Assembly (NCBI GenBank): GCA_944323685.1 | Contig: CALUTJ010000020.1 | Coordinates: 1-50,342, forward strand | Reading direction: 5' to 3' | DNA length: 50,342 nucleotides | DNA from: Candidatus Gastranaerophilales bacterium | GTDB taxonomy: Bacteria > Cyanobacteriota > Vampirovibrionia > Gastranaerophilales > Gastranaerophilaceae | Shown: positions 1-50,342 of the stretch, piece by piece | Layout of the letters: every line of letters starts with the position of its first letter | Position numbering within the stretch: the stretch's first letter is position 1 | Translations under genes and position numbers: made by a program | Notes under the pieces: generated by a model | Database searches by the model: none | What the model saw: only the letters and a program-made list of their open reading frames with translations | Told to the model about the DNA's origin: nothing

Positions 1-118
1 AATAACACATTACAATTGAATATGATTTAATGTGATCTACAGTCCGTAACAAAAAAGAGGCGGCAGGGACATCCGCCCGAAGTAAGAAGAGTAGCGCTCA
101 CAAGGAGAAAGGTAGAAT

Positions 119-796
119 ATGACTACAAACGCTAAAAGCGCCCAAAAATCTGCCGGAAAAAACAGATTAGGCGTTATCGGTAAAAAATTAGGAATGACTC
201 AAGTCTTTAATGAACACGGACTTGCAATTCCTGTAACAGTTATCAAAGTTGACCCGATGACAGTCACTCAGGTTAAAACTGTTGACTCTGACGGTTACAA
301 TGCAATTCAGGTCGGTTTTGAACCTGCTAAAGAAAAACATCTTTCTAAAGCACAAATCGGTCATTTTGCTAAAAACGGTCTTGATAACTTCAGACATTTG
401 CAGGAATTCAGAGTTGAAAACTCATCAGAATATACAATCGGACAACAAATTGATTTGTCAGTACTCGAAAATGTTGCCAAAGTTGACGTAACAGGCAAAT
501 CAGTAGGTAAAGGTTTCCAGGGTACCGTTAAGAGATGGAACTTCTCAAGAGGACCAATGGGCCACGGTTCTAAAAACCACAGAGAACCCGGTTCAATCGG
601 TGCAGGTACTACTCCGAGCCGTGTAATCAAAGGTAAAAGAATGGCCGGAAACATGGGGAACGAAAAAGTAACTGTTACTAAATTAACGGTTGTTCAGGTA
701 GATAAAGACAGCAACCTGCTTCTGGTTAAAGGTTCCGTACCGGGTCCGGAAGGCAAAATGGTTACAATAGTTCCTTCAAGAGTTAAATGGAATTAG
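119..796 (+). CDS. rplC: 50S ribosomal protein L3
   Basis: L3 binds near the 3' end of 23S rRNA and starts assembly of the large subunit. The signature KKLGMTQVF is at residues 22-30 and the loop GPMGHGSK lies in the second half. The protein has 225 residues; the excess over the usual ~210 is an extra N-terminal stretch of about 17 residues, rich in Ser, Ala and Lys, before LGVIGKK. The ATG follows a purine-rich AAGGAGAAAGG, so I keep this start. It is the first gene in the window; rpsJ (S10) would be expected just upstream, outside it. Confidence 0.97.
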   Translation: MTTNAKSAQKSAGKNRLGVIGKKLGMTQVFNEHGLAIPVTVIKVDPMTVTQVKTVDSDGYNAIQVGFEPAKEKHLSKAQIGHFAKNGLDNFRHLQEFRVENSSEYTIGQQIDLSVLENVAKVDVTGKSVGKGFQGTVKRWNFSRGPMGHGSKNHREPGSIGAGTTPSRVIKGKRMAGNMGNEKVTVTKLTVVQVDKDSNLLLVKGSVPGPEGKMVTIVPSRVKWN

Positions 797-857
797 CGGA
801 ATCTTCGCTTTTATAATAAACAACTCAAACATAACAATTAATTGAGGTTAAAGAAAA

Positions 858-1493
858 ATGACAAAAGAAGTTTCAATATTAAATACAAAAGGAAGTGCAG
901 TAGGACAAATCGCCCTTGACGAAAAAGTCTTCGGCGTTGAACCTAACCTGCATGTTATGCACTTAGCCTTAAGACGCCAGTTGAATAACGGCAGAGCAGG
1001 CACTGCAAGCACTAAAACAAGAGCCGAAGTATCAGGCGGCGGAAGAAAACCCTGGAAACAAAAAGGTACAGGCCGTGCAAGAGCCGGTTCATTAAGATCA
1101 CCTTTGTTTGCAGGCGGCGGCGTTATCTTTGGACCCAAACCAAGAGATTACAGCTTCTCAATGCCTTCCAAAGCAAGAAGATTAGCTCTTAAATCAGCTT
1201 TATCAGCAAGAATCGAAAATACTGTTTTAGTTAAAGATTTCTCTGAAATCAACGAACCTAAAACAAAATTGATGGCTGAAACTCTTAAAGCTCTTAAAGT
1301 TGAAGGTAAAGTTTTAATCATCGCTGACGTTAAAGCAGCAGAAAACGCTTACCTTGAATTAAGCGCAAGAAATTTACCGAATGTAAAAATTATATTACCT
1401 TCTAACCTGAACGTTAAAGATCTGTTAGAAGCAGACAATGTAATTATTACAGAAGCAGCAATAAAAGAAATTACTGAAAGGTTGTCTAAATAA
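858..1493 (+). CDS. rplD: 50S ribosomal protein L4
   Basis: L4 lines the peptide exit tunnel, and in some bacteria it also represses the S10 operon. At 211 residues it has the normal family length. The conserved extended loop with GGGRKPWKQKGTGRARAG is at about residues 55-72, followed by the typical FGPKPRDYS. The start follows a TTGAGGTTAAAG ribosome site. Its stop overlaps the rplW start by one base (TAATG), so translation of the two is probably coupled. Nothing unusual seen. Confidence 0.97.
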   Translation: MTKEVSILNTKGSAVGQIALDEKVFGVEPNLHVMHLALRRQLNNGRAGTASTKTRAEVSGGGRKPWKQKGTGRARAGSLRSPLFAGGGVIFGPKPRDYSFSMPSKARRLALKSALSARIENTVLVKDFSEINEPKTKLMAETLKALKVEGKVLIIADVKAAENAYLELSARNLPNVKIILPSNLNVKDLLEADNVIITEAAIKEITERLSK

Positions 1494-1801
1494 TGAGCAG
1501 CATGAAAAACAATACGGAAAGATTGTACGACATCATTAAAAGACCTATCATCACTGAAAAGTCTATGGAAGCAACTACTTTGCAGCAATACACTTTCGAA
1601 GTTGTAAAAGACGCTACTAAAGTAGAAATTGCTCAAGCTGTCGAACTCGCTTTCCCCGGCAGAAAAGTAAAAAAAGTAAGAACAGTCTATATGCCTTCTC
1701 ACGCAAGACGTGTAGGTTATAGCGCAGGCAGAACTCAATCAGGTAAAAAAGCAATTGTTACCATTGAGGGCGAACCTATCCAAGAATTAATCGGAGCATA
1801 A
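1493..1801 (+). CDS. rplW: 50S ribosomal protein L23
   Basis: L23 sits at the tunnel exit and is the docking site for trigger factor and SRP. The protein has 102 residues and the family motif IKRPIITEKSM near the N-terminus. Two in-frame ATGs are possible, at 1493 (overlapping the rplD stop) and at 1502. I use the first because of the TAATG overlap, but no Shine-Dalgarno separates them clearly. It is followed by a 96-bp gap before rplB in which I see no gene. Confidence 0.96.
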   Translation: MSSMKNNTERLYDIIKRPIITEKSMEATTLQQYTFEVVKDATKVEIAQAVELAFPGRKVKKVRTVYMPSHARRVGYSAGRTQSGKKAIVTIEGEPIQELIGA

Positions 1802-1897
1802 TCGTTTCCGGTTGCAAAGTAACACACAAGACATAACGGTGGCAACAGTTAAATCAGCCGATGGTTATGTAAACCCTAGAAAACAGGAGCAAAGAAA

Positions 1898-2731
1898 ATG
1901 GGTATAAAAATAATAAATCCGACTTCTCCGGGACAAAGAGGGATGACAAAAAGTGATTTTGAAGAAATCACAGCGTCAAAACCCGAAAAATCCTTGTTGA
2001 AGCCAATAAGAAAAACAGCAGGAAGAAATAATACAGGTCGTATTACTTGTCGTCACAAAGGCGGCGGGGTTAAAAAAGCTTACCGTGTAATCGACTTCAA
2101 ACGCGAAAAATTCGGTATTCCTGCTACAGTTAAAACAATCGAATACGATCCTAACAGAAATGTAAGAATTTCTTTAGTATTTTATGCAGACGGTGAAAAA
2201 AGATATATCTTAACACCTCAAGGTTTGAACGTTGGCGACACAATTGTTTCAGGCCCAAATGCAGACATCATTACAGGTAATGCGTTGCCGCTGGAAATGA
2301 TTCCGTTAGGTACAATGGTGCATAACGTAGAAATGATTCCGGGACGTGGTGCAAAATTAGTCAGAACAGCAGGTGCTGCTGCCCAATTAATGGCTAAAGA
2401 AGGCAACTACGTAACAATCAAGTTACCGAGCTCAGAAATGAGAATGATAAGAAAAGAATGCATCGCAACAGTAGGCGTTTTAGGCAATGCCGAACAGAAA
2501 AACATGAAAATCGGTAAAGCCGGACGTAAAAGATACATGGGTATCAGACCTACAGTCCGCGGTGTAACAATGAACCCTTGCGATCACCCTCACGGCGGTG
2601 GTGAAGGTAAAACAGGTCCCGGCGGACACCCGAAAACTCCATGGGGTAAACCGGCTCTTGGTTATAAAACTAGAAAATCTAACAAGCACTCTGACAAATA
2701 TATTGTAAGAGGCAGAAAACGTAATAAGTAA
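1898..2731 (+). CDS. rplB: 50S ribosomal protein L2
   Basis: L2 is a core large-subunit protein needed for subunit joining and for peptidyl transferase activity. At 277 residues it has the full family length. The functionally important C-terminal segment [15 protein letters not shown], with its conserved histidine, is present, and the protein ends in the usual basic RGRKRNK tail. An AACAGGAGCAAAG ribosome site precedes the ATG. rpsS follows after 11 bp, so the two are co-transcribed. Confidence 0.97.
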
Positions 2732-2742
2732 GGAGATAATGA

Positions 2743-3024
2743 ATGGCTCGTTCGCTAAAAAAAGGTCCATTTGTACAAGAATCACTCCAGAAAAAAATCG
2801 CTAAAATGAACGAAGCTGGAGAGAAAAAAGTAATAAAAACTTGGTCAAGAGCATCAATGATTGTACCCGATATGCTCGGACACACAATCGCTGTTCACAA
2901 CGGCAAAAGCCACGTACCGGTTTATGTTACGGAACAAATGGTTGGTCATAAATTAGGTGAATTTGCACCTACAAGGTTATTCAGAGGCCATGCAGGTCAA
3001 GATAAAACAGCTAAAAGGAAGTAA
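2743..3024 (+). CDS. rpsS: 30S ribosomal protein S19
   Basis: S19 lies in the head of the small subunit, where it forms a complex with S13 near the A site. The 93-residue protein starts with the classic [11 protein letters not shown] and has [11 protein letters not shown] near the C-terminus. A strong AAGGAGA sits just before the ATG. It is packed between rplB and rplV with gaps of 11 and 3 bp, as in most S10 operons. Confidence 0.97.
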
Positions 3025-3027
3025 ACT

Positions 3028-3369
3028 ATGCAAGAATCAGTGGCAAAACAAACTAATATAAGCATGCCGGCTCGCAAATTACGCAGAGTAATCAACGAGT
3101 TAAGAGGCAAATCTGCTTTAGAAGCAGCTAAAATCTTAAAATTTATGCCATACTTCGCAGCAAGAGTTGTTGAAAAAAACTTGGTTGCAGCAATTGCTAA
3201 TGCTAATGAAAAATTCGGTGCAAATGCTGAAGACCTTAAAATTTCAGAAATTTTTGCTGATGAAAGTAAAACATATAAGAGAGGTAAACCGAGAGCTCAA
3301 GGCAGAATCTACAGAAGACTCAAAAGAACTTCTCATTTAACAGTTAAATTAGCAAGTAGTAAGAATTAA
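3028..3369 (+). CDS. rplV: 50S ribosomal protein L22
   Basis: L22 contacts all 23S rRNA domains, and its beta-hairpin lines the exit tunnel. The protein has 113 residues. The family core [15 protein letters not shown] is near the N-terminus and the basic hairpin with RAQGRIYRR near the C-terminus. The start is 3 bp after the rpsS stop; an AAGGAAG inside the rpsS end serves as ribosome site. Normal length and position. Confidence 0.97.
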
Positions 3370-3380
3370 GGAGGCTGACC

Positions 3381-4118
3381 TTGGGACAAAAGACACATCC
3401 AAAAGGATTCAGAGTAGGTATAATCGAACCTTGGGAAAGCACATGGTACGCTAAGAGAAAAGATTATCCCGAATTCGTAAAAGAAGACGATAAATTAAGA
3501 AAATATATCAAGAAAAGACTGTATGCAGCAGGCATTTCTAAGATATTAATCGACAGAAAAGCACAAAACCTCAACATCACCGTTGTAACAGCAAAACCCG
3601 GTATCGTTGTAGGCAGAGGCGGTCAGGGTATCGAAGAATTGAGAGCTGACATTGCAAAACTCGTTAACAGAACAGTTTCTATAGACGTGGTTGAAGTTGC
3701 AAGAACAGATGCTGATGCTCAATTGGTAGCAGAAAACATCGCTCTTCAATTAGAAAAACGTATCGCTTTCAGAAGAGCCATGAAACAGTCTATTCAGAGA
3801 ACAATGCGTTCAGGCGTTCAAGGTATCAAAATTATGGTATCAGGTCGTTTGGGCGGTGCCGAAATTGCAAGAAGCGAATGGGTTAAAGAAGGCAGAATTC
3901 CTCTTCAAACACTCAGAGCTGATGTTGATTACGGCTTTGCTGAAGCAGACACTATCATGGGTAAAATCGGCGTAAAAGTTTGGATTTTCAAAGGCAACTT
4001 GATGCCGGGCGAAAAAGCTGATATGAATATCAAATCCAAAAAAGCAGCTGCTAACCATGAAGAAAAACCTGTAGGCGGCAGAAGAAGAAAAAGAAACGCT
4101 GAAGCCGCAGCAGAATAA
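3381..4118 (+). CDS. rpsC: 30S ribosomal protein S3 (TTG start)
   Basis: S3 forms part of the mRNA entry tunnel of the small subunit. The start is TTG: the protein must begin with [10 protein letters not shown], and a perfect AAGGAGG lies seven bases upstream, which settles the choice. The KH RNA-binding motif [15 protein letters not shown] is near residues 72-86, followed by the S3 C-terminal domain. Length is 245 residues, with a Lys/Arg/Ala-rich tail. It sits 11 bp after rplV. Confidence 0.96.
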
Positions 4119-4159
4119 TAGTTAATTAATACAAAACAATAATTAGGAGCGACACTAAA

Positions 4160-4579
4160 ATGTTAATGCCCAAAAAAACAAAATATCGTAAAAAAATGAA
4201 AGGCAGAATGAAAGGCCATGAAACAAGAGGCACCAAACTCGAATTTGGTAACTTCGGTCTTATCGCCTGCGATCCTGCCTGGATTACATCAAGACAAATA
4301 GAAGCCGCAAGACGTGCGATGACTCGTAACATCAAAAGAGGCGGTAATGTTTGGATTAAAATCTTCCCGGATAAACCTATCACTGCAAAACCTGCCGAAA
4401 CTCGTATGGGTAAAGGTAAAGGTAACCCCGAATACTGGGTTGCGGTTGTTAAACCGGGCAGAGTTCTCTTTGAACTTGAATTCCCTCAAAGAGATGTTGC
4501 TGTCGAATCACTTAAATTAGCAGCACAAAAGCTTCCTATCAGAGTTAAAATTATTGAAAAAGAAGCTTCTGAAGCTTAA
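4160..4579 (+). CDS. rplP: 50S ribosomal protein L16
   Basis: L16 organises the A-site region of the large subunit. The 139-residue protein starts [12 protein letters not shown], matching the usual MLxPKRTKFRK pattern. That is why the ATG at 4160 is preferred over the one two codons later; TAGGAGCG lies upstream. [16 protein letters not shown] is the conserved core. It belongs to the standard rpsC-rplP-rpmC-rpsQ order. Confidence 0.97.
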
Positions 4580-4619
4580 GAAAGTGAATAATTACCAATC
4601 GTAATTAAAGGAAAAAACA

Positions 4620-4814
4620 ATGAAATTACAAGAACTTAAAGAAAAATCAATAGATGAGCTTAATACGTTGATTAACGACACTAAAAAGCAGCTTTTTGAT
4701 TTAAGATTGCAAAAATCTTTGCAGAAACTTGAAAACACTGCTCAAATTCGTAAGTTAAAAACCGTTATAGCTCAAGCTAAAACGTTAATTAAAGAAAAGT
4801 CAGAGGTAAAATAA
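4620..4814 (+). CDS. rpmC: 50S ribosomal protein L29
   Basis: L29 is a small two-helix protein next to L23 at the tunnel exit. The 64-residue sequence begins MKLQELKEKSIDEL and contains the typical LFDLRLQKSLQKLENTAQI helix. An AAAGGAAAA ribosome site precedes it. Only one base separates its stop from the rpsQ start, so the two are surely one mRNA. Confidence 0.95.
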   Translation: MKLQELKEKSIDELNTLINDTKKQLFDLRLQKSLQKLENTAQIRKLKTVIAQAKTLIKEKSEVK

Positions 4815-4815
4815 G

Positions 4816-5061
4816 ATGCCGAAGAAAGAAAAACAAGGTGTTGTTGTAAGCAACAAAATGGACAAAACAGCTGTTATTCAAGTAGCTGAATATAATAAAC
4901 ACCCTAAATACCACAAAATCATCGAAACTCACAAAAAATACAAAGCACATGATGCTCAAAACGAATGTGCAGTTGGTGATGTTGTAAGAATCGTTGAATC
5001 TAAACCAATTTCTTCAGACAAACGCTGGGTTATCTCAGAAATAGTTGAAAAGGCTAACTAG
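4816..5061 (+). CDS. rpsQ: 30S ribosomal protein S17
   Basis: S17 is an OB-fold protein that binds 16S rRNA early in 30S assembly. The 81-residue sequence carries the family features GVVVSNKMDKTAVI and HPKYHKIIETHKKYKAHD, then a VRIVESKPIS strand. It follows rpmC by one base. The 89-bp gap behind it holds a perfect A/T palindrome (see 5096-5114). Confidence 0.96.
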   Translation: MPKKEKQGVVVSNKMDKTAVIQVAEYNKHPKYHKIIETHKKYKAHDAQNECAVGDVVRIVESKPISSDKRWVISEIVEKAN

Positions 5062-5095
5062 TTTAGGGTCAGGTTCTTATTTAAGGGACTTAACT

Positions 5096-5114
5096 GTCAA
5101 AAAAATTTTTTGAC
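5096..5114. repeat. perfect 19-bp palindrome between rpsQ and rplN
   Basis: The sequence reads GTC, seven A, six T, GAC: two 9-base arms around one central base. It lies in the only sizeable gap between rpsQ and rplN. In RNA it would form a weak A-U hairpin. No U-tract follows, so it is not a classic terminator. It could be an mRNA processing or stability element, or a protein site; its function is unknown. Confidence 0.5.
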
Positions 5115-5150
5115 GGGATTTCTTAAACAATAGAAATAAAGGAAAAGACA

Positions 5151-5519
5151 ATGATACAAAATGAAACCAGATTAGTAGTGGCTGACAATACAGGGGCAAA
5201 AGAGCTTCTTGTTATCCGTGTAATGGGCAGTTCAAACAAAAAATATGCTCACGTGGGTGACGTTGTTGTTGCAGCTGTAAAAGATGCTACACCTAATATG
5301 GCTGTTAAAAAATCTGATGTAGTTAAAGCGGTTATTGTCAGAACAAAAGCTGATATTAAACGTGCTGACGGTTCCGTAATCAGATTTGATGAAAATGCAG
5401 CCGTAATTATCAACAAAGACGGCAACCCGAGAGGAACCCGTGTATTCGGGCCTGTTGCACGTGAGTTAAGAGATAAAAACTTCATGAAGATTATCTCTCT
5501 TGCACCGGAAGTTATTTAA
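5151..5519 (+). CDS. rplN: 50S ribosomal protein L14
   Basis: L14 forms an intersubunit bridge and is the docking site of RsfS. Its 122 residues are exactly the family length. It opens [19 protein letters not shown] and ends with [13 protein letters not shown] followed by [11 protein letters not shown], both typical. An AAAGGAAAAG ribosome site lies upstream. A 145-bp structured gap separates it from rplX. Confidence 0.97.
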
Positions 5520-5664
5520 GGTGTGTGAAACCCGTCGGGGTTCGAAAACTCGAAGTCCGGAGGGTGTAACCGTTCCAACCCGCCGTTGTGACGGAGCGCA
5601 AGCGAAGGAACGAACAAATCTTTGATTTGACAGGCGGATAAACAACTTAATTAAGGAAAGAACA
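5520..5664. repeat. structured GC-richer spacer between rplN and rplX
   Basis: This 145-bp gap is much richer in G+C than the surrounding genes and is full of short inverted repeats: AACCC/GGGTT, TTCGA/TCGAA, CCG/CGG and CGTTCC/GGAACG. It begins directly after the rplN stop. It resembles in style, but not in sequence, the repeat elements found directly after the rpsK and rpsM stops (48155 and 48734). The last ~20 bases carry the rplX ribosome site TTAAGGAAAG. No gene is seen in it. Confidence 0.5.
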
Positions 5665-6015
5665 ATGAGAAACACTAAAAAACAAATAGAAAAACATGAC
5701 TTGCACGTTAAAGCCGGTGACCGTGTTATCTTGACATCAGGTAAAGATAAAGGCAAAATCGGCAACGTCAAAAAAGTCATTGCATCTGAAAACAAAATCA
5801 TCGTTGAAGGTGCAAATATGGTAACAAAAGCGCAAAAACCTAACCCGATGGCAGGTATACAGGGCGGTTTGAATAAAATCGAAGCTCCTGTTGATGCATC
5901 AAAAGTTATGGTTTATTGTATGGCTTGCGAAAAAGCTACAAGAGTAAAACATGAAATTGTAGACGGAAAAAAAGTACGCGTTTGCAAAAAATGCGGCGAA
6001 CAAATTGACGACTAA
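5665..6015 (+). CDS. rplX: 50S ribosomal protein L24
   Basis: L24 starts assembly of the large subunit. The 116-residue protein has an N-terminal KOW motif, seen as KAGDRVILTSGKDKGKIGNV. The C-terminal half carries four cysteines as YCMACEK and VCKKCGEQ, the zinc-ribbon-like form found in many bacterial L24 proteins. The ATG follows TTAAGGAAAG. Co-transcription with rplN is likely despite the 145-bp gap. Confidence 0.96.
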   Translation: MRNTKKQIEKHDLHVKAGDRVILTSGKDKGKIGNVKKVIASENKIIVEGANMVTKAQKPNPMAGIQGGLNKIEAPVDASKVMVYCMACEKATRVKHEIVDGKKVRVCKKCGEQIDD

Positions 6016-6098
6016 TTACTAAAGTATGGGTGCCTTGTTATACATAAATAATATGTTTGTGGCATAATGAAGGTACATTCTGCGAAAAGGAAAGAAAA

Positions 6099-6662
6099 AT
6101 GACAACATTAACTAAAGACTTAAAAGTAAGATACGAAGAAGAAGTAAAAGAATCTTTAAAATCACAATTCGGTTACGAAAACGTTAACCAGATTCCTAAA
6201 TTGAATAAAATCGTTATCAATATGGGTGTTGGCGAAGCTTGCCACAACTCAAAATTAGCTGAAACAATCGTAAAACAGTTGACAAAAATTGCAGGTCAAA
6301 AAGCTGTTATCACTAAGGCTAAACATTCAATTTCTTCTTTCAAATTGAGAGAAGGTATGCCGGTTGGTTGTATGGTTACACTCCGCGGCGAAAGAATGTA
6401 TGACTTTTTGCAAAAACTCATCTGCGTAGTTTTACCCAGAATCCGTGACTTCAGAGGTATTTCATCTAAAAGTTTCGACGGCAGAGGCAACTACACATTA
6501 GGTTTGAAGGAACAGACACTGTTTCCTGAAATTTCTTACGACGAAGTTGATGCAGTATTCGGCATGAACATTTCTATCATCACTACTGCAAAAACAGACG
6601 AAGAAGCAAGAGCGTTGCTTGCTGATTTGGGTATGCCGTTTAAGAAAAAATCACACGCTTAA
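6099..6662 (+). CDS. rplE: 50S ribosomal protein L5
   Basis: L5 holds 5S rRNA in the central protuberance. The reading frame is open from 6057, but the start at 6099 is right: AAAGGAAAG lies six bases before that ATG, and the protein then has 187 residues, close to the family length of about 180. [18 protein letters not shown] and [15 protein letters not shown] are signature stretches, and the end [11 protein letters not shown] is typical. Confidence 0.97.
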
Positions 6663-6712
6663 TAAATTAAAACGAAAAAAATCAATGCAATTTGCATAAA
6701 AAGGAGATAATC

Positions 6713-6919
6713 GTGGCTAAAAAATCAATGATAGCTAAAGAACAAAGAAGAGAATTACTTGTATCAAAAGGTAAATACCCTAAAGTAAGACTCCATAACA
6801 GATGTTCTATATGCGGACGTCCTCACGGATACCACAGAGATTTCGGTCTTTGCAGAATCTGTTTGAGAAAAATGGCTCATGAAGGTTTGTTACCCGGTGT
6901 AGTTAAAGCAAGCTGGTAA
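6713..6919 (+). CDS. rpsN: 30S ribosomal protein S14, zinc-binding type (GTG start)
   Basis: S14 is placed late in the head of the 30S subunit. The start is GTG at 6713: AAAAGGAGATAATC lies directly before it, and the protein then begins with the expected [12 protein letters not shown]. An in-frame ATG at 6692 lies upstream of this ribosome site and is rejected. The 68-residue form has two CxxC pairs (C31/C34 and C47/C50), the zinc-binding type of S14. Confidence 0.95.
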
Positions 6920-7053
6920 TTTCCTAATTGCCAAATGCTTTTACTATACTGCCTGACAATCTTTATAAAAAGCCAAGGCGCTTAAGCCGGGCAAAATTAG
7001 CTGAAGCGCCGGAAAATATAAATTGTTCAAGTAAGTAGTAAAGGAAAATAAAT

Positions 7054-7449
7054 ATGTTTACAGATCCAATAGCAGATATGCTGACAAGAATCAGAAACGC
7101 TAACATCGTTTCTCATCCGGAAGTTGAAATGCCCTCTTCCAAATTGAAACTGGAACTCGCTAAAGTTCTTAAAGAAGAAGGTTACATCACCGATTACACA
7201 GAAAAAGAAGTCGGCAAATTCAAAGTTTTGTCAATCACTTTGAAATATGATGAAAGAAACAAACCCGTTATTTCTAACTTAAAAAGAATTTCTAAAACAG
7301 GTTTGAGAGTATATTCAAAAGCAAAAGATCTTCCGCAGGTATTCGGCGGCTTAGGTATCGCAATCATTTCTACAAGCAAAGGTCTTATGACTGACAGAAA
7401 AGCAAGAAAAGAAAACCTCGGCGGCGAAGTTCTTTGCTATGTATGGTAA
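7054..7449 (+). CDS. rpsH: 30S ribosomal protein S8
   Basis: S8 binds the central domain of 16S rRNA, and in some bacteria its own mRNA. The 131-residue protein begins with the classic [13 protein letters not shown] and ends with GGEVLCYVW. The 134-bp gap upstream contains a seven-pair hairpin (GGCGCTT/AAGCGCC, 6977-7010) that might be a regulatory or processing element. An AAAGGAAAA site precedes the ATG. Confidence 0.97.
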
Positions 7450-7518
7450 TCCTTAAATTTTTATTTTTAACGGATTATAAATAAAAAGATATTAATAATT
7501 AAAATTGGAGATAAAAAA

Positions 7519-8061
7519 ATGTCACGTATAGGTAAAAAACCTGTTATTATACCGGACGGCGTTGAAGTAAAAATTGAAGATCACGTTTTAACTGCTAAAG
7601 GACCTTTGGGTACAGAAACAGTTGAGTTTCGTCCGGAAATTTCAGTAAAAATCGAAAATAATGAAATCATCGTTGATGTTCACAATCACGAAGACAGAAA
7701 ATCCAGAGCACTCTGGGGCTTAACAAGAACATTAATCCACAATGCTGTTGACGGCGTAAAAACAGGATTCACTAAAAAATTAGAAATCCAGGGCGTCGGC
7801 TACAGAGCTAACATGGAAGGTTCTAACCTTAACTTAGTATTAGGTTATTCTCACCCGATTTTGATTACTCCTCCGGAAGGCATTAAAATCGCTGTTGAAG
7901 CTAACACAAAAATCACTGTATCAGGTTCTAACAAACAACTCGTTGGTGACGTTGCAGCCGAAATCAGAGGCAAACGTCCGCCTGAAGTTTACAAAGGAAA
8001 AGGTGTTAGATACGAAGGCGAATACGTAAGACGTAAAGCCGGTAAAACAGGTAAGAAGTAA
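7519..8061 (+). CDS. rplF: 50S ribosomal protein L6
   Basis: L6 lies near the GTPase centre of the large subunit. At 180 residues it has the family length, with MSRIGKKPV at the start and the conserved KRPPEVYKGKGVRYEGE near the end. TTGGAGAT precedes the ATG. It is followed after 10 bp by a gene of unknown function, not by rplR as is usual. Confidence 0.97.
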   Translation: MSRIGKKPVIIPDGVEVKIEDHVLTAKGPLGTETVEFRPEISVKIENNEIIVDVHNHEDRKSRALWGLTRTLIHNAVDGVKTGFTKKLEIQGVGYRANMEGSNLNLVLGYSHPILITPPEGIKIAVEANTKITVSGSNKQLVGDVAAEIRGKRPPEVYKGKGVRYEGEYVRRKAGKTGKK

Positions 8062-8071
8062 GGCTAAGTAA

Positions 8072-8392
8072 ATGAGTATAAATCCTGTATCATTCGGTAA
8101 AATAGTTGTAATTCGCTACAAAAAAGGTGATAATACAACTCAGGAACAGCTCGATAATCGTATGGCCGTAGACACACGTAAATTGTTTAACGGTAACCAT
8201 GATAAAACAATCAAAAAAATCGAAACCAGCAACGAATTGTGTCCTGATGCCCGTTTGCGTATATCTCAAAACGGAATAAGATTTTTTACCGATAACTCAT
8301 ACAAGGAATACTCAATGCTTAAAAGAATTAGCGAAAGTGCTGCAGAACAATATGCAGACAAAGAAGCAATTCGTTTATTTATTGAAGTATAA
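8072..8392 (+). CDS. hypothetical protein inserted between rplF and rplR
   Basis: I do not recognise this 106-residue protein. It begins MSINPVSFGK; an N-terminal NPxSFG signature occurs in many uncharacterised proteins of gut Gastranaerophilales (from memory, not searched). The middle is charged, with two Cys-free basic stretches and no signal peptide or membrane segment, so it is probably cytoplasmic. It starts 10 bp after rplF and runs in the operon direction, 86 bp before rplR, so it should be co-transcribed with ribosomal genes. Its codon use looks like its neighbours. It could be a ribosome-associated factor or simply a tolerated insertion. Confidence 0.7.
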   Translation: MSINPVSFGKIVVIRYKKGDNTTQEQLDNRMAVDTRKLFNGNHDKTIKKIETSNELCPDARLRISQNGIRFFTDNSYKEYSMLKRISESAAEQYADKEAIRLFIEV

Positions 8393-8478
8393 TTAGTAAA
8401 AGCCGGCATAAGCCCTTATAGATATTTTGAATGAAATCAAAATTCCAAGTAAGAAGGCTTCGGTGAAAGGAAAGAAAA

Positions 8479-8847
8479 ATGATTAAAACAAGAAACAGAA
8501 AAGAACAAGTTAGAAAAAGACACCAGCGTGTAAGAACAAAAATCTTCGGTACTGCTGAATCTCCGAGATTGGCTGTTTACAGAAGTACAAAACACATTTA
8601 CGCTCAGTTGATTGACGACGTAAATAAAGTTACACTTTGCTCTGCTTCTTCTATTGACAAAGACCTGAGAGAAAAACTCGCTCACGGCGGTAACGTAGAA
8701 GCAGCAAAAGTAGTTGGTGAAGCTATTGCTAAGAAAGCTTTAAAAGCAGGCGTTAAAGAATGCGTCTTTGACAGAGGCGGATTCCTTTATCACGGCAGAG
8801 TATCCGCTCTTGCTGACGCAGCCAGAGAAGCAGGCTTAGACTTCTAA
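8479..8847 (+). CDS. rplR: 50S ribosomal protein L18
   Basis: L18 binds 5S rRNA together with L5. The 122-residue protein has the usual basic start ([13 protein letters not shown]), the [16 protein letters not shown] core and a [23 protein letters not shown] end. AAAGGAAAG precedes the ATG. In most bacteria rpsE follows directly; here the block ends with an intrinsic terminator 30 bp downstream. Confidence 0.97.
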
Positions 8848-8870
8848 TTTATAAAATATTCGCAACCCGA

Positions 8871-8917
8871 AAAAAGACCTTCCTGAATTTACATTCAAGG
8901 AAGGTTCTTTTTTATTA
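8871..8917. terminator. bidirectional intrinsic terminator, rplR / lemA
   Basis: The inverted repeat GACCTTCCTGAAT / ATTCAAGGAAGGTTC has one bulged base and a 4-base loop. It is flanked by an A-run on the left and a T-run on the right. It lies between two convergent genes, so it can serve both. It is the 3' end of the S10/spc-type operon in this genome. Confidence 0.9.
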
Positions 8918-8930
8918 TTTATAAATATTT

Positions 8931-9491
8931 TTACAGATAAGCAGACGCATCAACCGGTGCTTTGTCGGATTCTGATGCTTCAAAGTAGCTGTAGCCCATT
9001 TCTTCCGAGGCCAGACCTGCAAACAATGAACCGGGAAAAATCATAACAGAATTTCTCAACTGGGTTAAAGCAGAATTATAAAATCTTCTGGCAGCAGAGA
9101 TGTGTTCCTCTACCTCGTTATAGGTTTGCATAGCTTGAACCATTGTTGCATCCGATTTAAGCTGCGGATAATTTTCCACAGATACAATCAATCTGCCCAT
9201 AAGTTTATCCAGCAAACCCTCTGCCGCAAATTTTTCTTTTGAACCAGAAGGCGCATTCATCGCCTGCGTTCTCAGCTCTGTAACTTTGGTAAATATTTCG
9301 TTTTCATGTTCCATAAACCTTTTTGCAATAGTCAAAATATTTGGAACCAAATCGTGACGTTTTTTTAATTGAACATCAATCCCTGAGAGAGCTTCCCGAA
9401 CAGAGTTTTTGTTTCTGATAACGGCTGCATAGAGTGAATAAAGCCAGATTGCACAGACAAACGCCACACCTATAATTATCATCAATACCAT
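8931..9491 (-). CDS. lemA: LemA family membrane protein
   Basis: The 186-residue protein has one N-terminal membrane segment (about residues 3-22) followed by a long helical domain. The LemA hallmarks are NSVREALSGIDVQLKKRHDLVPNI cut into its parts: RNKNSVREA, QLKKRHDLVPN, and AARRFYNSALTQLRN near residue 140. LemA proteins are inner-membrane anchored with a coiled helical domain; their role is unclear. The ATG follows AAAAGGAGATAC. It has no obvious operon partner; the gene upstream is 83 bp away on the same strand. Confidence 0.93.
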   Translation of the reverse strand: MVLMIIIGVAFVCAIWLYSLYAAVIRNKNSVREALSGIDVQLKKRHDLVPNILTIAKRFMEHENEIFTKVTELRTQAMNAPSGSKEKFAAEGLLDKLMGRLIVSVENYPQLKSDATMVQAMQTYNEVEEHISAARRFYNSALTQLRNSVMIFPGSLFAGLASEEMGYSYFEASESDKAPVDASAYL

Positions 9492-9574
9492 ATTTTGTAT
9501 CTCCTTTTAGTAAACCTAATCTAGTTTATAAGAATATTAACACCGTATAATAAATCAGACATCATTTGTTTAAT

Positions 9575-10051
9575 TTAGAGTATACCTGCTCTTTGCAGTG
9601 AATTTATATGCTGCATTGCATAAACGCAAAAAGCCAGTATTGCTATTATCTCAACAATTACACCTGCTGTCGCCCATTTTTTTTGAATGTAATGCATATG
9701 GTCAATACTTTGCCAATCGTTATTGGCCCACGCCCATTCGTTGCCTTTTAAGCCGCAGTATAATGAGAATATTGAAGTCAATATAACGCCTATAACAGGT
9801 ATAAAAGCAAACACTATCCACAAACATGCAACAGGAGTATTGTTGCACAACCCCCATAGCGGTGTAAGCAAGCAGGCACCCCAGTTAAAACCGTTTATTG
9901 TTTTAGGGAAAGCCTGTCCTTGTACACGATAACGATTTTCCTTTTTCAGTTTATCCGTGTCGTACGAAAACTGAAGCTTCGATGCATTTGCTCTTGCTGC
10001 ATTTGCATTTTGTATATGAGATTTTTTTGGGTTGTATCTGTCATCAGACAT
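9575..10051 (-). CDS. small membrane protein of the FNWGA/GNEWAW type
   Basis: The 158-residue protein has a hydrophilic Asn/Ala-rich N-terminus (about 50 residues), the motif FNWGACLLTPLWGL, two or three membrane segments and the motif GLKGNEWAWANNDW, then a last membrane helix. This FNWGA...GNEWAW pattern recurs in small uncharacterised membrane proteins of many bacteria, related to the DUF2628 style. The function is unknown. It probably shares a transcript with lemA. Confidence 0.75.
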   Translation of the reverse strand: MSDDRYNPKKSHIQNANAARANASKLQFSYDTDKLKKENRYRVQGQAFPKTINGFNWGACLLTPLWGLCNNTPVACLWIVFAFIPVIGVILTSIFSLYCGLKGNEWAWANNDWQSIDHMHYIQKKWATAGVIVEIIAILAFCVYAMQHINSLQRAGIL

Positions 10052-10388
10052 TTTGTTGCCTTTGTCTTTATTAATTCAAACAGTATAACATTTTTAATAT
10101 AAATACGTCTATATCTCTTTTATTCTAATCTAGTGTCGCAGTTGCCGCATCGAGCATTCGAGCCGTCACTGCTCACCTTTGCCTTCTTTTTCGGCTGAAC
10201 TGTGGTGAAGCCTGAAAAATGGCTTCACTATGTGAACAATGTGTCACTACAAAAATTCGTTCACGTCGCTTTGCTCCTTATCACGAATTTTTCTCGGACA
10301 TATTCAAATACAAATAACCTTAACAATTCTATAAAGAACCATGACAAAACTATCAGGCTGCGTTAATATAAAAATATAAGTCAGACTA
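10052..10388. other. 337-bp intergenic region holding repeat copy A
   Basis: It lies between divergent genes. Most of it is the 178-bp repeat (10123-10300). The rest is AT-rich spacer that must hold promoters for both directions, but I see no convincing -35/-10 pair. No gene is seen. Confidence 0.6.
10123..10300 (+). repeat. 178-bp dispersed repeat, copy A
   Basis: This copy matches, in inverted orientation, the stretch 34462-34639. Both are exactly 178 bp, and by eye I count six mismatches and no gap. It contains two hairpins: GTGAAGCC/GGCTTCAC (10205-10228) and AAAAATTCGT/ACGAATTTTT (10251-10292). The ends are not inverted repeats of one another, no target-site duplication is visible and there is no open frame, so it does not look like an insertion sequence. 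It is more likely a structured intergenic repeat or a small-RNA-like element. Confidence 0.9.
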
Positions 10389-10982
10389 ATGAGGAACAGG
10401 GATATAAACGACAAACTTTCCGACAACTCCGGTTTTAATAAGGAGGAAAAGACTGCACAACAAAGCCGGAAACCGAACTTGAATACCGGCGCAAATTCTG
10501 ATTCTAAGACAAATTCAAAAGGGGAAAACATGACAAGTCCTATAACACAAACAAACCCGTCTACCTTTGTCGATAACGACAAAAGCAATTTGAGTGCATC
10601 ATCCTTATTGTCAAAAGCAGGAGTGCCTATTTCTCATATAGTTGCGGCTGATAATTACATGTTTGTAAAAAAGATTTACGGTACACCTGTTGTAAAAAGC
10701 AGAATCACAAATAAAGACAAAGCTCTGCTTGGAAAATACGATTTTAACCAGCTTGAGTACACAACAGTAAATCAGATAAACGAAGAACTCAATTTGTTAA
10801 AAAAATGGTCTTCTTCTCTTGATAAAAAACTAAAAGAAGACGCAGATAACATTATTGATATCAGATTAAAAGAGCTAAAATATCTCGCAGCGTGCCGTTA
10901 TACACTTATTACAAACGAAATCTACAACGGCTACATTGCGCTTGAAAGATATTTTGAAGATATTTCAAAATACTCCATATAG
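10389..10982 (+). CDS. hypothetical protein with disordered N-terminus
   Basis: I do not recognise this protein (197 residues from the first ATG). The first ~50 residues are low-complexity and rich in Asn, Ser, Lys and Gln. The rest is a mostly helical, charged domain without signal peptide or membrane segment. The start is unsure: the ATG at 10389 has no ribosome site, while the in-frame ATG at 10530 follows AAAAGGGGAAAAC and gives 150 residues. It belongs to a small island of unknown genes next to repeat copy A. Confidence 0.6.
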   Translation: MRNRDINDKLSDNSGFNKEEKTAQQSRKPNLNTGANSDSKTNSKGENMTSPITQTNPSTFVDNDKSNLSASSLLSKAGVPISHIVAADNYMFVKKIYGTPVVKSRITNKDKALLGKYDFNQLEYTTVNQINEELNLLKKWSSSLDKKLKEDADNIIDIRLKELKYLAACRYTLITNEIYNGYIALERYFEDISKYSI

Positions 10983-11082
10983 AATATTAACATTTGTAAA
11001 AAATGGAAATTTATTTATCAAATATTTAATTTACGATGTTTTATCTTATATATAAGAAACGTGTGAAAGATAAGGAAGTGTT

Positions 11083-11529
11083 ATGTCTAAAGTTTTATTT
11101 TTAGTATCACCTACGCTAAACTCTTTTGTGGATAGAAGAAAAGGTACAACAGGCAACAAGATTGACTGTGCTTTTCAACACTTTAAAAATTCAACTGTAT
11201 CAAACGTGCAAATCGGTGCAGTCGCAGGTGCTACAGCGTTAATCGGACGCGGAGTATTTAATTCTGCAGTTAAAAAAGCACCGGAACTTGCTAAACAACT
11301 TGAAGGCAAAGGTATTTTGACTAAAATTGCAAAATATATCAATGCCGCACCTAAACCGGTAAAAATTGCCGCAGGCGCCTTAATCGGTCTTAGCTTGCTT
11401 GTCAGAACATATAACAAAGGTAAGATTGAACAAAAATATTTAGACCGTGCACAGTTTGTAGACCACACATTTACTCTTGACGGTGAAGGCCCTAAAGCCG
11501 AAAAGCTTGCAAATACTACAAAAGCTTAA
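11083..11529 (+). CDS. hypothetical protein with two hydrophobic segments
   Basis: This is an unrecognised protein of 148 residues. Two glycine/alanine-rich hydrophobic segments (about residues 44-60 and 92-108) suggest a double membrane pass or a membrane-associated hairpin. It has no classic signal peptide. The ATG follows TAAGGAAGTGTT. It is monocistronic, with an intrinsic terminator 20 bp behind it. The layout (short, Gly/Ala hydrophobic stretches, Lys-rich ends) recalls the larger unknown protein at 41100. Confidence 0.7.
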   Translation: MSKVLFLVSPTLNSFVDRRKGTTGNKIDCAFQHFKNSTVSNVQIGAVAGATALIGRGVFNSAVKKAPELAKQLEGKGILTKIAKYINAAPKPVKIAAGALIGLSLLVRTYNKGKIEQKYLDRAQFVDHTFTLDGEGPKAEKLANTTKA

Positions 11530-11548
11530 TAAATTAAAAAAATAAAAA

Positions 11549-11582
11549 AATACGGGTGAAACAAATCACCCGTATTTTTTTA
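11549..11582. terminator. bidirectional intrinsic terminator
   Basis: The stem TACGGGTGA/TCACCCGTA is nine perfect pairs with a 6-base loop (11551-11574). A-runs lie on one side and T-runs on the other. It ends the gene at 11083 on the + strand and can end the apeOPQR operon on the - strand. Confidence 0.92.
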
Positions 11583-11637
11583 TTTGCAATTAACAAACCT
11601 TATTGCACAAAGCGGCTTTTAATAAAGCCGGAACAAT

Positions 11638-12867
11638 TTATACTTTTCTAAATATCAAAGAAGTGTTAATTCCGCCAAAAGCAAAGTTATTCGACATAAC
11701 AGTATCAGTTAATATTTCTCTGCCGTTTTGCTTCTGGGTTATATAATCAAGAGGCGCACATTCATCATCGACATTATCAAGATTTAAGGTCGGACAAAAC
11801 CAGCCGTTGTTCATCATTTTAATAGATAGAATTGCCTCTATTGCCCCGCAGGCACCGAGAGTGTGCCCTGTATAGCTTTTGATAGAACTGATGGGGACGT
11901 TCCTTTTAAATACATCATAAGTCGCAATACTTTCTGCAATATCTCCGTTGTGGGTTGCCGTACCGTGTGCGTTTATGTATCCTATTTCATCTGGATTTAT
12001 ACAAGCATCATTTAACGCTCTTTTTATTGCACTACCCATTGTTTCATGGTTCGGGTTAGTTATGTGCGTGCCGTCTGTTGTTGTGCCAAAACCGATAACT
12101 TCTGCATATATTTTTGCACCGCGTTTTTTTGCGTGCTCGTATTCTTCCAGTATCAACGTACCCGCACCTTCTCCTATAACAAGACCGTCGCGGTCTCTGT
12201 CAAATGGTCTCGGGGTAAGTTCAGGACAGTCATTTTTCTGGCTTGTTGCATACAGAGTATCAAAAACAGCTATTTGTGTGGGATGCAGTTCTTCCGCTCC
12301 GCCTGCTATCATAACGGTTTCATACCCGTTTTTTATAGTTTCGTAGGCATAACCTATCCCCATTGAACCGGAAGTGCAAGCAGTAGAAGAAGGAATAAGT
12401 CTTCCCTTTGTTTTAAAATACAGAGAAATATTGACACTCGTTGTCTGAGGCATCATTTTTATGTAAGAGCCGGAGTTTATGCCTTTGACCTTTTTTTCAA
12501 CCTCCATTGTGTAAAAATCAATTATGGAATCTAAAGAACCTGACGACGACCCGTAGCTTACCCCCGTATTTTCAGACGAAATAATTTCATTGCCGAGAAG
12601 TCCTGCATCATCAAGAGCCTGTTCACTGACAACTGTACTCATCAGAGCTACGCGTCCCATTGTCCTTGTTACCTTACGGGTAAAATGTTCGGGCACAACA
12701 AAATCGTGCACTTTAGAGCACAACTTTGCGTTTAGATGTTGATATACCTCATAGGCAGGTTCATATTCAATACAGTTTTTCAAATGCTTAAGCCTTTCAT
12801 AAGCATTTTTTACGCTACAGCCAAGAGGGCTTGCCAGCGCCATGCCGGTAACAACAACTCTTTTCAC
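11638..12867 (-). CDS. apeR: beta-ketoacyl-ACP synthase, ApeR-like
   Basis: This is a FabF-type ketosynthase of 409 residues. The Cys-His-His triad is complete: Cys in SSTACTSGSMG, His in NAHGTATHNGD, His in SYTGHTLGACG. It is the last gene of a - strand operon in the order apeO-P-Q-R known from aryl polyene clusters. ApeR is known as a second ketosynthase of that pathway, thought to act in initiation or lipid-side elongation. It overlaps the apeQ stop by 4 bp, so translation is coupled. Outside this context it could be read as a generic FabF. Confidence 0.85.
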   Translation of the reverse strand: MKRVVVTGMALASPLGCSVKNAYERLKHLKNCIEYEPAYEVYQHLNAKLCSKVHDFVVPEHFTRKVTRTMGRVALMSTVVSEQALDDAGLLGNEIISSENTGVSYGSSSGSLDSIIDFYTMEVEKKVKGINSGSYIKMMPQTTSVNISLYFKTKGRLIPSSTACTSGSMGIGYAYETIKNGYETVMIAGGAEELHPTQIAVFDTLYATSQKNDCPELTPRPFDRDRDGLVIGEGAGTLILEEYEHAKKRGAKIYAEVIGFGTTTDGTHITNPNHETMGSAIKRALNDACINPDEIGYINAHGTATHNGDIAESIATYDVFKRNVPISSIKSYTGHTLGACGAIEAILSIKMMNNGWFCPTLNLDNVDDECAPLDYITQKQNGREILTDTVMSNNFAFGGINTSLIFRKV

Positions 12868-13592
12868 GAATAAAGCCCCCCGTTGACAGAAATTACCTGA
12901 CCCGTAATGTATGATGCATCATCACACATAAGGTAGTTAACAAGGCTTGCAACTTCCTTACAAGTGCCCATACGGCGCATCGGGATGAGCTTTTTGACTT
13001 CATCAACGGGTAAATCTTTTGTCATATCAGATTCTATAACACCGGGAGCAACACAGTTAACAGTTATTCCTCTTTTGGCAAGTTCAAGGCTCAATGCTTT
13101 GGTTGCACCGATAATACCGGCTTTAGAGGCACTGTAGTTTACCTGTCCGCGATTGCCTCTTAAACCCGAAATTGATGATAAAGTAACGATTCTTCCTTTA
13201 ACTCTTTCTTCAATCATTGGCATAATAACCGGTTTTAGCACGTTATAAAAACTGCCGAGGTTTGTGTCTATAACGTCATCCCACTCTGTTTCTGTCATAA
13301 TCGGAAAGACGTTATCTCTTGCAATGCCGGCGTTGAGTACGACCCCAAAATAAACGCCGTTTTGTTTAATATCATTTTCAAGAGCTTCAAAACTTTTTTT
13401 GCGGTCTTTTACGTCAAATTGCAGAATCCTTGCTTTTTGTCCGACAGCTTCAATTTGTTTTTGAACCTCCTGTGCTTTTTCAATGTTATTTCTACAGTGC
13501 AAAACAATGTCATAGCCGTTGTTTGCAAGATAAAGCGCTATTTCTTTGCCTATGCCTCTGGACGAGCCGGTTACAAGTATCTCTTTACTCAT
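12864..13592 (-). CDS. apeQ: 3-ketoacyl-ACP reductase, ApeQ-like (FabG family)
   Basis: This is a short-chain dehydrogenase/reductase of 242 residues. The cofactor motif TGSSRGIGKEIA is at the N-terminus and the catalytic Ser/Tyr/Lys are seen in LSSISGL and NYSASKAG. The end YITGQVISVNGGL is typical of FabG. It reduces the beta-keto group made by the ketosynthases, using NADPH. It sits between the ApeOP fusion (23-bp gap) and apeR (4-bp overlap). It is probably dedicated to the pathway and not housekeeping FabG. Confidence 0.88.
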   Translation of the reverse strand: MSKEILVTGSSRGIGKEIALYLANNGYDIVLHCRNNIEKAQEVQKQIEAVGQKARILQFDVKDRKKSFEALENDIKQNGVYFGVVLNAGIARDNVFPIMTETEWDDVIDTNLGSFYNVLKPVIMPMIEERVKGRIVTLSSISGLRGNRGQVNYSASKAGIIGATKALSLELAKRGITVNCVAPGVIESDMTKDLPVDEVKKLIPMRRMGTCKEVASLVNYLMCDDASYITGQVISVNGGLYS

Positions 13593-13615
13593 TTAATTCT
13601 CCCCCGCAAAACCCG

Positions 13616-15229
13616 CTAAAGTTCAATTTTTGAATTATCAAAATTTTCGGGCTGATATGCGTTAACCACTGCTTTTGCACATTCTATACCATCATTATAG
13701 ATAAAACACTCGAACGAAACAAGTTCATTGTCGCCAAACACTTCTCTTACAATAACTTCATAGTTTTTTCCGTTCTCAAATTTTTCGAGCGAACAATTGT
13801 AAGAGCGGCTGCCAAGAAGAAAACCTATTTTGGGGTCACTGCCGCCGCGTTTAAAATACGAATAACATCCAATTGTTTGAGCCATAAACTCGATACCGGC
13901 AAGCGGAGAAACTCCGTCCATGGCGGCATCATAAAAGACCTTGTCTTTATTGATTTCAACTTGCGTTTTTACGTAATTTTCTTTAAGATTCACATCCAAA
14001 ATTTTATCAATAAGTATCATCGGTGCGTCATGCGGCAAAATTTTGGACAGGTCTGTTTCAAAACAATCGTTCTGCTGCTCTGATGCTTGATTTTTGCCGA
14101 ATATGATAACAGCGTTAGAACCGCCGAACCCGAAAGCATTGCACATAACATAACGGTTATTTTCAGCCTTTTCATTGTGTTTGACGAGTTTTAGCTCCGG
14201 CAGGGTATCATCATAAACCCCGTCAAAATTGTGAGGAATAAGAAATTTTTCTTTGTTAATTTCGTCCTCAAGAAAAGCAAGGCACAATGCGCTTTCCACT
14301 CCGGATGATGCACCGAGGCAATGTCCGGTCAAAGATTTTGTAGAACTGACCGGCACTTTATCTTTGAAAACCTTGTACACGGCATTAGCTTCCATAATAT
14401 CGTTTGAAACAGTGCCTGTACCGTGAAGATTTATATAGTCTATTTCATCAGGCTTTAACCCAGCCTGCTCAAGCGCCTGTGTAATTGCTGCCGCAGCCTG
14501 AGTGCCTTCAGGGTCAGGGGTTGCACCGTGGTATGCGTCAGAGGTTTCTCCGATACCGAGTATTCTTATGCCTTTGTTCACGTCTTTTTCAAGTATAAAA
14601 AGAGCAGCGCCCTCGCCTATATTAATACCGTCTCTGTTCTTAGAAAACGGTTTGCAGTTTGATTGAGACATAACTTCAAGCGCGCTAAAGCCGAATACAG
14701 GAACTTTAGACACAGCATCCGCCGCCCCGCATAAAACAGCATCACAGATTCCGTTTTCAAGAAGTTTTACACCCGTTGAAAAGGCTTTTATTCCCGAGGT
14801 GCAGGCTGTAGAAACTCCGCTGCAATAGCCCTTAAGCCCGAGATGCTCCTTTAAAAATATAGCGGGAGAACCGATTTGAGAATGGAAAACCTCGTGGCTT
14901 TTTTCATATTCGTTAACGCCGGCATTGGTTGTACCAATAACAACGCCGATTCTGTCTTTGCCGTATTCTTTAATAACAGTATCAATCTCATTTTGTATTG
15001 CATTGCAGCAATGCAACAGCAGTGCATTTGTCCTTGTATCAAATTTTGCTTCTTCAATTTTTGGCAGCGCAGCACTAACTTTGCCAAGATAAAGTTTTTT
15101 ACCTTTTATAATATTTTCATCCGGCGTAAAAAAATTTTTGCCCGCCAAAAGCGAGTTTTCAAAAATTTCTTTTACGTTTGTGCCGAGGTCACAAATTGCG
15201 CTGTATGATGTGATAGAAATATTTGCCAT
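13616..15229 (-). CDS. apeOP: ketosynthase-dehydratase fusion, ApeO-ApeP
   Basis: The 537-residue protein joins two enzymes that are separate in other aryl polyene clusters. Residues 1 to about 395 are a ketosynthase with a full triad (Cys in STACTSGIKA, His in LHGTGTVSND, His in SLTGHCLGAS), ending in the usual NAFGFGGSNAV. After a short Asn/Gln/Glu linker, about residues 415-537 are a hot-dog dehydratase with the FabZ/ApeP pattern LPHDAPMILIDK and SPLAGIEFMAQT. The ATG at 15229 is chosen because the ketosynthase fold starts there and a -10 box (TATTAT) lies seven bases before it. The frame stays open upstream, without homology. It is divergent to apeC across 18 bp. Confidence 0.88.
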   Translation of the reverse strand: MANISITSYSAICDLGTNVKEIFENSLLAGKNFFTPDENIIKGKKLYLGKVSAALPKIEEAKFDTRTNALLLHCCNAIQNEIDTVIKEYGKDRIGVVIGTTNAGVNEYEKSHEVFHSQIGSPAIFLKEHLGLKGYCSGVSTACTSGIKAFSTGVKLLENGICDAVLCGAADAVSKVPVFGFSALEVMSQSNCKPFSKNRDGINIGEGAALFILEKDVNKGIRILGIGETSDAYHGATPDPEGTQAAAAITQALEQAGLKPDEIDYINLHGTGTVSNDIMEANAVYKVFKDKVPVSSTKSLTGHCLGASSGVESALCLAFLEDEINKEKFLIPHNFDGVYDDTLPELKLVKHNEKAENNRYVMCNAFGFGGSNAVIIFGKNQASEQQNDCFETDLSKILPHDAPMILIDKILDVNLKENYVKTQVEINKDKVFYDAAMDGVSPLAGIEFMAQTIGCYSYFKRGGSDPKIGFLLGSRSYNCSLEKFENGKNYEVIVREVFGDNELVSFECFIYNDGIECAKAVVNAYQPENFDNSKIEL

Positions 15230-15235
15230 ATTTGA

Positions 15236-15241
15236 TATAAT
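15236..15241 (+). promoter_or_regulatory. -10 box of apeC inside an 18-bp divergent gap
   Basis: A perfect TATAAT ends exactly six bases before the apeC ATG at 15248, which would place the transcript start on the A of the start codon. The -35 region is weak. The opposite strand offers TATTAT seven bases before the apeOP start. The two promoters therefore overlap face to face, and both mRNAs would be leaderless. Confidence 0.6.
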
Positions 15242-15247
15242 ACTACC

Positions 15248-15886
15248 ATGAATGAAAAAAGTGTATTTTATATATCTAACATAAATTTTATTGACGGGCA
15301 AAACGCAGAAAATCTTATTGATTTATCCTTTATGCCGCCTATGACAAGGAGAAAACTCAGCCTTGTGGATAAAGCTGCGCTCAGTGTTATGCACAAAGCA
15401 TACAACGGCAATGAAACAGAAATTGTTTTTGCCTCTCAATACGGAGAACTGGACAGGTTGGATAAAATAATAGCCCAGTATCAGGAGGACAACGAAGTTT
15501 CGCCATTCACTTTCAGCACATCTGTTCACAACTGCGTGGCAGGACAGTTTTCTTTGCTCAACAAAATAAAAAAGAGTTATAACGCGCTTGCTGCCGGAGA
15601 AAACACCTTTAGTGCGGGGCTTTTGGAAAGTCTTATGTGTACACAAAAAGGCCGTGAAGTCTTGTACTGTTTTGCGGATGCTTACAAGGAACTAAAAGCC
15701 TGCGGCTGTGTAATTTCTGCAACTCCGATAAAAGACTCAGTAAAAATCGAATTAAGTACAAACACATGCAGCGCTGCAATTGATGCCGGAAACGAATTTG
15801 AAAACTTTAAAAATTTTTGCGAAAGCAAAACAGACAGCTTTTCAAGCAGCGATAATGTTTTTTCTATTGTCAGGAGTCAATCATAA
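15248..15886 (+). CDS. apeC: beta-ketoacyl synthase-like chain-length-factor partner, ApeC-like
   Basis: The 212-residue protein matches the short ketosynthase N-terminal-like family found in aryl polyene and flexirubin clusters (Ketoacyl-synt_2). I see PPMTRRKLSLVDKAAL, the ASQYGELDRL strand and SVHNCVAGQFSL, where a catalytic Cys motif would be in a true ketosynthase but is not the standard one. In known systems ApeC pairs with ApeO as a ketosynthase/chain-length-factor dimer. Its stop is followed immediately by the apeD ATG. Confidence 0.82.
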   Translation: MNEKSVFYISNINFIDGQNAENLIDLSFMPPMTRRKLSLVDKAALSVMHKAYNGNETEIVFASQYGELDRLDKIIAQYQEDNEVSPFTFSTSVHNCVAGQFSLLNKIKKSYNALAAGENTFSAGLLESLMCTQKGREVLYCFADAYKELKACGCVISATPIKDSVKIELSTNTCSAAIDAGNEFENFKNFCESKTDSFSSSDNVFSIVRSQS

Positions 15887-16630
15887 ATGAAAAGGTTTTT
15901 CCGTGCGTTTGTGGTTGTTTTTTCGTTCGCTTTTTTCGGTGCAGGTTCGCTTGTGCTCGGGCTTGTTGTAATACCATTGATGAGTTTGTTTATAAAAAAA
16001 GAAAACAGACGCAAAGTTTTTTGTCGTGTTGTGCATAACCTCTGGGCTTTTTTCAGCGATTTTATGCAAAAAACAGGTTCTATAAAATTTAACGTAACAG
16101 ACGAACAGAAAAATTTTTTAACACAACTCAAAGGCAGCGTAATTGTTGCAAACCACCCCAGCTACATAGATATCGTGCTTTTAATCGGATTAATACCCGA
16201 CACCTTATGTGTTGTAAAAAATGAAATAAAGAAAAACCCGATTATGAGCAACATCGTAAAATCCACCTACCTTATAAATGATGAAAATAACGACACACTT
16301 AAAGAAGAAGCAAAACACGCACTTTCAGAAGGATATAATGTAATAATTTTCCCGACAGGCACACGCAGTGTTGAAGGAGAAGACCTAAAACTCCACAGCG
16401 GAGCAGCCTCAGTTGCAATATACGCAAATGCGCCTATTGTGCCCGTGCACATAACCTGTGATTATAAATTCCTTGCAAAACACCAAAAAATATACGATGC
16501 AGGCGAAAAGCCGGTTAACTATTACCTGAAAATCAACGAAACAATAAACATTGATGACTTTAAAACTCCGGACATCAATGATATCAAGCTTCGCCGCCGT
16601 ATAAATTCCGTAATAAAAGATAGAATTTAA
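15887..16630 (+). CDS. apeD: PlsC-like 1-acylglycerol-3-phosphate acyltransferase, ApeD-like
   Basis: The 247-residue protein has an N-terminal membrane segment (about residues 7-30) and the two PlsC motifs: NHPSYID (the HX4D pair) and FPTGTRSVEG. The family moves acyl chains to the free hydroxyl of lysophosphatidic acid at the inner membrane. In aryl polyene clusters a PlsC-like ApeD sits at this place, after apeC, and is thought to attach the pigment to a lipid. It starts one base after the apeC stop. cas9 begins 42 bp downstream on the same strand. Confidence 0.85.
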   Translation: MKRFFRAFVVVFSFAFFGAGSLVLGLVVIPLMSLFIKKENRRKVFCRVVHNLWAFFSDFMQKTGSIKFNVTDEQKNFLTQLKGSVIVANHPSYIDIVLLIGLIPDTLCVVKNEIKKNPIMSNIVKSTYLINDENNDTLKEEAKHALSEGYNVIIFPTGTRSVEGEDLKLHSGAASVAIYANAPIVPVHITCDYKFLAKHQKIYDAGEKPVNYYLKINETINIDDFKTPDINDIKLRRRINSVIKDRI

Positions 16631-16640
16631 AAACTCAATG

Positions 16641-16649
16641 TGTTATACT
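16641..16649 (+). promoter_or_regulatory. extended -10 promoter of cas9
   Basis: TGTTATACT fits the extended -10 consensus TGnTATAAT with one mismatch. No good -35 is seen. A start near 16656 would give cas9 a leader of about 17 bases with the AGGGGG ribosome site. It lies in the short gap after apeD, so cas9 can be expressed apart from the polyene genes. Confidence 0.5.
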
Positions 16650-16672
16650 TACCTCATCACACAGGGGGTTGT

Positions 16673-19600
16673 ATGGAAAATAAAAAAGTATTTGCATTCG
16701 ATTTAGGTAAAACAAGTATCGGCTATTGTGCGCGCTGCGGGCATGATATACAAGAGGCGGAATCAGTAATCATTGATATTGATCACGCTGATGCCGCTTC
16801 ATTAAGGGACAGAAGACGAATCTTCAGAACCCTTAATGCTCATAAAGCACGTGAAAAATATTTTGATAAAATATGGCAGGATTGCAATCTTGAGATTTTA
16901 AGCAAAGATGACAAAAAATTCACAAAAGAATTTGCCGCAAAAGGGGATTCTACGATTTATAATTCCTGTCTTTTAAGAATCGCACTTCTTCAAAACAGAA
17001 AACTTGAAATCTGGCAGATATATAAAGCACTGCATAACGCAATGCAGCGCAGAGGGTATGACCCGAATTTAGCATGGAAATCAGCCCAGACAGATGATGA
17101 CAAAGAAAATCTCGAACTTGCTAAAAAATACACACAGGAAAGCGGCGAAGAATTAATTCAAAACGAAAACTACAAATACCCCTGCTACTATGAAGCATTA
17201 AGACTCGGCATGTGGTCAGAGGACTCACCGGACGAATTTAAACCGTTCAATCCACAGCAAAATTTTAACAAAGTACGTGCAACAAACTATGTAGCACCGA
17301 GAAACCTTGTTGAAAAAGAATTAACTGCTCTTTGGACAAACGCTCAAAAACAATTGCCGGAATTGAATAAATATACTCCTGAAGAATTTTTGTACGGCGA
17401 ATACAGAGAAGCCTACGGCTCTTATGTAAACCCTGATTATCGCAAATATCTCGGCAGTGAGCATGATTGGCAGGGTGTGTTAGGGCAGAAAATTCCGAGA
17501 TTCGACAACAGAATTATCAGCAAATGCAAACTTCTGCCGAAAAGAAATGTTTGCAAAGCAAATACTCTCGAAAACGTTACTCTGGTGCTCTTGTTAAAAT
17601 TAAAAAATTTGAGAATAACAAACGGCAGCGGTGATAAAGTCAGACTCAGTCCGTCTGATATAAATACAATTTATCAAAACTGGCTTGTTAAAACAGAAGG
17701 CAGAGCCAATAAACTCGATACAACAATTACTAAAAAAGAAATTGAAGACGTAATCGGACAAAAAATTATAGACAAAATTGAACCTATGAAAGCTGATATC
17801 AGCGGGCGTTCATCTTTTTGCCGCAGAGCCTGTCAAATTATGACAGATATAATCCTCTCGGGCGAATTGTATCCTCAAAATATGGAGGTTTCAAAATACA
17901 TAGACCCACCAAACACAAAAGACGGAATAACGGAAGAAGAAATCCGCACAATGCTGTCTAAAATAGGGGATTGGAATAATCTGTATATACCTGACAACAG
18001 AAATGAAAATGCGGCTGTCGGAGAAAACACAAGAGAGAAAACAGATCTAATGATAGGGGGTATAACCAATCCTGTTGTAAGAAATCGTCTGCAAATTTTC
18101 AGAGATTTGCTGTTCTATCTTGCAGAAAAATACGGAAAACCCGATGAAGTTATCTTTGAATTTGTAAGAGAAGGTGCGGATAACTCACTGTTTGGCAGAA
18201 TCAAAGCCCAGAGTGCCGAATCTTATATGAAAAATCAGGAAAAAGAAAACAACCAGATAAAACAGGAACTCGTTGACGCAAACGCTTTGAGTCCGACAAA
18301 TTTTGAAAAAGCAAAACTATTAAAGATTCAGGGCGGAAAATGTATCTATAGCGGGCAGCCTATTGCAATTTCCGACTTTGATAAATGCGAGATTGACCAC
18401 ATTTATCCGCGGACAATGGGCGGCAATGATGCCTTATATAACAAGGTGCTATGTTTCAGGGCAGAGAACCAGAAAAAACAGGGACGTACTCCTTATGAAT
18501 GGCTTTCCAAAGACAAGGAAATCTGGGCAAATTACGTTAACAGACTTAATGACATAAAAAAACAACTCGGTAAGAAAAAATACGAACTGTTAACAAGCAA
18601 ACCGCAAGATTGTGAAAAACTTATTGAAAGTTATAACGGACTGGCAGAAACAAGTCATATTGCCAAAATTGCACAGCAAATTACAGCGTTTACTTTCGGC
18701 TGGGGCTTGCAGGTGGAAGGCGAAAGCAGACATATCTATGTAAATAACGGTGCTTCAACTTTTGCAATCCGAAAAAGATACGGGCTTAATGCAATACTCG
18801 GCGATGCGGAAAAGAAAAACCGCCAGAACGACAAACACCACGCTCTCGATGCTATTTGTATAAGTTACGCAAGAGAATTTAAGTATGACAAAACTCTGAA
18901 CAAAGACGTTATAGAAGGCTTTAATCCTGATGTTGTAAAAAAGGTTATAGACGGCATAATACCTTATCCTTATGCAAATAAAAAAGCCTTAAAAAGCAAC
19001 ACAAGACCTCTTGAAACAATATACGGAAAACGAATAATCAACGGCAAAGCCTGTATAACAAACAGGGTTACGCTGGAAACGCTTGAACCCAAAGACAAAA
19101 AGGTAAGAAATATAGTTGATGAGGCTATAAAAACAGACCTCTTAAACAAGCTCGAACAAAAACCTTCAACGGATGAGTGGTATAACTACCTTAAAGACTA
19201 TATCCACCCAAAAAAGAAAACAAAAGTAAAAAAAGTTATGATTGTCGTTTCAGAAGGTACACTTGAGCAAGACTCAAACGGACGTGACAGAATCGGAGAA
19301 CACTGCGACTACGGAACAAAAGGCACTAAGGGACAGTTTAAATGCTCAAAAGGACATAAAGGGCAAATACTCTACTACAACGACAAAGGTGCTGTAAAAG
19401 TTATGCCTGTGTATTCCAACAAAAAGACACAGGAAGTGAGAGACAAGCTTGTTGAAATGGGCTGCAAACTGTACGCTGGCGGTCAAATGTTCTACTCCGG
19501 CTGTCTTGTTAATATTCCGAATGACTTTAAAGCCGGCACTGTTACACATCCTGCTGGTGTGTATAAGTTGAGAACAATTAAAACAAATGGGGTTTTAAAA

Positions 19601-19681
19601 TTAGAAAGTAATAACGGAATTGAAATTGATTCAAGTGTAAAAAACCTTACTGATGCAAATTTCAAAAAACATAGTTCTTAA
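16673..19681 (+). CDS. cas9: CRISPR endonuclease Cas9, compact type II-C
   Basis: The 1002-residue RNA-guided nuclease has all its catalytic residues. RuvC: D10 in FAFDLGKTSIGY, E496 in VIFEFVRE, H723 and D726 in KHHALDAI. HNH: H576 in EIDHIYPR and N599 in ENQKKQG; the H-to-N distance of 23 equals that of S. pyogenes Cas9. The arginine-rich bridge helix is at about residues 45-66. The start follows AGGGGG by four bases; a GTG at 16640 lies upstream of this site and is rejected. The size and the cas9-cas1-cas2 order without csn2 or cas4 indicate type II-C. An unusual RCGHD sequence follows RuvC-I. It should be active. Confidence 0.95.
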   Translation: MENKKVFAFDLGKTSIGYCARCGHDIQEAESVIIDIDHADAASLRDRRRIFRTLNAHKAREKYFDKIWQDCNLEILSKDDKKFTKEFAAKGDSTIYNSCLLRIALLQNRKLEIWQIYKALHNAMQRRGYDPNLAWKSAQTDDDKENLELAKKYTQESGEELIQNENYKYPCYYEALRLGMWSEDSPDEFKPFNPQQNFNKVRATNYVAPRNLVEKELTALWTNAQKQLPELNKYTPEEFLYGEYREAYGSYVNPDYRKYLGSEHDWQGVLGQKIPRFDNRIISKCKLLPKRNVCKANTLENVTLVLLLKLKNLRITNGSGDKVRLSPSDINTIYQNWLVKTEGRANKLDTTITKKEIEDVIGQKIIDKIEPMKADISGRSSFCRRACQIMTDIILSGELYPQNMEVSKYIDPPNTKDGITEEEIRTMLSKIGDWNNLYIPDNRNENAAVGENTREKTDLMIGGITNPVVRNRLQIFRDLLFYLAEKYGKPDEVIFEFVREGADNSLFGRIKAQSAESYMKNQEKENNQIKQELVDANALSPTNFEKAKLLKIQGGKCIYSGQPIAISDFDKCEIDHIYPRTMGGNDALYNKVLCFRAENQKKQGRTPYEWLSKDKEIWANYVNRLNDIKKQLGKKKYELLTSKPQDCEKLIESYNGLAETSHIAKIAQQITAFTFGWGLQVEGESRHIYVNNGASTFAIRKRYGLNAILGDAEKKNRQNDKHHALDAICISYAREFKYDKTLNKDVIEGFNPDVVKKVIDGIIPYPYANKKALKSNTRPLETIYGKRIINGKACITNRVTLETLEPKDKKVRNIVDEAIKTDLLNKLEQKPSTDEWYNYLKDYIHPKKKTKVKKVMIVVSEGTLEQDSNGRDRIGEHCDYGTKGTKGQFKCSKGHKGQILYYNDKGAVKVMPVYSNKKTQEVRDKLVEMGCKLYAGGQMFYSGCLVNIPNDFKAGTVTHPAGVYKLRTIKTNGVLKLESNNGIEIDSSVKNLTDANFKKHSS

Positions 19682-19718
19682 ACATTGATTTTTAAAAAAT
19701 GATTATTAAAAACAGAAT

Positions 19719-20666
19719 ATGAGTTATCATATTCTGCATATCACTACACCCGATTGTTACCTCTCAGTTGAGAGGGGGCTGTTGTTTTGCAAAAATAAAG
19801 AAGGCGAAATAAAATCAATTGCCTTAGCGGACATACGTGCCATTATTGTTGCAGCACAGGGCATAGCTTTTTCCAACAACTGTTTGGCACGGCTTTTAGA
19901 AAATAACGTGGTTATACTGCACTGCAACACTTCATACCGTCCCGTAGGTTGGAGCGTACCTTTAGAAAGGATTGTGCGTCCTAAAGTTTTTTATTGCCAG
20001 ATAGAGCAAAACATAGATTTTGAAACTAAGTTGTGGAAAAAGATACTGCTGGCTAAAGTAACAAATCAGGCAAAAAATCTTGACCTTATGGGCTACAGCG
20101 AACACAACCTGTATAACCTGATAAACCGTCCGCTTATGAATGAAGCAAACATAGCAAAACAGTACTGGCAGAATTATTTTGTCGAAATCGGCAACCCTAT
20201 GAAAAGAGAACATCTGGCAGCGGAAACCTTTGAAAACGGCTGTCTTAATTACGGCTATGCTGTAATAAATTCTCTGATTTACCGCTCTGTTATAGTTCAC
20301 GGTCTAATTGCAAGCCTCGGTATTCACCACAAAGGCAAATACAAAAGTACGCCGCTTGTTTATGACTTAATGGAGCCGTACAGGGCTTTTATCGATCATT
20401 ATTTTTATCAATTTGTTCAAGAGTGCGAATTTGATTACGAACAGGAAAATTACAAAGCCTGGTTTAAATACCTGTCAGAATGTATAAAAAATTACAGAAT
20501 AAAAATAGATAACATAAGCTACAAGCTCATTGACACAATAAATATTTACGTGGAAAAAATAGTTGATGCTTATACAAAATTTGATTGTTCAAAGATATTT
20601 TTGCCTGACATAAACGAACAATATCTGCACATAGACAAACACAGGAACAGGGAATATGAGGAGTAA
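19719..20666 (+). CDS. cas1: CRISPR integrase Cas1
   Basis: The 315-residue type II Cas1 joins new spacers into the array together with Cas2. Likely metal ligands are E142 (MNEANIAKQ), H203 or H204 (GIHHKG) and E219 (YDLMEPYRAF), close to the spacing in other type II Cas1 proteins. The N-terminal beta domain (residues 1-80) includes ITTPDCYLSVERG. The gene starts 37 bp after cas9 without a clear ribosome site, and its end overlaps cas2. Confidence 0.95.
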   Translation: MSYHILHITTPDCYLSVERGLLFCKNKEGEIKSIALADIRAIIVAAQGIAFSNNCLARLLENNVVILHCNTSYRPVGWSVPLERIVRPKVFYCQIEQNIDFETKLWKKILLAKVTNQAKNLDLMGYSEHNLYNLINRPLMNEANIAKQYWQNYFVEIGNPMKREHLAAETFENGCLNYGYAVINSLIYRSVIVHGLIASLGIHHKGKYKSTPLVYDLMEPYRAFIDHYFYQFVQECEFDYEQENYKAWFKYLSECIKNYRIKIDNISYKLIDTINIYVEKIVDAYTKFDCSKIFLPDINEQYLHIDKHRNREYEE

Positions 20667-21003
20667 ATATCGTATGGGCTGGCTTGTTGTGTGTTTTGAT
20701 TTGCCTGTTGTGGAAAAAGAAAACCAGAGGCAGGCAAATGCGTTCAGAAAATCTTTGTTGAATCAAGGGTATTTTATGCTGCAAAACTCAATATATGTAA
20801 GGTCTTGCGTAACTTATGACAAAACAGAACAGCACATAAGAAATTTAAAACTCATAGCACCCTCAACAGGTTCAATAGTGGCTTTTTATATAACGGACAA
20901 ACAGTGGGGGCTTGCTGTTTGTATAGACAAGTATGATTATAAACAATCAAAATACAAGAAAAAAGCAGGCGAAAATGCAGAAAAACAGATGACATTCTGG
21001 TAA
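20656..21003 (+). CDS. cas2: CRISPR adaptation protein Cas2
   Basis: The 115-residue protein has the ferredoxin-like fold signature WLVVCFDLPVVEKENQRQA, with the conserved Asp, and the STGSIVAFYITDKQW strand. It is the structural partner of Cas1. The first ATG overlaps cas1 by 11 bp. A second in-frame ATG at 20674 (MGWLVV) stands 9-10 bases behind a GAGGAG and may be the real start. It is the last gene before the array. Confidence 0.92.
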   Translation: MRSKYRMGWLVVCFDLPVVEKENQRQANAFRKSLLNQGYFMLQNSIYVRSCVTYDKTEQHIRNLKLIAPSTGSIVAFYITDKQWGLAVCIDKYDYKQSKYKKKAGENAEKQMTFW

Positions 21004-21039
21004 TTTTAAGGTAGAATATCATTGTAGTGTATTTTGTTG

Positions 21040-21133
21040 AGGTTTAGAGAATGAGTCTATTCGTACAATTAAGCAGAGGAGCAAACTATTCTCTTGTCAA
21101 TTATGATTGGTCTCTTAACTTAAAATATATTAC
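21040..21133 (-). ncRNA. candidate tracrRNA between cas2 and the array
   Basis: The - strand of 21100-21128 is an imperfect complement of the 5' half of the - strand repeat. A lower stem of about nine pairs (one U-U, one G-U) is followed by a small bulge and then a run of about 18 pairs with one G-U. Stem-bulge-stem is the typical anti-repeat shape. A TATAAT on the - strand (21140-21145) would start the RNA near 21133, just before the anti-repeat. Downstream a 7-bp stem AGAGAAT/ATTCTCT (21088-21094 with 21046-21052) can form. No U-rich terminator is obvious, so the 3' end is a guess. The element at 22815 is the rival. Confidence 0.5.
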
Positions 21134-21172
21134 ATTTGTATTATATATCATTTATTCAATTTTGTATATCCT

Positions 21173-22530
21173 ATTATAACATATTTTAAATTAAGAGAAA
21201 ATCAAAACTAATTTTTGGTCTATTTCTTCTAAAAATTTATTATAACATATTTTAAATTAAGAGAAAATCAAAACTATTACCAATTTTGTACAATATAAAG
21301 TCACATTATAACATATTTTAAATTAAGAGAAAATCAAAACTGAATTCCTTCCATGGTTTAAGAATGGGAAATTATAACATATTTTAAATTAAGAGAAAAT
21401 CAAAACAATCTGTTATTGTGATATATCCACTCATTAATTATAACATATTTTAAATTAAGAGAAAATCAAAACATTAGCCATTTTTCTTGAGCGTTTCAAG
21501 ATATTATAACATATTTTAAATTAAGAGAAAATCAAAACCAATACCAGACGGTACACATATTCAACAGGATTATAACATATTTTAAATTAAGAGAAAATCA
21601 AAACGCTTGCAGCGTCTTGCATTGCCTGAGCTAATTATAACATATTTTAAATTAAGAGAAAATCAAAACAAAATCACGCTACAAAACAATAAAAATTTTG
21701 ATTATAACATATTTTAAATTAAGAGAAAATCAAAACAGGATAGATGAAATCAAAAAACTTTATGATATTATAACATATTTTAAATTAAGAGAAAATCAAA
21801 ACGCTTTAGCTAGGGGTAGTTCACTAAACATTCATTATAACATATTTTAAATTAAGAGAAAATCAAAACACTCTTTTAAAGAGTTGCAGGAATACTATCA
21901 TTATAACATATTTTAAATTAAGAGAAAATCAAAACCCCACAAATCACCGACAGTATATTGTTGGAATTATAACATATTTTAAATTAAGAGAAAATCAAAA
22001 CGGGAGCTTAACATTGATGATGTTATAGTTAATTATAACATATTTTAAATTAAGAGAAAATCAAAACATACAAGCCGAAGTTCCGGCAGGTTCCGGAATT
22101 ATAACATATTTTAAATTAAGAGAAAATCAAAACGTAAAGTCGCCTGCAACCATCAAGGCTTCATTATAACATATTTTAAATTAAGAGAAAATCAAAACCT
22201 GGTAATTTATCCATTTTATAAAATCTCCTATTATAACATATTTTAAATTAAGAGAAAATCAAAACTGCATCTTCTTTGCAACACACAGAAGGTAAATTAT
22301 AACATATTTTAAATTAAGAGAAAATCAAAACTCTGCGTAGTGCCATGAGTCTAATGTTGTTATTATAACATATTTTAAATTAAGAGAAAATCAAAACCAT
22401 TCTGCTGCATGGCAGGGGTGATGAAACATTATAACATATTTTAAATTAAGAGAAAATCAAAACACATCTGCCCATTTATCTTTGTAAAACAAGATTATAA
22501 CATATTCTAAATTAATATAAGCCCAAAAAC
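21173..22530 (-). CRISPR. type II-C CRISPR array, 20 spacers
   Basis: Twenty identical 36-bp repeats begin ATTATAACATATTTTAAATT and end AAGAGAAAATCAAAAC on the + strand. A 21st, degenerate copy lies at 22494. The 20 spacers are 29-31 bp (most 30) and none repeats another. I assign the crRNA to the - strand for three reasons: there the repeat opens GTTTTG and closes TGTTATAAT, an extended -10 promoter like that in Neisseria repeats; the anti-repeat candidates complement the - strand 5' half; and the degenerate copy keeps only the promoter end, as expected of the first repeat. I see no spacer matching this window. Confidence 0.98.
22494..22530 (-). repeat. degenerate promoter-end CRISPR repeat
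   Basis: The first 13 bases (ATTATAACATATT on +) equal the repeat and the rest diverges. On the - strand the preserved part is AATATGTTATAAT, the proposed promoter, while the guide-pairing half (GTTTTGATTTTC) is lost. It would start transcription into the array without making a crRNA. Confidence 0.75.
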
Positions 22531-22545
22531 ACAAAGTTGGCAAAG

Positions 22546-22573
22546 TTGATATTTAAGCCAAATATGTTATACT
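22546..22573 (+). promoter_or_regulatory. promoter of the 22580-22690 RNA
   Basis: -35 TTGATA (22546-22551), 16-bp spacer, extended -10 TGTTATACT (-10 hexamer 22568-22573). The stretch AAATATGTTATA is also the end of the - strand CRISPR repeat, so this promoter may derive from an inverted repeat fragment, or only resemble it because both are extended -10 boxes. Confidence 0.6.
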
Positions 22574-22579
22574 ATAAAT

Positions 22580-22690
22580 GTAGGGGGAAGCCCTAAAGAA
22601 ATGCTACTTCCTTAGAGCTTCGCTTAGTACCCTATAACCAATAAATGATAATTTGTAAGACCGTTATAAGAACCGTTATAACGGTCTTTA
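22580..22690 (+). ncRNA. unidentified small RNA beside the array
   Basis: A strong promoter upstream and a 13-pair terminator (AAGACCGTTATAA / TTATAACGGTCTT, 22657-22688) bracket about 110 bases without an open frame. The 5' part can fold as TAGGG/CCCTA around GGAAG/CTTCC. It has no complementarity to the repeat, so it is not the tracrRNA itself. I do not recognise the family. It could serve the CRISPR system or be an unrelated housekeeping RNA. Confidence 0.55.
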
Positions 22691-22810
22691 TTATTATCTT
22701 GGTCATATTATTTTCACCCCCTTTCCGCAGATTTCTTAGTAAAATGCGTGTGCGGCGGGAGTGTGGTACTACCCTGAATACATTATAGGTTAAAAACGCC
22801 TGCTAAAAAA

Positions 22811-22833
22811 TTATATTAAGAGAAAATCAAAAC
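22811..22833 (+). repeat. orphan repeat fragment / second anti-repeat candidate
   Basis: ATTAAGAGAAAATCAAAAC (22815-22833) is a perfect 19-base copy of the + strand repeat end. RNA made from the + strand here would pair perfectly with the 5' half of the crRNA repeat, much as the C. jejuni anti-repeat does. Downstream the + strand can form three hairpins (AAAACAT/ATGTTTT, GTGAG/CTCAC, ATACAG/CTGTAT). It lacks a clear promoter and a + strand terminator, so it may instead be a leftover half repeat. Confidence 0.5.
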
Positions 22834-22839
22834 AAACGA

Positions 22840-22931
22840 AAAAAACATAAAAATAAGATGTTTTGGTGAGGCGCCAATCTCACATTCAAAGATACAGCAG
22901 AGGCGACTTTCTGTATGTCAAAACATCTTAT
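22840..22931 (-). ncRNA. candidate small RNA with three-way-junction fold
   Basis: On the - strand TTGAAA, 17 bp and CATAAT (22966-22938) form a good promoter. The expected start, near 22931, is the first base of a perfect 13-bp inverted repeat, ATAAGATGTTTTG / CAAAACATCTTAT (22919-22931 with 22853-22865). Inside lie two hairpins, ATACAG/CTGTAT and GTGAG/CTCAC. Behind the closing arm comes TTTTTATGTTTTTTT, a terminator tail. The loops expose CGCCTC twice. The opposite strand is the tail of the second tracrRNA candidate, so only one of the two readings may be real. Confidence 0.55.
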
Positions 22932-22937
22932 ACACAT

Positions 22938-22966
22938 ATTATGACAAATTTTTAAACACTTTTCAA
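22938..22966 (-). promoter_or_regulatory. promoter of the 22840-22931 small RNA
   Basis: -35 TTGAAA (complement of 22961-22966), 17-bp spacer, -10 CATAAT (complement of 22938-22943). It lies directly behind the terminator of the small gene at 23069. Confidence 0.55.
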
Positions 22967-22975
22967 TACAGATAT

Positions 22976-23020
22976 AAAAATCAAAAGCATTACAGGGTAA
23001 AAGTTTTTCAGCTTTTTGAT
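22976..23020 (-). terminator. terminator of the 52-residue membrane protein gene
   Basis: Read on the - strand, ATCAAAAAGC pairs with GCTTTTGAT (one bulged base) and is followed by TTTTTATAT. It lies about 50 bp behind the stop at 23069 and supports a real - strand transcription unit there. Confidence 0.6.
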
Positions 23021-23068
23021 TACAACATATTAAAGTGAAGCGTAGAATCGGGTTATTATAAAAACTCT

Positions 23069-23227
23069 TCAACCTTTATATTTCTTCTCAAATTGGTATA
23101 TTGCGATATTTCCCAGTGCCCAGAACAGACAATACTTACTCGTATCAATCCCAAGATTGCTGCCTACAATCAGCATCAGCAAAGAACCTATATTAAAAAA
23201 TATAATCATCGAATGTTGTTTCATCAT
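23069..23227 (-). CDS. small two-pass membrane protein (52 residues)
   Basis: This short frame is flanked by a good promoter and a terminator on its own strand. The product begins MMKQHSMIIFFNIGSLLM and has two hydrophobic helices (about residues 7-23 and 32-44), with a Lys-rich end (FEKKYKG). I do not recognise it. It sits between the CRISPR array and the second half of the polyene cluster, pointing away from apeE. The real start may be the second ATG at 23224, seven bases from the -10 box. If not a gene, the frame would be chance in AT-rich DNA. Confidence 0.5.
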   Translation of the reverse strand: MMKQHSMIIFFNIGSLLMLIVGSNLGIDTSKYCLFWALGNIAIYQFEKKYKG

Positions 23228-23231
23228 TTTT

Positions 23232-23260
23232 ATTATACCACAGGCAGCATTTTCTCTTAA
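23232..23260 (-). promoter_or_regulatory. promoter of the 52-residue protein gene
   Basis: -35 TTAAGA (complement of 23255-23260), 17-bp spacer, extended -10 TGGTATAAT (hexamer complement of 23232-23237). The ATG follows within 4-7 bases, so the mRNA would be leaderless. Confidence 0.55.
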
Positions 23261-23281
23261 AACAGTGTGTATAACTTTGAA

Positions 23282-23310
23282 TTGACTTTAATTATCTATT
23301 ACGCAATAAT
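23282..23310 (+). promoter_or_regulatory. promoter of the apeE-apeM operon
   Basis: -35 TTGACT (23282-23287), 17-bp spacer, -10 AATAAT (23305-23310). The apeE ATG at 23317 begins after exactly six bases, so transcription would start on the ATG itself. No Shine-Dalgarno is present. Confidence 0.6.
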
Positions 23311-23316
23311 GTTTTT

Positions 23317-23586
23317 ATGGATAATCAAAATTTGAGTCTGGAAGACGAATTAAAAACTTTTATAGTAGAATCATTGGAGCTGGAGGATATCAAGCCTTCT
23401 GACATCGATACTGATGCCCCTTTATTTATTGACGGTTTGGGGTTAGATTCTATTGATGCTCTGGAACTCGGTATGGCTTTAAAGAAAGAATATAAACTTT
23501 CTTTGGGCAGCGACAAAGAAGAAAACAAAAAACATTTCTATTCTGTAAAAACATTGGCTGATTTTATCAGAAACACTCAGGCATAA
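23317..23586 (+). CDS. apeE: acyl carrier protein, ApeE-like
   Basis: This ACP of 89 residues has its phosphopantetheine serine at S45 in LGLDSIDALEL. It carries the growing aryl polyene chain. It is the first gene of the right half of the cluster and is followed after 12 bp by a second ACP, the usual apeE-apeF pair. Most ACPs are acidic four-helix bundles; the Asp/Glu-rich sequence fits. The carrier is probably activated by the transferase at 28823. Confidence 0.9.
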   Translation: MDNQNLSLEDELKTFIVESLELEDIKPSDIDTDAPLFIDGLGLDSIDALELGMALKKEYKLSLGSDKEENKKHFYSVKTLADFIRNTQA

Positions 23587-23598
23587 GGTATTGTAAAT

Positions 23599-23853
23599 AT
23601 GGCAGAATATTCAAGAGATGAAATTTTTAACGTATTAAAAGACATTCTTGTCAATGATTTTGAAATTGAACAGGAAAAAATTTCAGCTGATGCAAATTTG
23701 TTTGAAGATTTAGAGTTCGACAGTATTGATGCCGTTGACCTCGCTGTTAGACTACAGGAATATACAAACAAAAAAATTTCGCCTGACAATTTTAAAGAAA
23801 TCAGAACCGTTGACGATGTTGTTGATGCGGTAGAAAAGCTTCTTGCTCAATGA
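23599..23853 (+). CDS. apeF: acyl carrier protein, ApeF-like
   Basis: The second ACP has 84 residues and carries the modified serine at S42 in EFDSIDAVDLA. Aryl polyene pathways use two ACPs, thought to separate the starter or elongation roles. Its stop overlaps the apeG start by 4 bp (ATGA). It differs clearly from ApeE in sequence, so this is not a recent duplication. Confidence 0.9.
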   Translation: MAEYSRDEIFNVLKDILVNDFEIEQEKISADANLFEDLEFDSIDAVDLAVRLQEYTNKKISPDNFKEIRTVDDVVDAVEKLLAQ

Positions 23854-24281
23854 AAAAGCTTCGTAATATTTTTCAAAAGTTCGGATTTGTTTTTTCAACG
23901 CTGTTTACTTTTTTTGTTATTGCACTTTTTTATTTTACAGGGTTGAGAGAGTTGAAATTGTACCCTGTGATAATGAACTTTTGTATTTTTCTGATATTTT
24001 TTTCCTCGCTTTTTGACAAAGAAACCGTTATACAAAAATTTGCGCGTATTTCAGAGGGAGGGGGAGAGCTGCACCCAAAAACAAAAGCTTATACAAAAAA
24101 TCTGACCTACATCTGGTGTATATATTTACTCATACAATTTTTTGCGTCTGTTGCAACACTCTTTTTGTCCGATAAAATTTGGATGATTTTTAACGGCTGC
24201 GTATCTTATATTTTACTGGGGCTGTTTTTTGCGATAGAATATATTGTCAGAATCCGTTTTAAAAAGAAACATAATTTGTAA
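23850..24281 (+). CDS. apeG: inner-membrane protein, ApeG-like
   Basis: The 143-residue protein has four predicted membrane segments (about residues 14-31, 39-51, 87-107 and 112-134). Between the second and third is a conserved-looking loop, KFARISEGGGELHPKTKAY then TKNLTYIWCIY. This is the pattern of the small membrane protein (COG4648 type) found after the ACPs in aryl polyene clusters. Its biochemical role is unknown. It is coupled to apeF and followed after 5 bp by apeH. Confidence 0.75.
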   Translation: MKKLRNIFQKFGFVFSTLFTFFVIALFYFTGLRELKLYPVIMNFCIFLIFFSSLFDKETVIQKFARISEGGGELHPKTKAYTKNLTYIWCIYLLIQFFASVATLFLSDKIWMIFNGCVSYILLGLFFAIEYIVRIRFKKKHNL

Positions 24282-24286
24282 TAAAA

Positions 24287-25918
24287 ATGAATCTGTTTGA
24301 TATATTTCATACAAAACAATTTGATGACAAAACTCTGTTCATACACAAAGAAAAAAAATTTTTATTAAAAGAATTTAAAAACTTTGTTGCTTCGGGTGTT
24401 GCGTTTTTAAACACTCAAAAAGCAGATAACGTAGTTATTTTAAGCAGGTGTGCGTTTGATTTTTGCGTGTGGTTTTTCTCGTGTATTTTTGCTAAAAAAA
24501 ACATATTTCTTCTCACAGACAATTCCAAGCTGAAGTATCTTGACTTTGAATACATTGTTGTTGACAAATCACTTCCACCTGCTGAACAGCCGGATTTTTT
24601 TAGGATAGAGCCTGAAAATGTTTTAATAAACTTTTATACATCAGGTTCAACTTCGCAGCCAAAAAATGTGCAAAAAACTCTTGCTAATGTGATAACAGAA
24701 GCTAATTGTCTTTATGAAGAGTTTTTTGCTTTATCAAAATGTGATAATACACAGTTCAGATTTTTAACTTCAACACATCCGCAGCATATGTTTGCTTTTT
24801 CTTTTTATTTTATGCTTCCACTATGCTTTTGGGGTTCTTTTGTGCTTGATACAACAGAAGTCTGCTATCCTGATGACGCGGATTTTAAAGACAGCGTTTT
24901 TATTTCTACACCATCGTTTCTTGAAAAATTTCAAAAATATGAAGTAAAAAACAGTTACTCGCCTTTTCTTATTTTTAGTGCAGGTGCAAAATTAAATAAC
25001 GGACTTTTTAAATATCTTAATCAGTCCGGTAATGTTGTTGATATTTACGGAAGTACTGAAACAGGTACAATAGCTTACAGAAGCTGTAGTGATGATAAAG
25101 ACTTGACTGTTTTGAACAGAGTAAAAATATCAACGGATAATAACTCTCAGCTTGTTGTATCTTCTCCGTTTTTTATTCAGGATTCTGTTACGCTCGGCGA
25201 TATTGTACAGATAAAAGATGACAAACATTTTGTACTGCGTGGCAGGGCTGACAGAGTTTTTAAAATTCAGGAAAAAAGAGTATCAGCTCCGGAGGTGGAA
25301 ACAGAACTTATAAACTCTGTGCCTCATTTGATTCAATCCTGCTGCTGTTTTAAGTCAGGTGAAAAACTTGCGTGTGCAGTTGTGCTGACAGTAAAAGGAA
25401 TCGATTTGTTTTTTGATAAAGGTAATTCAATATTAAAACTTACCTCATTTTTTAAAAACACTTTAAAAGACAGAGTGGAAATTGTTCCGCAAAAATGGAA
25501 ATTTTTGCACGAGCTTCCAAAAACCAAGACGGGTAAAATTGATACAGAAAAACTTGAAAGAATTTTTAAAACCAATATTTCAATGCCGTTTGTTTTCGAA
25601 GTACAAAAAGATTCTCACAGTGCTGTGTATGACTTAACATTCCCTTTTAGCTGCAATTTCTTTACGGGGCATTTTAACGGATTCCCTGTATTGCCGGGGG
25701 TTGTACAGCTGTATTTTGCGCATTTCTTTGCATCAGACGCTTTTGGAAACGGTGTTTCAAATGATTGTGTAAAAAAAATTAAGTTTTCAAAAATTATTAA
25801 GCCTGATGAAAAACTTAAGCTTGTATTTGAAAGAAAAAATAATTTGATAAATTATATGTATAAACGAGATGAACAAATTTGTTCAAGCGGAGTGATGACA
25901 ATAAATGAAAAAGATTGA
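24287..25918 (+). CDS. apeHI: acyl-AMP ligase-dehydratase fusion, ApeH-ApeI
   Basis: The 543-residue protein joins two pathway enzymes. Residues 1 to about 430 are an ANL adenylating enzyme, with the ATP loop YTSGSTSQPKN (around 120), YGSTETGTIAY and the C-terminal GRADRVFKIQEKRVS and KTKTGKID. In the pathway it activates the aryl acid (4-hydroxybenzoate in known cases) and loads the ACP. Residues about 437-543 are a hot-dog dehydratase with the FabA/ApeI pattern FTGHFNGFPVLPGVVQL and its catalytic His. The next gene overlaps its end by 14 bp. Confidence 0.87.
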   Translation: MNLFDIFHTKQFDDKTLFIHKEKKFLLKEFKNFVASGVAFLNTQKADNVVILSRCAFDFCVWFFSCIFAKKNIFLLTDNSKLKYLDFEYIVVDKSLPPAEQPDFFRIEPENVLINFYTSGSTSQPKNVQKTLANVITEANCLYEEFFALSKCDNTQFRFLTSTHPQHMFAFSFYFMLPLCFWGSFVLDTTEVCYPDDADFKDSVFISTPSFLEKFQKYEVKNSYSPFLIFSAGAKLNNGLFKYLNQSGNVVDIYGSTETGTIAYRSCSDDKDLTVLNRVKISTDNNSQLVVSSPFFIQDSVTLGDIVQIKDDKHFVLRGRADRVFKIQEKRVSAPEVETELINSVPHLIQSCCCFKSGEKLACAVVLTVKGIDLFFDKGNSILKLTSFFKNTLKDRVEIVPQKWKFLHELPKTKTGKIDTEKLERIFKTNISMPFVFEVQKDSHSAVYDLTFPFSCNFFTGHFNGFPVLPGVVQLYFAHFFASDAFGNGVSNDCVKKIKFSKIIKPDEKLKLVFERKNNLINYMYKRDEQICSSGVMTINEKD

Positions 25919-26321
25919 AACAACTTATAAAACACAGGTAGAATTTTATGACCTTGACCCGATGAATGTTGTCTGGCACGGAAACTATGTAAAATATCTA
26001 GAGGCTGCACGTTGTGATTTTCTTGCTAAAGTCGGCTGCACCTATGATGATATAAAAAATGCAGGTTATGCTTATCCTGTCGCAAAAATGGAGATGAAAT
26101 TTATAACTCCATGCGAATTTATGCAAAAACTCCTTATTAAAACCGAGCTGGAATCTATTGAACCGTCTTTGAATTTTAAATACACAATTCTTGACGAAAA
26201 AACCGGGGCAAAACTTTTCAGCGCAAAGACAATGCAAATCTGCATTGAAATAGCAACAAGAAAAACAGTATACACCGTACCTGATATTTTGAAAGAGAGA
26301 ATAGATAGCTATGAAAATTAA
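25905..26321 (+). CDS. apeK: 4HBT-type thioesterase, ApeK-like
   Basis: The 138-residue hot-dog thioesterase is of the YbgC/4-hydroxybenzoyl-CoA type: QVEFYDLDPMNVVWHGNYVK holds the catalytic Asp and the conserved WHGNY, followed by YLEAARCDFL. In aryl polyene clusters ApeK probably edits or releases ACP-bound chains. It overlaps apeHI by 14 bp and apeL by 11 bp. A glycosyl/acyltransferase apeJ usually stands before apeK; here no gene lies between. Confidence 0.85.
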   Translation: MKKIETTYKTQVEFYDLDPMNVVWHGNYVKYLEAARCDFLAKVGCTYDDIKNAGYAYPVAKMEMKFITPCEFMQKLLIKTELESIEPSLNFKYTILDEKTGAKLFSAKTMQICIEIATRKTVYTVPDILKERIDSYEN

Positions 26322-26859
26322 AAATATTTTATGCATTGTATTTTTGCTTCTTGTAACGGGTTTAGTCACACTGAGAGCAGACGCAGACAGTATTTTTAAC
26401 CACAAGATAACTGCTAAAGAAGCAGCAAAAAACTTGCCGGAATTTAGCGATACTTCATGCAAATTTTCTCAGGACAAAATAATTAAAAGCAGTGCATCAG
26501 AATGCGTCACCTTAAAATCCAAAGGCAACTTCAAATTTGAAAAAGATAAAGGAGTTACGTTTGAAACCACATATCCCGTAAAATCGGTAACCTCTTATAC
26601 TTCTTCGCAAAACAAACACGTAAGCTCCATTGTAAAAGCACTTGCTAACAAAAACTACACATATCTTGAAAAAAACTTTGATATTTATTTTTTACAAACT
26701 CAAGACAAACTCTGGGAACTTGCCCTGAAACCGAAAAAAGATTCTAAAGCCGCAGCCGCACTAAAGGTCATAAATATTCACGGCAAAAGTAAAATAGATA
26801 AAATGATAATAGACACCCAAAACAGCAAAACAACAATAAACTACACGGATTGCAAATAA
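26311..26859 (+). CDS. apeL: LolA-like periplasmic protein, ApeL-like
   Basis: The 182-residue protein has an N-terminal signal (about residues 1-25) and a LolA/LolB-like fold, seen in CKFSQDKIIKSS, SKGNFKFEKDKGVTFET and the TTYPVKSVTS strand. LolA-type proteins carry lipids across the periplasm. Paired with the MMPL exporter it is expected to receive the polyene lipid. Sequence similarity to true LolA is low, so the call leans on gene order. Confidence 0.75.
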   Translation: MKIKNILCIVFLLLVTGLVTLRADADSIFNHKITAKEAAKNLPEFSDTSCKFSQDKIIKSSASECVTLKSKGNFKFEKDKGVTFETTYPVKSVTSYTSSQNKHVSSIVKALANKNYTYLEKNFDIYFLQTQDKLWELALKPKKDSKAAAALKVINIHGKSKIDKMIIDTQNSKTTINYTDCK

Positions 26860-29045
26860 TGAAAAGCCGCATACTTGATATATTAAGAGTATTATTTGTT
26901 GCAGTAATTTTAGTACTGTCAGTTGTTGTTTTTTTCAACCCTAAAAAGACAGAAACAAACATACTTAAAGCAGTGCTTACGGACAATCAAAACGACAGGA
27001 TTCTTGTTGATTTGAGCAAACGTAATTCCAATAAAATCAATATTATTTTTGAAAGCGATAATTTTGACAACCTTGACAACGCTTACAAAGATTTTTTTGA
27101 CAGGCTGGATAAAAACTCTTTTTATCTTAACGAAACAGAGATTACTGGCGTGCTTGACACCTACAAGAAATATCCTGACAACTTTCTTTCAGATAACACC
27201 CGCAAACTTCTTAAAGAAAAAAACTATGATGCAATCGTACAACAGTCTTACGAAAGATTGTATAACCCTATCGGGCTTACACTTTTACCTCTGGAAAAAG
27301 ACGCATTTCTTCTGCTTACGGATTATATAATCGGCCTCTCTGCACCAAATAGTGCACAGGATGGCGAAATTGACGGTAAAGATTATAAAACAGCAAGCTT
27401 TTATATAAAAAAAGAACTGGCGCTTTCTCCGACTCTGCTTAATGAGCGGATGACGGAGCTTGTTGCGTTAAAAGACTCCGTATCGGACGAAGACGTGAAA
27501 ATCTATATAGCCGGTGCTCCCGTGCATACGTATTATGCAAGTTCCAAATCAATGAAAGAAATTAATCTTATATGTATGCTGTCATCTTTGTTTATTATAT
27601 TGCTTTGCAAATTTTATTTTAATTCGTTTAAGATTCTTTTGCCAATCGGAGCAAGTCTGGCTCTTGCAATGTATTTAGGGTATCTTGTCACCTGTATGTT
27701 CTTTGATTCAATACACATATTAACCTTTGTTTTTGCATCCACACTGATTGGCATTTGCGTAGATTACTGTTTGCATTATTTTGCACATAACAAAGATTTA
27801 ATCCGAATTTTACCCAGCCTCACACAAAGCCTTCTAACAACGGTTTGTGCTTTTGCAATTTTGCTGTTTTCAAACATGGAACTTTTAAAACAGATTTCAA
27901 TATACACAATCACCGGACTTGTGTGCGTTTATCTTGTAGTTGTGCTTTTTTACCCGTTGTTATGCAAAGATATTGAACTCACAAAAATGAAAACACTAAA
28001 ATTTCCGGCTATAGCGGACAAAATAAAATACACAATTATCACTGTTATGGCGATTGTTGCAATAAGCGGGTTGTTCAACATAAAATTTAACGATGACATT
28101 AAAGATATGTATATCCCGCCAAAATCTCTTGCTTCCGCTGAGAAGCTGTATGCACAATTGTCAGGCAGCGGATTCAACCCTGATTTTATAATAGTTAATG
28201 CAAAAGATACACAGAGCCTGCTTGAAAAAGAAGAAACAATAACTCAAAAACTATTTGAAAACAATATAGAATACTATGCCCTGAGCCGTTTTGTTCCGTC
28301 AATAAAAACGCAGAAAGAAAATAAATCACTGGTAAAAAAACTTTATAAAAATTCTTTAAAATCTTATGCAGGTCCTTTTTTGAGTGAAAAAACGATTAAA
28401 GATATTTTAAATACAAAACAAGAACAAAATTTCCTCACACCCGACAATACAAATCTTTCAATGTTAAAAGACTTTTTATACAATGATACAACCTCTGTAA
28501 TTGTTGTTAACGCTGAAAGTGAAAAAGAAAAAGTTATAAAACAAATTGCGAACAAATCAGCTGCAACTTTGATTAACTTAAAAGAAGATATTTCTCAAAA
28601 AGTCGGCAGCTGCCGCAAAGCCTGTCTTATCCTTTTTGCACCGGCTGTTATTGTATTATTTTTGATTTTAGCATTTATATATAAACCTAAAAACGCCTTA
28701 AAAATAATATTTCCTTCATTTTTCGGCGCAATGTTTTCAATAGGGTTAATAGGTCTGTCGGGCAAGGGGTTGAATCTGTTTCATGTGCTTGCTTTGTTTT
28801 TGATAATAGGTTTTACAATGGATTATTCAATTTTCCGTTTTAACGGCTCAAGCAGTTCAAACTCAAAAGCTGCTGTATTGATATCTTGCGCAACAAGCGT
28901 ATTTTCGTTCTTTTTGCTTTCAATGACAAGCTTTAAATTAATAAGTTCGCTTGGTTTTATTCTCTGGGTTGGGCTTTTAAGCTCATATATTTTAAGCGTT
29001 TTACTTATATCACAGTCTTCTTGCGAACAAACACAAAGACAGTAG
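26859..29045 (+). CDS. apeM: MMPL-family exporter, ApeM-like
   Basis: The 728-residue RND/MMPL protein has one membrane helix at about 9-28, a periplasmic domain, a five-helix block (about 235-370), a second periplasmic domain and a second block (about 590-720), as in two-repeat Patched-like transporters. Conserved-looking FASTLIGICVDYCLHY and FLIIGFTMDYSIFRFN carry the Asp residues of the proton path. The ATG at 26859 overlaps the apeL stop (TAATG); a TTG three codons upstream is less likely. Its 3' end runs 223 bp antisense into the transferase gene at 28823. Confidence 0.86.
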   Translation: MKSRILDILRVLFVAVILVLSVVVFFNPKKTETNILKAVLTDNQNDRILVDLSKRNSNKINIIFESDNFDNLDNAYKDFFDRLDKNSFYLNETEITGVLDTYKKYPDNFLSDNTRKLLKEKNYDAIVQQSYERLYNPIGLTLLPLEKDAFLLLTDYIIGLSAPNSAQDGEIDGKDYKTASFYIKKELALSPTLLNERMTELVALKDSVSDEDVKIYIAGAPVHTYYASSKSMKEINLICMLSSLFIILLCKFYFNSFKILLPIGASLALAMYLGYLVTCMFFDSIHILTFVFASTLIGICVDYCLHYFAHNKDLIRILPSLTQSLLTTVCAFAILLFSNMELLKQISIYTITGLVCVYLVVVLFYPLLCKDIELTKMKTLKFPAIADKIKYTIITVMAIVAISGLFNIKFNDDIKDMYIPPKSLASAEKLYAQLSGSGFNPDFIIVNAKDTQSLLEKEETITQKLFENNIEYYALSRFVPSIKTQKENKSLVKKLYKNSLKSYAGPFLSEKTIKDILNTKQEQNFLTPDNTNLSMLKDFLYNDTTSVIVVNAESEKEKVIKQIANKSAATLINLKEDISQKVGSCRKACLILFAPAVIVLFLILAFIYKPKNALKIIFPSFFGAMFSIGLIGLSGKGLNLFHVLALFLIIGFTMDYSIFRFNGSSSSNSKAAVLISCATSVFSFFLLSMTSFKLISSLGFILWVGLLSSYILSVLLISQSSCEQTQRQ

Positions 29046-29503
29046 TCTTTTTGAAACAACGCATTCATCTTTGATTTTACATCAGATTGCAATTTTATTC
29101 CTGCTTCATAACCCGTCCAGAACTTATAAAACCCTATTCTGTCAGGATTTTCAACTTCAAGATTGTAGTGTTCAAAAAGTTTTTTAAAATCTCTTTGTTT
29201 CATTAATTCCAAATCTATTGAAACATTTGATTTGTCAAAAACAGCCATAACATAACTGTGTGAATGAGTCAGACTAAAACAAATATCATTATTTTCAATA
29301 TACGGTTTTTTGTTTTTGAGTAAAATTTTAGGGTTATCAATGCCAAAACGATTTTTTAATACATATTGTATCAAAAAGCGGCCGAGACAAAACTCTGTTT
29401 TACGTTTATCAGAGGCAAAATTGTTCCACTCTAAAAAAGCATAAAGCGATGATTTATCAATGTTTTTTAAAAATTCGTCAATTTTTATGAAATAAATTTC
29501 CAT
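28823..29503 (-). CDS. 4'-phosphopantetheinyl transferase, Sfp type
   Basis: The 226-residue protein is the likely activator of the two cluster ACPs. Motifs: RFLIQYVLKNRFG, FSLTHSHSYVM, then VSIDLE with metal ligands D97 and E99, and FWTGYEAGIKL with E133. Where most family members have Lys (WTxKEA) this one has Tyr. The last ~73 residues are encoded opposite the apeM 3' end; the part up to about KIYEL looks like a normal family C-terminus and the rest may be run-on. A promoter (TTGCTT-17-TAAGAT) ends six bases before the ATG. Confidence 0.85.
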   Translation of the reverse strand: MEIYFIKIDEFLKNIDKSSLYAFLEWNNFASDKRKTEFCLGRFLIQYVLKNRFGIDNPKILLKNKKPYIENNDICFSLTHSHSYVMAVFDKSNVSIDLELMKQRDFKKLFEHYNLEVENPDRIGFYKFWTGYEAGIKLQSDVKSKMNALFQKDYCLCVCSQEDCDISKTLKIYELKSPTQRIKPSELINLKLVIESKKNENTLVAQDINTAAFEFELLEPLKRKIE

Positions 29504-29511
29504 GGTATAAT
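29503..29511 (+). promoter_or_regulatory. extended -10 promoter of the methyltransferase gene
   Basis: TGGTATAAT is a perfect extended -10 box; -35 is poor. The ATG at 29523 follows after 11 bases, leaving a leader of only about five. It overlaps the start codon of the divergent transferase gene. Confidence 0.5.
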
Positions 29512-29538
29512 CTTAAGCAATTATGGAGCAAAAAGCAA
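29510..29538 (-). promoter_or_regulatory. promoter of the phosphopantetheinyl transferase gene
   Basis: -35 TTGCTT (complement of 29533-29538), 17-bp spacer, -10 TAAGAT (complement of 29510-29515), then six bases to the ATG at 29503. It fits the leaderless pattern seen at apeE and apeC. It overlaps the start of the divergent gene. Confidence 0.45.
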
Positions 29539-30647
29539 TGCAATCAGAGCGTGAAACCTACAGAAGACAGCGAAAAAATAAAAAATCAAAAGTAGAGGTG
29601 CTTACAGAGGCTCAAAAAATAGCATTTGCGCCGATGACATTTCAGGCACTTGCTGCGTTGATAGATTTTAATATACTGCAAACAATAAGCCAAACTCCGC
29701 TGACAAGAGAAGAAGTTATGCAAAAATGCAACCTGTCAAAATACACTGTGTATACACTTTTTGATGCAGCACTGTACGCAGGATTGATAAAAAAAGATGA
29801 ACAGGGTGCATACAGTGCAACAGACCTCGGTGAGGCTTTCTTGCTTGACCCGATGACAAAGGCAAATTTTAATTTTATAAAAGATGTATGCTACTTAGGT
29901 GCACACGAGCTTAAAGAATCGTTTGCAAAAAACACTCCGGTCGGGCTTCAAAAACACTATATTGATTCAAAAACAATTTATGAAATTTTGCCACAATTGC
30001 CGCAGCAGATGTTAAAAAGCTGGTACGAGTTCGACCATTACTATTCTGATGACTGTTTTGGCGAGGTTTTAAAAATCATGTTCAATCCGAAACCCGCAAA
30101 GGTTTTTGACATAGGCGGAAATACAGGCAAGTTTGAGCGGGCATGTCTTGCTTTTGACGGTGATTGTATTGTTAACATGATTGATTTGCCGCCCAATATT
30201 GAAGTTGCAAAGGCAAAATTTGAACAAGAAAAAGCTGATTTTAACAGACTCAAATTCCATGCGCTTGACATATTAAAACAAGAAAATAATCTTCCGGATA
30301 TGACCGGTTCTGACGCCAAGAACACGATTGTTTTAATGAGTCAGTTTTTAGATTGCTTTTCAGAAGAGCAGATTCTTCATATTTTAAACAAGGTGGGCGA
30401 AAAAATTAACGAGTATACAAGAGTGTATATTCTCGAGCCGTTTATTGATAATCAATTATTCACCGGTGCCGCATATTCACTCGCTCATATATCGCTTTAC
30501 TTTACCTGTATGGCCAACGGATGCAGCAAAATGTACAACGAAGCGGATATGAAAGATATAATTAAAAAATCCAACCTGAAAGTAAACAGAGCTTTTTATA
30601 ATATCGGAAAATATGATTACACACTGCTTGAGTGCATAAAAGCTTAG
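29523..30647 (+). CDS. SAM-dependent O-methyltransferase with winged-helix domain
   Basis: The 374-residue protein has an N-terminal dimerisation/winged-helix part (about residues 35-110; PLTREEVMQKCNLSKYTVYTL) and a class I Rossmann part with the SAM motif VFDIGGNTGKFE near 194-205, then MIDLPPNIEVAK. This is the layout of plant-type small-molecule O-methyltransferases. In aryl polyene clusters a methyltransferase modifies the aryl head group; that is the expected job here. A Lys/Arg-rich N-terminus of ~25 residues is unusual. The acyltransferase gene follows after 18 bp. Confidence 0.8.
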   Translation: MEQKAMQSERETYRRQRKNKKSKVEVLTEAQKIAFAPMTFQALAALIDFNILQTISQTPLTREEVMQKCNLSKYTVYTLFDAALYAGLIKKDEQGAYSATDLGEAFLLDPMTKANFNFIKDVCYLGAHELKESFAKNTPVGLQKHYIDSKTIYEILPQLPQQMLKSWYEFDHYYSDDCFGEVLKIMFNPKPAKVFDIGGNTGKFERACLAFDGDCIVNMIDLPPNIEVAKAKFEQEKADFNRLKFHALDILKQENNLPDMTGSDAKNTIVLMSQFLDCFSEEQILHILNKVGEKINEYTRVYILEPFIDNQLFTGAAYSLAHISLYFTCMANGCSKMYNEADMKDIIKKSNLKVNRAFYNIGKYDYTLLECIKA

Positions 30648-30665
30648 ATATCACGGAGTTTTAAA

Positions 30666-31622
30666 ATGTCTGAAAAACAAAAGTGGTATCAAATGAAAGA
30701 GCGTGCCGCAGGAGAAAAACGACTGTTGTTTATGTGGTATGTCTATAAATTTATCGGTAAAAAGGCAGTTTGTTTTTTGACGTTTTTTGTCTGTTTATGC
30801 ACTTTTCTTGCAGCTAAACAGGTAAGAAATTACGCAAAAAACAATCTAAAAACAATTTTTGATTACTGTTTACAAAACGGTTATAAAACTGTTAAACCTT
30901 CACTGATTAACTGCTTTAAAAATGTTTTTAACTACGCTCTGTCCCTTGTTGATAATATGCAAATATTTGCCGGTGATTTTAACGTAGAAAACATATTTTT
31001 TGACAGCGAAAACGACAAAAAAATGTTTTATGATGACATAAGAGCCCGCAAAGGTATTTTCTTTATTTGTTCCCACACAGGCAATATAAATGTCTTGAGA
31101 ATGTTTTTTAAAAACCAAGACCCTTACGAACGTTCAGACGTTAACGTATTTTTAAGTCAACAACAGTGCAAGGTGTTTAACACTTTTTTGAAAAAAGTTT
31201 ATGAAACCGGCAAAAAGAAAATGCACAATACCGTCTCGCTGTATCCTGTTGAAGAAATAGACATTGAAACTTCAATAGAATTGAAAGAAAAACTCGACAA
31301 AGGTGAAATTGCTTTTATGGCCGGCGACAGGCTGTCATCAGGCACATCTAATTTGACTTTTAAACACAAATTTTTCGGCAAGGAAATTGAATTTCCCGCA
31401 GGCACTTTCAAAATGGCACAGCTGATGGAAACACCTGTGTATTTTATTTGTGCGCTTAAAGAAAAAAATGACTCTTACAAGGTTTATCTAAAAAAATTCT
31501 CTGCGGTTTCAACCAAAAAAGAAACGCTGCAAAAAATGGAACACGAATACGTGGAATTTATAGAGCAAATAACAGTGCACGACCCGCTTCAGTTTTACCA
31601 TTTTTATTCGCTCTTTTCTTAA
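30666..31622 (+). CDS. LpxL-like lipid acyltransferase (ApeJ acyltransferase-domain type)
   Basis: The 318-residue protein belongs to the lysophospholipid/lipid A acyltransferase type (COG4261 style). It has a membrane segment at about 36-54, the HX-type motif ICSHTGNINVLR (around 137) and MAGDRLSSGTSN with the family GDR. In known aryl polyene clusters ApeJ is a glycosyltransferase joined to such an acyltransferase; here only the acyltransferase part is present, and no glycosyltransferase domain is found in the cluster. It is the last cluster gene, with GGAG before its ATG. Confidence 0.78.
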   Translation: MSEKQKWYQMKERAAGEKRLLFMWYVYKFIGKKAVCFLTFFVCLCTFLAAKQVRNYAKNNLKTIFDYCLQNGYKTVKPSLINCFKNVFNYALSLVDNMQIFAGDFNVENIFFDSENDKKMFYDDIRARKGIFFICSHTGNINVLRMFFKNQDPYERSDVNVFLSQQQCKVFNTFLKKVYETGKKKMHNTVSLYPVEEIDIETSIELKEKLDKGEIAFMAGDRLSSGTSNLTFKHKFFGKEIEFPAGTFKMAQLMETPVYFICALKEKNDSYKVYLKKFSAVSTKKETLQKMEHEYVEFIEQITVHDPLQFYHFYSLFS

Positions 31623-31718
31623 AAGAGTGTGTATAAGTGTAAAATAAAACTAAAAAAATCTAAAAAAACATTCGTTTTCTTTATATCATATTTCTTACTG
31701 AGGTAATTTTATAATCAA

Positions 31719-33014
31719 ATGAAAAAGTTTCTTACAATACTATTTTGTACACTATTTTTTACCCCGTCAGCTGAGGCATTTGAAGAAATAATTGCGCTGG
31801 AAACAGAAACAAAACCGTCTTTTAGCTCAACTGTTCTTGATAACGAAGAATCTGACGACAACCCTGTTGTAAAAATAGAGGACAGCACAATTTATAAACA
31901 AGAAGAATCGCAATTAAGGCTAAAAAGCGGAATTGCTGACTACAACCCTGAAACAGCAAGCGCATATCCCGGCATGTTTTTGCTAAATATTTTGAAAGAC
32001 TCGGCAAAAGACATAAAAGAACTCGAGGTGGAAAGAACAGACGTCCCATCGCAGCTGTTAAAAGATAAATTGACTTTTAATTTTGAAAAAGGGCCGTTAG
32101 AGAGTTTGCATCTGTGGTCTGCGTATCAGATGGATTTTTCAACAAATATACCGGAGTCCGGCGATACAGATTCAAACTTTAATGTCGGGTTGATAAATAT
32201 TCTTTTTGACGGGAAATTTAAAGGCGGAAAAGAAAATTTCAGGGTAATGCTTGATCCGACACACAGAAGCAGCCATCCGGCTTTTATGCAGACATTTTTT
32301 CAGGATTTGTACGTAGAATCAACAAGAATACCTCACCACAAAATATTGATAGGCAATTCCCGTCCGGGAGTCGGTATAGAAGGGGCACAATCTCCTTATA
32401 CCCTGTCTTTTATAAATCGTTCGCAGATTTCAAGAAATTTTTCAAACATGCGTAAATTCGGGGTAAGGTTAAAAGGGGATTATTCACTTGCCGACTATGA
32501 CCTCGGGGTATACAGTTCTTCTACCAACTTCACTTCGTTTTTTCCGGGACATGAGTTTGACGCGTGGCTCAACCTTAAGCCGCTGGGAAAAACTGACGGC
32601 AAATACGGCAAACTTGTGACAGGCGCCGGTATCCAATCAGGTGAAAAACACGGAACAAGCTATTATTTAACCGGTGCATATGCAGGATATTCTTATAAAA
32701 AATTCTGGACAAAATTTGAATACGCCCGTGCAAACGGTTCTAACGGCGGTTCGGGGTTGACAAATGCCAGGGCACAGGGGTTGTTTGTAACTGCGGGGTA
32801 TTTTTTAACCAAAAAGCTTGAGCTTCTGGCAAGATATGACCACTTTGACCCCGACAGAGATACCTCGAACAATAACCGAAAAGAAATCACTCTGGGCACA
32901 AACTATTATCTAAAAGGACAGGCGCTAAAGCTTATTTTTAACTATGTTTTTTGCAAAAATGACGCAGCGGACGACTCTCACAGGCTGATGGTCGGCACAC
33001 AATTTATACTGTAG
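31719..33014 (+). CDS. outer-membrane beta-barrel (porin-like) protein
   Basis: The 431-residue protein has a clear signal peptide (cleavage near SAEA-F, residue 20), an acidic spacer and then a long region of alternating strands with aromatic girdle residues (LHLWSAYQMDFS, VKLKGDYSLADYDLGVYSS-like segments, YYLTGAYAGYSYKKFW). It ends in a typical barrel-closing strand, LMVGTQFIL. Porin-like is as far as the sequence allows; a specific substrate cannot be named. A TATAAT lies only three bases before the ATG. Its stop is one base from that of the convergent gene. Confidence 0.75.
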   Translation: MKKFLTILFCTLFFTPSAEAFEEIIALETETKPSFSSTVLDNEESDDNPVVKIEDSTIYKQEESQLRLKSGIADYNPETASAYPGMFLLNILKDSAKDIKELEVERTDVPSQLLKDKLTFNFEKGPLESLHLWSAYQMDFSTNIPESGDTDSNFNVGLINILFDGKFKGGKENFRVMLDPTHRSSHPAFMQTFFQDLYVESTRIPHHKILIGNSRPGVGIEGAQSPYTLSFINRSQISRNFSNMRKFGVRLKGDYSLADYDLGVYSSSTNFTSFFPGHEFDAWLNLKPLGKTDGKYGKLVTGAGIQSGEKHGTSYYLTGAYAGYSYKKFWTKFEYARANGSNGGSGLTNARAQGLFVTAGYFLTKKLELLARYDHFDPDRDTSNNNRKEITLGTNYYLKGQALKLIFNYVFCKNDAADDSHRLMVGTQFIL

Positions 33015-33015
33015 T

Positions 33016-33591
33016 TTACCAGTTAGGGTGATAATAGAGAGTTATTGTTTCGTGGTCTTTTAATTTTGCATGCCCGCCTTTGATAAAATTAGTCAAAGAC
33101 CCTGTAGGCGGCAAAAATGTCAATGCCCATTTCAGAGGGAAAACCCACAGGCTTCTATCCTGACCGTACACCTCGTAGGTATCTGTTACTTTGGCGGAAT
33201 CTATGTTGTCAAAACGGAAATCACCGAAAATTATACTTGCTGGGATTCCGTTCATACCGCTTTTGATAATAGTTTCCACCTTAGCATAGACCGGATCATT
33301 TCTTTTGAGTATTTTGCGTCCGTGCTCGTAAACATCATGGCAGGCTAAAAAAACGATTCGTTCGCCTTCTTCAATGTCTTTTTCGGATTTTATATTTACC
33401 ATAACACGAAGCTCTATCGGAACCCGCTTGAGGTCTTCATAGTTATATTTGTACGGCTGATAAGGATTTTTCAGTTCCTTGCCTTTTAATGTTGTTTCAA
33501 CAAGTTCATCGTTTACCACGGCTTGCGCAGCAGTACCGGATAATATAACAGCCATGGTTATAAGTGTAAAAATTTTAACAAATTTAGTCAT
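33016..33591 (-). CDS. secreted hypothetical protein
   Basis: The 191-residue protein has a signal peptide (about residues 1-24, GTAAQA-V). The mature part is beta-rich, with LKRVPIELRVMVNIKSEKDI and an end region rich in aromatic residues. I do not recognise the family. Its start overlaps by 8 bp the end of the degenerate peptidase gene at 33584, so the two are translated together and probably act together in the periplasm or envelope. Confidence 0.7.
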   Translation of the reverse strand: MTKFVKIFTLITMAVILSGTAAQAVVNDELVETTLKGKELKNPYQPYKYNYEDLKRVPIELRVMVNIKSEKDIEEGERIVFLACHDVYEHGRKILKRNDPVYAKVETIIKSGMNGIPASIIFGDFRFDNIDSAKVTDTYEVYGQDRSLWVFPLKWALTFLPPTGSLTNFIKGGHAKLKDHETITLYYHPNW

Positions 33592-34303
33592 ACTTTAAAT
33601 CTTCTTTAGATTGTGTTTTTATTTTTTCCATAAGCAGTCTTCTGTTTTCAGTTGAAGAAAGCAAAAAATTCTGATAGTGCTCGTTTTCTAAATAAGTGTT
33701 GTTTTGCAGATAATACGGATATTTTGTATAAATGTATTCGTAAATAATTGCAAGCCTTCTTGAAGCCAGATTTTTGGTTGAAATAGTATCAAATCTTTTT
33801 TGAGGGCAGCTTTTTTGAATAAACGTAATAAGCCCCAGCGGATTGTAACCGGCATTAACCATAAAATCAACAGCACGTTTGTCAGCCACAATCTCAAACT
33901 TTTTAGGTGCGGCTTTAATCTGCAAAGCGGTTAAATAACCTTTAAAAAAGCCGTGATAAGATTTCATCGCGGTCAAAATCCCTCTTGCAAGATAAGCTGC
34001 AAGTTCATCGTCATTTTGAATAAATTGGTAATAACCATCGTACAATATAACTTCTCTGCTCATAACGGAAGGATCAATGGTTAAAAGAGATTCTTTTTCC
34101 TTTTCGTTATATACAAAAACAATCCTCTGCTCTATTTTATTGGCATTCAACAGCTTTGAACCTATATCGTTTACACGGGATTGGATTGTTTGCGTTTTTA
34201 TTATTTGCTGTTCATCAACAGTTGTTTGTCCCTGTGCAAACGCAGAATAAAAAAAGCATTGTGCCGCAAACAACATAATTACCGTAACCGCATTTCTTAT
34301 CAT
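33584..34303 (-). CDS. M48-like pseudopeptidase lacking HExxH
   Basis: This 239-residue secreted protein (signal about 1-23) follows the M48 metallopeptidase plan: EVILYDGYYQFIQNDDELAAYL matches, in parts, the strand and helix that lead to the zinc site (VILYDGYY, NDDELAAYLA). FEIVADKRAVDFMVNAGYNPLG matches the downstream E(x)AD..av..m..aGY block. But where HExxH should follow DELAAYLA there is RGILTAMKS, so both His ligands and the catalytic Glu are gone. It is probably an inactive relative used as a binding or chaperone protein with its downstream partner. GAGG precedes the ATG. Confidence 0.7.
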   Translation of the reverse strand: MIRNAVTVIMLFAAQCFFYSAFAQGQTTVDEQQIIKTQTIQSRVNDIGSKLLNANKIEQRIVFVYNEKEKESLLTIDPSVMSREVILYDGYYQFIQNDDELAAYLARGILTAMKSYHGFFKGYLTALQIKAAPKKFEIVADKRAVDFMVNAGYNPLGLITFIQKSCPQKRFDTISTKNLASRRLAIIYEYIYTKYPYYLQNNTYLENEHYQNFLLSSTENRRLLMEKIKTQSKEDLKYD

Positions 34304-34461
34304 ATTCCAGCCTCATTAATTGCTATGACTAAACCCGAATTTTATTTCTTTTTTATTCAATTACGGGTTAAAAACTTTGCGTAAAAGCCTTTATAAAAAT
34401 ATAATAGCATAAACTGTTTTCGGGCTAAAAAACCCTTATATTATCTTAATATGCAATAGTT

Positions 34462-34639
34462 TGTCCGAAAAAAATTCGTGATAAGGAGCAAAGCGACGTG
34501 AACGAATTTTTGGAGTGTCACATTGTTCACATAGTGAAGCCATTTTTCAGGCTTCACCACAGTTCAGCCGAAAAAGAAGGCAAAGGTGAGCAGTGACGGC
34601 TCGAAGGCTCGAGGCGGCAACTGCGACACCAGATTAGAA
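34462..34639 (-). repeat. 178-bp dispersed repeat, copy B
   Basis: This is the inverted partner of 10123-10300: same length and, by eye, six substitutions. It contains the same two hairpins. It lies about 24.3 kb from copy A, and the pair encloses the polyene cluster, the CRISPR system and the envelope genes. Confidence 0.9.
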
Positions 34640-34683
34640 ATAAGGTGGCTTGTTGATTATAAATATATTATGTTTTTAAATAC

Positions 34684-34720
34684 CAAAAACCACGCTTTGG
34701 GCTAAGCGTGGTTTTCTTTT
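34684..34720. terminator. intrinsic terminator behind the Lys/His-rich protein gene
   Basis: AACCACGCTT/AAGCGTGGTT is a 10-pair perfect stem (34688-34713) with a 6-base loop, extended by A/T pairs, with T-runs on both strands. It lies directly behind the stop at 34721. Confidence 0.9.
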
Positions 34721-35071
34721 TTATTTTCTGTGGTTTCTGCTCTTGTTATTGTGTCTGCTGTATTTTTTGTGAAAATTGTGTTTGTTGTTTTGTTTTTTAT
34801 TTATTTTCTGTTGATTTTTGTTGAACTTTTTAACGTTTTTTTGGTGCTGTTTTTGTGCTTTGAATTTTGACTGCTTATGTTTTTTGATTGCCTGATGCTT
34901 TTTGGCCGGAGCTTTTTTGACAGACTTTTTATGTGCCGGTTTGTGTCTTAATTCCTTGTGCTGGTTATTTTTTATGTCACGATGATGCGGCGCTGCCAAA
35001 CATTCCGCACACAACCCCATGCCTGCAAATAAACAACCAATAATAAACAATGATAAAAATTTCTTTTTCAT
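34721..35071 (-). CDS. secreted Lys/His-rich basic protein
   Basis: The 116-residue precursor has a signal peptide (about 1-27, ending CLAAP). The mature part is almost only Lys, His, Asn, Gln, Arg, Ser and Ala, with repeated KKH, HKQ and NKK units and no hydrophobic core, so it is very likely disordered and strongly positive. Possible roles are binding metal ions, DNA or anionic glycans outside the cell, or an antimicrobial-type action. No family is recognised. AAGGAGA precedes the ATG. It is a single gene with its own terminator. Confidence 0.75.
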   Translation of the reverse strand: MKKKFLSLFIIGCLFAGMGLCAECLAAPHHRDIKNNQHKELRHKPAHKKSVKKAPAKKHQAIKKHKQSKFKAQKQHQKNVKKFNKNQQKINKKQNNKHNFHKKYSRHNNKSRNHRK

Positions 35072-35236
35072 ATAATCTCCTTTTCTCTTCTCTTTTAAAT
35101 TTCCGTTTCAATAATAAGAACGACAAAAACTTTTTTAGGTTCATTATTTTTGTAAATTTTATTTAATAATAAATTCTAAATAGAAAATTTTTTCTTTCAT
35201 CATACTTAAATAACTTGTAACAAGGAGATTTTCTCA

Positions 35237-36256
35237 ATGATTATTGCTCAAGGCGCAAGTAATTTTACAAGTATTGTAAACACCAAAACTCCGTATAAAA
35301 ATCAAAACACAAAAGAACAAACAACACGCGATTTTACTCAAAATGTAACGCAGCATCTATCTTTTGAACAAGCTCAAGCTATGTCAGCACAGCGTGTCAG
35401 TTTTAAAGGCAGCGAATCTCAAAAAATCCCTCATATTACGGAAAAAGATATAAATATTGCGGTAACCTGTCTTGGACATTCTGAAATAAAAGGCAACACC
35501 CGTAATGTCTACGATTTTAGATGCATAATGAATAGCCGTTATGGATTTGATTGGTCAAAAAATTTCACAAAGCCCCATATCGTACACAATGGAAACCTTG
35601 ACGAAAAAAGAAACGGTGAAACCACCGCGCTCGTTATTCCGTTACATCCGCAATCAAACGGTTTAAGGGGTCAAGATAATATGACACTGCTTTTAAACGG
35701 GAATGTTTCGAAAGAAACGTTGAACGAGCTTGTTTCTTATATGGCAAAAGCAGGTATACTGAACGCAGCCCCGCTTTTTGGAATACAATATTATGTAAAC
35801 TCAAAAGAGCCGTATGCTTTTATGTCTAACCCCAAAATCAAACCCTGTATTGCAAACTTTTTTAAGCAAAAAGAAGTTCAACAGGCTGAAGAAGCTGAAG
35901 CGGCCAATAAAAATATCAAAACCTCAGACATCAATATTGTTAATATCGGCAGAAAATTTGACCCCGAAAACCAGAGAGAGGTAAAAGATTACCTCAGAGA
36001 GTTTCTTAAAAACAATAAAAAAATGACAGTTGTTTATGACCAAATTCAAAAAGACGGTTATACAAAAGATATCACTGCTATTTTGATTCCGTCAACAAAA
36101 AGCGACTGGGACTGTATAACTGTAACTATTGATAAAAAAATACCGCAAGAAACCTGCAAAAACCTTATCAACCATCTTGTAAGAACAAAAAGTGCAAATG
36201 TTGAAGATAAAAACTTTAGAAGCGCAATTATTGAGTACTTAAATAACCTGCAATAA
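35237..36256 (+). CDS. hypothetical protein with SFKG signature
   Basis: This 339-residue protein is unrecognised. The N-terminus is Asn/Thr/Gln-rich and disordered and leads to RVSFKGSES near residue 55, a signature I associate with Gastranaerophilales hypotheticals. Two similar alpha/beta domains seem to follow (about 70-200 and 225-335), each with TALVIPL-like or TAILIPS-like strands, which suggests an internal duplication. No signal peptide. A strong AAGGAG stands 11 bases before the ATG. Confidence 0.7.
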   Translation: MIIAQGASNFTSIVNTKTPYKNQNTKEQTTRDFTQNVTQHLSFEQAQAMSAQRVSFKGSESQKIPHITEKDINIAVTCLGHSEIKGNTRNVYDFRCIMNSRYGFDWSKNFTKPHIVHNGNLDEKRNGETTALVIPLHPQSNGLRGQDNMTLLLNGNVSKETLNELVSYMAKAGILNAAPLFGIQYYVNSKEPYAFMSNPKIKPCIANFFKQKEVQQAEEAEAANKNIKTSDINIVNIGRKFDPENQREVKDYLREFLKNNKKMTVVYDQIQKDGYTKDITAILIPSTKSDWDCITVTIDKKIPQETCKNLINHLVRTKSANVEDKNFRSAIIEYLNNLQ

Positions 36257-36287
36257 ATTTTTCGCTGATAAGCTTAGAAATTTGGAT

Positions 36288-37355
36288 TTAACCAACATTA
36301 ACTATTTGTTTTCCCAAAATCGTTATAGAAATACGTGAGCTGTTTATTTTTACGGAAAACAAACTGCGTCTGAGTTTTTGCCACTTTTCTTTTTGTAAGT
36401 CTTTTTCTGTTTTTTTCAAAAATTTTTGAGGGTCGTTAATAAGCAGCAGTATATTTTTTTCTTTTACTTTTTTCAAAAACTCGGGCGAGAACTCCCCCTG
36501 TTCTTTATATTTTGCAAACTCTTTTGAAATCTTCTCAATAAACTCCGGTCGTAGCTCGGGTGACAGTCTTTTCCACGCCCAGCGGCAGGCCTTGTATTGT
36601 GCTATGAGCTTTTGGGTGTTTACTTTTTCTTTTATTTCCTTGTGTTGATTCAAAAATTTATCAATTTCATCATATTCCTTGCATACAAAAAAGGCTTTGT
36701 CAGAGCTGTTTATTGAAGAATTAACATTATCCTGCCTGTAATAAAGATAAGCTTTGTTTGTAAACACAACTTTTTGTGCGTTAGCAAAAAGCTTGAAAGA
36801 AACTGATGTATCCTGATAACTTGCCCCCGGAGTAGTCAAAAATTTTATACCGTCAAAGAGTTTTCTTTTGTAAATTGCACTCCATAGCGTAGGCTGAAGC
36901 GTGACAATTTCCGGAGTTTCATAAACATTTGTTATTTTCCCGCCGTAATCATTTACCCGTCCGTTTTTTTCTTTACGATTTCCCTGTGTCCAATAGTTGT
37001 ACCAGTCGCTTTTTACAATATCGCAGTCATTTTCCGCTGCAATTTTGTACAAGTTTTCGAACATGTCAGGCTCAATAAAATCGTCTGATTCCACAATGCC
37101 GATGTAATCTCCCGTTGCTGCTTCGACACCTTTGTTCATCGAATCTCCGTAGCCTGAGTTTGGTTTGTCAATAATTTTTATACGGGTATCTTTTTGGGCA
37201 AAATCCTTTAGTATTTCTAATGAATTGTCTTTAGATCCGTCATTGATACAAATGATTTCAATATCTTTCAGAGTCTGTTTTATAATGCTTTCCAGACACT
37301 GACTGAGGTATTTTTCCACATTGCATACAGGCACAATCACCGAGATTTTGGTCAC
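36288..37355 (-). CDS. family 2 glycosyltransferase
   Basis: The 355-residue GT-A enzyme begins with ISVIVPVCNVEKYL, CINDGSKDNS and the metal-binding VESDDFIEPDM, all hallmarks of GT2. The C-terminal third is basic and without membrane helices. It is the last gene of a four-gene - strand operon that makes UDP-galactofuranose, so Galf transfer to a cell-surface glycan is plausible but unproven. It overlaps the gene before it by 4 bp. Confidence 0.88.
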   Translation of the reverse strand: MTKISVIVPVCNVEKYLSQCLESIIKQTLKDIEIICINDGSKDNSLEILKDFAQKDTRIKIIDKPNSGYGDSMNKGVEAATGDYIGIVESDDFIEPDMFENLYKIAAENDCDIVKSDWYNYWTQGNRKEKNGRVNDYGGKITNVYETPEIVTLQPTLWSAIYKRKLFDGIKFLTTPGASYQDTSVSFKLFANAQKVVFTNKAYLYYRQDNVNSSINSSDKAFFVCKEYDEIDKFLNQHKEIKEKVNTQKLIAQYKACRWAWKRLSPELRPEFIEKISKEFAKYKEQGEFSPEFLKKVKEKNILLLINDPQKFLKKTEKDLQKEKWQKLRRSLFSVKINSSRISITILGKQIVNVG

Positions 37356-38335
37356 TTGTTAATGCCTCCGTTCAGGTGCTCGTAATAATTGAGCGGCTGC
37401 AATTTTATTGTGCCCATCAGTTTGCCAAAATTTTTGCATAACAGCCCGAGCATGTTAAAAAAGACAGTAAGTCCGCAAACAAGTGTCAACGGGGTGATTA
37501 ACAGATTCGTAAAGCACACAAGAAGCATCTTTAAAAGGTACAAAAATCTTTTTAATCTTTTTGATTTATCTTTGTATTGCAAATAAGAGCCGGAATATCC
37601 ATTATAATAATTTCTGCTCAAAATCCATTTTATGTTAACTCTGTCTTTACCGTTGAGCTCTCTGACTATTGCATCCGGAGTAAAGACTATAGTGTATCCG
37701 GCTTTGCCCGCGCGATAAAAGAAGTCCCCGTCTTCACCGCCCATAAAGACAAAAGACCTGTCAAACCATATGCCCTCATCTTTTACTATTGTTAAAGGGA
37801 AAAAGGCGTTGTGCGTTGAGCAAACTATACGGACTTCACCTTTCTTTTTGCTGGTTTTTTTAACAAATATGTTATTGTTGGTTAAGTATTTTGGGAAATT
37901 TTCTTCAAAACAGCAAAACTCGGGCCCTGAAACTATATAGGCGTTTTCTTGCGTATTATACAGGTCAACAAGGTTTTTTATCCAGTTTTCATCGGCTATA
38001 TCGTCATCGTCTAATATTGCAACATGCGTAACCTCAAGATTAATTGCTTCCTGCAAAAGTCTGTTTCTGGCGCTGGACAATCCCCGTTCTTTTTCTACAA
38101 AGTAATTTATTTTATACGGATAAGTGTTTTGCAGCTTTTCAATGACAGGTTTTGCACTTGCATTCTTATCGTTGTCAACAACAAGAACCTTAATTTCAAT
38201 ACCTTCCGGTATGTTTAAAGCAGCAATACTTTCTAAGTTTTTTTCTAAAAGTTCAGGCCTCAAAAACGTATTGCAGGATATTGCAATACTCTTTATTTCC
38301 GGTTTTATTGTTTTTTGAGTCTGTTCTTTTTCCAT
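37352..38335 (-). CDS. family 2 glycosyltransferase with C-terminal membrane segments
   Basis: The 327-residue GT2 enzyme has SIAISCNTFLRPELL, VVDNDKNASAK, GLSSARNRLL and the acidic AILDDDDIADENW. Near residues 265-300 hydrophobic segments (LLKMLLVCFTNLLI) anchor it in the inner membrane. In type it resembles rhamnosyl/galactofuranosyl transferases of the GT2 group. The start lies 2 bp from the galE stop and its end overlaps the next gene by 4 bp. Confidence 0.87.
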   Translation of the reverse strand: MEKEQTQKTIKPEIKSIAISCNTFLRPELLEKNLESIAALNIPEGIEIKVLVVDNDKNASAKPVIEKLQNTYPYKINYFVEKERGLSSARNRLLQEAINLEVTHVAILDDDDIADENWIKNLVDLYNTQENAYIVSGPEFCCFEENFPKYLTNNNIFVKKTSKKKGEVRIVCSTHNAFFPLTIVKDEGIWFDRSFVFMGGEDGDFFYRAGKAGYTIVFTPDAIVRELNGKDRVNIKWILSRNYYNGYSGSYLQYKDKSKRLKRFLYLLKMLLVCFTNLLITPLTLVCGLTVFFNMLGLLCKNFGKLMGTIKLQPLNYYEHLNGGINK

Positions 38336-38337
38336 AC

Positions 38338-39330
38338 TTATTTCAAACTTTGCAGTTTCTGTTCAAATTTGTAAGCTGTTTGTATACTTTGTTCCAGAGA
38401 ATTTTCCGGCCTCCAGCCAAGTACAGTTTTTGCTTTGTTTGCATTTGCAAAAAGGGTTGCGGGGTCACCGGGTCTTCTTTGAGTTATTTCGACATCTATT
38501 TTTTTGTTTAAGACTTTTTCACAGGTGTCAAAAACTTCTTTTACGCTGTTACCGTTTTCCGTACCGAGATTGAATACCTCGGAACGGTTTGCTTTTTCAA
38601 GCCACAGATAAGCCAGCTTATGAGCCTGTGCAAGGTCTTCCACATTTACGTAATCTCTGATACAGGTGCCGTCAGGCGTAGGATAATCATTACCAAAAAT
38701 TTTAAAGGTCTTTCCTTTTTCAAACACGGATTTTAAAATATTCGGTATAAGGTGGGTTTCTATATCATGCCATTCGCCAACTCTGTTTTGCGAGTCGCAG
38801 CCTGCAACATTAAAATATCTGAGTTTTACGGATTTTAACCCGTAAGCGGAATCATAATCTTCCATGATTCTTTCTACCATTAATTTAGACGCGCCGTAAG
38901 GATTAATCGGTTTTTGAGGATGTTTTTCGTCAATAGGGGTATATTCCGGCTCTCCGTATGTTGCACAGGTGGAAGAAAAAATTATCTTTTTTACGTTGTG
39001 CTTAACCATTGTGTCTAAAAGATTAAGAGTACCCAAGGTGTTGTTTCTGTAATACTTAGCCGGGTTTGTAACACTTTCTCCGACAAGAGAAAATGCGGCA
39101 AAATGTATAACCGCTTCTATTGTGTATTTTTCAAAAACACGGTCAATGTCTTCGATATTTCTTAAATCCCCTTTTTCAAACGTTACACTGCCGGCCTTTT
39201 GGAGTTCTTTTATTGTTTCTATGTGCCCTGTTTCCAAATTGTCAAAAACAAGCACCTCATAATTATCCTTTAAAAAATTCAATACGGTATGACTGCCTAT
39301 GTATCCTGCACCGCCTGTTATCAAAATCAT
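38338..39330 (-). CDS. galE: UDP-glucose 4-epimerase
   Basis: GalE interconverts UDP-glucose and UDP-galactose with bound NAD. The 330-residue extended SDR enzyme shows ILITGGAGYIGSH at the N-terminus, the catalytic Ser in FSSTCATYGE and Tyr/Lys in NPYGASKLMVE, and GTCIRDYVNVEDLA. Its start overlaps the glf end by 4 bp. It supplies UDP-galactopyranose to Glf. Confidence 0.95.
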   Translation of the reverse strand: MILITGGAGYIGSHTVLNFLKDNYEVLVFDNLETGHIETIKELQKAGSVTFEKGDLRNIEDIDRVFEKYTIEAVIHFAAFSLVGESVTNPAKYYRNNTLGTLNLLDTMVKHNVKKIIFSSTCATYGEPEYTPIDEKHPQKPINPYGASKLMVERIMEDYDSAYGLKSVKLRYFNVAGCDSQNRVGEWHDIETHLIPNILKSVFEKGKTFKIFGNDYPTPDGTCIRDYVNVEDLAQAHKLAYLWLEKANRSEVFNLGTENGNSVKEVFDTCEKVLNKKIDVEITQRRPGDPATLFANANKAKTVLGWRPENSLEQSIQTAYKFEQKLQSLK

Positions 39331-40433
39331 TTGCTAATCTCCTCAAACAATTCTATGGATCTTGCTATTGCCTGATCCATATTATAGTATTTGTAATCCC
39401 CGAGCCTGCCTAAAAAATAAACATTGGCGAGTTTTTTTGCGTCATCAAGGTATTTGTTATACAGCTCGGTATTCTGCGGTTTAGGTATAGGATAATATCT
39501 TTCATTTTTTCCGTTATCAAAAGCTTCTGAGTACTCTTTTGCGATAACCGTTTTGGGCGAAATATCGTTGAGATAATATTTGTACTCGTGAATTCTTGTA
39601 AAATCATAATTGCAAGGATAGTTTACAACGGCGTTTGACTGATAGTGCTCGTGGTTGTGGGTTTCCATTTTAAAGTTTACGCTCCTATACGGCAACTCAC
39701 CGTACTTGTAATCAAAAAATTCATCAATGGAGCCTGTGTAAAATATTCTGTCAAAGCGTCCTGACAAATCCTTATAATCCGTGTTTAGTTTTATTGTAAT
39801 ATTAGGGTGTCTTAATATTCTTTCAACAACTTTTGTATAACCGCCTGTCGGGATTCCCTGATATTTATCCTGAAAATATCTGTCATCGCAGCTTATATAA
39901 ACAGGCACTCTTGCAGTTACAGCACTGTCAACCTCATCCGGAGTATTGCCCCACTGTTTGTTTGTGTAATGTAAAAATACTTTTTCGTATACATAATTTG
40001 CAAGGAATTTTAAGTCGTTATCAGCCTGTTTTTGAAATTCGAGAATAGGAACTTTTTTGTTGTATTCAAAAGTTTTTAACAGCTTTTCTTCCAGCCTTGT
40101 TGCAAGAGATTTAGGGAACACATCATAAAGCGTATTTATATTGAACGGAATCGTAGTTTCTATTCCGTCAATAACGGCAACAACTTTGTGCATGTAAGTA
40201 TTAAAATCAGTGAATTTTTTTATAAAATCCCAAACTTTTTCATCGTTGGTATGAAAAATATGAGAGCCGTATTTATGGATTTTAATACCGTTTTCGTCTG
40301 TATAATCATAGCTGTTACCGGCAATATGTTCTTTTTTGTCTATGACTAAAACCTGTTCATTAAAATTCTCCGCAACAAGCCTTGCGATTACAGCACCCGA
40401 AAAACCAGCACCTACAACCAAATTTTGTTTCAT
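39327..40433 (-). CDS. glf: UDP-galactopyranose mutase
   Basis: Glf is a flavoenzyme that turns UDP-Galp into UDP-Galf, the donor of galactofuranose. The 368-residue sequence starts with the FAD motif VVGAGFSGAVIARL and has KKEHIAGNSYDY, HKYGSHIFHT and the C-terminal YFLGRLGDYKYYNMDQAI. The ATG at 40433 is chosen because the FAD motif must be near the N-terminus; the frame is open 20 codons further, without homology. It is the first gene of the operon. A TATAAT lies about 40 bp upstream. Confidence 0.95.
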   Translation of the reverse strand: MKQNLVVGAGFSGAVIARLVAENFNEQVLVIDKKEHIAGNSYDYTDENGIKIHKYGSHIFHTNDEKVWDFIKKFTDFNTYMHKVVAVIDGIETTIPFNINTLYDVFPKSLATRLEEKLLKTFEYNKKVPILEFQKQADNDLKFLANYVYEKVFLHYTNKQWGNTPDEVDSAVTARVPVYISCDDRYFQDKYQGIPTGGYTKVVERILRHPNITIKLNTDYKDLSGRFDRIFYTGSIDEFFDYKYGELPYRSVNFKMETHNHEHYQSNAVVNYPCNYDFTRIHEYKYYLNDISPKTVIAKEYSEAFDNGKNERYYPIPKPQNTELYNKYLDDAKKLANVYFLGRLGDYKYYNMDQAIARSIELFEEISK

Positions 40434-40609
40434 AATAACCCTGTAAAATACCTCTGATGTTTTTTTAATTATAATACAAAAAAGTTTTTTCAAATATTGC
40501 AGATATCAAATCATAACAATTATTCATATAAAATTCATATAACAAACTTTTAAACAGGATACTTATTCACAGCGCAGAGGTGACTTTTTAAGGGATAAAC
40601 AATATTTAC

Positions 40610-40638
40610 TTGACAAAATGTTCGGCTAACCGTACAAT
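40610..40638 (+). promoter_or_regulatory. promoter and likely operator of the DtxR-family gene
   Basis: A perfect -35 TTGACA (40610-40615), 17-bp spacer and -10 TACAAT (40633-40638) are followed after six bases by the ATG, so the mRNA should be leaderless. The spacer contains TTCGGCTAACCGTA; its core GGCTAACC resembles half of DtxR/IdeR boxes, which suggests autorepression. Confidence 0.65.
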
Positions 40639-40644
40639 AATTTC

Positions 40645-41034
40645 ATGCAAGAAATTAAAGGCAAAAATATATCCTCTAGCCTTGAAGATTATCTTGAGGC
40701 TATATATGAAATATACACCCAAAAAAACGGAGTAAAAGCTATTGATATCTCCAAAAAACTCGGTGTAGGGCGTTCTTCCGTTACGGAAGCACTAAAAACT
40801 CTTGCACAAAAACATCTGGTCAACTACAGCCGCTACGGCGTTTTATCCTTGACCGCGGCAGGAGAAGAAGCTGCCAAAAATGTTATAGAAAGACACAAAA
40901 CTTTGTACAACTTTTTTAAAAACACGCTTAATCTCGATGAAAACGAAGCACAGGAAAATGCCTGCCGAGTAGAACATGTGTTATCGGAAAAGGCATTTCA
41001 GGCTTTGATTAATTTTGTTGGAAACAGCAGCTAG
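40645..41034 (+). CDS. DtxR/MntR-family metal-dependent regulator
   Basis: The 129-residue repressor has a winged helix (SSLEDYLEAIYEIY, IDISKKLGVGRSSVTEALKTL) and the metal-binding/dimerisation domain with RHKTLYNFFKNTL and ACRVEHVLS, where the conserved Cys, Glu and His of the family are kept. It senses Fe2+ or Mn2+; which one cannot be told. The SH3-like third domain of long DtxR is absent, as in MntR. The gene probably controls itself. Its only co-directional neighbour is the membrane protein at 41100. Confidence 0.85.
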   Translation: MQEIKGKNISSSLEDYLEAIYEIYTQKNGVKAIDISKKLGVGRSSVTEALKTLAQKHLVNYSRYGVLSLTAAGEEAAKNVIERHKTLYNFFKNTLNLDENEAQENACRVEHVLSEKAFQALINFVGNSS

Positions 41035-41099
41035 ATTTTTTTGCGACAAATGTTTGTTGAGCACAACATTGTTAAATACACAAAACACAGGAAACATAA

Positions 41100-42065
41100 A
41101 TGAAAATTTTACGCATAGCCGGAAAATATCTGGATCAGCCAAAGCTGGTTTCGGAATTTGCTGATAAAGTACCCTTACTATTAACAACGGGCATGGGTTT
41201 ATACGGAGCAAAGCAGGTTTGTGACGCTCCGCAAGGTAAAAAGAAAAATACCGCCATAAGGCTCATGTCCGTCTTATCTTTAACGGGGGCATCAGCTTTG
41301 TTGTTAAGAAGAAAACCCTCTTTTGACAAGCTTAAACAATCAGCTTTAATTGACAATTTTTTAAAAAACTCTGACCCAAAAGTTACTTCAAAAATATCAG
41401 GTGTGCTTGAAAAAGCTAAAAATAAAATTTTATCGCCGAAAGATATAAAACTTTTAGACGAAAATTTAAACAAAACCAAACAGGGCAGAGTCTTTTTTAG
41501 TAAACTTATTCCTGAGCCGGAAAATATCAGCGCAAAAGAAATTTTTAAAGAAATAAAATACCTCTCTTTAATGGGCTTTTTACCGGTTGCAGGCGGAGTA
41601 GCCGGCGGGGTAATAGGAGATAAACTTACTGACAGACACTGGAAAAAGAAATTCCCCGACAAAATAAAAGAAGGCGCTTATCAGTTTCTTGCCAATATAT
41701 TTTTGTGCAACATCGGAGCCGGTGCAGCTTTAGGGATTATGGAAAAATACAACATAAAAAGCAAGTCGGCAAGAGCAGCGGGCATGATTTGCGGAATTGT
41801 ATTGACAGGGATTGTCGGCGGAAATTTTATAGCCAATTTTATTGGCAAAAAATGCATAGACCCTCTGTTTAAAAACTCTTCCCACTCCGGCAGAAAACCT
41901 GAGGCTCTTGATATAGGGCTTCACGTTGATGATATTGCAACTGTCGCCGTGTTGTCAGGCTTAAAATGGATAGAGCCTGCCTTGCCTGTTTTGTATTCAA
42001 TATCCGGTTACAGAGCAGGCATCGGGTATAGAAATATTCAAAAAAATAGTCGTGATTGTAAATAA
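41100..42065 (+). CDS. hypothetical multi-pass membrane protein
   Basis: This 321-residue protein is unrecognised. Five or more Gly/Ala-rich hydrophobic segments are visible (about 25-42, 58-70, 158-175, 195-212, 225-250), linked by Lys-rich loops, without signal peptide. The style is shared with the small protein at 11083. It follows the metal regulator by 65 bp with an AGGAAAC ribosome site, so it could be its target, but no transporter motif is visible. Confidence 0.65.
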   Translation: MKILRIAGKYLDQPKLVSEFADKVPLLLTTGMGLYGAKQVCDAPQGKKKNTAIRLMSVLSLTGASALLLRRKPSFDKLKQSALIDNFLKNSDPKVTSKISGVLEKAKNKILSPKDIKLLDENLNKTKQGRVFFSKLIPEPENISAKEIFKEIKYLSLMGFLPVAGGVAGGVIGDKLTDRHWKKKFPDKIKEGAYQFLANIFLCNIGAGAALGIMEKYNIKSKSARAAGMICGIVLTGIVGGNFIANFIGKKCIDPLFKNSSHSGRKPEALDIGLHVDDIATVAVLSGLKWIEPALPVLYSISGYRAGIGYRNIQKNSRDCK

Positions 42066-42130
42066 TTTTATTATTTTCTCGATTTTTTATATAATAAAGC
42101 AGATATTTATAATAGAATCGTATTAGAATT

Positions 42131-42781
42131 ATGAAACAAATTTTATCTGCACAACAGGCAATAAGTTTAATAGAAGAAGGCTCTACCGTGATGATAGGCG
42201 GCTTTTTAAGCTGCGGTGCGCCTGACAAATTGATTGATGAACTGGCTGACAGTCATATTTCAAAATTAACGGTTATATCAAACGACACCTCGTACCCCGA
42301 TGTTGATAAAGGCAAACTTATTGTCAACAAGCAGGTAAAAAGACTTATCACTTCTCACATTGGAACAAACCCTGAAACAGGCAGGCAGATGAACACCGGC
42401 GAACTTGACGTTGAGCTTGTACCGATGGGGACTCTTATTGAAAAAATCAGAGCAAAAGGTACAGGGCTTGGCGGTGTATTAACCCCGACCGGTGTTGGTA
42501 CAATCCTTGAAGACAGCAAGCAGACTATGGAAATCGGCGGTAAAAAGTTTATTTTTGAAGAGCCGATAGGGGCTGATTTTGCTTTAATATACGGCACAAG
42601 GGTTGATAAATTCGGCAATGTTGCGTATTATGGTACTACAAGAAATCTAAATACCGTTATGGCGACAGCTGCCGATACTGTAATTGTACAGGCTGATGAG
42701 CTTGTGGATTGTCTTGACCCCAATGATGTTGTTATCCCCGGATTATTTATCGATTATATCGTTGTAAAAGAAAACTCTTAA
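42131..42781 (+). CDS. atoD: acetate/acetoacetate-type CoA-transferase subunit A
   Basis: The 216-residue alpha subunit has TVMIGGFLSCGAPDKLID, the family GGF motif and GTRVDKFGNVAYYGTTRN. With the next gene it forms a heteromeric family I CoA-transferase, which moves CoA between acetoacetate, butyrate or acetate. The precise substrate (ato, ctf or sco type) cannot be fixed from sequence. A TATAAT lies about 17 bases before the ATG, so the leader is short. Subunit B follows after 16 bp. Confidence 0.88.
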   Translation: MKQILSAQQAISLIEEGSTVMIGGFLSCGAPDKLIDELADSHISKLTVISNDTSYPDVDKGKLIVNKQVKRLITSHIGTNPETGRQMNTGELDVELVPMGTLIEKIRAKGTGLGGVLTPTGVGTILEDSKQTMEIGGKKFIFEEPIGADFALIYGTRVDKFGNVAYYGTTRNLNTVMATAADTVIVQADELVDCLDPNDVVIPGLFIDYIVVKENS

Positions 42782-42797
42782 ATTTTGGAGAATGTCA

Positions 42798-43493
42798 ATG
42801 ACTGTTACTATGCAAAAAGAATTTGAAACAGAACTTACAAAAGAAAAAATCAGAGAAATCATTGCCCGCAGGGCAGCAAAAGAGTTTAAAGAAGGCGATA
42901 TTGTCACTCTGGGTATCGGTTTGCCAACAGAGGTTGCAAATTATGTTCCCGAAGATATGCACGTAATTTTTCAATCGGAAAACGGTTTATTAGGCGTAGG
43001 CAAAAAACAAAAAGAGGGTAATATAGATACGCGTATTATAAACGCAGGCGGCGGATATGTAGAAGCTAAAAAAGGTGCTTGCTTTTACGACTCTCAAATG
43101 GCTTTTACAATGATGAGAGGCGGTCACATTGACGCTACGGTGCTCGGGGCATTGCAGGTAGATGAGGACGGAAGTCTTGCCAGCTGGATGATTCCTGGAA
43201 AAATGGTTCCGGGTATGGGCGGGTCTATGGATCTTGTTGTCGGTGCCAAAAAAGTGATTGTTGCAATGGAACATCTTTCCAAGGGACAGATAAAAATAGT
43301 TAAAAAATGTACGCTTCCTTTAACCGCATATAAAGAAGTGGATACTATCATCACAGAAAGATGCGTTTTTGATATTTCAAATGACGGATTGGTATTAATA
43401 GAAATCAATCCGATGTTCAGCATTGATGACATAAAAAATACAGTAGAGGCTGATTTTAAAGTAGCTCCTGACTTAAAATATATGGAAGTATAG
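42798..43493 (+). CDS. atoA: acetate/acetoacetate-type CoA-transferase subunit B
   Basis: The 231-residue beta subunit has the catalytic glutamate in the SENGLLGVG motif and GIGLPTEVANYVPE near the N-terminus. I choose the ATG at 42798 because TTGGAG stands seven bases before it; the ATG at 42792 would be only one base from that site. Near the end is VFDISNDGLVLIEI. The enzyme would let the cell recycle CoA in short-chain fatty acid fermentation. The next gene starts one base after its stop. Confidence 0.9.
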   Translation: MTVTMQKEFETELTKEKIREIIARRAAKEFKEGDIVTLGIGLPTEVANYVPEDMHVIFQSENGLLGVGKKQKEGNIDTRIINAGGGYVEAKKGACFYDSQMAFTMMRGGHIDATVLGALQVDEDGSLASWMIPGKMVPGMGGSMDLVVGAKKVIVAMEHLSKGQIKIVKKCTLPLTAYKEVDTIITERCVFDISNDGLVLIEINPMFSIDDIKNTVEADFKVAPDLKYMEV

Positions 43494-44123
43494 ATGAAAA
43501 AAGTTCTTTGTTACGGCGACAGCAATACTTTCGGTTTTAATCCGGCTGACGGTTCGCGTTATCAAAAAACTCAGCGCTGGAGCGGAATGCTTGTTGACCT
43601 TTTAGGTTCACAATACAGAGTGATTGAAGAGGGTTGCAATAACAGAACCTTGTATTTCGAAAACACTGCTGGCTTAATTACAAGCGGATGTAAATATTTT
43701 ACTAAATGTTTAAAAAAGTACGATAACATTGATTTTGTGATACTAGCACTCGGGCTAAACGATACACAGTTTTTGTATAACGCTGATGAATCAACTTTTC
43801 AAAAAGGTTTATCAGCCTTAATATCAGACAGCCGCAAATTTTTTAGCAGTGCACAAATTCTTGTTTTAGGCCCGTCTGTTATAAAAAAGACTATTTTAAA
43901 CAGCTTTTTTGCACAAATGTTTGACGAAACTTCAATAGAAAAATCAAAAATTATTTGTGATATTTATAAAAAAATTACAGATAATCAGGGGTGCTTGTTT
44001 CTTGATTTAAACACTATTGTCACCCCCTCTGATATTGACGGATTGCATTATGATATTGACGCTCATAAAAAGATTGCAAAGGAAGTTGCAAAAATAATAA
44101 GCGATTCACAACAAAATGAGTAG
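43494..44123 (+). CDS. SGNH/GDSL-type hydrolase
   Basis: The 209-residue esterase-like protein has the four SGNH blocks: GDSNTFGFNP (Ser), a Gly in EEGCNNRT, LGLNDTQF (Asn) and DGLHYDIDAH (Asp/His). This is the arylesterase/acyl-CoA thioesterase-like group. No signal peptide, so it acts in the cytoplasm. It follows atoA without a gap and may hydrolyse a CoA ester or an acetylated product, which is a guess from context. A terminator ends the unit. Confidence 0.85.
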   Translation: MKKVLCYGDSNTFGFNPADGSRYQKTQRWSGMLVDLLGSQYRVIEEGCNNRTLYFENTAGLITSGCKYFTKCLKKYDNIDFVILALGLNDTQFLYNADESTFQKGLSALISDSRKFFSSAQILVLGPSVIKKTILNSFFAQMFDETSIEKSKIICDIYKKITDNQGCLFLDLNTIVTPSDIDGLHYDIDAHKKIAKEVAKIISDSQQNE

Positions 44124-44169
44124 CCAAGCAGTGTTAATATTTACCATTTAAAAATATAAATAGCAAACA

Positions 44170-44201
44170 AAAAAGCGGTTGTAAAACAACCGCTCTTTTT
44201 G
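44170..44201. terminator. bidirectional intrinsic terminator
   Basis: AGCGGTTGT/ACAACCGCT is nine perfect pairs with a 3-base loop (44174-44194), with A-run and T-run on the two sides. It separates the convergent SGNH gene and rpsI. Confidence 0.93.
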
Positions 44202-44240
44202 TATAAGTAAAAGATTTTTGCACTGTATGTGCTTTGTTCT

Positions 44241-44639
44241 CTAACGTTTTGAGAACTGGAATCTTTTTCTTGCTCTTTTTCTGCCGTATTTTTTACGTTC
44301 TTTAACACGTGCATCTCTTGTTAACAAGCCTTCTGCTTTGAGAACGCTTCTTAATTCGGGATTGTATTCCAATAATGCTCTTGAAATACCGTGTCTTACA
44401 GCACCTGCCTGTGAGCACAAGCCGCCGCCAACTGCTTTAACTCTTACGTCAAAGTTTTCCATATTGTCTGTAAGTGCAAGAGGTTTGTAAACCAAAATTT
44501 TCATAGCCGGTCTGTTGCCAAGGTAATTGTCAAGAGTTTTACCGTTGATGAAAATTCTGCCTTTACCTTTAACCAGTTTTACAACTGCGATAGAGGTCTT
44601 TCTTCTGCCTGTTGCCATATAAATTTTGTTATCAGCCAT
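44241..44639 (-). CDS. rpsI: 30S ribosomal protein S9
   Basis: S9 reaches with its C-terminal tail to the P-site tRNA. The 132-residue protein has [14 protein letters not shown] and [15 protein letters not shown], and the basic end RKRFQFSKR is complete. Its start overlaps the rplM stop by one base. It is the last gene of the - strand ribosomal block. Confidence 0.97.
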
Positions 44640-45076
44640 TATTTAACCTCCATTTCATATACTACAGGTTTTTGAGCTTCGTGCGGGTGCTCTGAACCAA
44701 CATATACTTTGAGTTTTGTAAACTGTTGTGCACCTAAAGTGTTATGCGGAAGCATACCTTTAACAGCTTTTTCAATAACTTTTCTGGGGTCTTTTTCCAT
44801 CATTTCTTTGAATGATGCTGTTTTTAAACCACCTGGATATCCGGTGTGGTGCAAATAAATTTTGTCAGTTTCCTTATTGCCTGTAACCTGAACTTTGTCA
44901 GCGTTGATAACGATAACAAAGTCACCTGTATCTACGTTAGGTGTATATTCAGGTTTTAATTTGCCTCTTAACAAGTTTGCGCAAACAGTAGCCAAACGAC
45001 CCAGAGTTTTGCCTTCTGCATCGATTAAATACCATTTTCTTTCAACTTCAAGAGGTTTTGCTGAATATGTTTTCAT
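44639..45076 (-). CDS. rplM: 50S ribosomal protein L13
   Basis: L13 is an early large-subunit assembly protein. The 145-residue sequence has [28 protein letters not shown] and [13 protein letters not shown], all typical. It lies 28 bp behind truA and overlaps rpsI by one base, the cyanobacterial order truA-rplM-rpsI. Confidence 0.97.
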
Positions 45077-45104
45077 CTTTCAGTTTCCTTTATTAAATTG
45101 ATTG

Positions 45105-45935
45105 TTACTTCTGTTTATTATTTTGGTCGTAAGGTTCGTACCCTACTTCCATAAGTGTCAGCCCGTCAGGACTGATTGTCGGCCCCGCCTTTGTTCTGTC
45201 CTTTGCATCAAGAACATATTTCATAAACTCGGGTTCAAGTTTTTTATGCTCTATCAAAAGCAAAGTACCGACTATCGTACGCACCATGTTATACAAAAAC
45301 CGGTTTGCTGCAATTTCAAAAGTGATGACATCACCCTCTTTTGATTTTGTGCATTGTGCCCTGTATACAACACAATACTTTGCGGGGTTTTGCGTGCCGG
45401 AAGACTTAAAAGAAGTGAAATCGTGTTCACCTATCAAATATTCCAGCGCTTTGTTCATTCTTTCCAAATCTAAGGGTTCTCGAATCAGAAGCGAATGACC
45501 GTCCCAAACAGAACGCTGACATCTGTTGATGATTTTGTACTGATACACGCGGTATTTAGCACTCAACTGGGCATGAAACGTATCTTCAACCTGCTTGACT
45601 GATTTTACGCTTATGTCTTCAGGTAACAATCCGTTCATCGAGTTAATAAACCTTGAAGCAACAATCGGCATATCACTTTCAAAATGGACGACCTGACCCT
45701 TTGAGTGTACCCCGGCATCTGTTCTGCCTGAGAAAATTGTTTTTACTGTTTTGAAACAACGATGCTCATCACAATCAGGTGAGTCTTCACACTCCTGTGC
45801 TGAGCCGTCATATTTCGATATCAATGTGCTAAGGGCTTTGTTAAGTTCAGACTGAATTGTAACCGCCTCAGGCTGAACTTGTGAGCCCGAATAATTAGTT
45901 CCGATATATTCAACTATCATTGAATACTTCGGCAT
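45105..45935 (-). CDS. truA: tRNA pseudouridine(38-40) synthase
   Basis: TruA makes pseudouridine in the anticodon arm of many tRNAs. The 276-residue enzyme has YIGTNYSGSQVQ and the catalytic Asp in FSGRTDAGVHSKGQVVHF; RFLYNMVRTIVGTLL is the usual late motif. An acidic stretch with several Cys and His (CEDSPDCDEHRC) inside the N-terminal half looks like an insertion. It stands 11 bp behind rplQ. Confidence 0.94.
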   Translation of the reverse strand: MPKYSMIVEYIGTNYSGSQVQPEAVTIQSELNKALSTLISKYDGSAQECEDSPDCDEHRCFKTVKTIFSGRTDAGVHSKGQVVHFESDMPIVASRFINSMNGLLPEDISVKSVKQVEDTFHAQLSAKYRVYQYKIINRCQRSVWDGHSLLIREPLDLERMNKALEYLIGEHDFTSFKSSGTQNPAKYCVVYRAQCTKSKEGDVITFEIAANRFLYNMVRTIVGTLLLIEHKKLEPEFMKYVLDAKDRTKAGPTISPDGLTLMEVGYEPYDQNNKQK

Positions 45936-45946
45936 TACACCCTCGC

Positions 45947-46384
45947 CTAAACGAGTTGAATCAATGCCATTTCAGAAGCGTCACCGCGTCTTGGGGGCAT
46001 TCTGTAGATTCTTGTGTAACCGCCGTTTCTGTTTGAGTATTTTTTGCCTGTTTCCGCAAATAATTTTCTCAAAACAGTTTGAGCAACAGCTTTTTGCTCT
46101 TTATCAGCTTTTGTTACGTTTTCAAGAACTTCACCTGTTTCAAAGTTCATAAATTTGCCGGTTTCTCTGTCAAATATGAACTTAGCAGCCAATCTTCTTG
46201 AGTGCAATGTACCTTGTTTTGCAAGCGAGATAATTCTTTCTGCATAAGGTTTAAGAGCTTTTGCTCTTGCCATAGTCGTTTTAATTTCACCGTGCAAAAT
46301 AAGTTCAGTAGCTAAAGAACGCAACAAAGCATTTCTTTGATCTTGTGCTTTTCCTAATGTGTGTTTTTTAGACTGGTGTCTCAT
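45947..46384 (-). CDS. rplQ: 50S ribosomal protein L17
   Basis: L17 lies near the tunnel exit. The 145-residue protein starts MRHQSKKHTLGKAQDQRNALLR cut here as HTLGKAQDQRNALLRSL, and ends with NGGYTRIYRMPPRRGDASEM, the normal C-terminus. It follows rpoA by 44 bp with AAAGGACAAAT before its ATG. Confidence 0.97.
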   Translation of the reverse strand: MRHQSKKHTLGKAQDQRNALLRSLATELILHGEIKTTMARAKALKPYAERIISLAKQGTLHSRRLAAKFIFDRETGKFMNFETGEVLENVTKADKEQKAVAQTVLRKLFAETGKKYSNRNGGYTRIYRMPPRRGDASEMALIQLV

Positions 46385-46428
46385 TTTATTTGTCCTTTTT
46401 CTTAATTATTTCTGTCATTAAATACGGA

Positions 46429-47424
46429 CTATACAAGTTCGTCCATATCTACGCCTTCCGGATTAGGCATAAGGTCTAACCCGAACTGGTGTAATTTTTC
46501 GATAACTTCATCAGATGATTTTTTACCGAAATTTTTGATACTTAACAAATCATGTTCAGATTTTTTCAATAATTCCGCCATGTTGTTAATGCTTGCTCTT
46601 TTTAAGCAGTTGTAAGCTCTGACTGACAATTCTAAATCTTCAATTGAAATAGAAGGAGCAGCACTGTCAACAACTTCCTCTTCTTCGATAACTGCTGAAG
46701 CAGAAACCGGAGCAGGTGCTGTTAATACAGGTGTAACACCGGTAATTGAAGCAATCTGCATAAAGTGTTCAATCAAGATATTAGCTGCCTGTGATAAAGC
46801 AACATTTACATCAACCGAACCGTTAGACCAGATTTCGAGATTTAATTTGTCAAAGTCTGTAACGTCGCCTACACGTGTGTTTTCTACATTGTAGCTAACA
46901 CGTTTGATAGGCATGAATGTTGCATCGATAGGCAACATATCAATCGGCATAGAATCATTGTTTTTCAAAACGTCATGAGCAATATAACCTTTGCCGGTTT
47001 CTACCACAATATCAGCGTGGATAGAGCCGCCTTCAGCTACTGTACAAATCAACCAATCAGGGTTAACAATTTTAACCCCTGCTGGCAAATCAATGTCAGA
47101 AGCGAGCACCGGGCCGGGTTTGTCTACGTCTAATCTCAATTGTACGGGTTCAGCAGATTCTGTTTTTACTACCATACCTTTGAGATTCAACATTATATCA
47201 ATAACGTCTTCAACAATACCGGGAACCGCAGTGTATTCGTGAGTAATACCTTCGATTCTTACGGCAGTAACGGCAGCACCTTCCAAAGAAGATAACAATA
47301 CGCGTCTTAAAGCGTTACCGATTGTGTTACCGAAACCTCTTTCCAAAGGTTCGATTACAAATTTACCGTATTGTGAACCGTCAGAACCGGTTGTTGTTGT
47401 TACGTTTTTAATTTTTAATTCCAT
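46429..47424 (-). CDS. rpoA: RNA polymerase alpha subunit
   Basis: The 331-residue protein has an N-terminal dimerisation domain with YGKFVIEPLERGFGNTIG and NALRRVLLSSLEGAAV. A linker near residues 230-255 is rich in Ala, Val and Glu. The C-terminal domain (about 260-320) has LELSVRAYNCLKRA and IKNFGKKSSDEV, used for contact with promoters and activators. It follows rpsD by 42 bp. Confidence 0.97.
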   Translation of the reverse strand: MELKIKNVTTTTGSDGSQYGKFVIEPLERGFGNTIGNALRRVLLSSLEGAAVTAVRIEGITHEYTAVPGIVEDVIDIMLNLKGMVVKTESAEPVQLRLDVDKPGPVLASDIDLPAGVKIVNPDWLICTVAEGGSIHADIVVETGKGYIAHDVLKNNDSMPIDMLPIDATFMPIKRVSYNVENTRVGDVTDFDKLNLEIWSNGSVDVNVALSQAANILIEHFMQIASITGVTPVLTAPAPVSASAVIEEEEVVDSAAPSISIEDLELSVRAYNCLKRASINNMAELLKKSEHDLLSIKNFGKKSSDEVIEKLHQFGLDLMPNPEGVDMDELV

Positions 47425-47466
47425 CTGTTTTTCTCCTAATTGTAAGTTATTCGGACATTATGTGGA

Positions 47467-48066
47467 TTATTTTGAATAGTACTCAATAACGAGTTGTTCT
47501 TTGAATTCGGGATCGAGTTCTTCTCTTTCCGGTATTCTGTCAAATACAATTTTCTGGGCGTTAGCGTCAACTGTCATCCACTGAGGAGCAGCAACATCCA
47601 ACGGTTCCATTACGGACTTAACAAAATCAGCGCTTCTTGTTTTGATGGTGATTTCATCGCCCGGTTTAACTAGGTATGATGGAATATCAACTTTTTTACC
47701 GTTAACAAGCACGTGGCCGTGGTTAACGATTTGTCTTGCTTGTTTTCTTGTTGTTGCAAAACCTGCTCTGAACAATACGTTGTCAGCTCTTCTTTCTAAC
47801 AATTGTAAAAGAACTGTACCTGTAACGCCTTTTGTTCTTGCAGCTTTGTTGTAGTATTTTGCAAACTGTTTTTCGCTTACTAAATATGTAAGTCTGATTT
47901 TTTGTTTTTCGTTTAAGTGAATTGCATAATCAGAAAGTTTTTTTCTTGCAGCACCATGCTGACCTGAAGCAGTCTGTCTCAAAGAAGAAACCAACTTTCT
48001 GTTTGATAAGTCCGTAACGCCGTAGTTACGGAATAATTTATTTGAAGGTCCTGTATATTTAGCCAA
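47467..48066 (-). CDS. rpsD: 30S ribosomal protein S4
   Basis: S4 is a primary 16S rRNA binder. The 199-residue protein starts with [16 protein letters not shown] and has an S4 domain with [21 protein letters not shown]. It has no cysteines, so it is the zinc-free form. It sits between rpsK and rpoA, as in proteobacteria and many Firmicutes. The rpsK gap before it is 210 bp and repeat-filled. Confidence 0.96.
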
Positions 48067-48154
48067 TTTTGACTCCTTTGTTCTTTTTAAATTTACTTAA
48101 CTTTGAGTATTCGGATTTACTTTATTTTTACAAGCTCTATCAGCAAAAAGCCCT

Positions 48155-48288
48155 GTCTTGTATTTTCTTATCGCTCAGCACTGTCGTTCGCTGCGCTTTG
48201 CTTTTGCTCACTACGTGCTTCGCTTTCCGGGCTGGGTTCAGGCTTTGCCTTCACGCGGCGCCCGTCCGAAAATCCGCTACACTCTTCT
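48155..48288 (-). repeat. intergenic repeat copy behind rpsK
   Basis: From GTCTTG at 48155 up to the rpsK stop region, this matches 48734-48840 in the same orientation. The shared core GCTGCGCTTTGCTTTTGCTC and what follows is identical over more than 40 bases. It is longer than the other copy by an insertion around GCTGGGTTCAGGCTTTGCC. On the mRNA strand it begins right at the stop codon and can fold with TTTCGG/CCGGAA arms. Confidence 0.85.
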
Positions 48289-48663
48289 CTTCTTAGGCGG
48301 ACGGCAGCCGTTGTGTGGAATCGGTGTAACGTCCTTGATTAAAGTGATTTCCAAACCCGCAGCCTGAATAGCTCTGATAGCTGTTTCACGGCCTGAACCC
48401 GGGCCTTTGATATAGACTTCAACTTTTTTCATACCCTGATCAACAGATTTTTTAGCTACTTGAGCTGCTGCTGATTGGGCTGCAAACGGGGTACCTTTTC
48501 TTGCCCCTTTAAAACCGCATCCGCCTGCTGATGCCCAGGCAATAGCATTACCCTGAGTATCGCAAGAAGTTACGATTGTATTGTTAAATGTTGACTGGAT
48601 GTGTACAACACCCTGCAATACATTCTTTTTTTCTTTCTTTTTAGTTTTTACTGGTCTTGCCAT
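48277..48663 (-). CDS. rpsK: 30S ribosomal protein S11
   Basis: S11 is part of the platform around the mRNA 3' end. The 128-residue protein has [27 protein letters not shown] and the end [15 protein letters not shown], all typical. AAAGGAAAT precedes the ATG. The stop is followed at once by a repeat element. Confidence 0.97.
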
Positions 48664-48733
48664 TTTTATTTCCTTTAAATTTATTACTCTTTGTTGTTTT
48701 GTTGCGAAATATTAAATTTTACAAAATAATCGC

Positions 48734-48840
48734 GTCTTGAATTTCCTTACCGCTCAACACTGTCATTCGCTGCGCTTTGCTTTTGCTCACTACGTGCTTC
48801 GCTTTCCGGGTTCACTTCGTTTCACCCGTCCGGAAATCCG
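48734..48840 (-). repeat. intergenic repeat copy behind rpsM
   Basis: This is the second copy of the 48155-48288 element, ending exactly at the rpsM stop codon (48841). The hairpin TTTCCGG/CCGGAAA can form on the mRNA strand around GGGT/ACCC. It lies between co-transcribed ribosomal genes, so it is not a full terminator; a processing, stability or attenuation role is possible. Confidence 0.85.
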
Positions 48841-49206
48841 TTACTTCTTCTTACTTACAGGCCCGGTTTTTTTACCGCGTCTTGTTCTGGCGTTAGTTTT
48901 TGTTCTCTGACCTCTTACAGGTAATTTTCTTCTGTGTCTCATACCTCTGTAAGAGTTGATTTCAGAGAGGCGTTTGATATTAAGAGATTCTTCTCTTCTC
49001 AAGTCACCTTCGATGTGATAGTTAGTAAGTTCGTTTCTGAGTTTTTTGATATCGTCATCTGTCAAATCGTCTGTTCTTAAGTCTTGAGAAATTCCGCAAG
49101 CTTCAAGAATTTTAGCAGAACGAGTCGGCCCTATACCGTAGATATAGGTTAATGCGATTATCATTCTTTTGTTACGGGGTAAATCTACCCCAGCCAATCT
49201 TGCCAT
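48841..49206 (-). CDS. rpsM: 30S ribosomal protein S13
   Basis: S13 pairs with S19 in the 30S head and contacts the P-site tRNA. The 121-residue protein starts [14 protein letters not shown], has [14 protein letters not shown] and [16 protein letters not shown] and ends with a basic [11 protein letters not shown] tail. It follows rpmJ by 127 bp. AAGGAGA precedes its ATG. Confidence 0.97.
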
Positions 49207-49333
49207 TTTGTCTCCTTATGTATTTTGTGATTGTTTTAGTTTTTAAGCTGAACTTATAATTTCACCGTCATTTTAAAAGCTGAAAATAACCTTGTTATCT
49301 GTGCAGCCTCTAAAAAACCGGCCTAAACCCAAA

Positions 49334-49447
49334 TTAGCCTTGTCTTTGTTTGTGTTTAGGGTTTTTGCAGATAACTGTTATTCTTCCTCTTCTTCTGATG
49401 AATTTACAGTCTTTGCACATTTTTTTAACTGATGCTCTTACTTTCAT
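49334..49447 (-). CDS. rpmJ: 50S ribosomal protein L36
   Basis: The 37-residue protein reads [15 protein letters not shown], then [18 protein letters not shown] and QRQG. It has the zinc ligands C11, C14, C27 and H32 of the cysteine-containing L36 form. It stands between infA and rpsM, its normal place. AAGGAAAAAAC precedes the ATG. Confidence 0.95.
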
Positions 49448-49584
49448 TGTTTTTTCCTTATCTAGTATTTAATTATTTGCCGCGTATGTTCCGAGAGGCG
49501 GAACAATAATATATATTTATATCTTTGCCGGTACCATTCTTAGAGCAACCGTCGTGAGATGACGAGAAAGTGCCCGACAATGAC

Positions 49585-49800
49585 TTATTTAAGCCTGTAG
49601 GTGATTCTGCCTCTTGTTAAGTCGTATGGGGTCATTTCGACTTTGACTTTGTCACCCGGAAGAATTTTTATAAAATTCTTTCTTATTTTTCCTGATATGT
49701 GGGCAAGAATTTCGTGTCCGTTTTCGAGCTCTACTCGAAACATCGCGTTCGGAAGCGATTCCAGTATCTTGCCTTCAAATTCTATTACATCTTTTGACAT
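49585..49800 (-). CDS. infA: translation initiation factor IF-1
   Basis: IF-1 blocks the A site during initiation. The 71-residue OB-fold protein has [36 protein letters not shown] and the end [13 protein letters not shown], the family pattern and length. AAAGAAGGTAC precedes the ATG. It is the first gene of this operon; adk and map, usual upstream neighbours, are not in the window. Confidence 0.96.
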
Positions 49801-50342
49801 TGTACCTTCTTTAAATATTTTGTTATTTGTAAATACGGTATTTGCACACCTTATGCCGACCCGTTTTCATAAAAACTGGTGTGATGTTTCGGCAGATAAC
49901 TCACTTTTCAAAGTTCGTAAACTCAGGTGTATCAGGCCTAAAAGCCATTCCTTTCAAGACATAATACGCCCTGTATTTTTATCTTACATGCTCAAAATTC
50001 TTAAGCAAGTCATTTACGTTGATTTTATTAAACTTCACACGTGTTTTTGTTGGGTTTATAATATTTGTTTATTTAAACTAAGGGCTTATTTAATAGAATC
50101 GAACATGTCAGATTCAAGCTTATTATAAGGATTTCGGGATTTTATGTAAATTTTTGTTAAAGTTTTAATTATTTTATTATTATAAAAACAAAAGATATCT
50201 TGTTAAAAAGAAAAGACACCAATAATTATTTTAAACAACACAATATTAACTTTTGTAAAAAAGTATGATTTTTCCCTAAAGTTTTTTCATAACCTGGTCG
50301 AAATAAAAAAAGTAAGGATTAGTGTGCAAATTTTTGCTTGCG
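49801..50342. other. 542-bp region upstream of infA without a gene
   Basis: The stretch is AT-rich and no frame in it looks coding. It holds a good - strand promoter (50122-50150). From that start the infA leader would be about 315 bases and contains very short frames, of which none has a clear ribosome site. The last 190 bases of the window show nothing I can name. Confidence 0.6.
50122..50150 (-). promoter_or_regulatory. promoter of the infA-rpsI operon
   Basis: -35 TTTACA (complement of 50145-50150), exactly 17 bp, -10 TATAAT (complement of 50122-50127). It is the best promoter match on this strand upstream of infA and implies a leader of about 315 bases. Confidence 0.6.

Follow-up and report, generated by a model that had tools for sequence, protein, structure and literature searches.

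How the discrete enzymes of a type II polyketide synthase (PKS) come to be linked is an open question. It is raised by a gene in the aryl polyene (ape) cluster of a Candidatus Gastranaerophilales bacterium, one of the uncultured relatives of cyanobacteria that live in the gut. Aryl polyenes are pigments with a very wide distribution among bacteria. Does this gene encode the ketosynthase (KS) ApeO continued in frame into the dehydratase (DH) subunit ApeP, as originally predicted from the letters alone, and if so, what might such a fusion do? The window analyzed here is positions 1-50,342 of contig CALUTJ010000020.1, and its features are collected in Table 1.

Positions 13616-15229 of the minus strand translate as one open reading frame (ORF) of 537 residues plus a stop, with no internal stops. 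A domain search of the protein finds the KS Pfam families (ketoacyl-synt at 4-215 and Ketoacyl-synt_C at 223-323) and the ApeP-like family PF22817 (397-531) in that one frame. The PF22817 match passes the gathering score, with 61.5 bits against a cut-off of 27. The match to the PRK09185 subfamily, 383.6 bits over residues 1-380, falls slightly below its cut-off of 407. By phmmer, the solved structure nearest to the KS is 6qsp_A (ApeO; E 1e-71), and that nearest to the C-terminus is 6qsr_B (ApeP of the ApeI:ApeP complex; E 3e-15). AlphaFold2 folds the full chain into two confident domains with a mean pLDDT of 90, dropping under 50 only at residues 382-389. A fold search with the full chain returns the KS only, and so the DH was folded and searched by itself. 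The KS reaches its top Z of 57.8 to 6qsp_A, tied with the Acinetobacter baumannii ApeO 7f28_B. The ApeP domain modelled alone has 6qsr_B at Foldseek rank 1, with an rmsd of 2.0 over 144 residues and a Z of 20.6, on which FabZ entries are tied with it. The complete KS with a Cys-His-His triad that had been claimed is borne out: C143, H269 and H303, together with K298, are invariant in all 122 relatives. In fused pairs, dN/dS is about 0.05-0.15 for the KS and the DH halves each, and therefore both halves have been under strong purifying selection after fusion.

Table 1. Features of the ape cluster in the window.
Feature	Positions	Strand	Basis
ApeR-type second ketosynthase	11638..12867	-	PRK09116, 634 bits (cut-off 470)
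ApeQ-type ketoreductase, separate protein	12864..13592	-	FabG2 TIGR01831, over cut-off
ApeP-type hot-dog dehydratase subunit, residues 393-537	13619..14053	-	PF22817; 6qsr_B by phmmer; fold Z 20.6
Glu447 codon (GIEFMAQ), acid of dehydratase site	13889..13891	-	invariant 122/122; aligns with E of 6qsr_B and of E. coli ApeP
Interdomain linker, residues 382-392 (11 residues)	14054..14086	-	pLDDT <50 at 382-389; variable among fused relatives
ApeO-type ketosynthase domain, residues 1-381	14087..15229	-	PF00109/PF02801; PRK09185; 6qsp_A by phmmer; VIA-align Z 57.8
Catalytic His303 codon (TGHCLGA)	14321..14323	-	invariant 122/122
Catalytic His269 codon (NLHGTGT)	14423..14425	-	invariant 122/122
Catalytic Cys143 codon (STACTSG)	14801..14803	-	invariant 122/122
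ApeC-type chain length factor, predicted KS partner	15248..15886	+	PF13723; 6qsp_B (E 1e-10); 7f28_A
ApeD-type lysophospholipid acyltransferase	15887..16630	+	PF01553
Two acyl carrier proteins (ApeE/ApeF-like)	23317..23853	+	PF00550 in both
ApeHI, acyl-ACP ligase fused to ApeI hot-dog tail	24287..25918	+	AMP-binding; ApeI-like just below Pfam cut-off
ApeI catalytic His codon (GHFNGFPVLPG), ApeHI residue 462	25670..25672	+	conserved in 30/30 relatives
ApeK-like thioesterase, LolA-position ORF, ApeM-like MMPL exporter	25905..29045	+	4HBT; MMPL; LolA position assigned by gene order against L138 only
Methyltransferase (ApeB/FlxJ-like)	29523..30647	+	FlxJ-family, 354 bits (below cut-off 560)

A frameshift that arose in sequencing or assembly and joined two genes, the artifact that the original prediction had itself raised, draws what plausibility it has from the facts that MAGs are drafts and that the two genes are adjacent in relatives. 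We reject it and give it a negligible chance, because in-frame fusions with different linkers are found in nine genomes from the window's own genus (73-97% identity) and in ten genomes of four other genera, on contigs bearing the names of several different assemblies. The fused ORF stays open at a protein identity of 97% in G017, 91% in G008, 77-80% in G018, G002, G010 and G013, and 73% in G006 and G016. Judged by its sequence, 13616-15229 is a genuine single gene for an ApeO-ApeP polypeptide of a predicted aryl polyene type II PKS in Candidatus Gastranaerophilales.

The ApeP half and its partner

The second domain had been described as FabZ/ApeP. The ApeP part of that description stands on PF22817 and 6qsr_B, and the FabZ part falls away, since the FabZ catalytic His is missing. 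In FabZ, a homodimer, one subunit provides the catalytic His of a site and the other its Glu. The fused domain differs in that Glu447 is present, among the 22 columns of the domain alignment that are invariant, but the FabZ GHF position has no His; the FabZ model PRK00006 scores 22.6 bits on the ORF against a cut-off of 113. Taken by itself, the absent His would fit a degenerate and inactive appendage. That is very improbable, however, because the canonical E. coli ApeP likewise lacks the GHF His, the acid is invariant, the domain is under the strong purifying selection noted above, and the His is supplied by ApeHI in every one of the relatives compared (Table 1).

The ApeHI tail matches 6qsr_A with an E of 3e-8, and the ApeI tail is the predicted partner of the fused ApeP domain. 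The partners named in the original prediction, ApeC for ApeO and ApeI for ApeP, are indeed those found in structures 6QSP and 6QSR, respectively. Since ApeP gives only the acid and the His sits on ApeHI, the fusion by itself should not dehydrate. The single site of the ApeI/ApeP heterodimer is known from A. baumannii, where ApeI is also fused to ApeH (PMC8041823). The window resembles 6QSR in its ApeP fold, the acid in ApeP, the GHF His in ApeI and the complementary site that these make; it differs in that ApeP is tethered to a KS and in the acid position of ApeI. That position (window 25712-25714; L139-L168) is Tyr, Asn or Phe throughout the class, and Asp in E. coli and Xenorhabdus doucetiae. 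Such residues are what one would predict were the His(ApeI)/Glu(ApeP) site the only one in use, and the change fits a decay of the second site, which the heterodimer would leave unused.

ApeO-P is the first gene of a minus-strand group that continues with ApeQ and ApeR. The divergent plus-strand group contains ApeC, ApeD, two acyl carrier proteins (ACPs), an ORF in the ApeG position, ApeHI, ApeK, the MMPL exporter and the methyltransferase. The aryl polyene gene set is complete together, comprising ApeC, O, P, Q, R, the two ACPs, ApeHI, the thioesterase and the exporter. In nine fused loci checked, ApeC adjoins the fused gene in all nine, as do ApeQ and ApeR, and the ACPs and ApeHI are present wherever the locus extends far enough on one contig. 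The counterpart genes of E. coli CFT073 run in one direction, and its apeO and apeP are separate with a 4-base overlap. This agrees with the earlier statement that the two proteins are separate in described systems, as does their occurrence in two pieces in the best plasmid-borne matches among those listed.

Distribution, linkers and loss of the stop codon

For the survey of relatives that had been proposed, 382 genomes of Candidatus Gastranaerophilales and kin were drawn, and ApeP was found in 126. Both domains are present at 122 loci, 19 of them fused in frame and 103 split, and the fused loci span five genera. In the split pairs, the ApeP match nearly always starts somewhere between a slight overlap with the KS stop and about 35 bases past it; the exceptions are about four loci with a gap of 150-390 bases. 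At some split loci (L011-L014), KS and ApeP share a frame and are parted by a single stop.

On a tree of the concatenated domains, parsimony counts seven changes of the fusion trait, which makes fusion recurrent and optional. The fused clade of the window has nine genomes (support 87), and its sister is a group of three split genomes, with a support of 100 for the two together. Some nodes beside other fused loci are weakly supported, and the linkers of G112 and G161 share repeat-derived sequence (89% identical as DNA), so that six events are safer than seven. The fusion thus appears to have arisen about six or seven times within the class. Close relatives in the window's own genus keep the two genes split, and since the fusion is absent from the great majority of loci, those same-genus sisters included, function does not require it, and it may be neutral. 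One fused gene, L074 of G239 (genus g13), groups with the g10 gene L045 with a support of 99, the other g13 genomes lying elsewhere; a transfer of the ape cluster is the likely cause of this grouping.

The linkers of the fused relatives have diverged. Their sequence is not conserved, and their lengths differ by whole codons. In G048 (L019), about three residues separate the KS and ApeP domains, which implies a fairly rigid coupling, at least there. The linker in G161 and G112 (L043, L061) is a copy of a short repeat with 23 matches dispersed in G161 and two in G107. At this junction, the repeat copy lies such that the KS stop is missing and the frame is kept, which illustrates one way of losing the stop codon.

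Because same-genus relatives are split and the fusion arose repeatedly, incidental loss of a stop codon between cotranslated neighbors is a serious rival. The exposed KS C-terminus and ApeP N-terminus would tolerate joining, and the tether would be inconsequential. The close spacing of most split pairs, the pairs already in frame, the roughly seven state changes with close split sisters interspersed, and linkers free in length and sequence, a dispersed repeat even serving as one, all speak for it. Recurrent gain, close split sisters and unconstrained linkers would fit neutrality as well as they fit selection. On the other side, the nine-genome fused clade has kept its frame open over 3-27% protein divergence and through linker indels, and no fusion was seen in the sampled gammaproteobacterial carriers, though apeO and apeP of E. 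coli overlap too. We put this rival at somewhat under an even chance.

The gammaproteobacterial sample comprised 369 genomes, 35 with ApeP over the cut-off; the ten best loci were examined closely and the rest by frame length, and no convincing ApeO-ApeP fusion was found among the 35. Two long frames, L256 and L263, were rejected as fusions, being GC-rich open frames that overlap the KS in another frame. The fusion was not found in E. coli CFT073. A single-piece match in pSTEC639_1 (H9; L169) was rejected because stops lie between the KS and a frameshifted ApeP; in the ape cluster of this large E. coli plasmid, frameshifts have broken apeP. The 296 Bacteroidota genomes gave no match over the cut-off, and below it only LpxC-FabZ. 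Since these surveys outside the class are samples, we claim rarity for the fusion there and not absence.

It might also be asked if separate proteins are made as well, or even exclusively, by internal initiation or by proteolysis of the linker. The linker is predicted to be disordered and would be accessible to proteases, and an in-frame TTG lies close to the junction in some fused genes. However, no in-frame start codon in the linker is conserved across the fused genes, and no Shine-Dalgarno-like run was found upstream of the candidate internal starts. In several fused genes, the first in-frame start near the junction is an ATG within the conserved PM motif of ApeP, past the N-terminal helix. 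We consider separate products improbable.

Function of the tether

The arrangement that we favor is a joined complex in which the tether matters. The KS half would pair 1:1 with ApeC and elongate the chain, and the ApeP half would pair 1:1 with the ApeI tail of ApeHI, their interface being the sole dehydratase site with His from ApeI and Glu from ApeP. ApeO-ApeC is a heterodimer (PMC8358021), and the ApeI:ApeP structure 6qsr has one chain of each. Since both partnerships are 1:1 heterodimers, the fusion would give one closed ApeC/ApeO-ApeP/ApeI-ApeH particle and would not polymerize.

In each cycle, condensation by the KS would be followed by reduction by free ApeQ, dehydration by ApeI:ApeP and return of the enoyl-ACP to the tethered KS. 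In the described pathway (PMC8253772, PMC8776678), condensation is followed by the ketoreductase step and only then by dehydration. ApeQ, which performs this step, is still a separate protein, and so the tether cannot pass the KS product straight to the DH. The idea that fusion ties chain extension to dehydration therefore holds only in part: the fusion is real, but it contributes half a dehydratase, ApeQ intervenes, and the trait is not fixed. The main effect would be to fix the stoichiometry and to shorten the way of the dehydrated chain from DH back to KS. We give the ApeC·ApeO-ApeP·ApeI-ApeH complex with a functional tether a probability of roughly 0.6. It has the same parts list as the neutral explanation, and the two differ only on whether the tether matters. 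A bolder and rather doubtful proposal is that the DH heterodimer, each half of it being fused to another enzyme, serves as a dock clamping ligase, dehydratase, KS and chain length factor into one particle, the repeated independent fusions reflecting selection for coupling. If true, an iterative type II PKS of gut bacteria is being stitched towards a multidomain machine.

The known systems each share part of this. The ApeO:ApeC systems (6QSP from X. doucetiae and 7F28 from A. baumannii) have the KS fold, the triad and an ApeC-type chain length factor next door, but described ApeO stops at the KS fold, where the window KS bears a C-terminal ApeP domain. The ApeH-ApeI fusion of A. baumannii (PMC8041823) matches the ApeHI architecture of the window and its relatives, and it too joins a dehydratase protomer to a pathway enzyme; there, ApeP is free, whereas in the window neither half of the dehydratase stands alone, with ApeI joined to the ligase and ApeP to the KS. 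FabZ and the LpxC-FabZ of Bacteroidota share the hot-dog dehydratase fold, and the latter demonstrates that a FabZ-type domain can be carried at the C-terminus of another enzyme. They differ in that FabZ has both His and Glu and acts as a homodimer, and in that LpxC has no relation to KS. The ApeHI fusion and the single-site ApeI:ApeP heterodimer were already published, and the link between ApeO and ApeP is the new element. We found no description of it in a literature search that extended to work other than the original X. doucetiae reconstitution study (Grammbitter et al.). Since the fusion recurs beside closely related split versions, the effect of linking is testable with natural fused and split orthologues. 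The fusion also offers a covalent handle to trap the ApeC/ApeO/ApeP/ApeI/ApeH assembly for structure determination.

Further observations on the cluster

A Cas9-Cas1-Cas2 locus lies within the ape cluster at 16640-22560, between the ApeD-like and ACP genes; its repeat array has a period of about 66 bases. G017 (L170) and G008 (L171) likewise have Cas9 and Cas1 there; in G008, Cas9 is 97% identical and ApeC only 87%. No match to Cas9 or Cas1 was found in the ape clusters of L175, L176, L177, L180, L181, L182 and L208.

The start codons of apeO and apeC diverge at 15227-15252 and are 18 bases apart. A 26-base stretch spanning both, TTCATGGTAGTATTATATCAAATATG, is identical in 12 same-genus loci, and its flanks diverge. 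Within it, -10-like hexamers overlap on the two strands (TGATATAAT towards apeC), which suggests leaderless transcription in both directions.

Follow-up and report, generated by a model that had tools for sequence, protein, structure and literature searches.

Can the two halves of a split dehydratase, each tied to a different enzyme, join those enzymes in a single assembly? The question is raised by an open reading frame (ORF) in a 50,342-nt stretch of DNA from a Candidatus Gastranaerophilales bacterium, analysed here at its full length and referred to as the window. The ORF appeared to encode a fusion of the acyl-AMP ligase ApeH with the dehydratase half ApeI. The best overall explanation, which we consider probable, is a type II polyketide synthase of the aryl-polyene type whose two-part dehydratase is carried on the ligase and on a ketosynthase, giving one assembly if the halves pair.

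Domain structure of the ApeH-ApeI protein

The ORF at 24287–25918 on the plus strand encodes 543 amino acids with no interruption and consists of an ApeH-type acyl-AMP (acyl-ACP synthetase-type) ligase (residues 1–430, 24287–25576) followed by an ApeI hot-dog dehydratase half (residues 431–543, 25577–25918) with the catalytic His462 (codon 25670–25672). The ligase is recognized through a Pfam AMP-binding match at residues 103–279 (E = 3e-16), fold matches to ANL enzymes, and the ANL motifs A3, A5, A7, A8, and A10 (Lys417), all of which lie before residue 430 and are kept in 62 aligned proteins. The P-loop (A3), YGxTE (A5), hinge (A8), and A10 lysine are complete, with the conserved positions T118/G120, G255/E258, D305, R320/D322/K326, and K417 retained in about 60 of the 62 relatives. 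In the AlphaFold model, which is good only for residues 330–540 and parts of 1–80 and predicts the middle of the ligase poorly, the matches to ANL enzymes stop at around residues 429–432 and those to ApeI start at 432. The first-pass annotation had put the end of the ligase near residue 430, which agrees with both the motif positions and these limits.

The same annotation had described the C-terminal domain as FabA/ApeI-type, and this was confirmed by a hot-dog fold, by the GHFxxxPxxPGV signature of the FabA/FabZ type found in GHFNGFPVLPGV (residues 461–472), and by similarity to chain A of PDB 6qsr. This chain is the best sequence match of residues 431–543 (E = 3e-8) and, in a second-look alignment, the best fold match of the model (residues 432–541; Z 13.8, rmsd 3.5 over 109 residues, 26% identity). 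The Pfam family ApeI-like (PF22818) matched residues 455–526 with 26.4 bits against a cut-off of 28.5 in the protein scan (E = 9e-6), and exceeded this cut-off with 29.7 bits in the genome search.

The surrounding gene cluster

The genome to which the window belongs is 2.3 Mb in size with a completeness of 99.7%. The cluster around the ORF possesses a pair of ketosynthase (KS) and chain-length factor (CLF), an ApeR-type ketosynthase, a ketoreductase, two acyl carrier proteins, the ligase, two dehydratase halves, a thioesterase, and an exporter. On the minus strand are the ApeR-type ketosynthase (11638–12867; NCBIfam NF006587, 635 bits against a cut-off of 470, named from cluster order), the ApeQ-type ketoreductase (FabG; 12864–13592; NF004200 and TIGR01831, both above cut-off), and a ketosynthase-ApeP fusion described below. 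The genes from ApeC-type to exporter are on the plus strand, starting with the ApeC-type chain-length factor, a half-size ketosynthase (15248–15886; Pfam Ketoacyl-synt_2, E = 1e-30), and the ApeD-type lysophospholipid acyltransferase (15887–16630; Pfam Acyltransferase). The two acyl carrier protein genes directly upstream of ApeH are of ApeE type (23317–23586; NF006617) and ApeF type (23599–23853; NF003757), each above its NCBIfam cut-off. The small membrane protein at 23850–24281 has no Pfam or NCBIfam match and is named ApeG by its position, which is conserved in 59 clusters. Downstream of the fusion are an ApeK-type acyl thioesterase, a separate hot-dog protein (25905–26321; Pfam 4HBT_2, E = 6e-14; TIGR00051, 67.7 bits with a cut-off of 68.7), a protein in the ApeL position (26311–26859; conserved in 59 clusters, no Pfam match, LolA-like by position only), and the ApeM-type MMPL exporter (26850–29045; Pfam MMPL). 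These are followed by a 4'-phosphopantetheinyl transferase-like protein on the minus strand (28823–29503; Pfam 4PPT_N, 26.1 bits with a cut-off of 27) and, on the plus strand, by an O-methyltransferase (29523–30647; Pfam Methyltransf_2 and dimerisation domain) and a lipid A-type acyltransferase (30666–31622; Pfam Lip_A_acyltrans), whose roles are presumed to be ApeB-like and ApeJ-like, respectively.

With this cluster, non-photosynthetic Cyanobacteriota of the gut are seen to have a complete set of aryl-polyene type, and a limited search of the open literature found no paper reporting one there. Neither an aromatic ammonia-lyase (PF00221) nor a chorismate lyase UbiC (PF04345) was found in the window genome; the source of the aromatic starter may be the gut, or an enzyme of a family other than these two.

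A CRISPR-Cas locus is situated inside the cluster, between ApeD and ApeE (16640–22530). It encodes a Cas9-like protein of 1013 aa (HNH_4 domain), Cas1, and, in the position of Cas2, an ORF of 115 aa, and its array (21171–22511) has 21 repeats at intervals of about 66 nt. ApeD and ApeE are about 50 nt apart in most relatives, with a large gap also present in a 97% relative (L090).

Distribution of the ligase-ApeI fusion

ApeH-ApeI is a single ORF in all 62 Gastranaerophilales clusters compared, and order-wide it is never split; this count comprises 60 readable clusters, including the window (one further cluster is truncated where its contig ends), and two more, all from draft genomes. The fusion is also one ORF in finished plasmid or megaplasmid records of Acinetobacter (two), Cupriavidus (two), Caballeronia, and Burkholderia, and ApeH and ApeI are two ORFs in the Klebsiella and Pseudoalteromonas records. 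In the E. coli record ApeI is separate and the ligase gene is broken. On this plasmid, pSTEC639_1 (L087), ApeH (4571–6092) is split between two frames, of 371 and 182 aa, that overlap, and the aryl-polyene cluster of the plasmid looks broken or mis-sequenced.

The ApeH-ApeI fusion is not new, as in A. baumannii ApeI has been described as fused to ApeH, with ApeP as partner and a single active site, and ApeH-ApeI and ApeP were co-expressed there for in vitro polyene synthesis (PMC8041823). By itself, the fusion is ordinary. The first-pass reading was right about the identity of ApeH and ApeI and the location of the ApeP half on a ketosynthase, and the pairing of halves that it considered is supported by the residue patterns described below.

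Some ApeH-ApeI proteins (L097, L101–L105, L117, L126, and L135), those of a single genus-level group, g6, together with a few others, are just 415–437 aa long. These lack about the first 105 ligase residues and are intact from the P-loop onward.

Fusion of ApeP to the ketosynthase ApeO

The second dehydratase half is carried on a ketosynthase, as had been proposed from the sequence at first reading. The ApeO-ApeP ORF spans 13616–15301 on the minus strand, with the likely start codon ATG at 15229 (coding region 13616–15229), and has Pfam ketoacyl-synt and ApeP-like matches. Residues 1–378 form the ApeO part, which matches 6qsp_A in a PDB sequence search and has Cys143, His269, and His303, this Cys/His/His set being kept in 60 of 60 sequences. 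The ApeP part (residues about 393–537) matches 6qsr_B and has Glu447 (codon 13889–13891) within an E-x-M-A-Q motif that is invariant in 61 of 61.

Of 57 Gastranaerophilales clusters, 15 have KS-ApeP as a single ORF, and the other clusters have two adjoining or overlapping ORFs; beyond these, three further fused cases were found, all from the genus of the window. Across four separate clades, a maximum-likelihood tree built from the KS part shows eight changes between the fused and split states, at least six of them on branches with good support. Relatives in four clades, with identities ranging from 97% to much lower values, carry the fusion in frame, and the linkers of the fused forms vary between clades in both length and sequence. 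In the four proteobacterial plasmid records (L087, L088, L089, and L171), the sole sample from outside the Cyanobacteriota, KS and ApeP are separate ORFs. Since only about one in four clusters has the tether, the pathway can do without it and covalent assembly is optional, which argues against the tether being essential.

The KS and ApeP genes always adjoin, and in the majority of clusters they overlap, with a median distance of −8 nt, so that fusion by stop loss would be mechanically easy. The pairs ApeQ-ApeR, ApeP-ApeQ, ApeE-ApeF, ApeI-ApeK, and ApeC-ApeD overlap equally closely and none was found fused in about 57 clusters, the only other neighbor fusion among the clusters being one ApeM-acyltransferase case; some of these neighbors, however, are located in the membrane or exported, and a fusion could not be useful for them. 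Compared with one overlapping neighbor pair (0/57), the frequency of KS-ApeP fusion gives a Fisher p of 2e-5, but the clusters are related and the counts are not independent. As far as a limited literature search goes, the combination of KS-ApeP and ApeH-ApeI fusions in one cluster appears undescribed.

Complementary half sites

In FabZ, the active site combines a His of one protomer with a Glu of the other that lies 14 residues further along the sequence; FabA has Asp in place of Glu. All 64 ApeI sequences have the catalytic His in GHF. At position 14 after this His, Tyr (37) or Phe (22) is found in 59 of the sequences from Gastranaerophilales, and the others have Asp (three, all proteobacterial), Asn (one), or Gly (one). 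Further proteobacterial ApeI records keep Asp at this FabA position, with Gly in Acinetobacter. ApeP shows the converse: the Glu is present in 61 of 61 sequences, and the residue 14 positions before it is never His and in 57 of the 61 is Phe or Tyr. As a control, the FabZ of the window genome has both His and Glu, in GHFPGNPIMPGVLQTEALAQ. Judged from these residues, neither ApeI nor ApeP alone is able to form a standard FabZ site.

Because these patterns are complementary in about 60 clusters, it is well supported that the two proteins must pair to give one active site, and pairing in the window organism itself is strongly inferred. The residues also fit a pair in which the ApeI His and the ApeP Glu form one live site and the second site is dead, its leftover acid having presumably decayed in Gastranaerophilales and in Acinetobacter.

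Co-occurrence was considered as well. ApeP is also absent from five of five near-complete relatives lacking ApeH-ApeI (G001, G009, G028, G030, and G035), and it was confirmed to be present in four relatives that have it on another contig. In one genome (G177, contig C7, L152), ApeP, KS, and ApeR were found and ApeH-ApeI was not detected in the whole genome; this is probably due to a contig break and possibly to real loss.

Proposed assembly and alternative explanations

In the proposed pathway, the ApeH part would, to judge from known ApeH, adenylate an aromatic starter acid and load it on an acyl carrier protein rather than on CoA, in keeping with the two acyl carrier protein genes directly upstream. 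The KS-CLF (ApeO and ApeC) would then extend the chain, the ketoreductase would reduce it, and the ApeI:ApeP pair would dehydrate it, with one active site per pair. The starter is presumed to be aromatic and the product to be of aryl-polyene type. As ApeI and ApeP are each covalently attached to a different enzyme, their pairing would join the ligase, the KS-CLF, and the dehydratase. If pairing holds, a single assembly of ApeH-ApeI, ApeP-ApeO, and ApeC is the predicted consequence, holding starter loading, elongation, and dehydration together. From computed masses of 62.4 kDa (ApeH-ApeI) and 58.4 kDa (ApeP-ApeO), and an estimate of about 24 kDa for ApeC, a 1:1:1 unit would be about 145 kDa. 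A benefit through channelling can be conjectured. More tentatively, and with somewhat more doubt than belief on our part, some Gastranaerophilales may possess a type II polyketide system that is now covalently clamped, in which the dehydratase halves act as a docking pair joining the starter ligase, KS/CLF, and dehydratase in one channelling particle; such an organisation, midway between type II and type I, would have arisen repeatedly.

It is also conceivable, if rather doubtful, that the halves pair as a dehydratase and that the fusions arose neutrally, as by-products of gene overlap, with no working ligase-ketosynthase assembly beyond co-production. The overlap of KS and ApeP in most clusters, the alternation of fused and split states, and the differences in linkers between clades are in keeping with such by-products, and in A. 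baumannii ApeH-ApeI/ApeP functions in vitro where the ketosynthase is a separate protein (PMC8041823). Against this, ApeQ-ApeR, ApeP-ApeQ, and ApeC-ApeD overlap to the same degree and were not found fused in about 57 clusters, and ApeH-ApeI is never split in Gastranaerophilales. The same pathway occurs with and without the ketosynthase tether, with repeated switching in related clusters, and these natural fused and split forms allow a test of what tethering contributes to polyketide enzymes that are otherwise free-standing.

We regard it as very unlikely that the ApeI domain works alone, as a homodimeric dehydratase or as a thioesterase, even though most proteobacterial ApeI have Asp at the FabA position, where a FabA-like homodimer site is thinkable, and some thioesterases share the hot-dog fold. 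In Gastranaerophilales the acid is almost always replaced by Tyr or Phe, and in Acinetobacter by Gly. The possibility of a stand-alone thioesterase, raised in the first-pass annotation as a counter-case, was rejected given the FabA/FabZ type of sequence, the best match to the ApeI of heterocomplex 6qsr, and the separate thioesterase gene that adjoins at 25905–26321; the ApeH-ApeI protein had no 4HBT match in Pfam at E 0.01, the resemblance to thioesterases being one of fold only. It is hardly credible that either fusion, or both, is an artefact of metagenome assemblies, through misassembly or a frameshift. The Gastranaerophilales genomes are indeed all drafts, and for KS-ApeP most clusters have the split state, but ApeH-ApeI is intact in every one of 62 clusters and in the finished replicons of four other genera, and the reading frame of KS-ApeP is continuous in relatives of four clades. 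The recurrence of ApeH-ApeI in 62 clusters also led to rejection of a chance ORF at 24287–25918.

Comparison with known systems

The PfaC-type polyunsaturated fatty acid synthases combine ketosynthase domains with hot-dog dehydratase domains in one polypeptide, and are large type I synthases. They differ in this from the window, where half a dehydratase is attached to a type II ketosynthase.

The ApeH-ApeI of A. baumannii CRAB C1 (PMC8041823) is similar to that of the window in having ApeI C-terminal to ApeH in one chain, ApeP as partner, and one site common to both halves. The length of about 550 aa is also similar, with 552 aa in Acinetobacter (L088) and 543 aa in the window. ApeP, on the other hand, is free in A. 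baumannii and fused to the ketosynthase in the window, and the residue 14 positions after the His is Gly in Acinetobacter ApeI and Tyr in window ApeI.

The Xenorhabdus doucetiae ApeI:ApeP heterocomplex (PDB 6qsr) is the best sequence match of both window halves and the best fold match of the ApeI half, and likewise has the His on ApeI and the Glu on ApeP. In X. doucetiae, however, ApeI and ApeP are free proteins, and its ApeI keeps Asp at the FabA position. Details of the heterocomplex are based on PDB titles, PMC8041823, and PMC8253772.

The aryl-polyene cluster of E. coli CFT073 (PMC8253772) has a near-identical gene set, C-D-E-F-G-H-I ... K-L-M ... O-P-Q-R, whose order the window genes follow. 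All of its genes are separate, and it includes a glycosyltransferase and ApeN, neither of which was seen within the window. Unlike in CFT073, the O-P-Q-R arm in the window is divergent.
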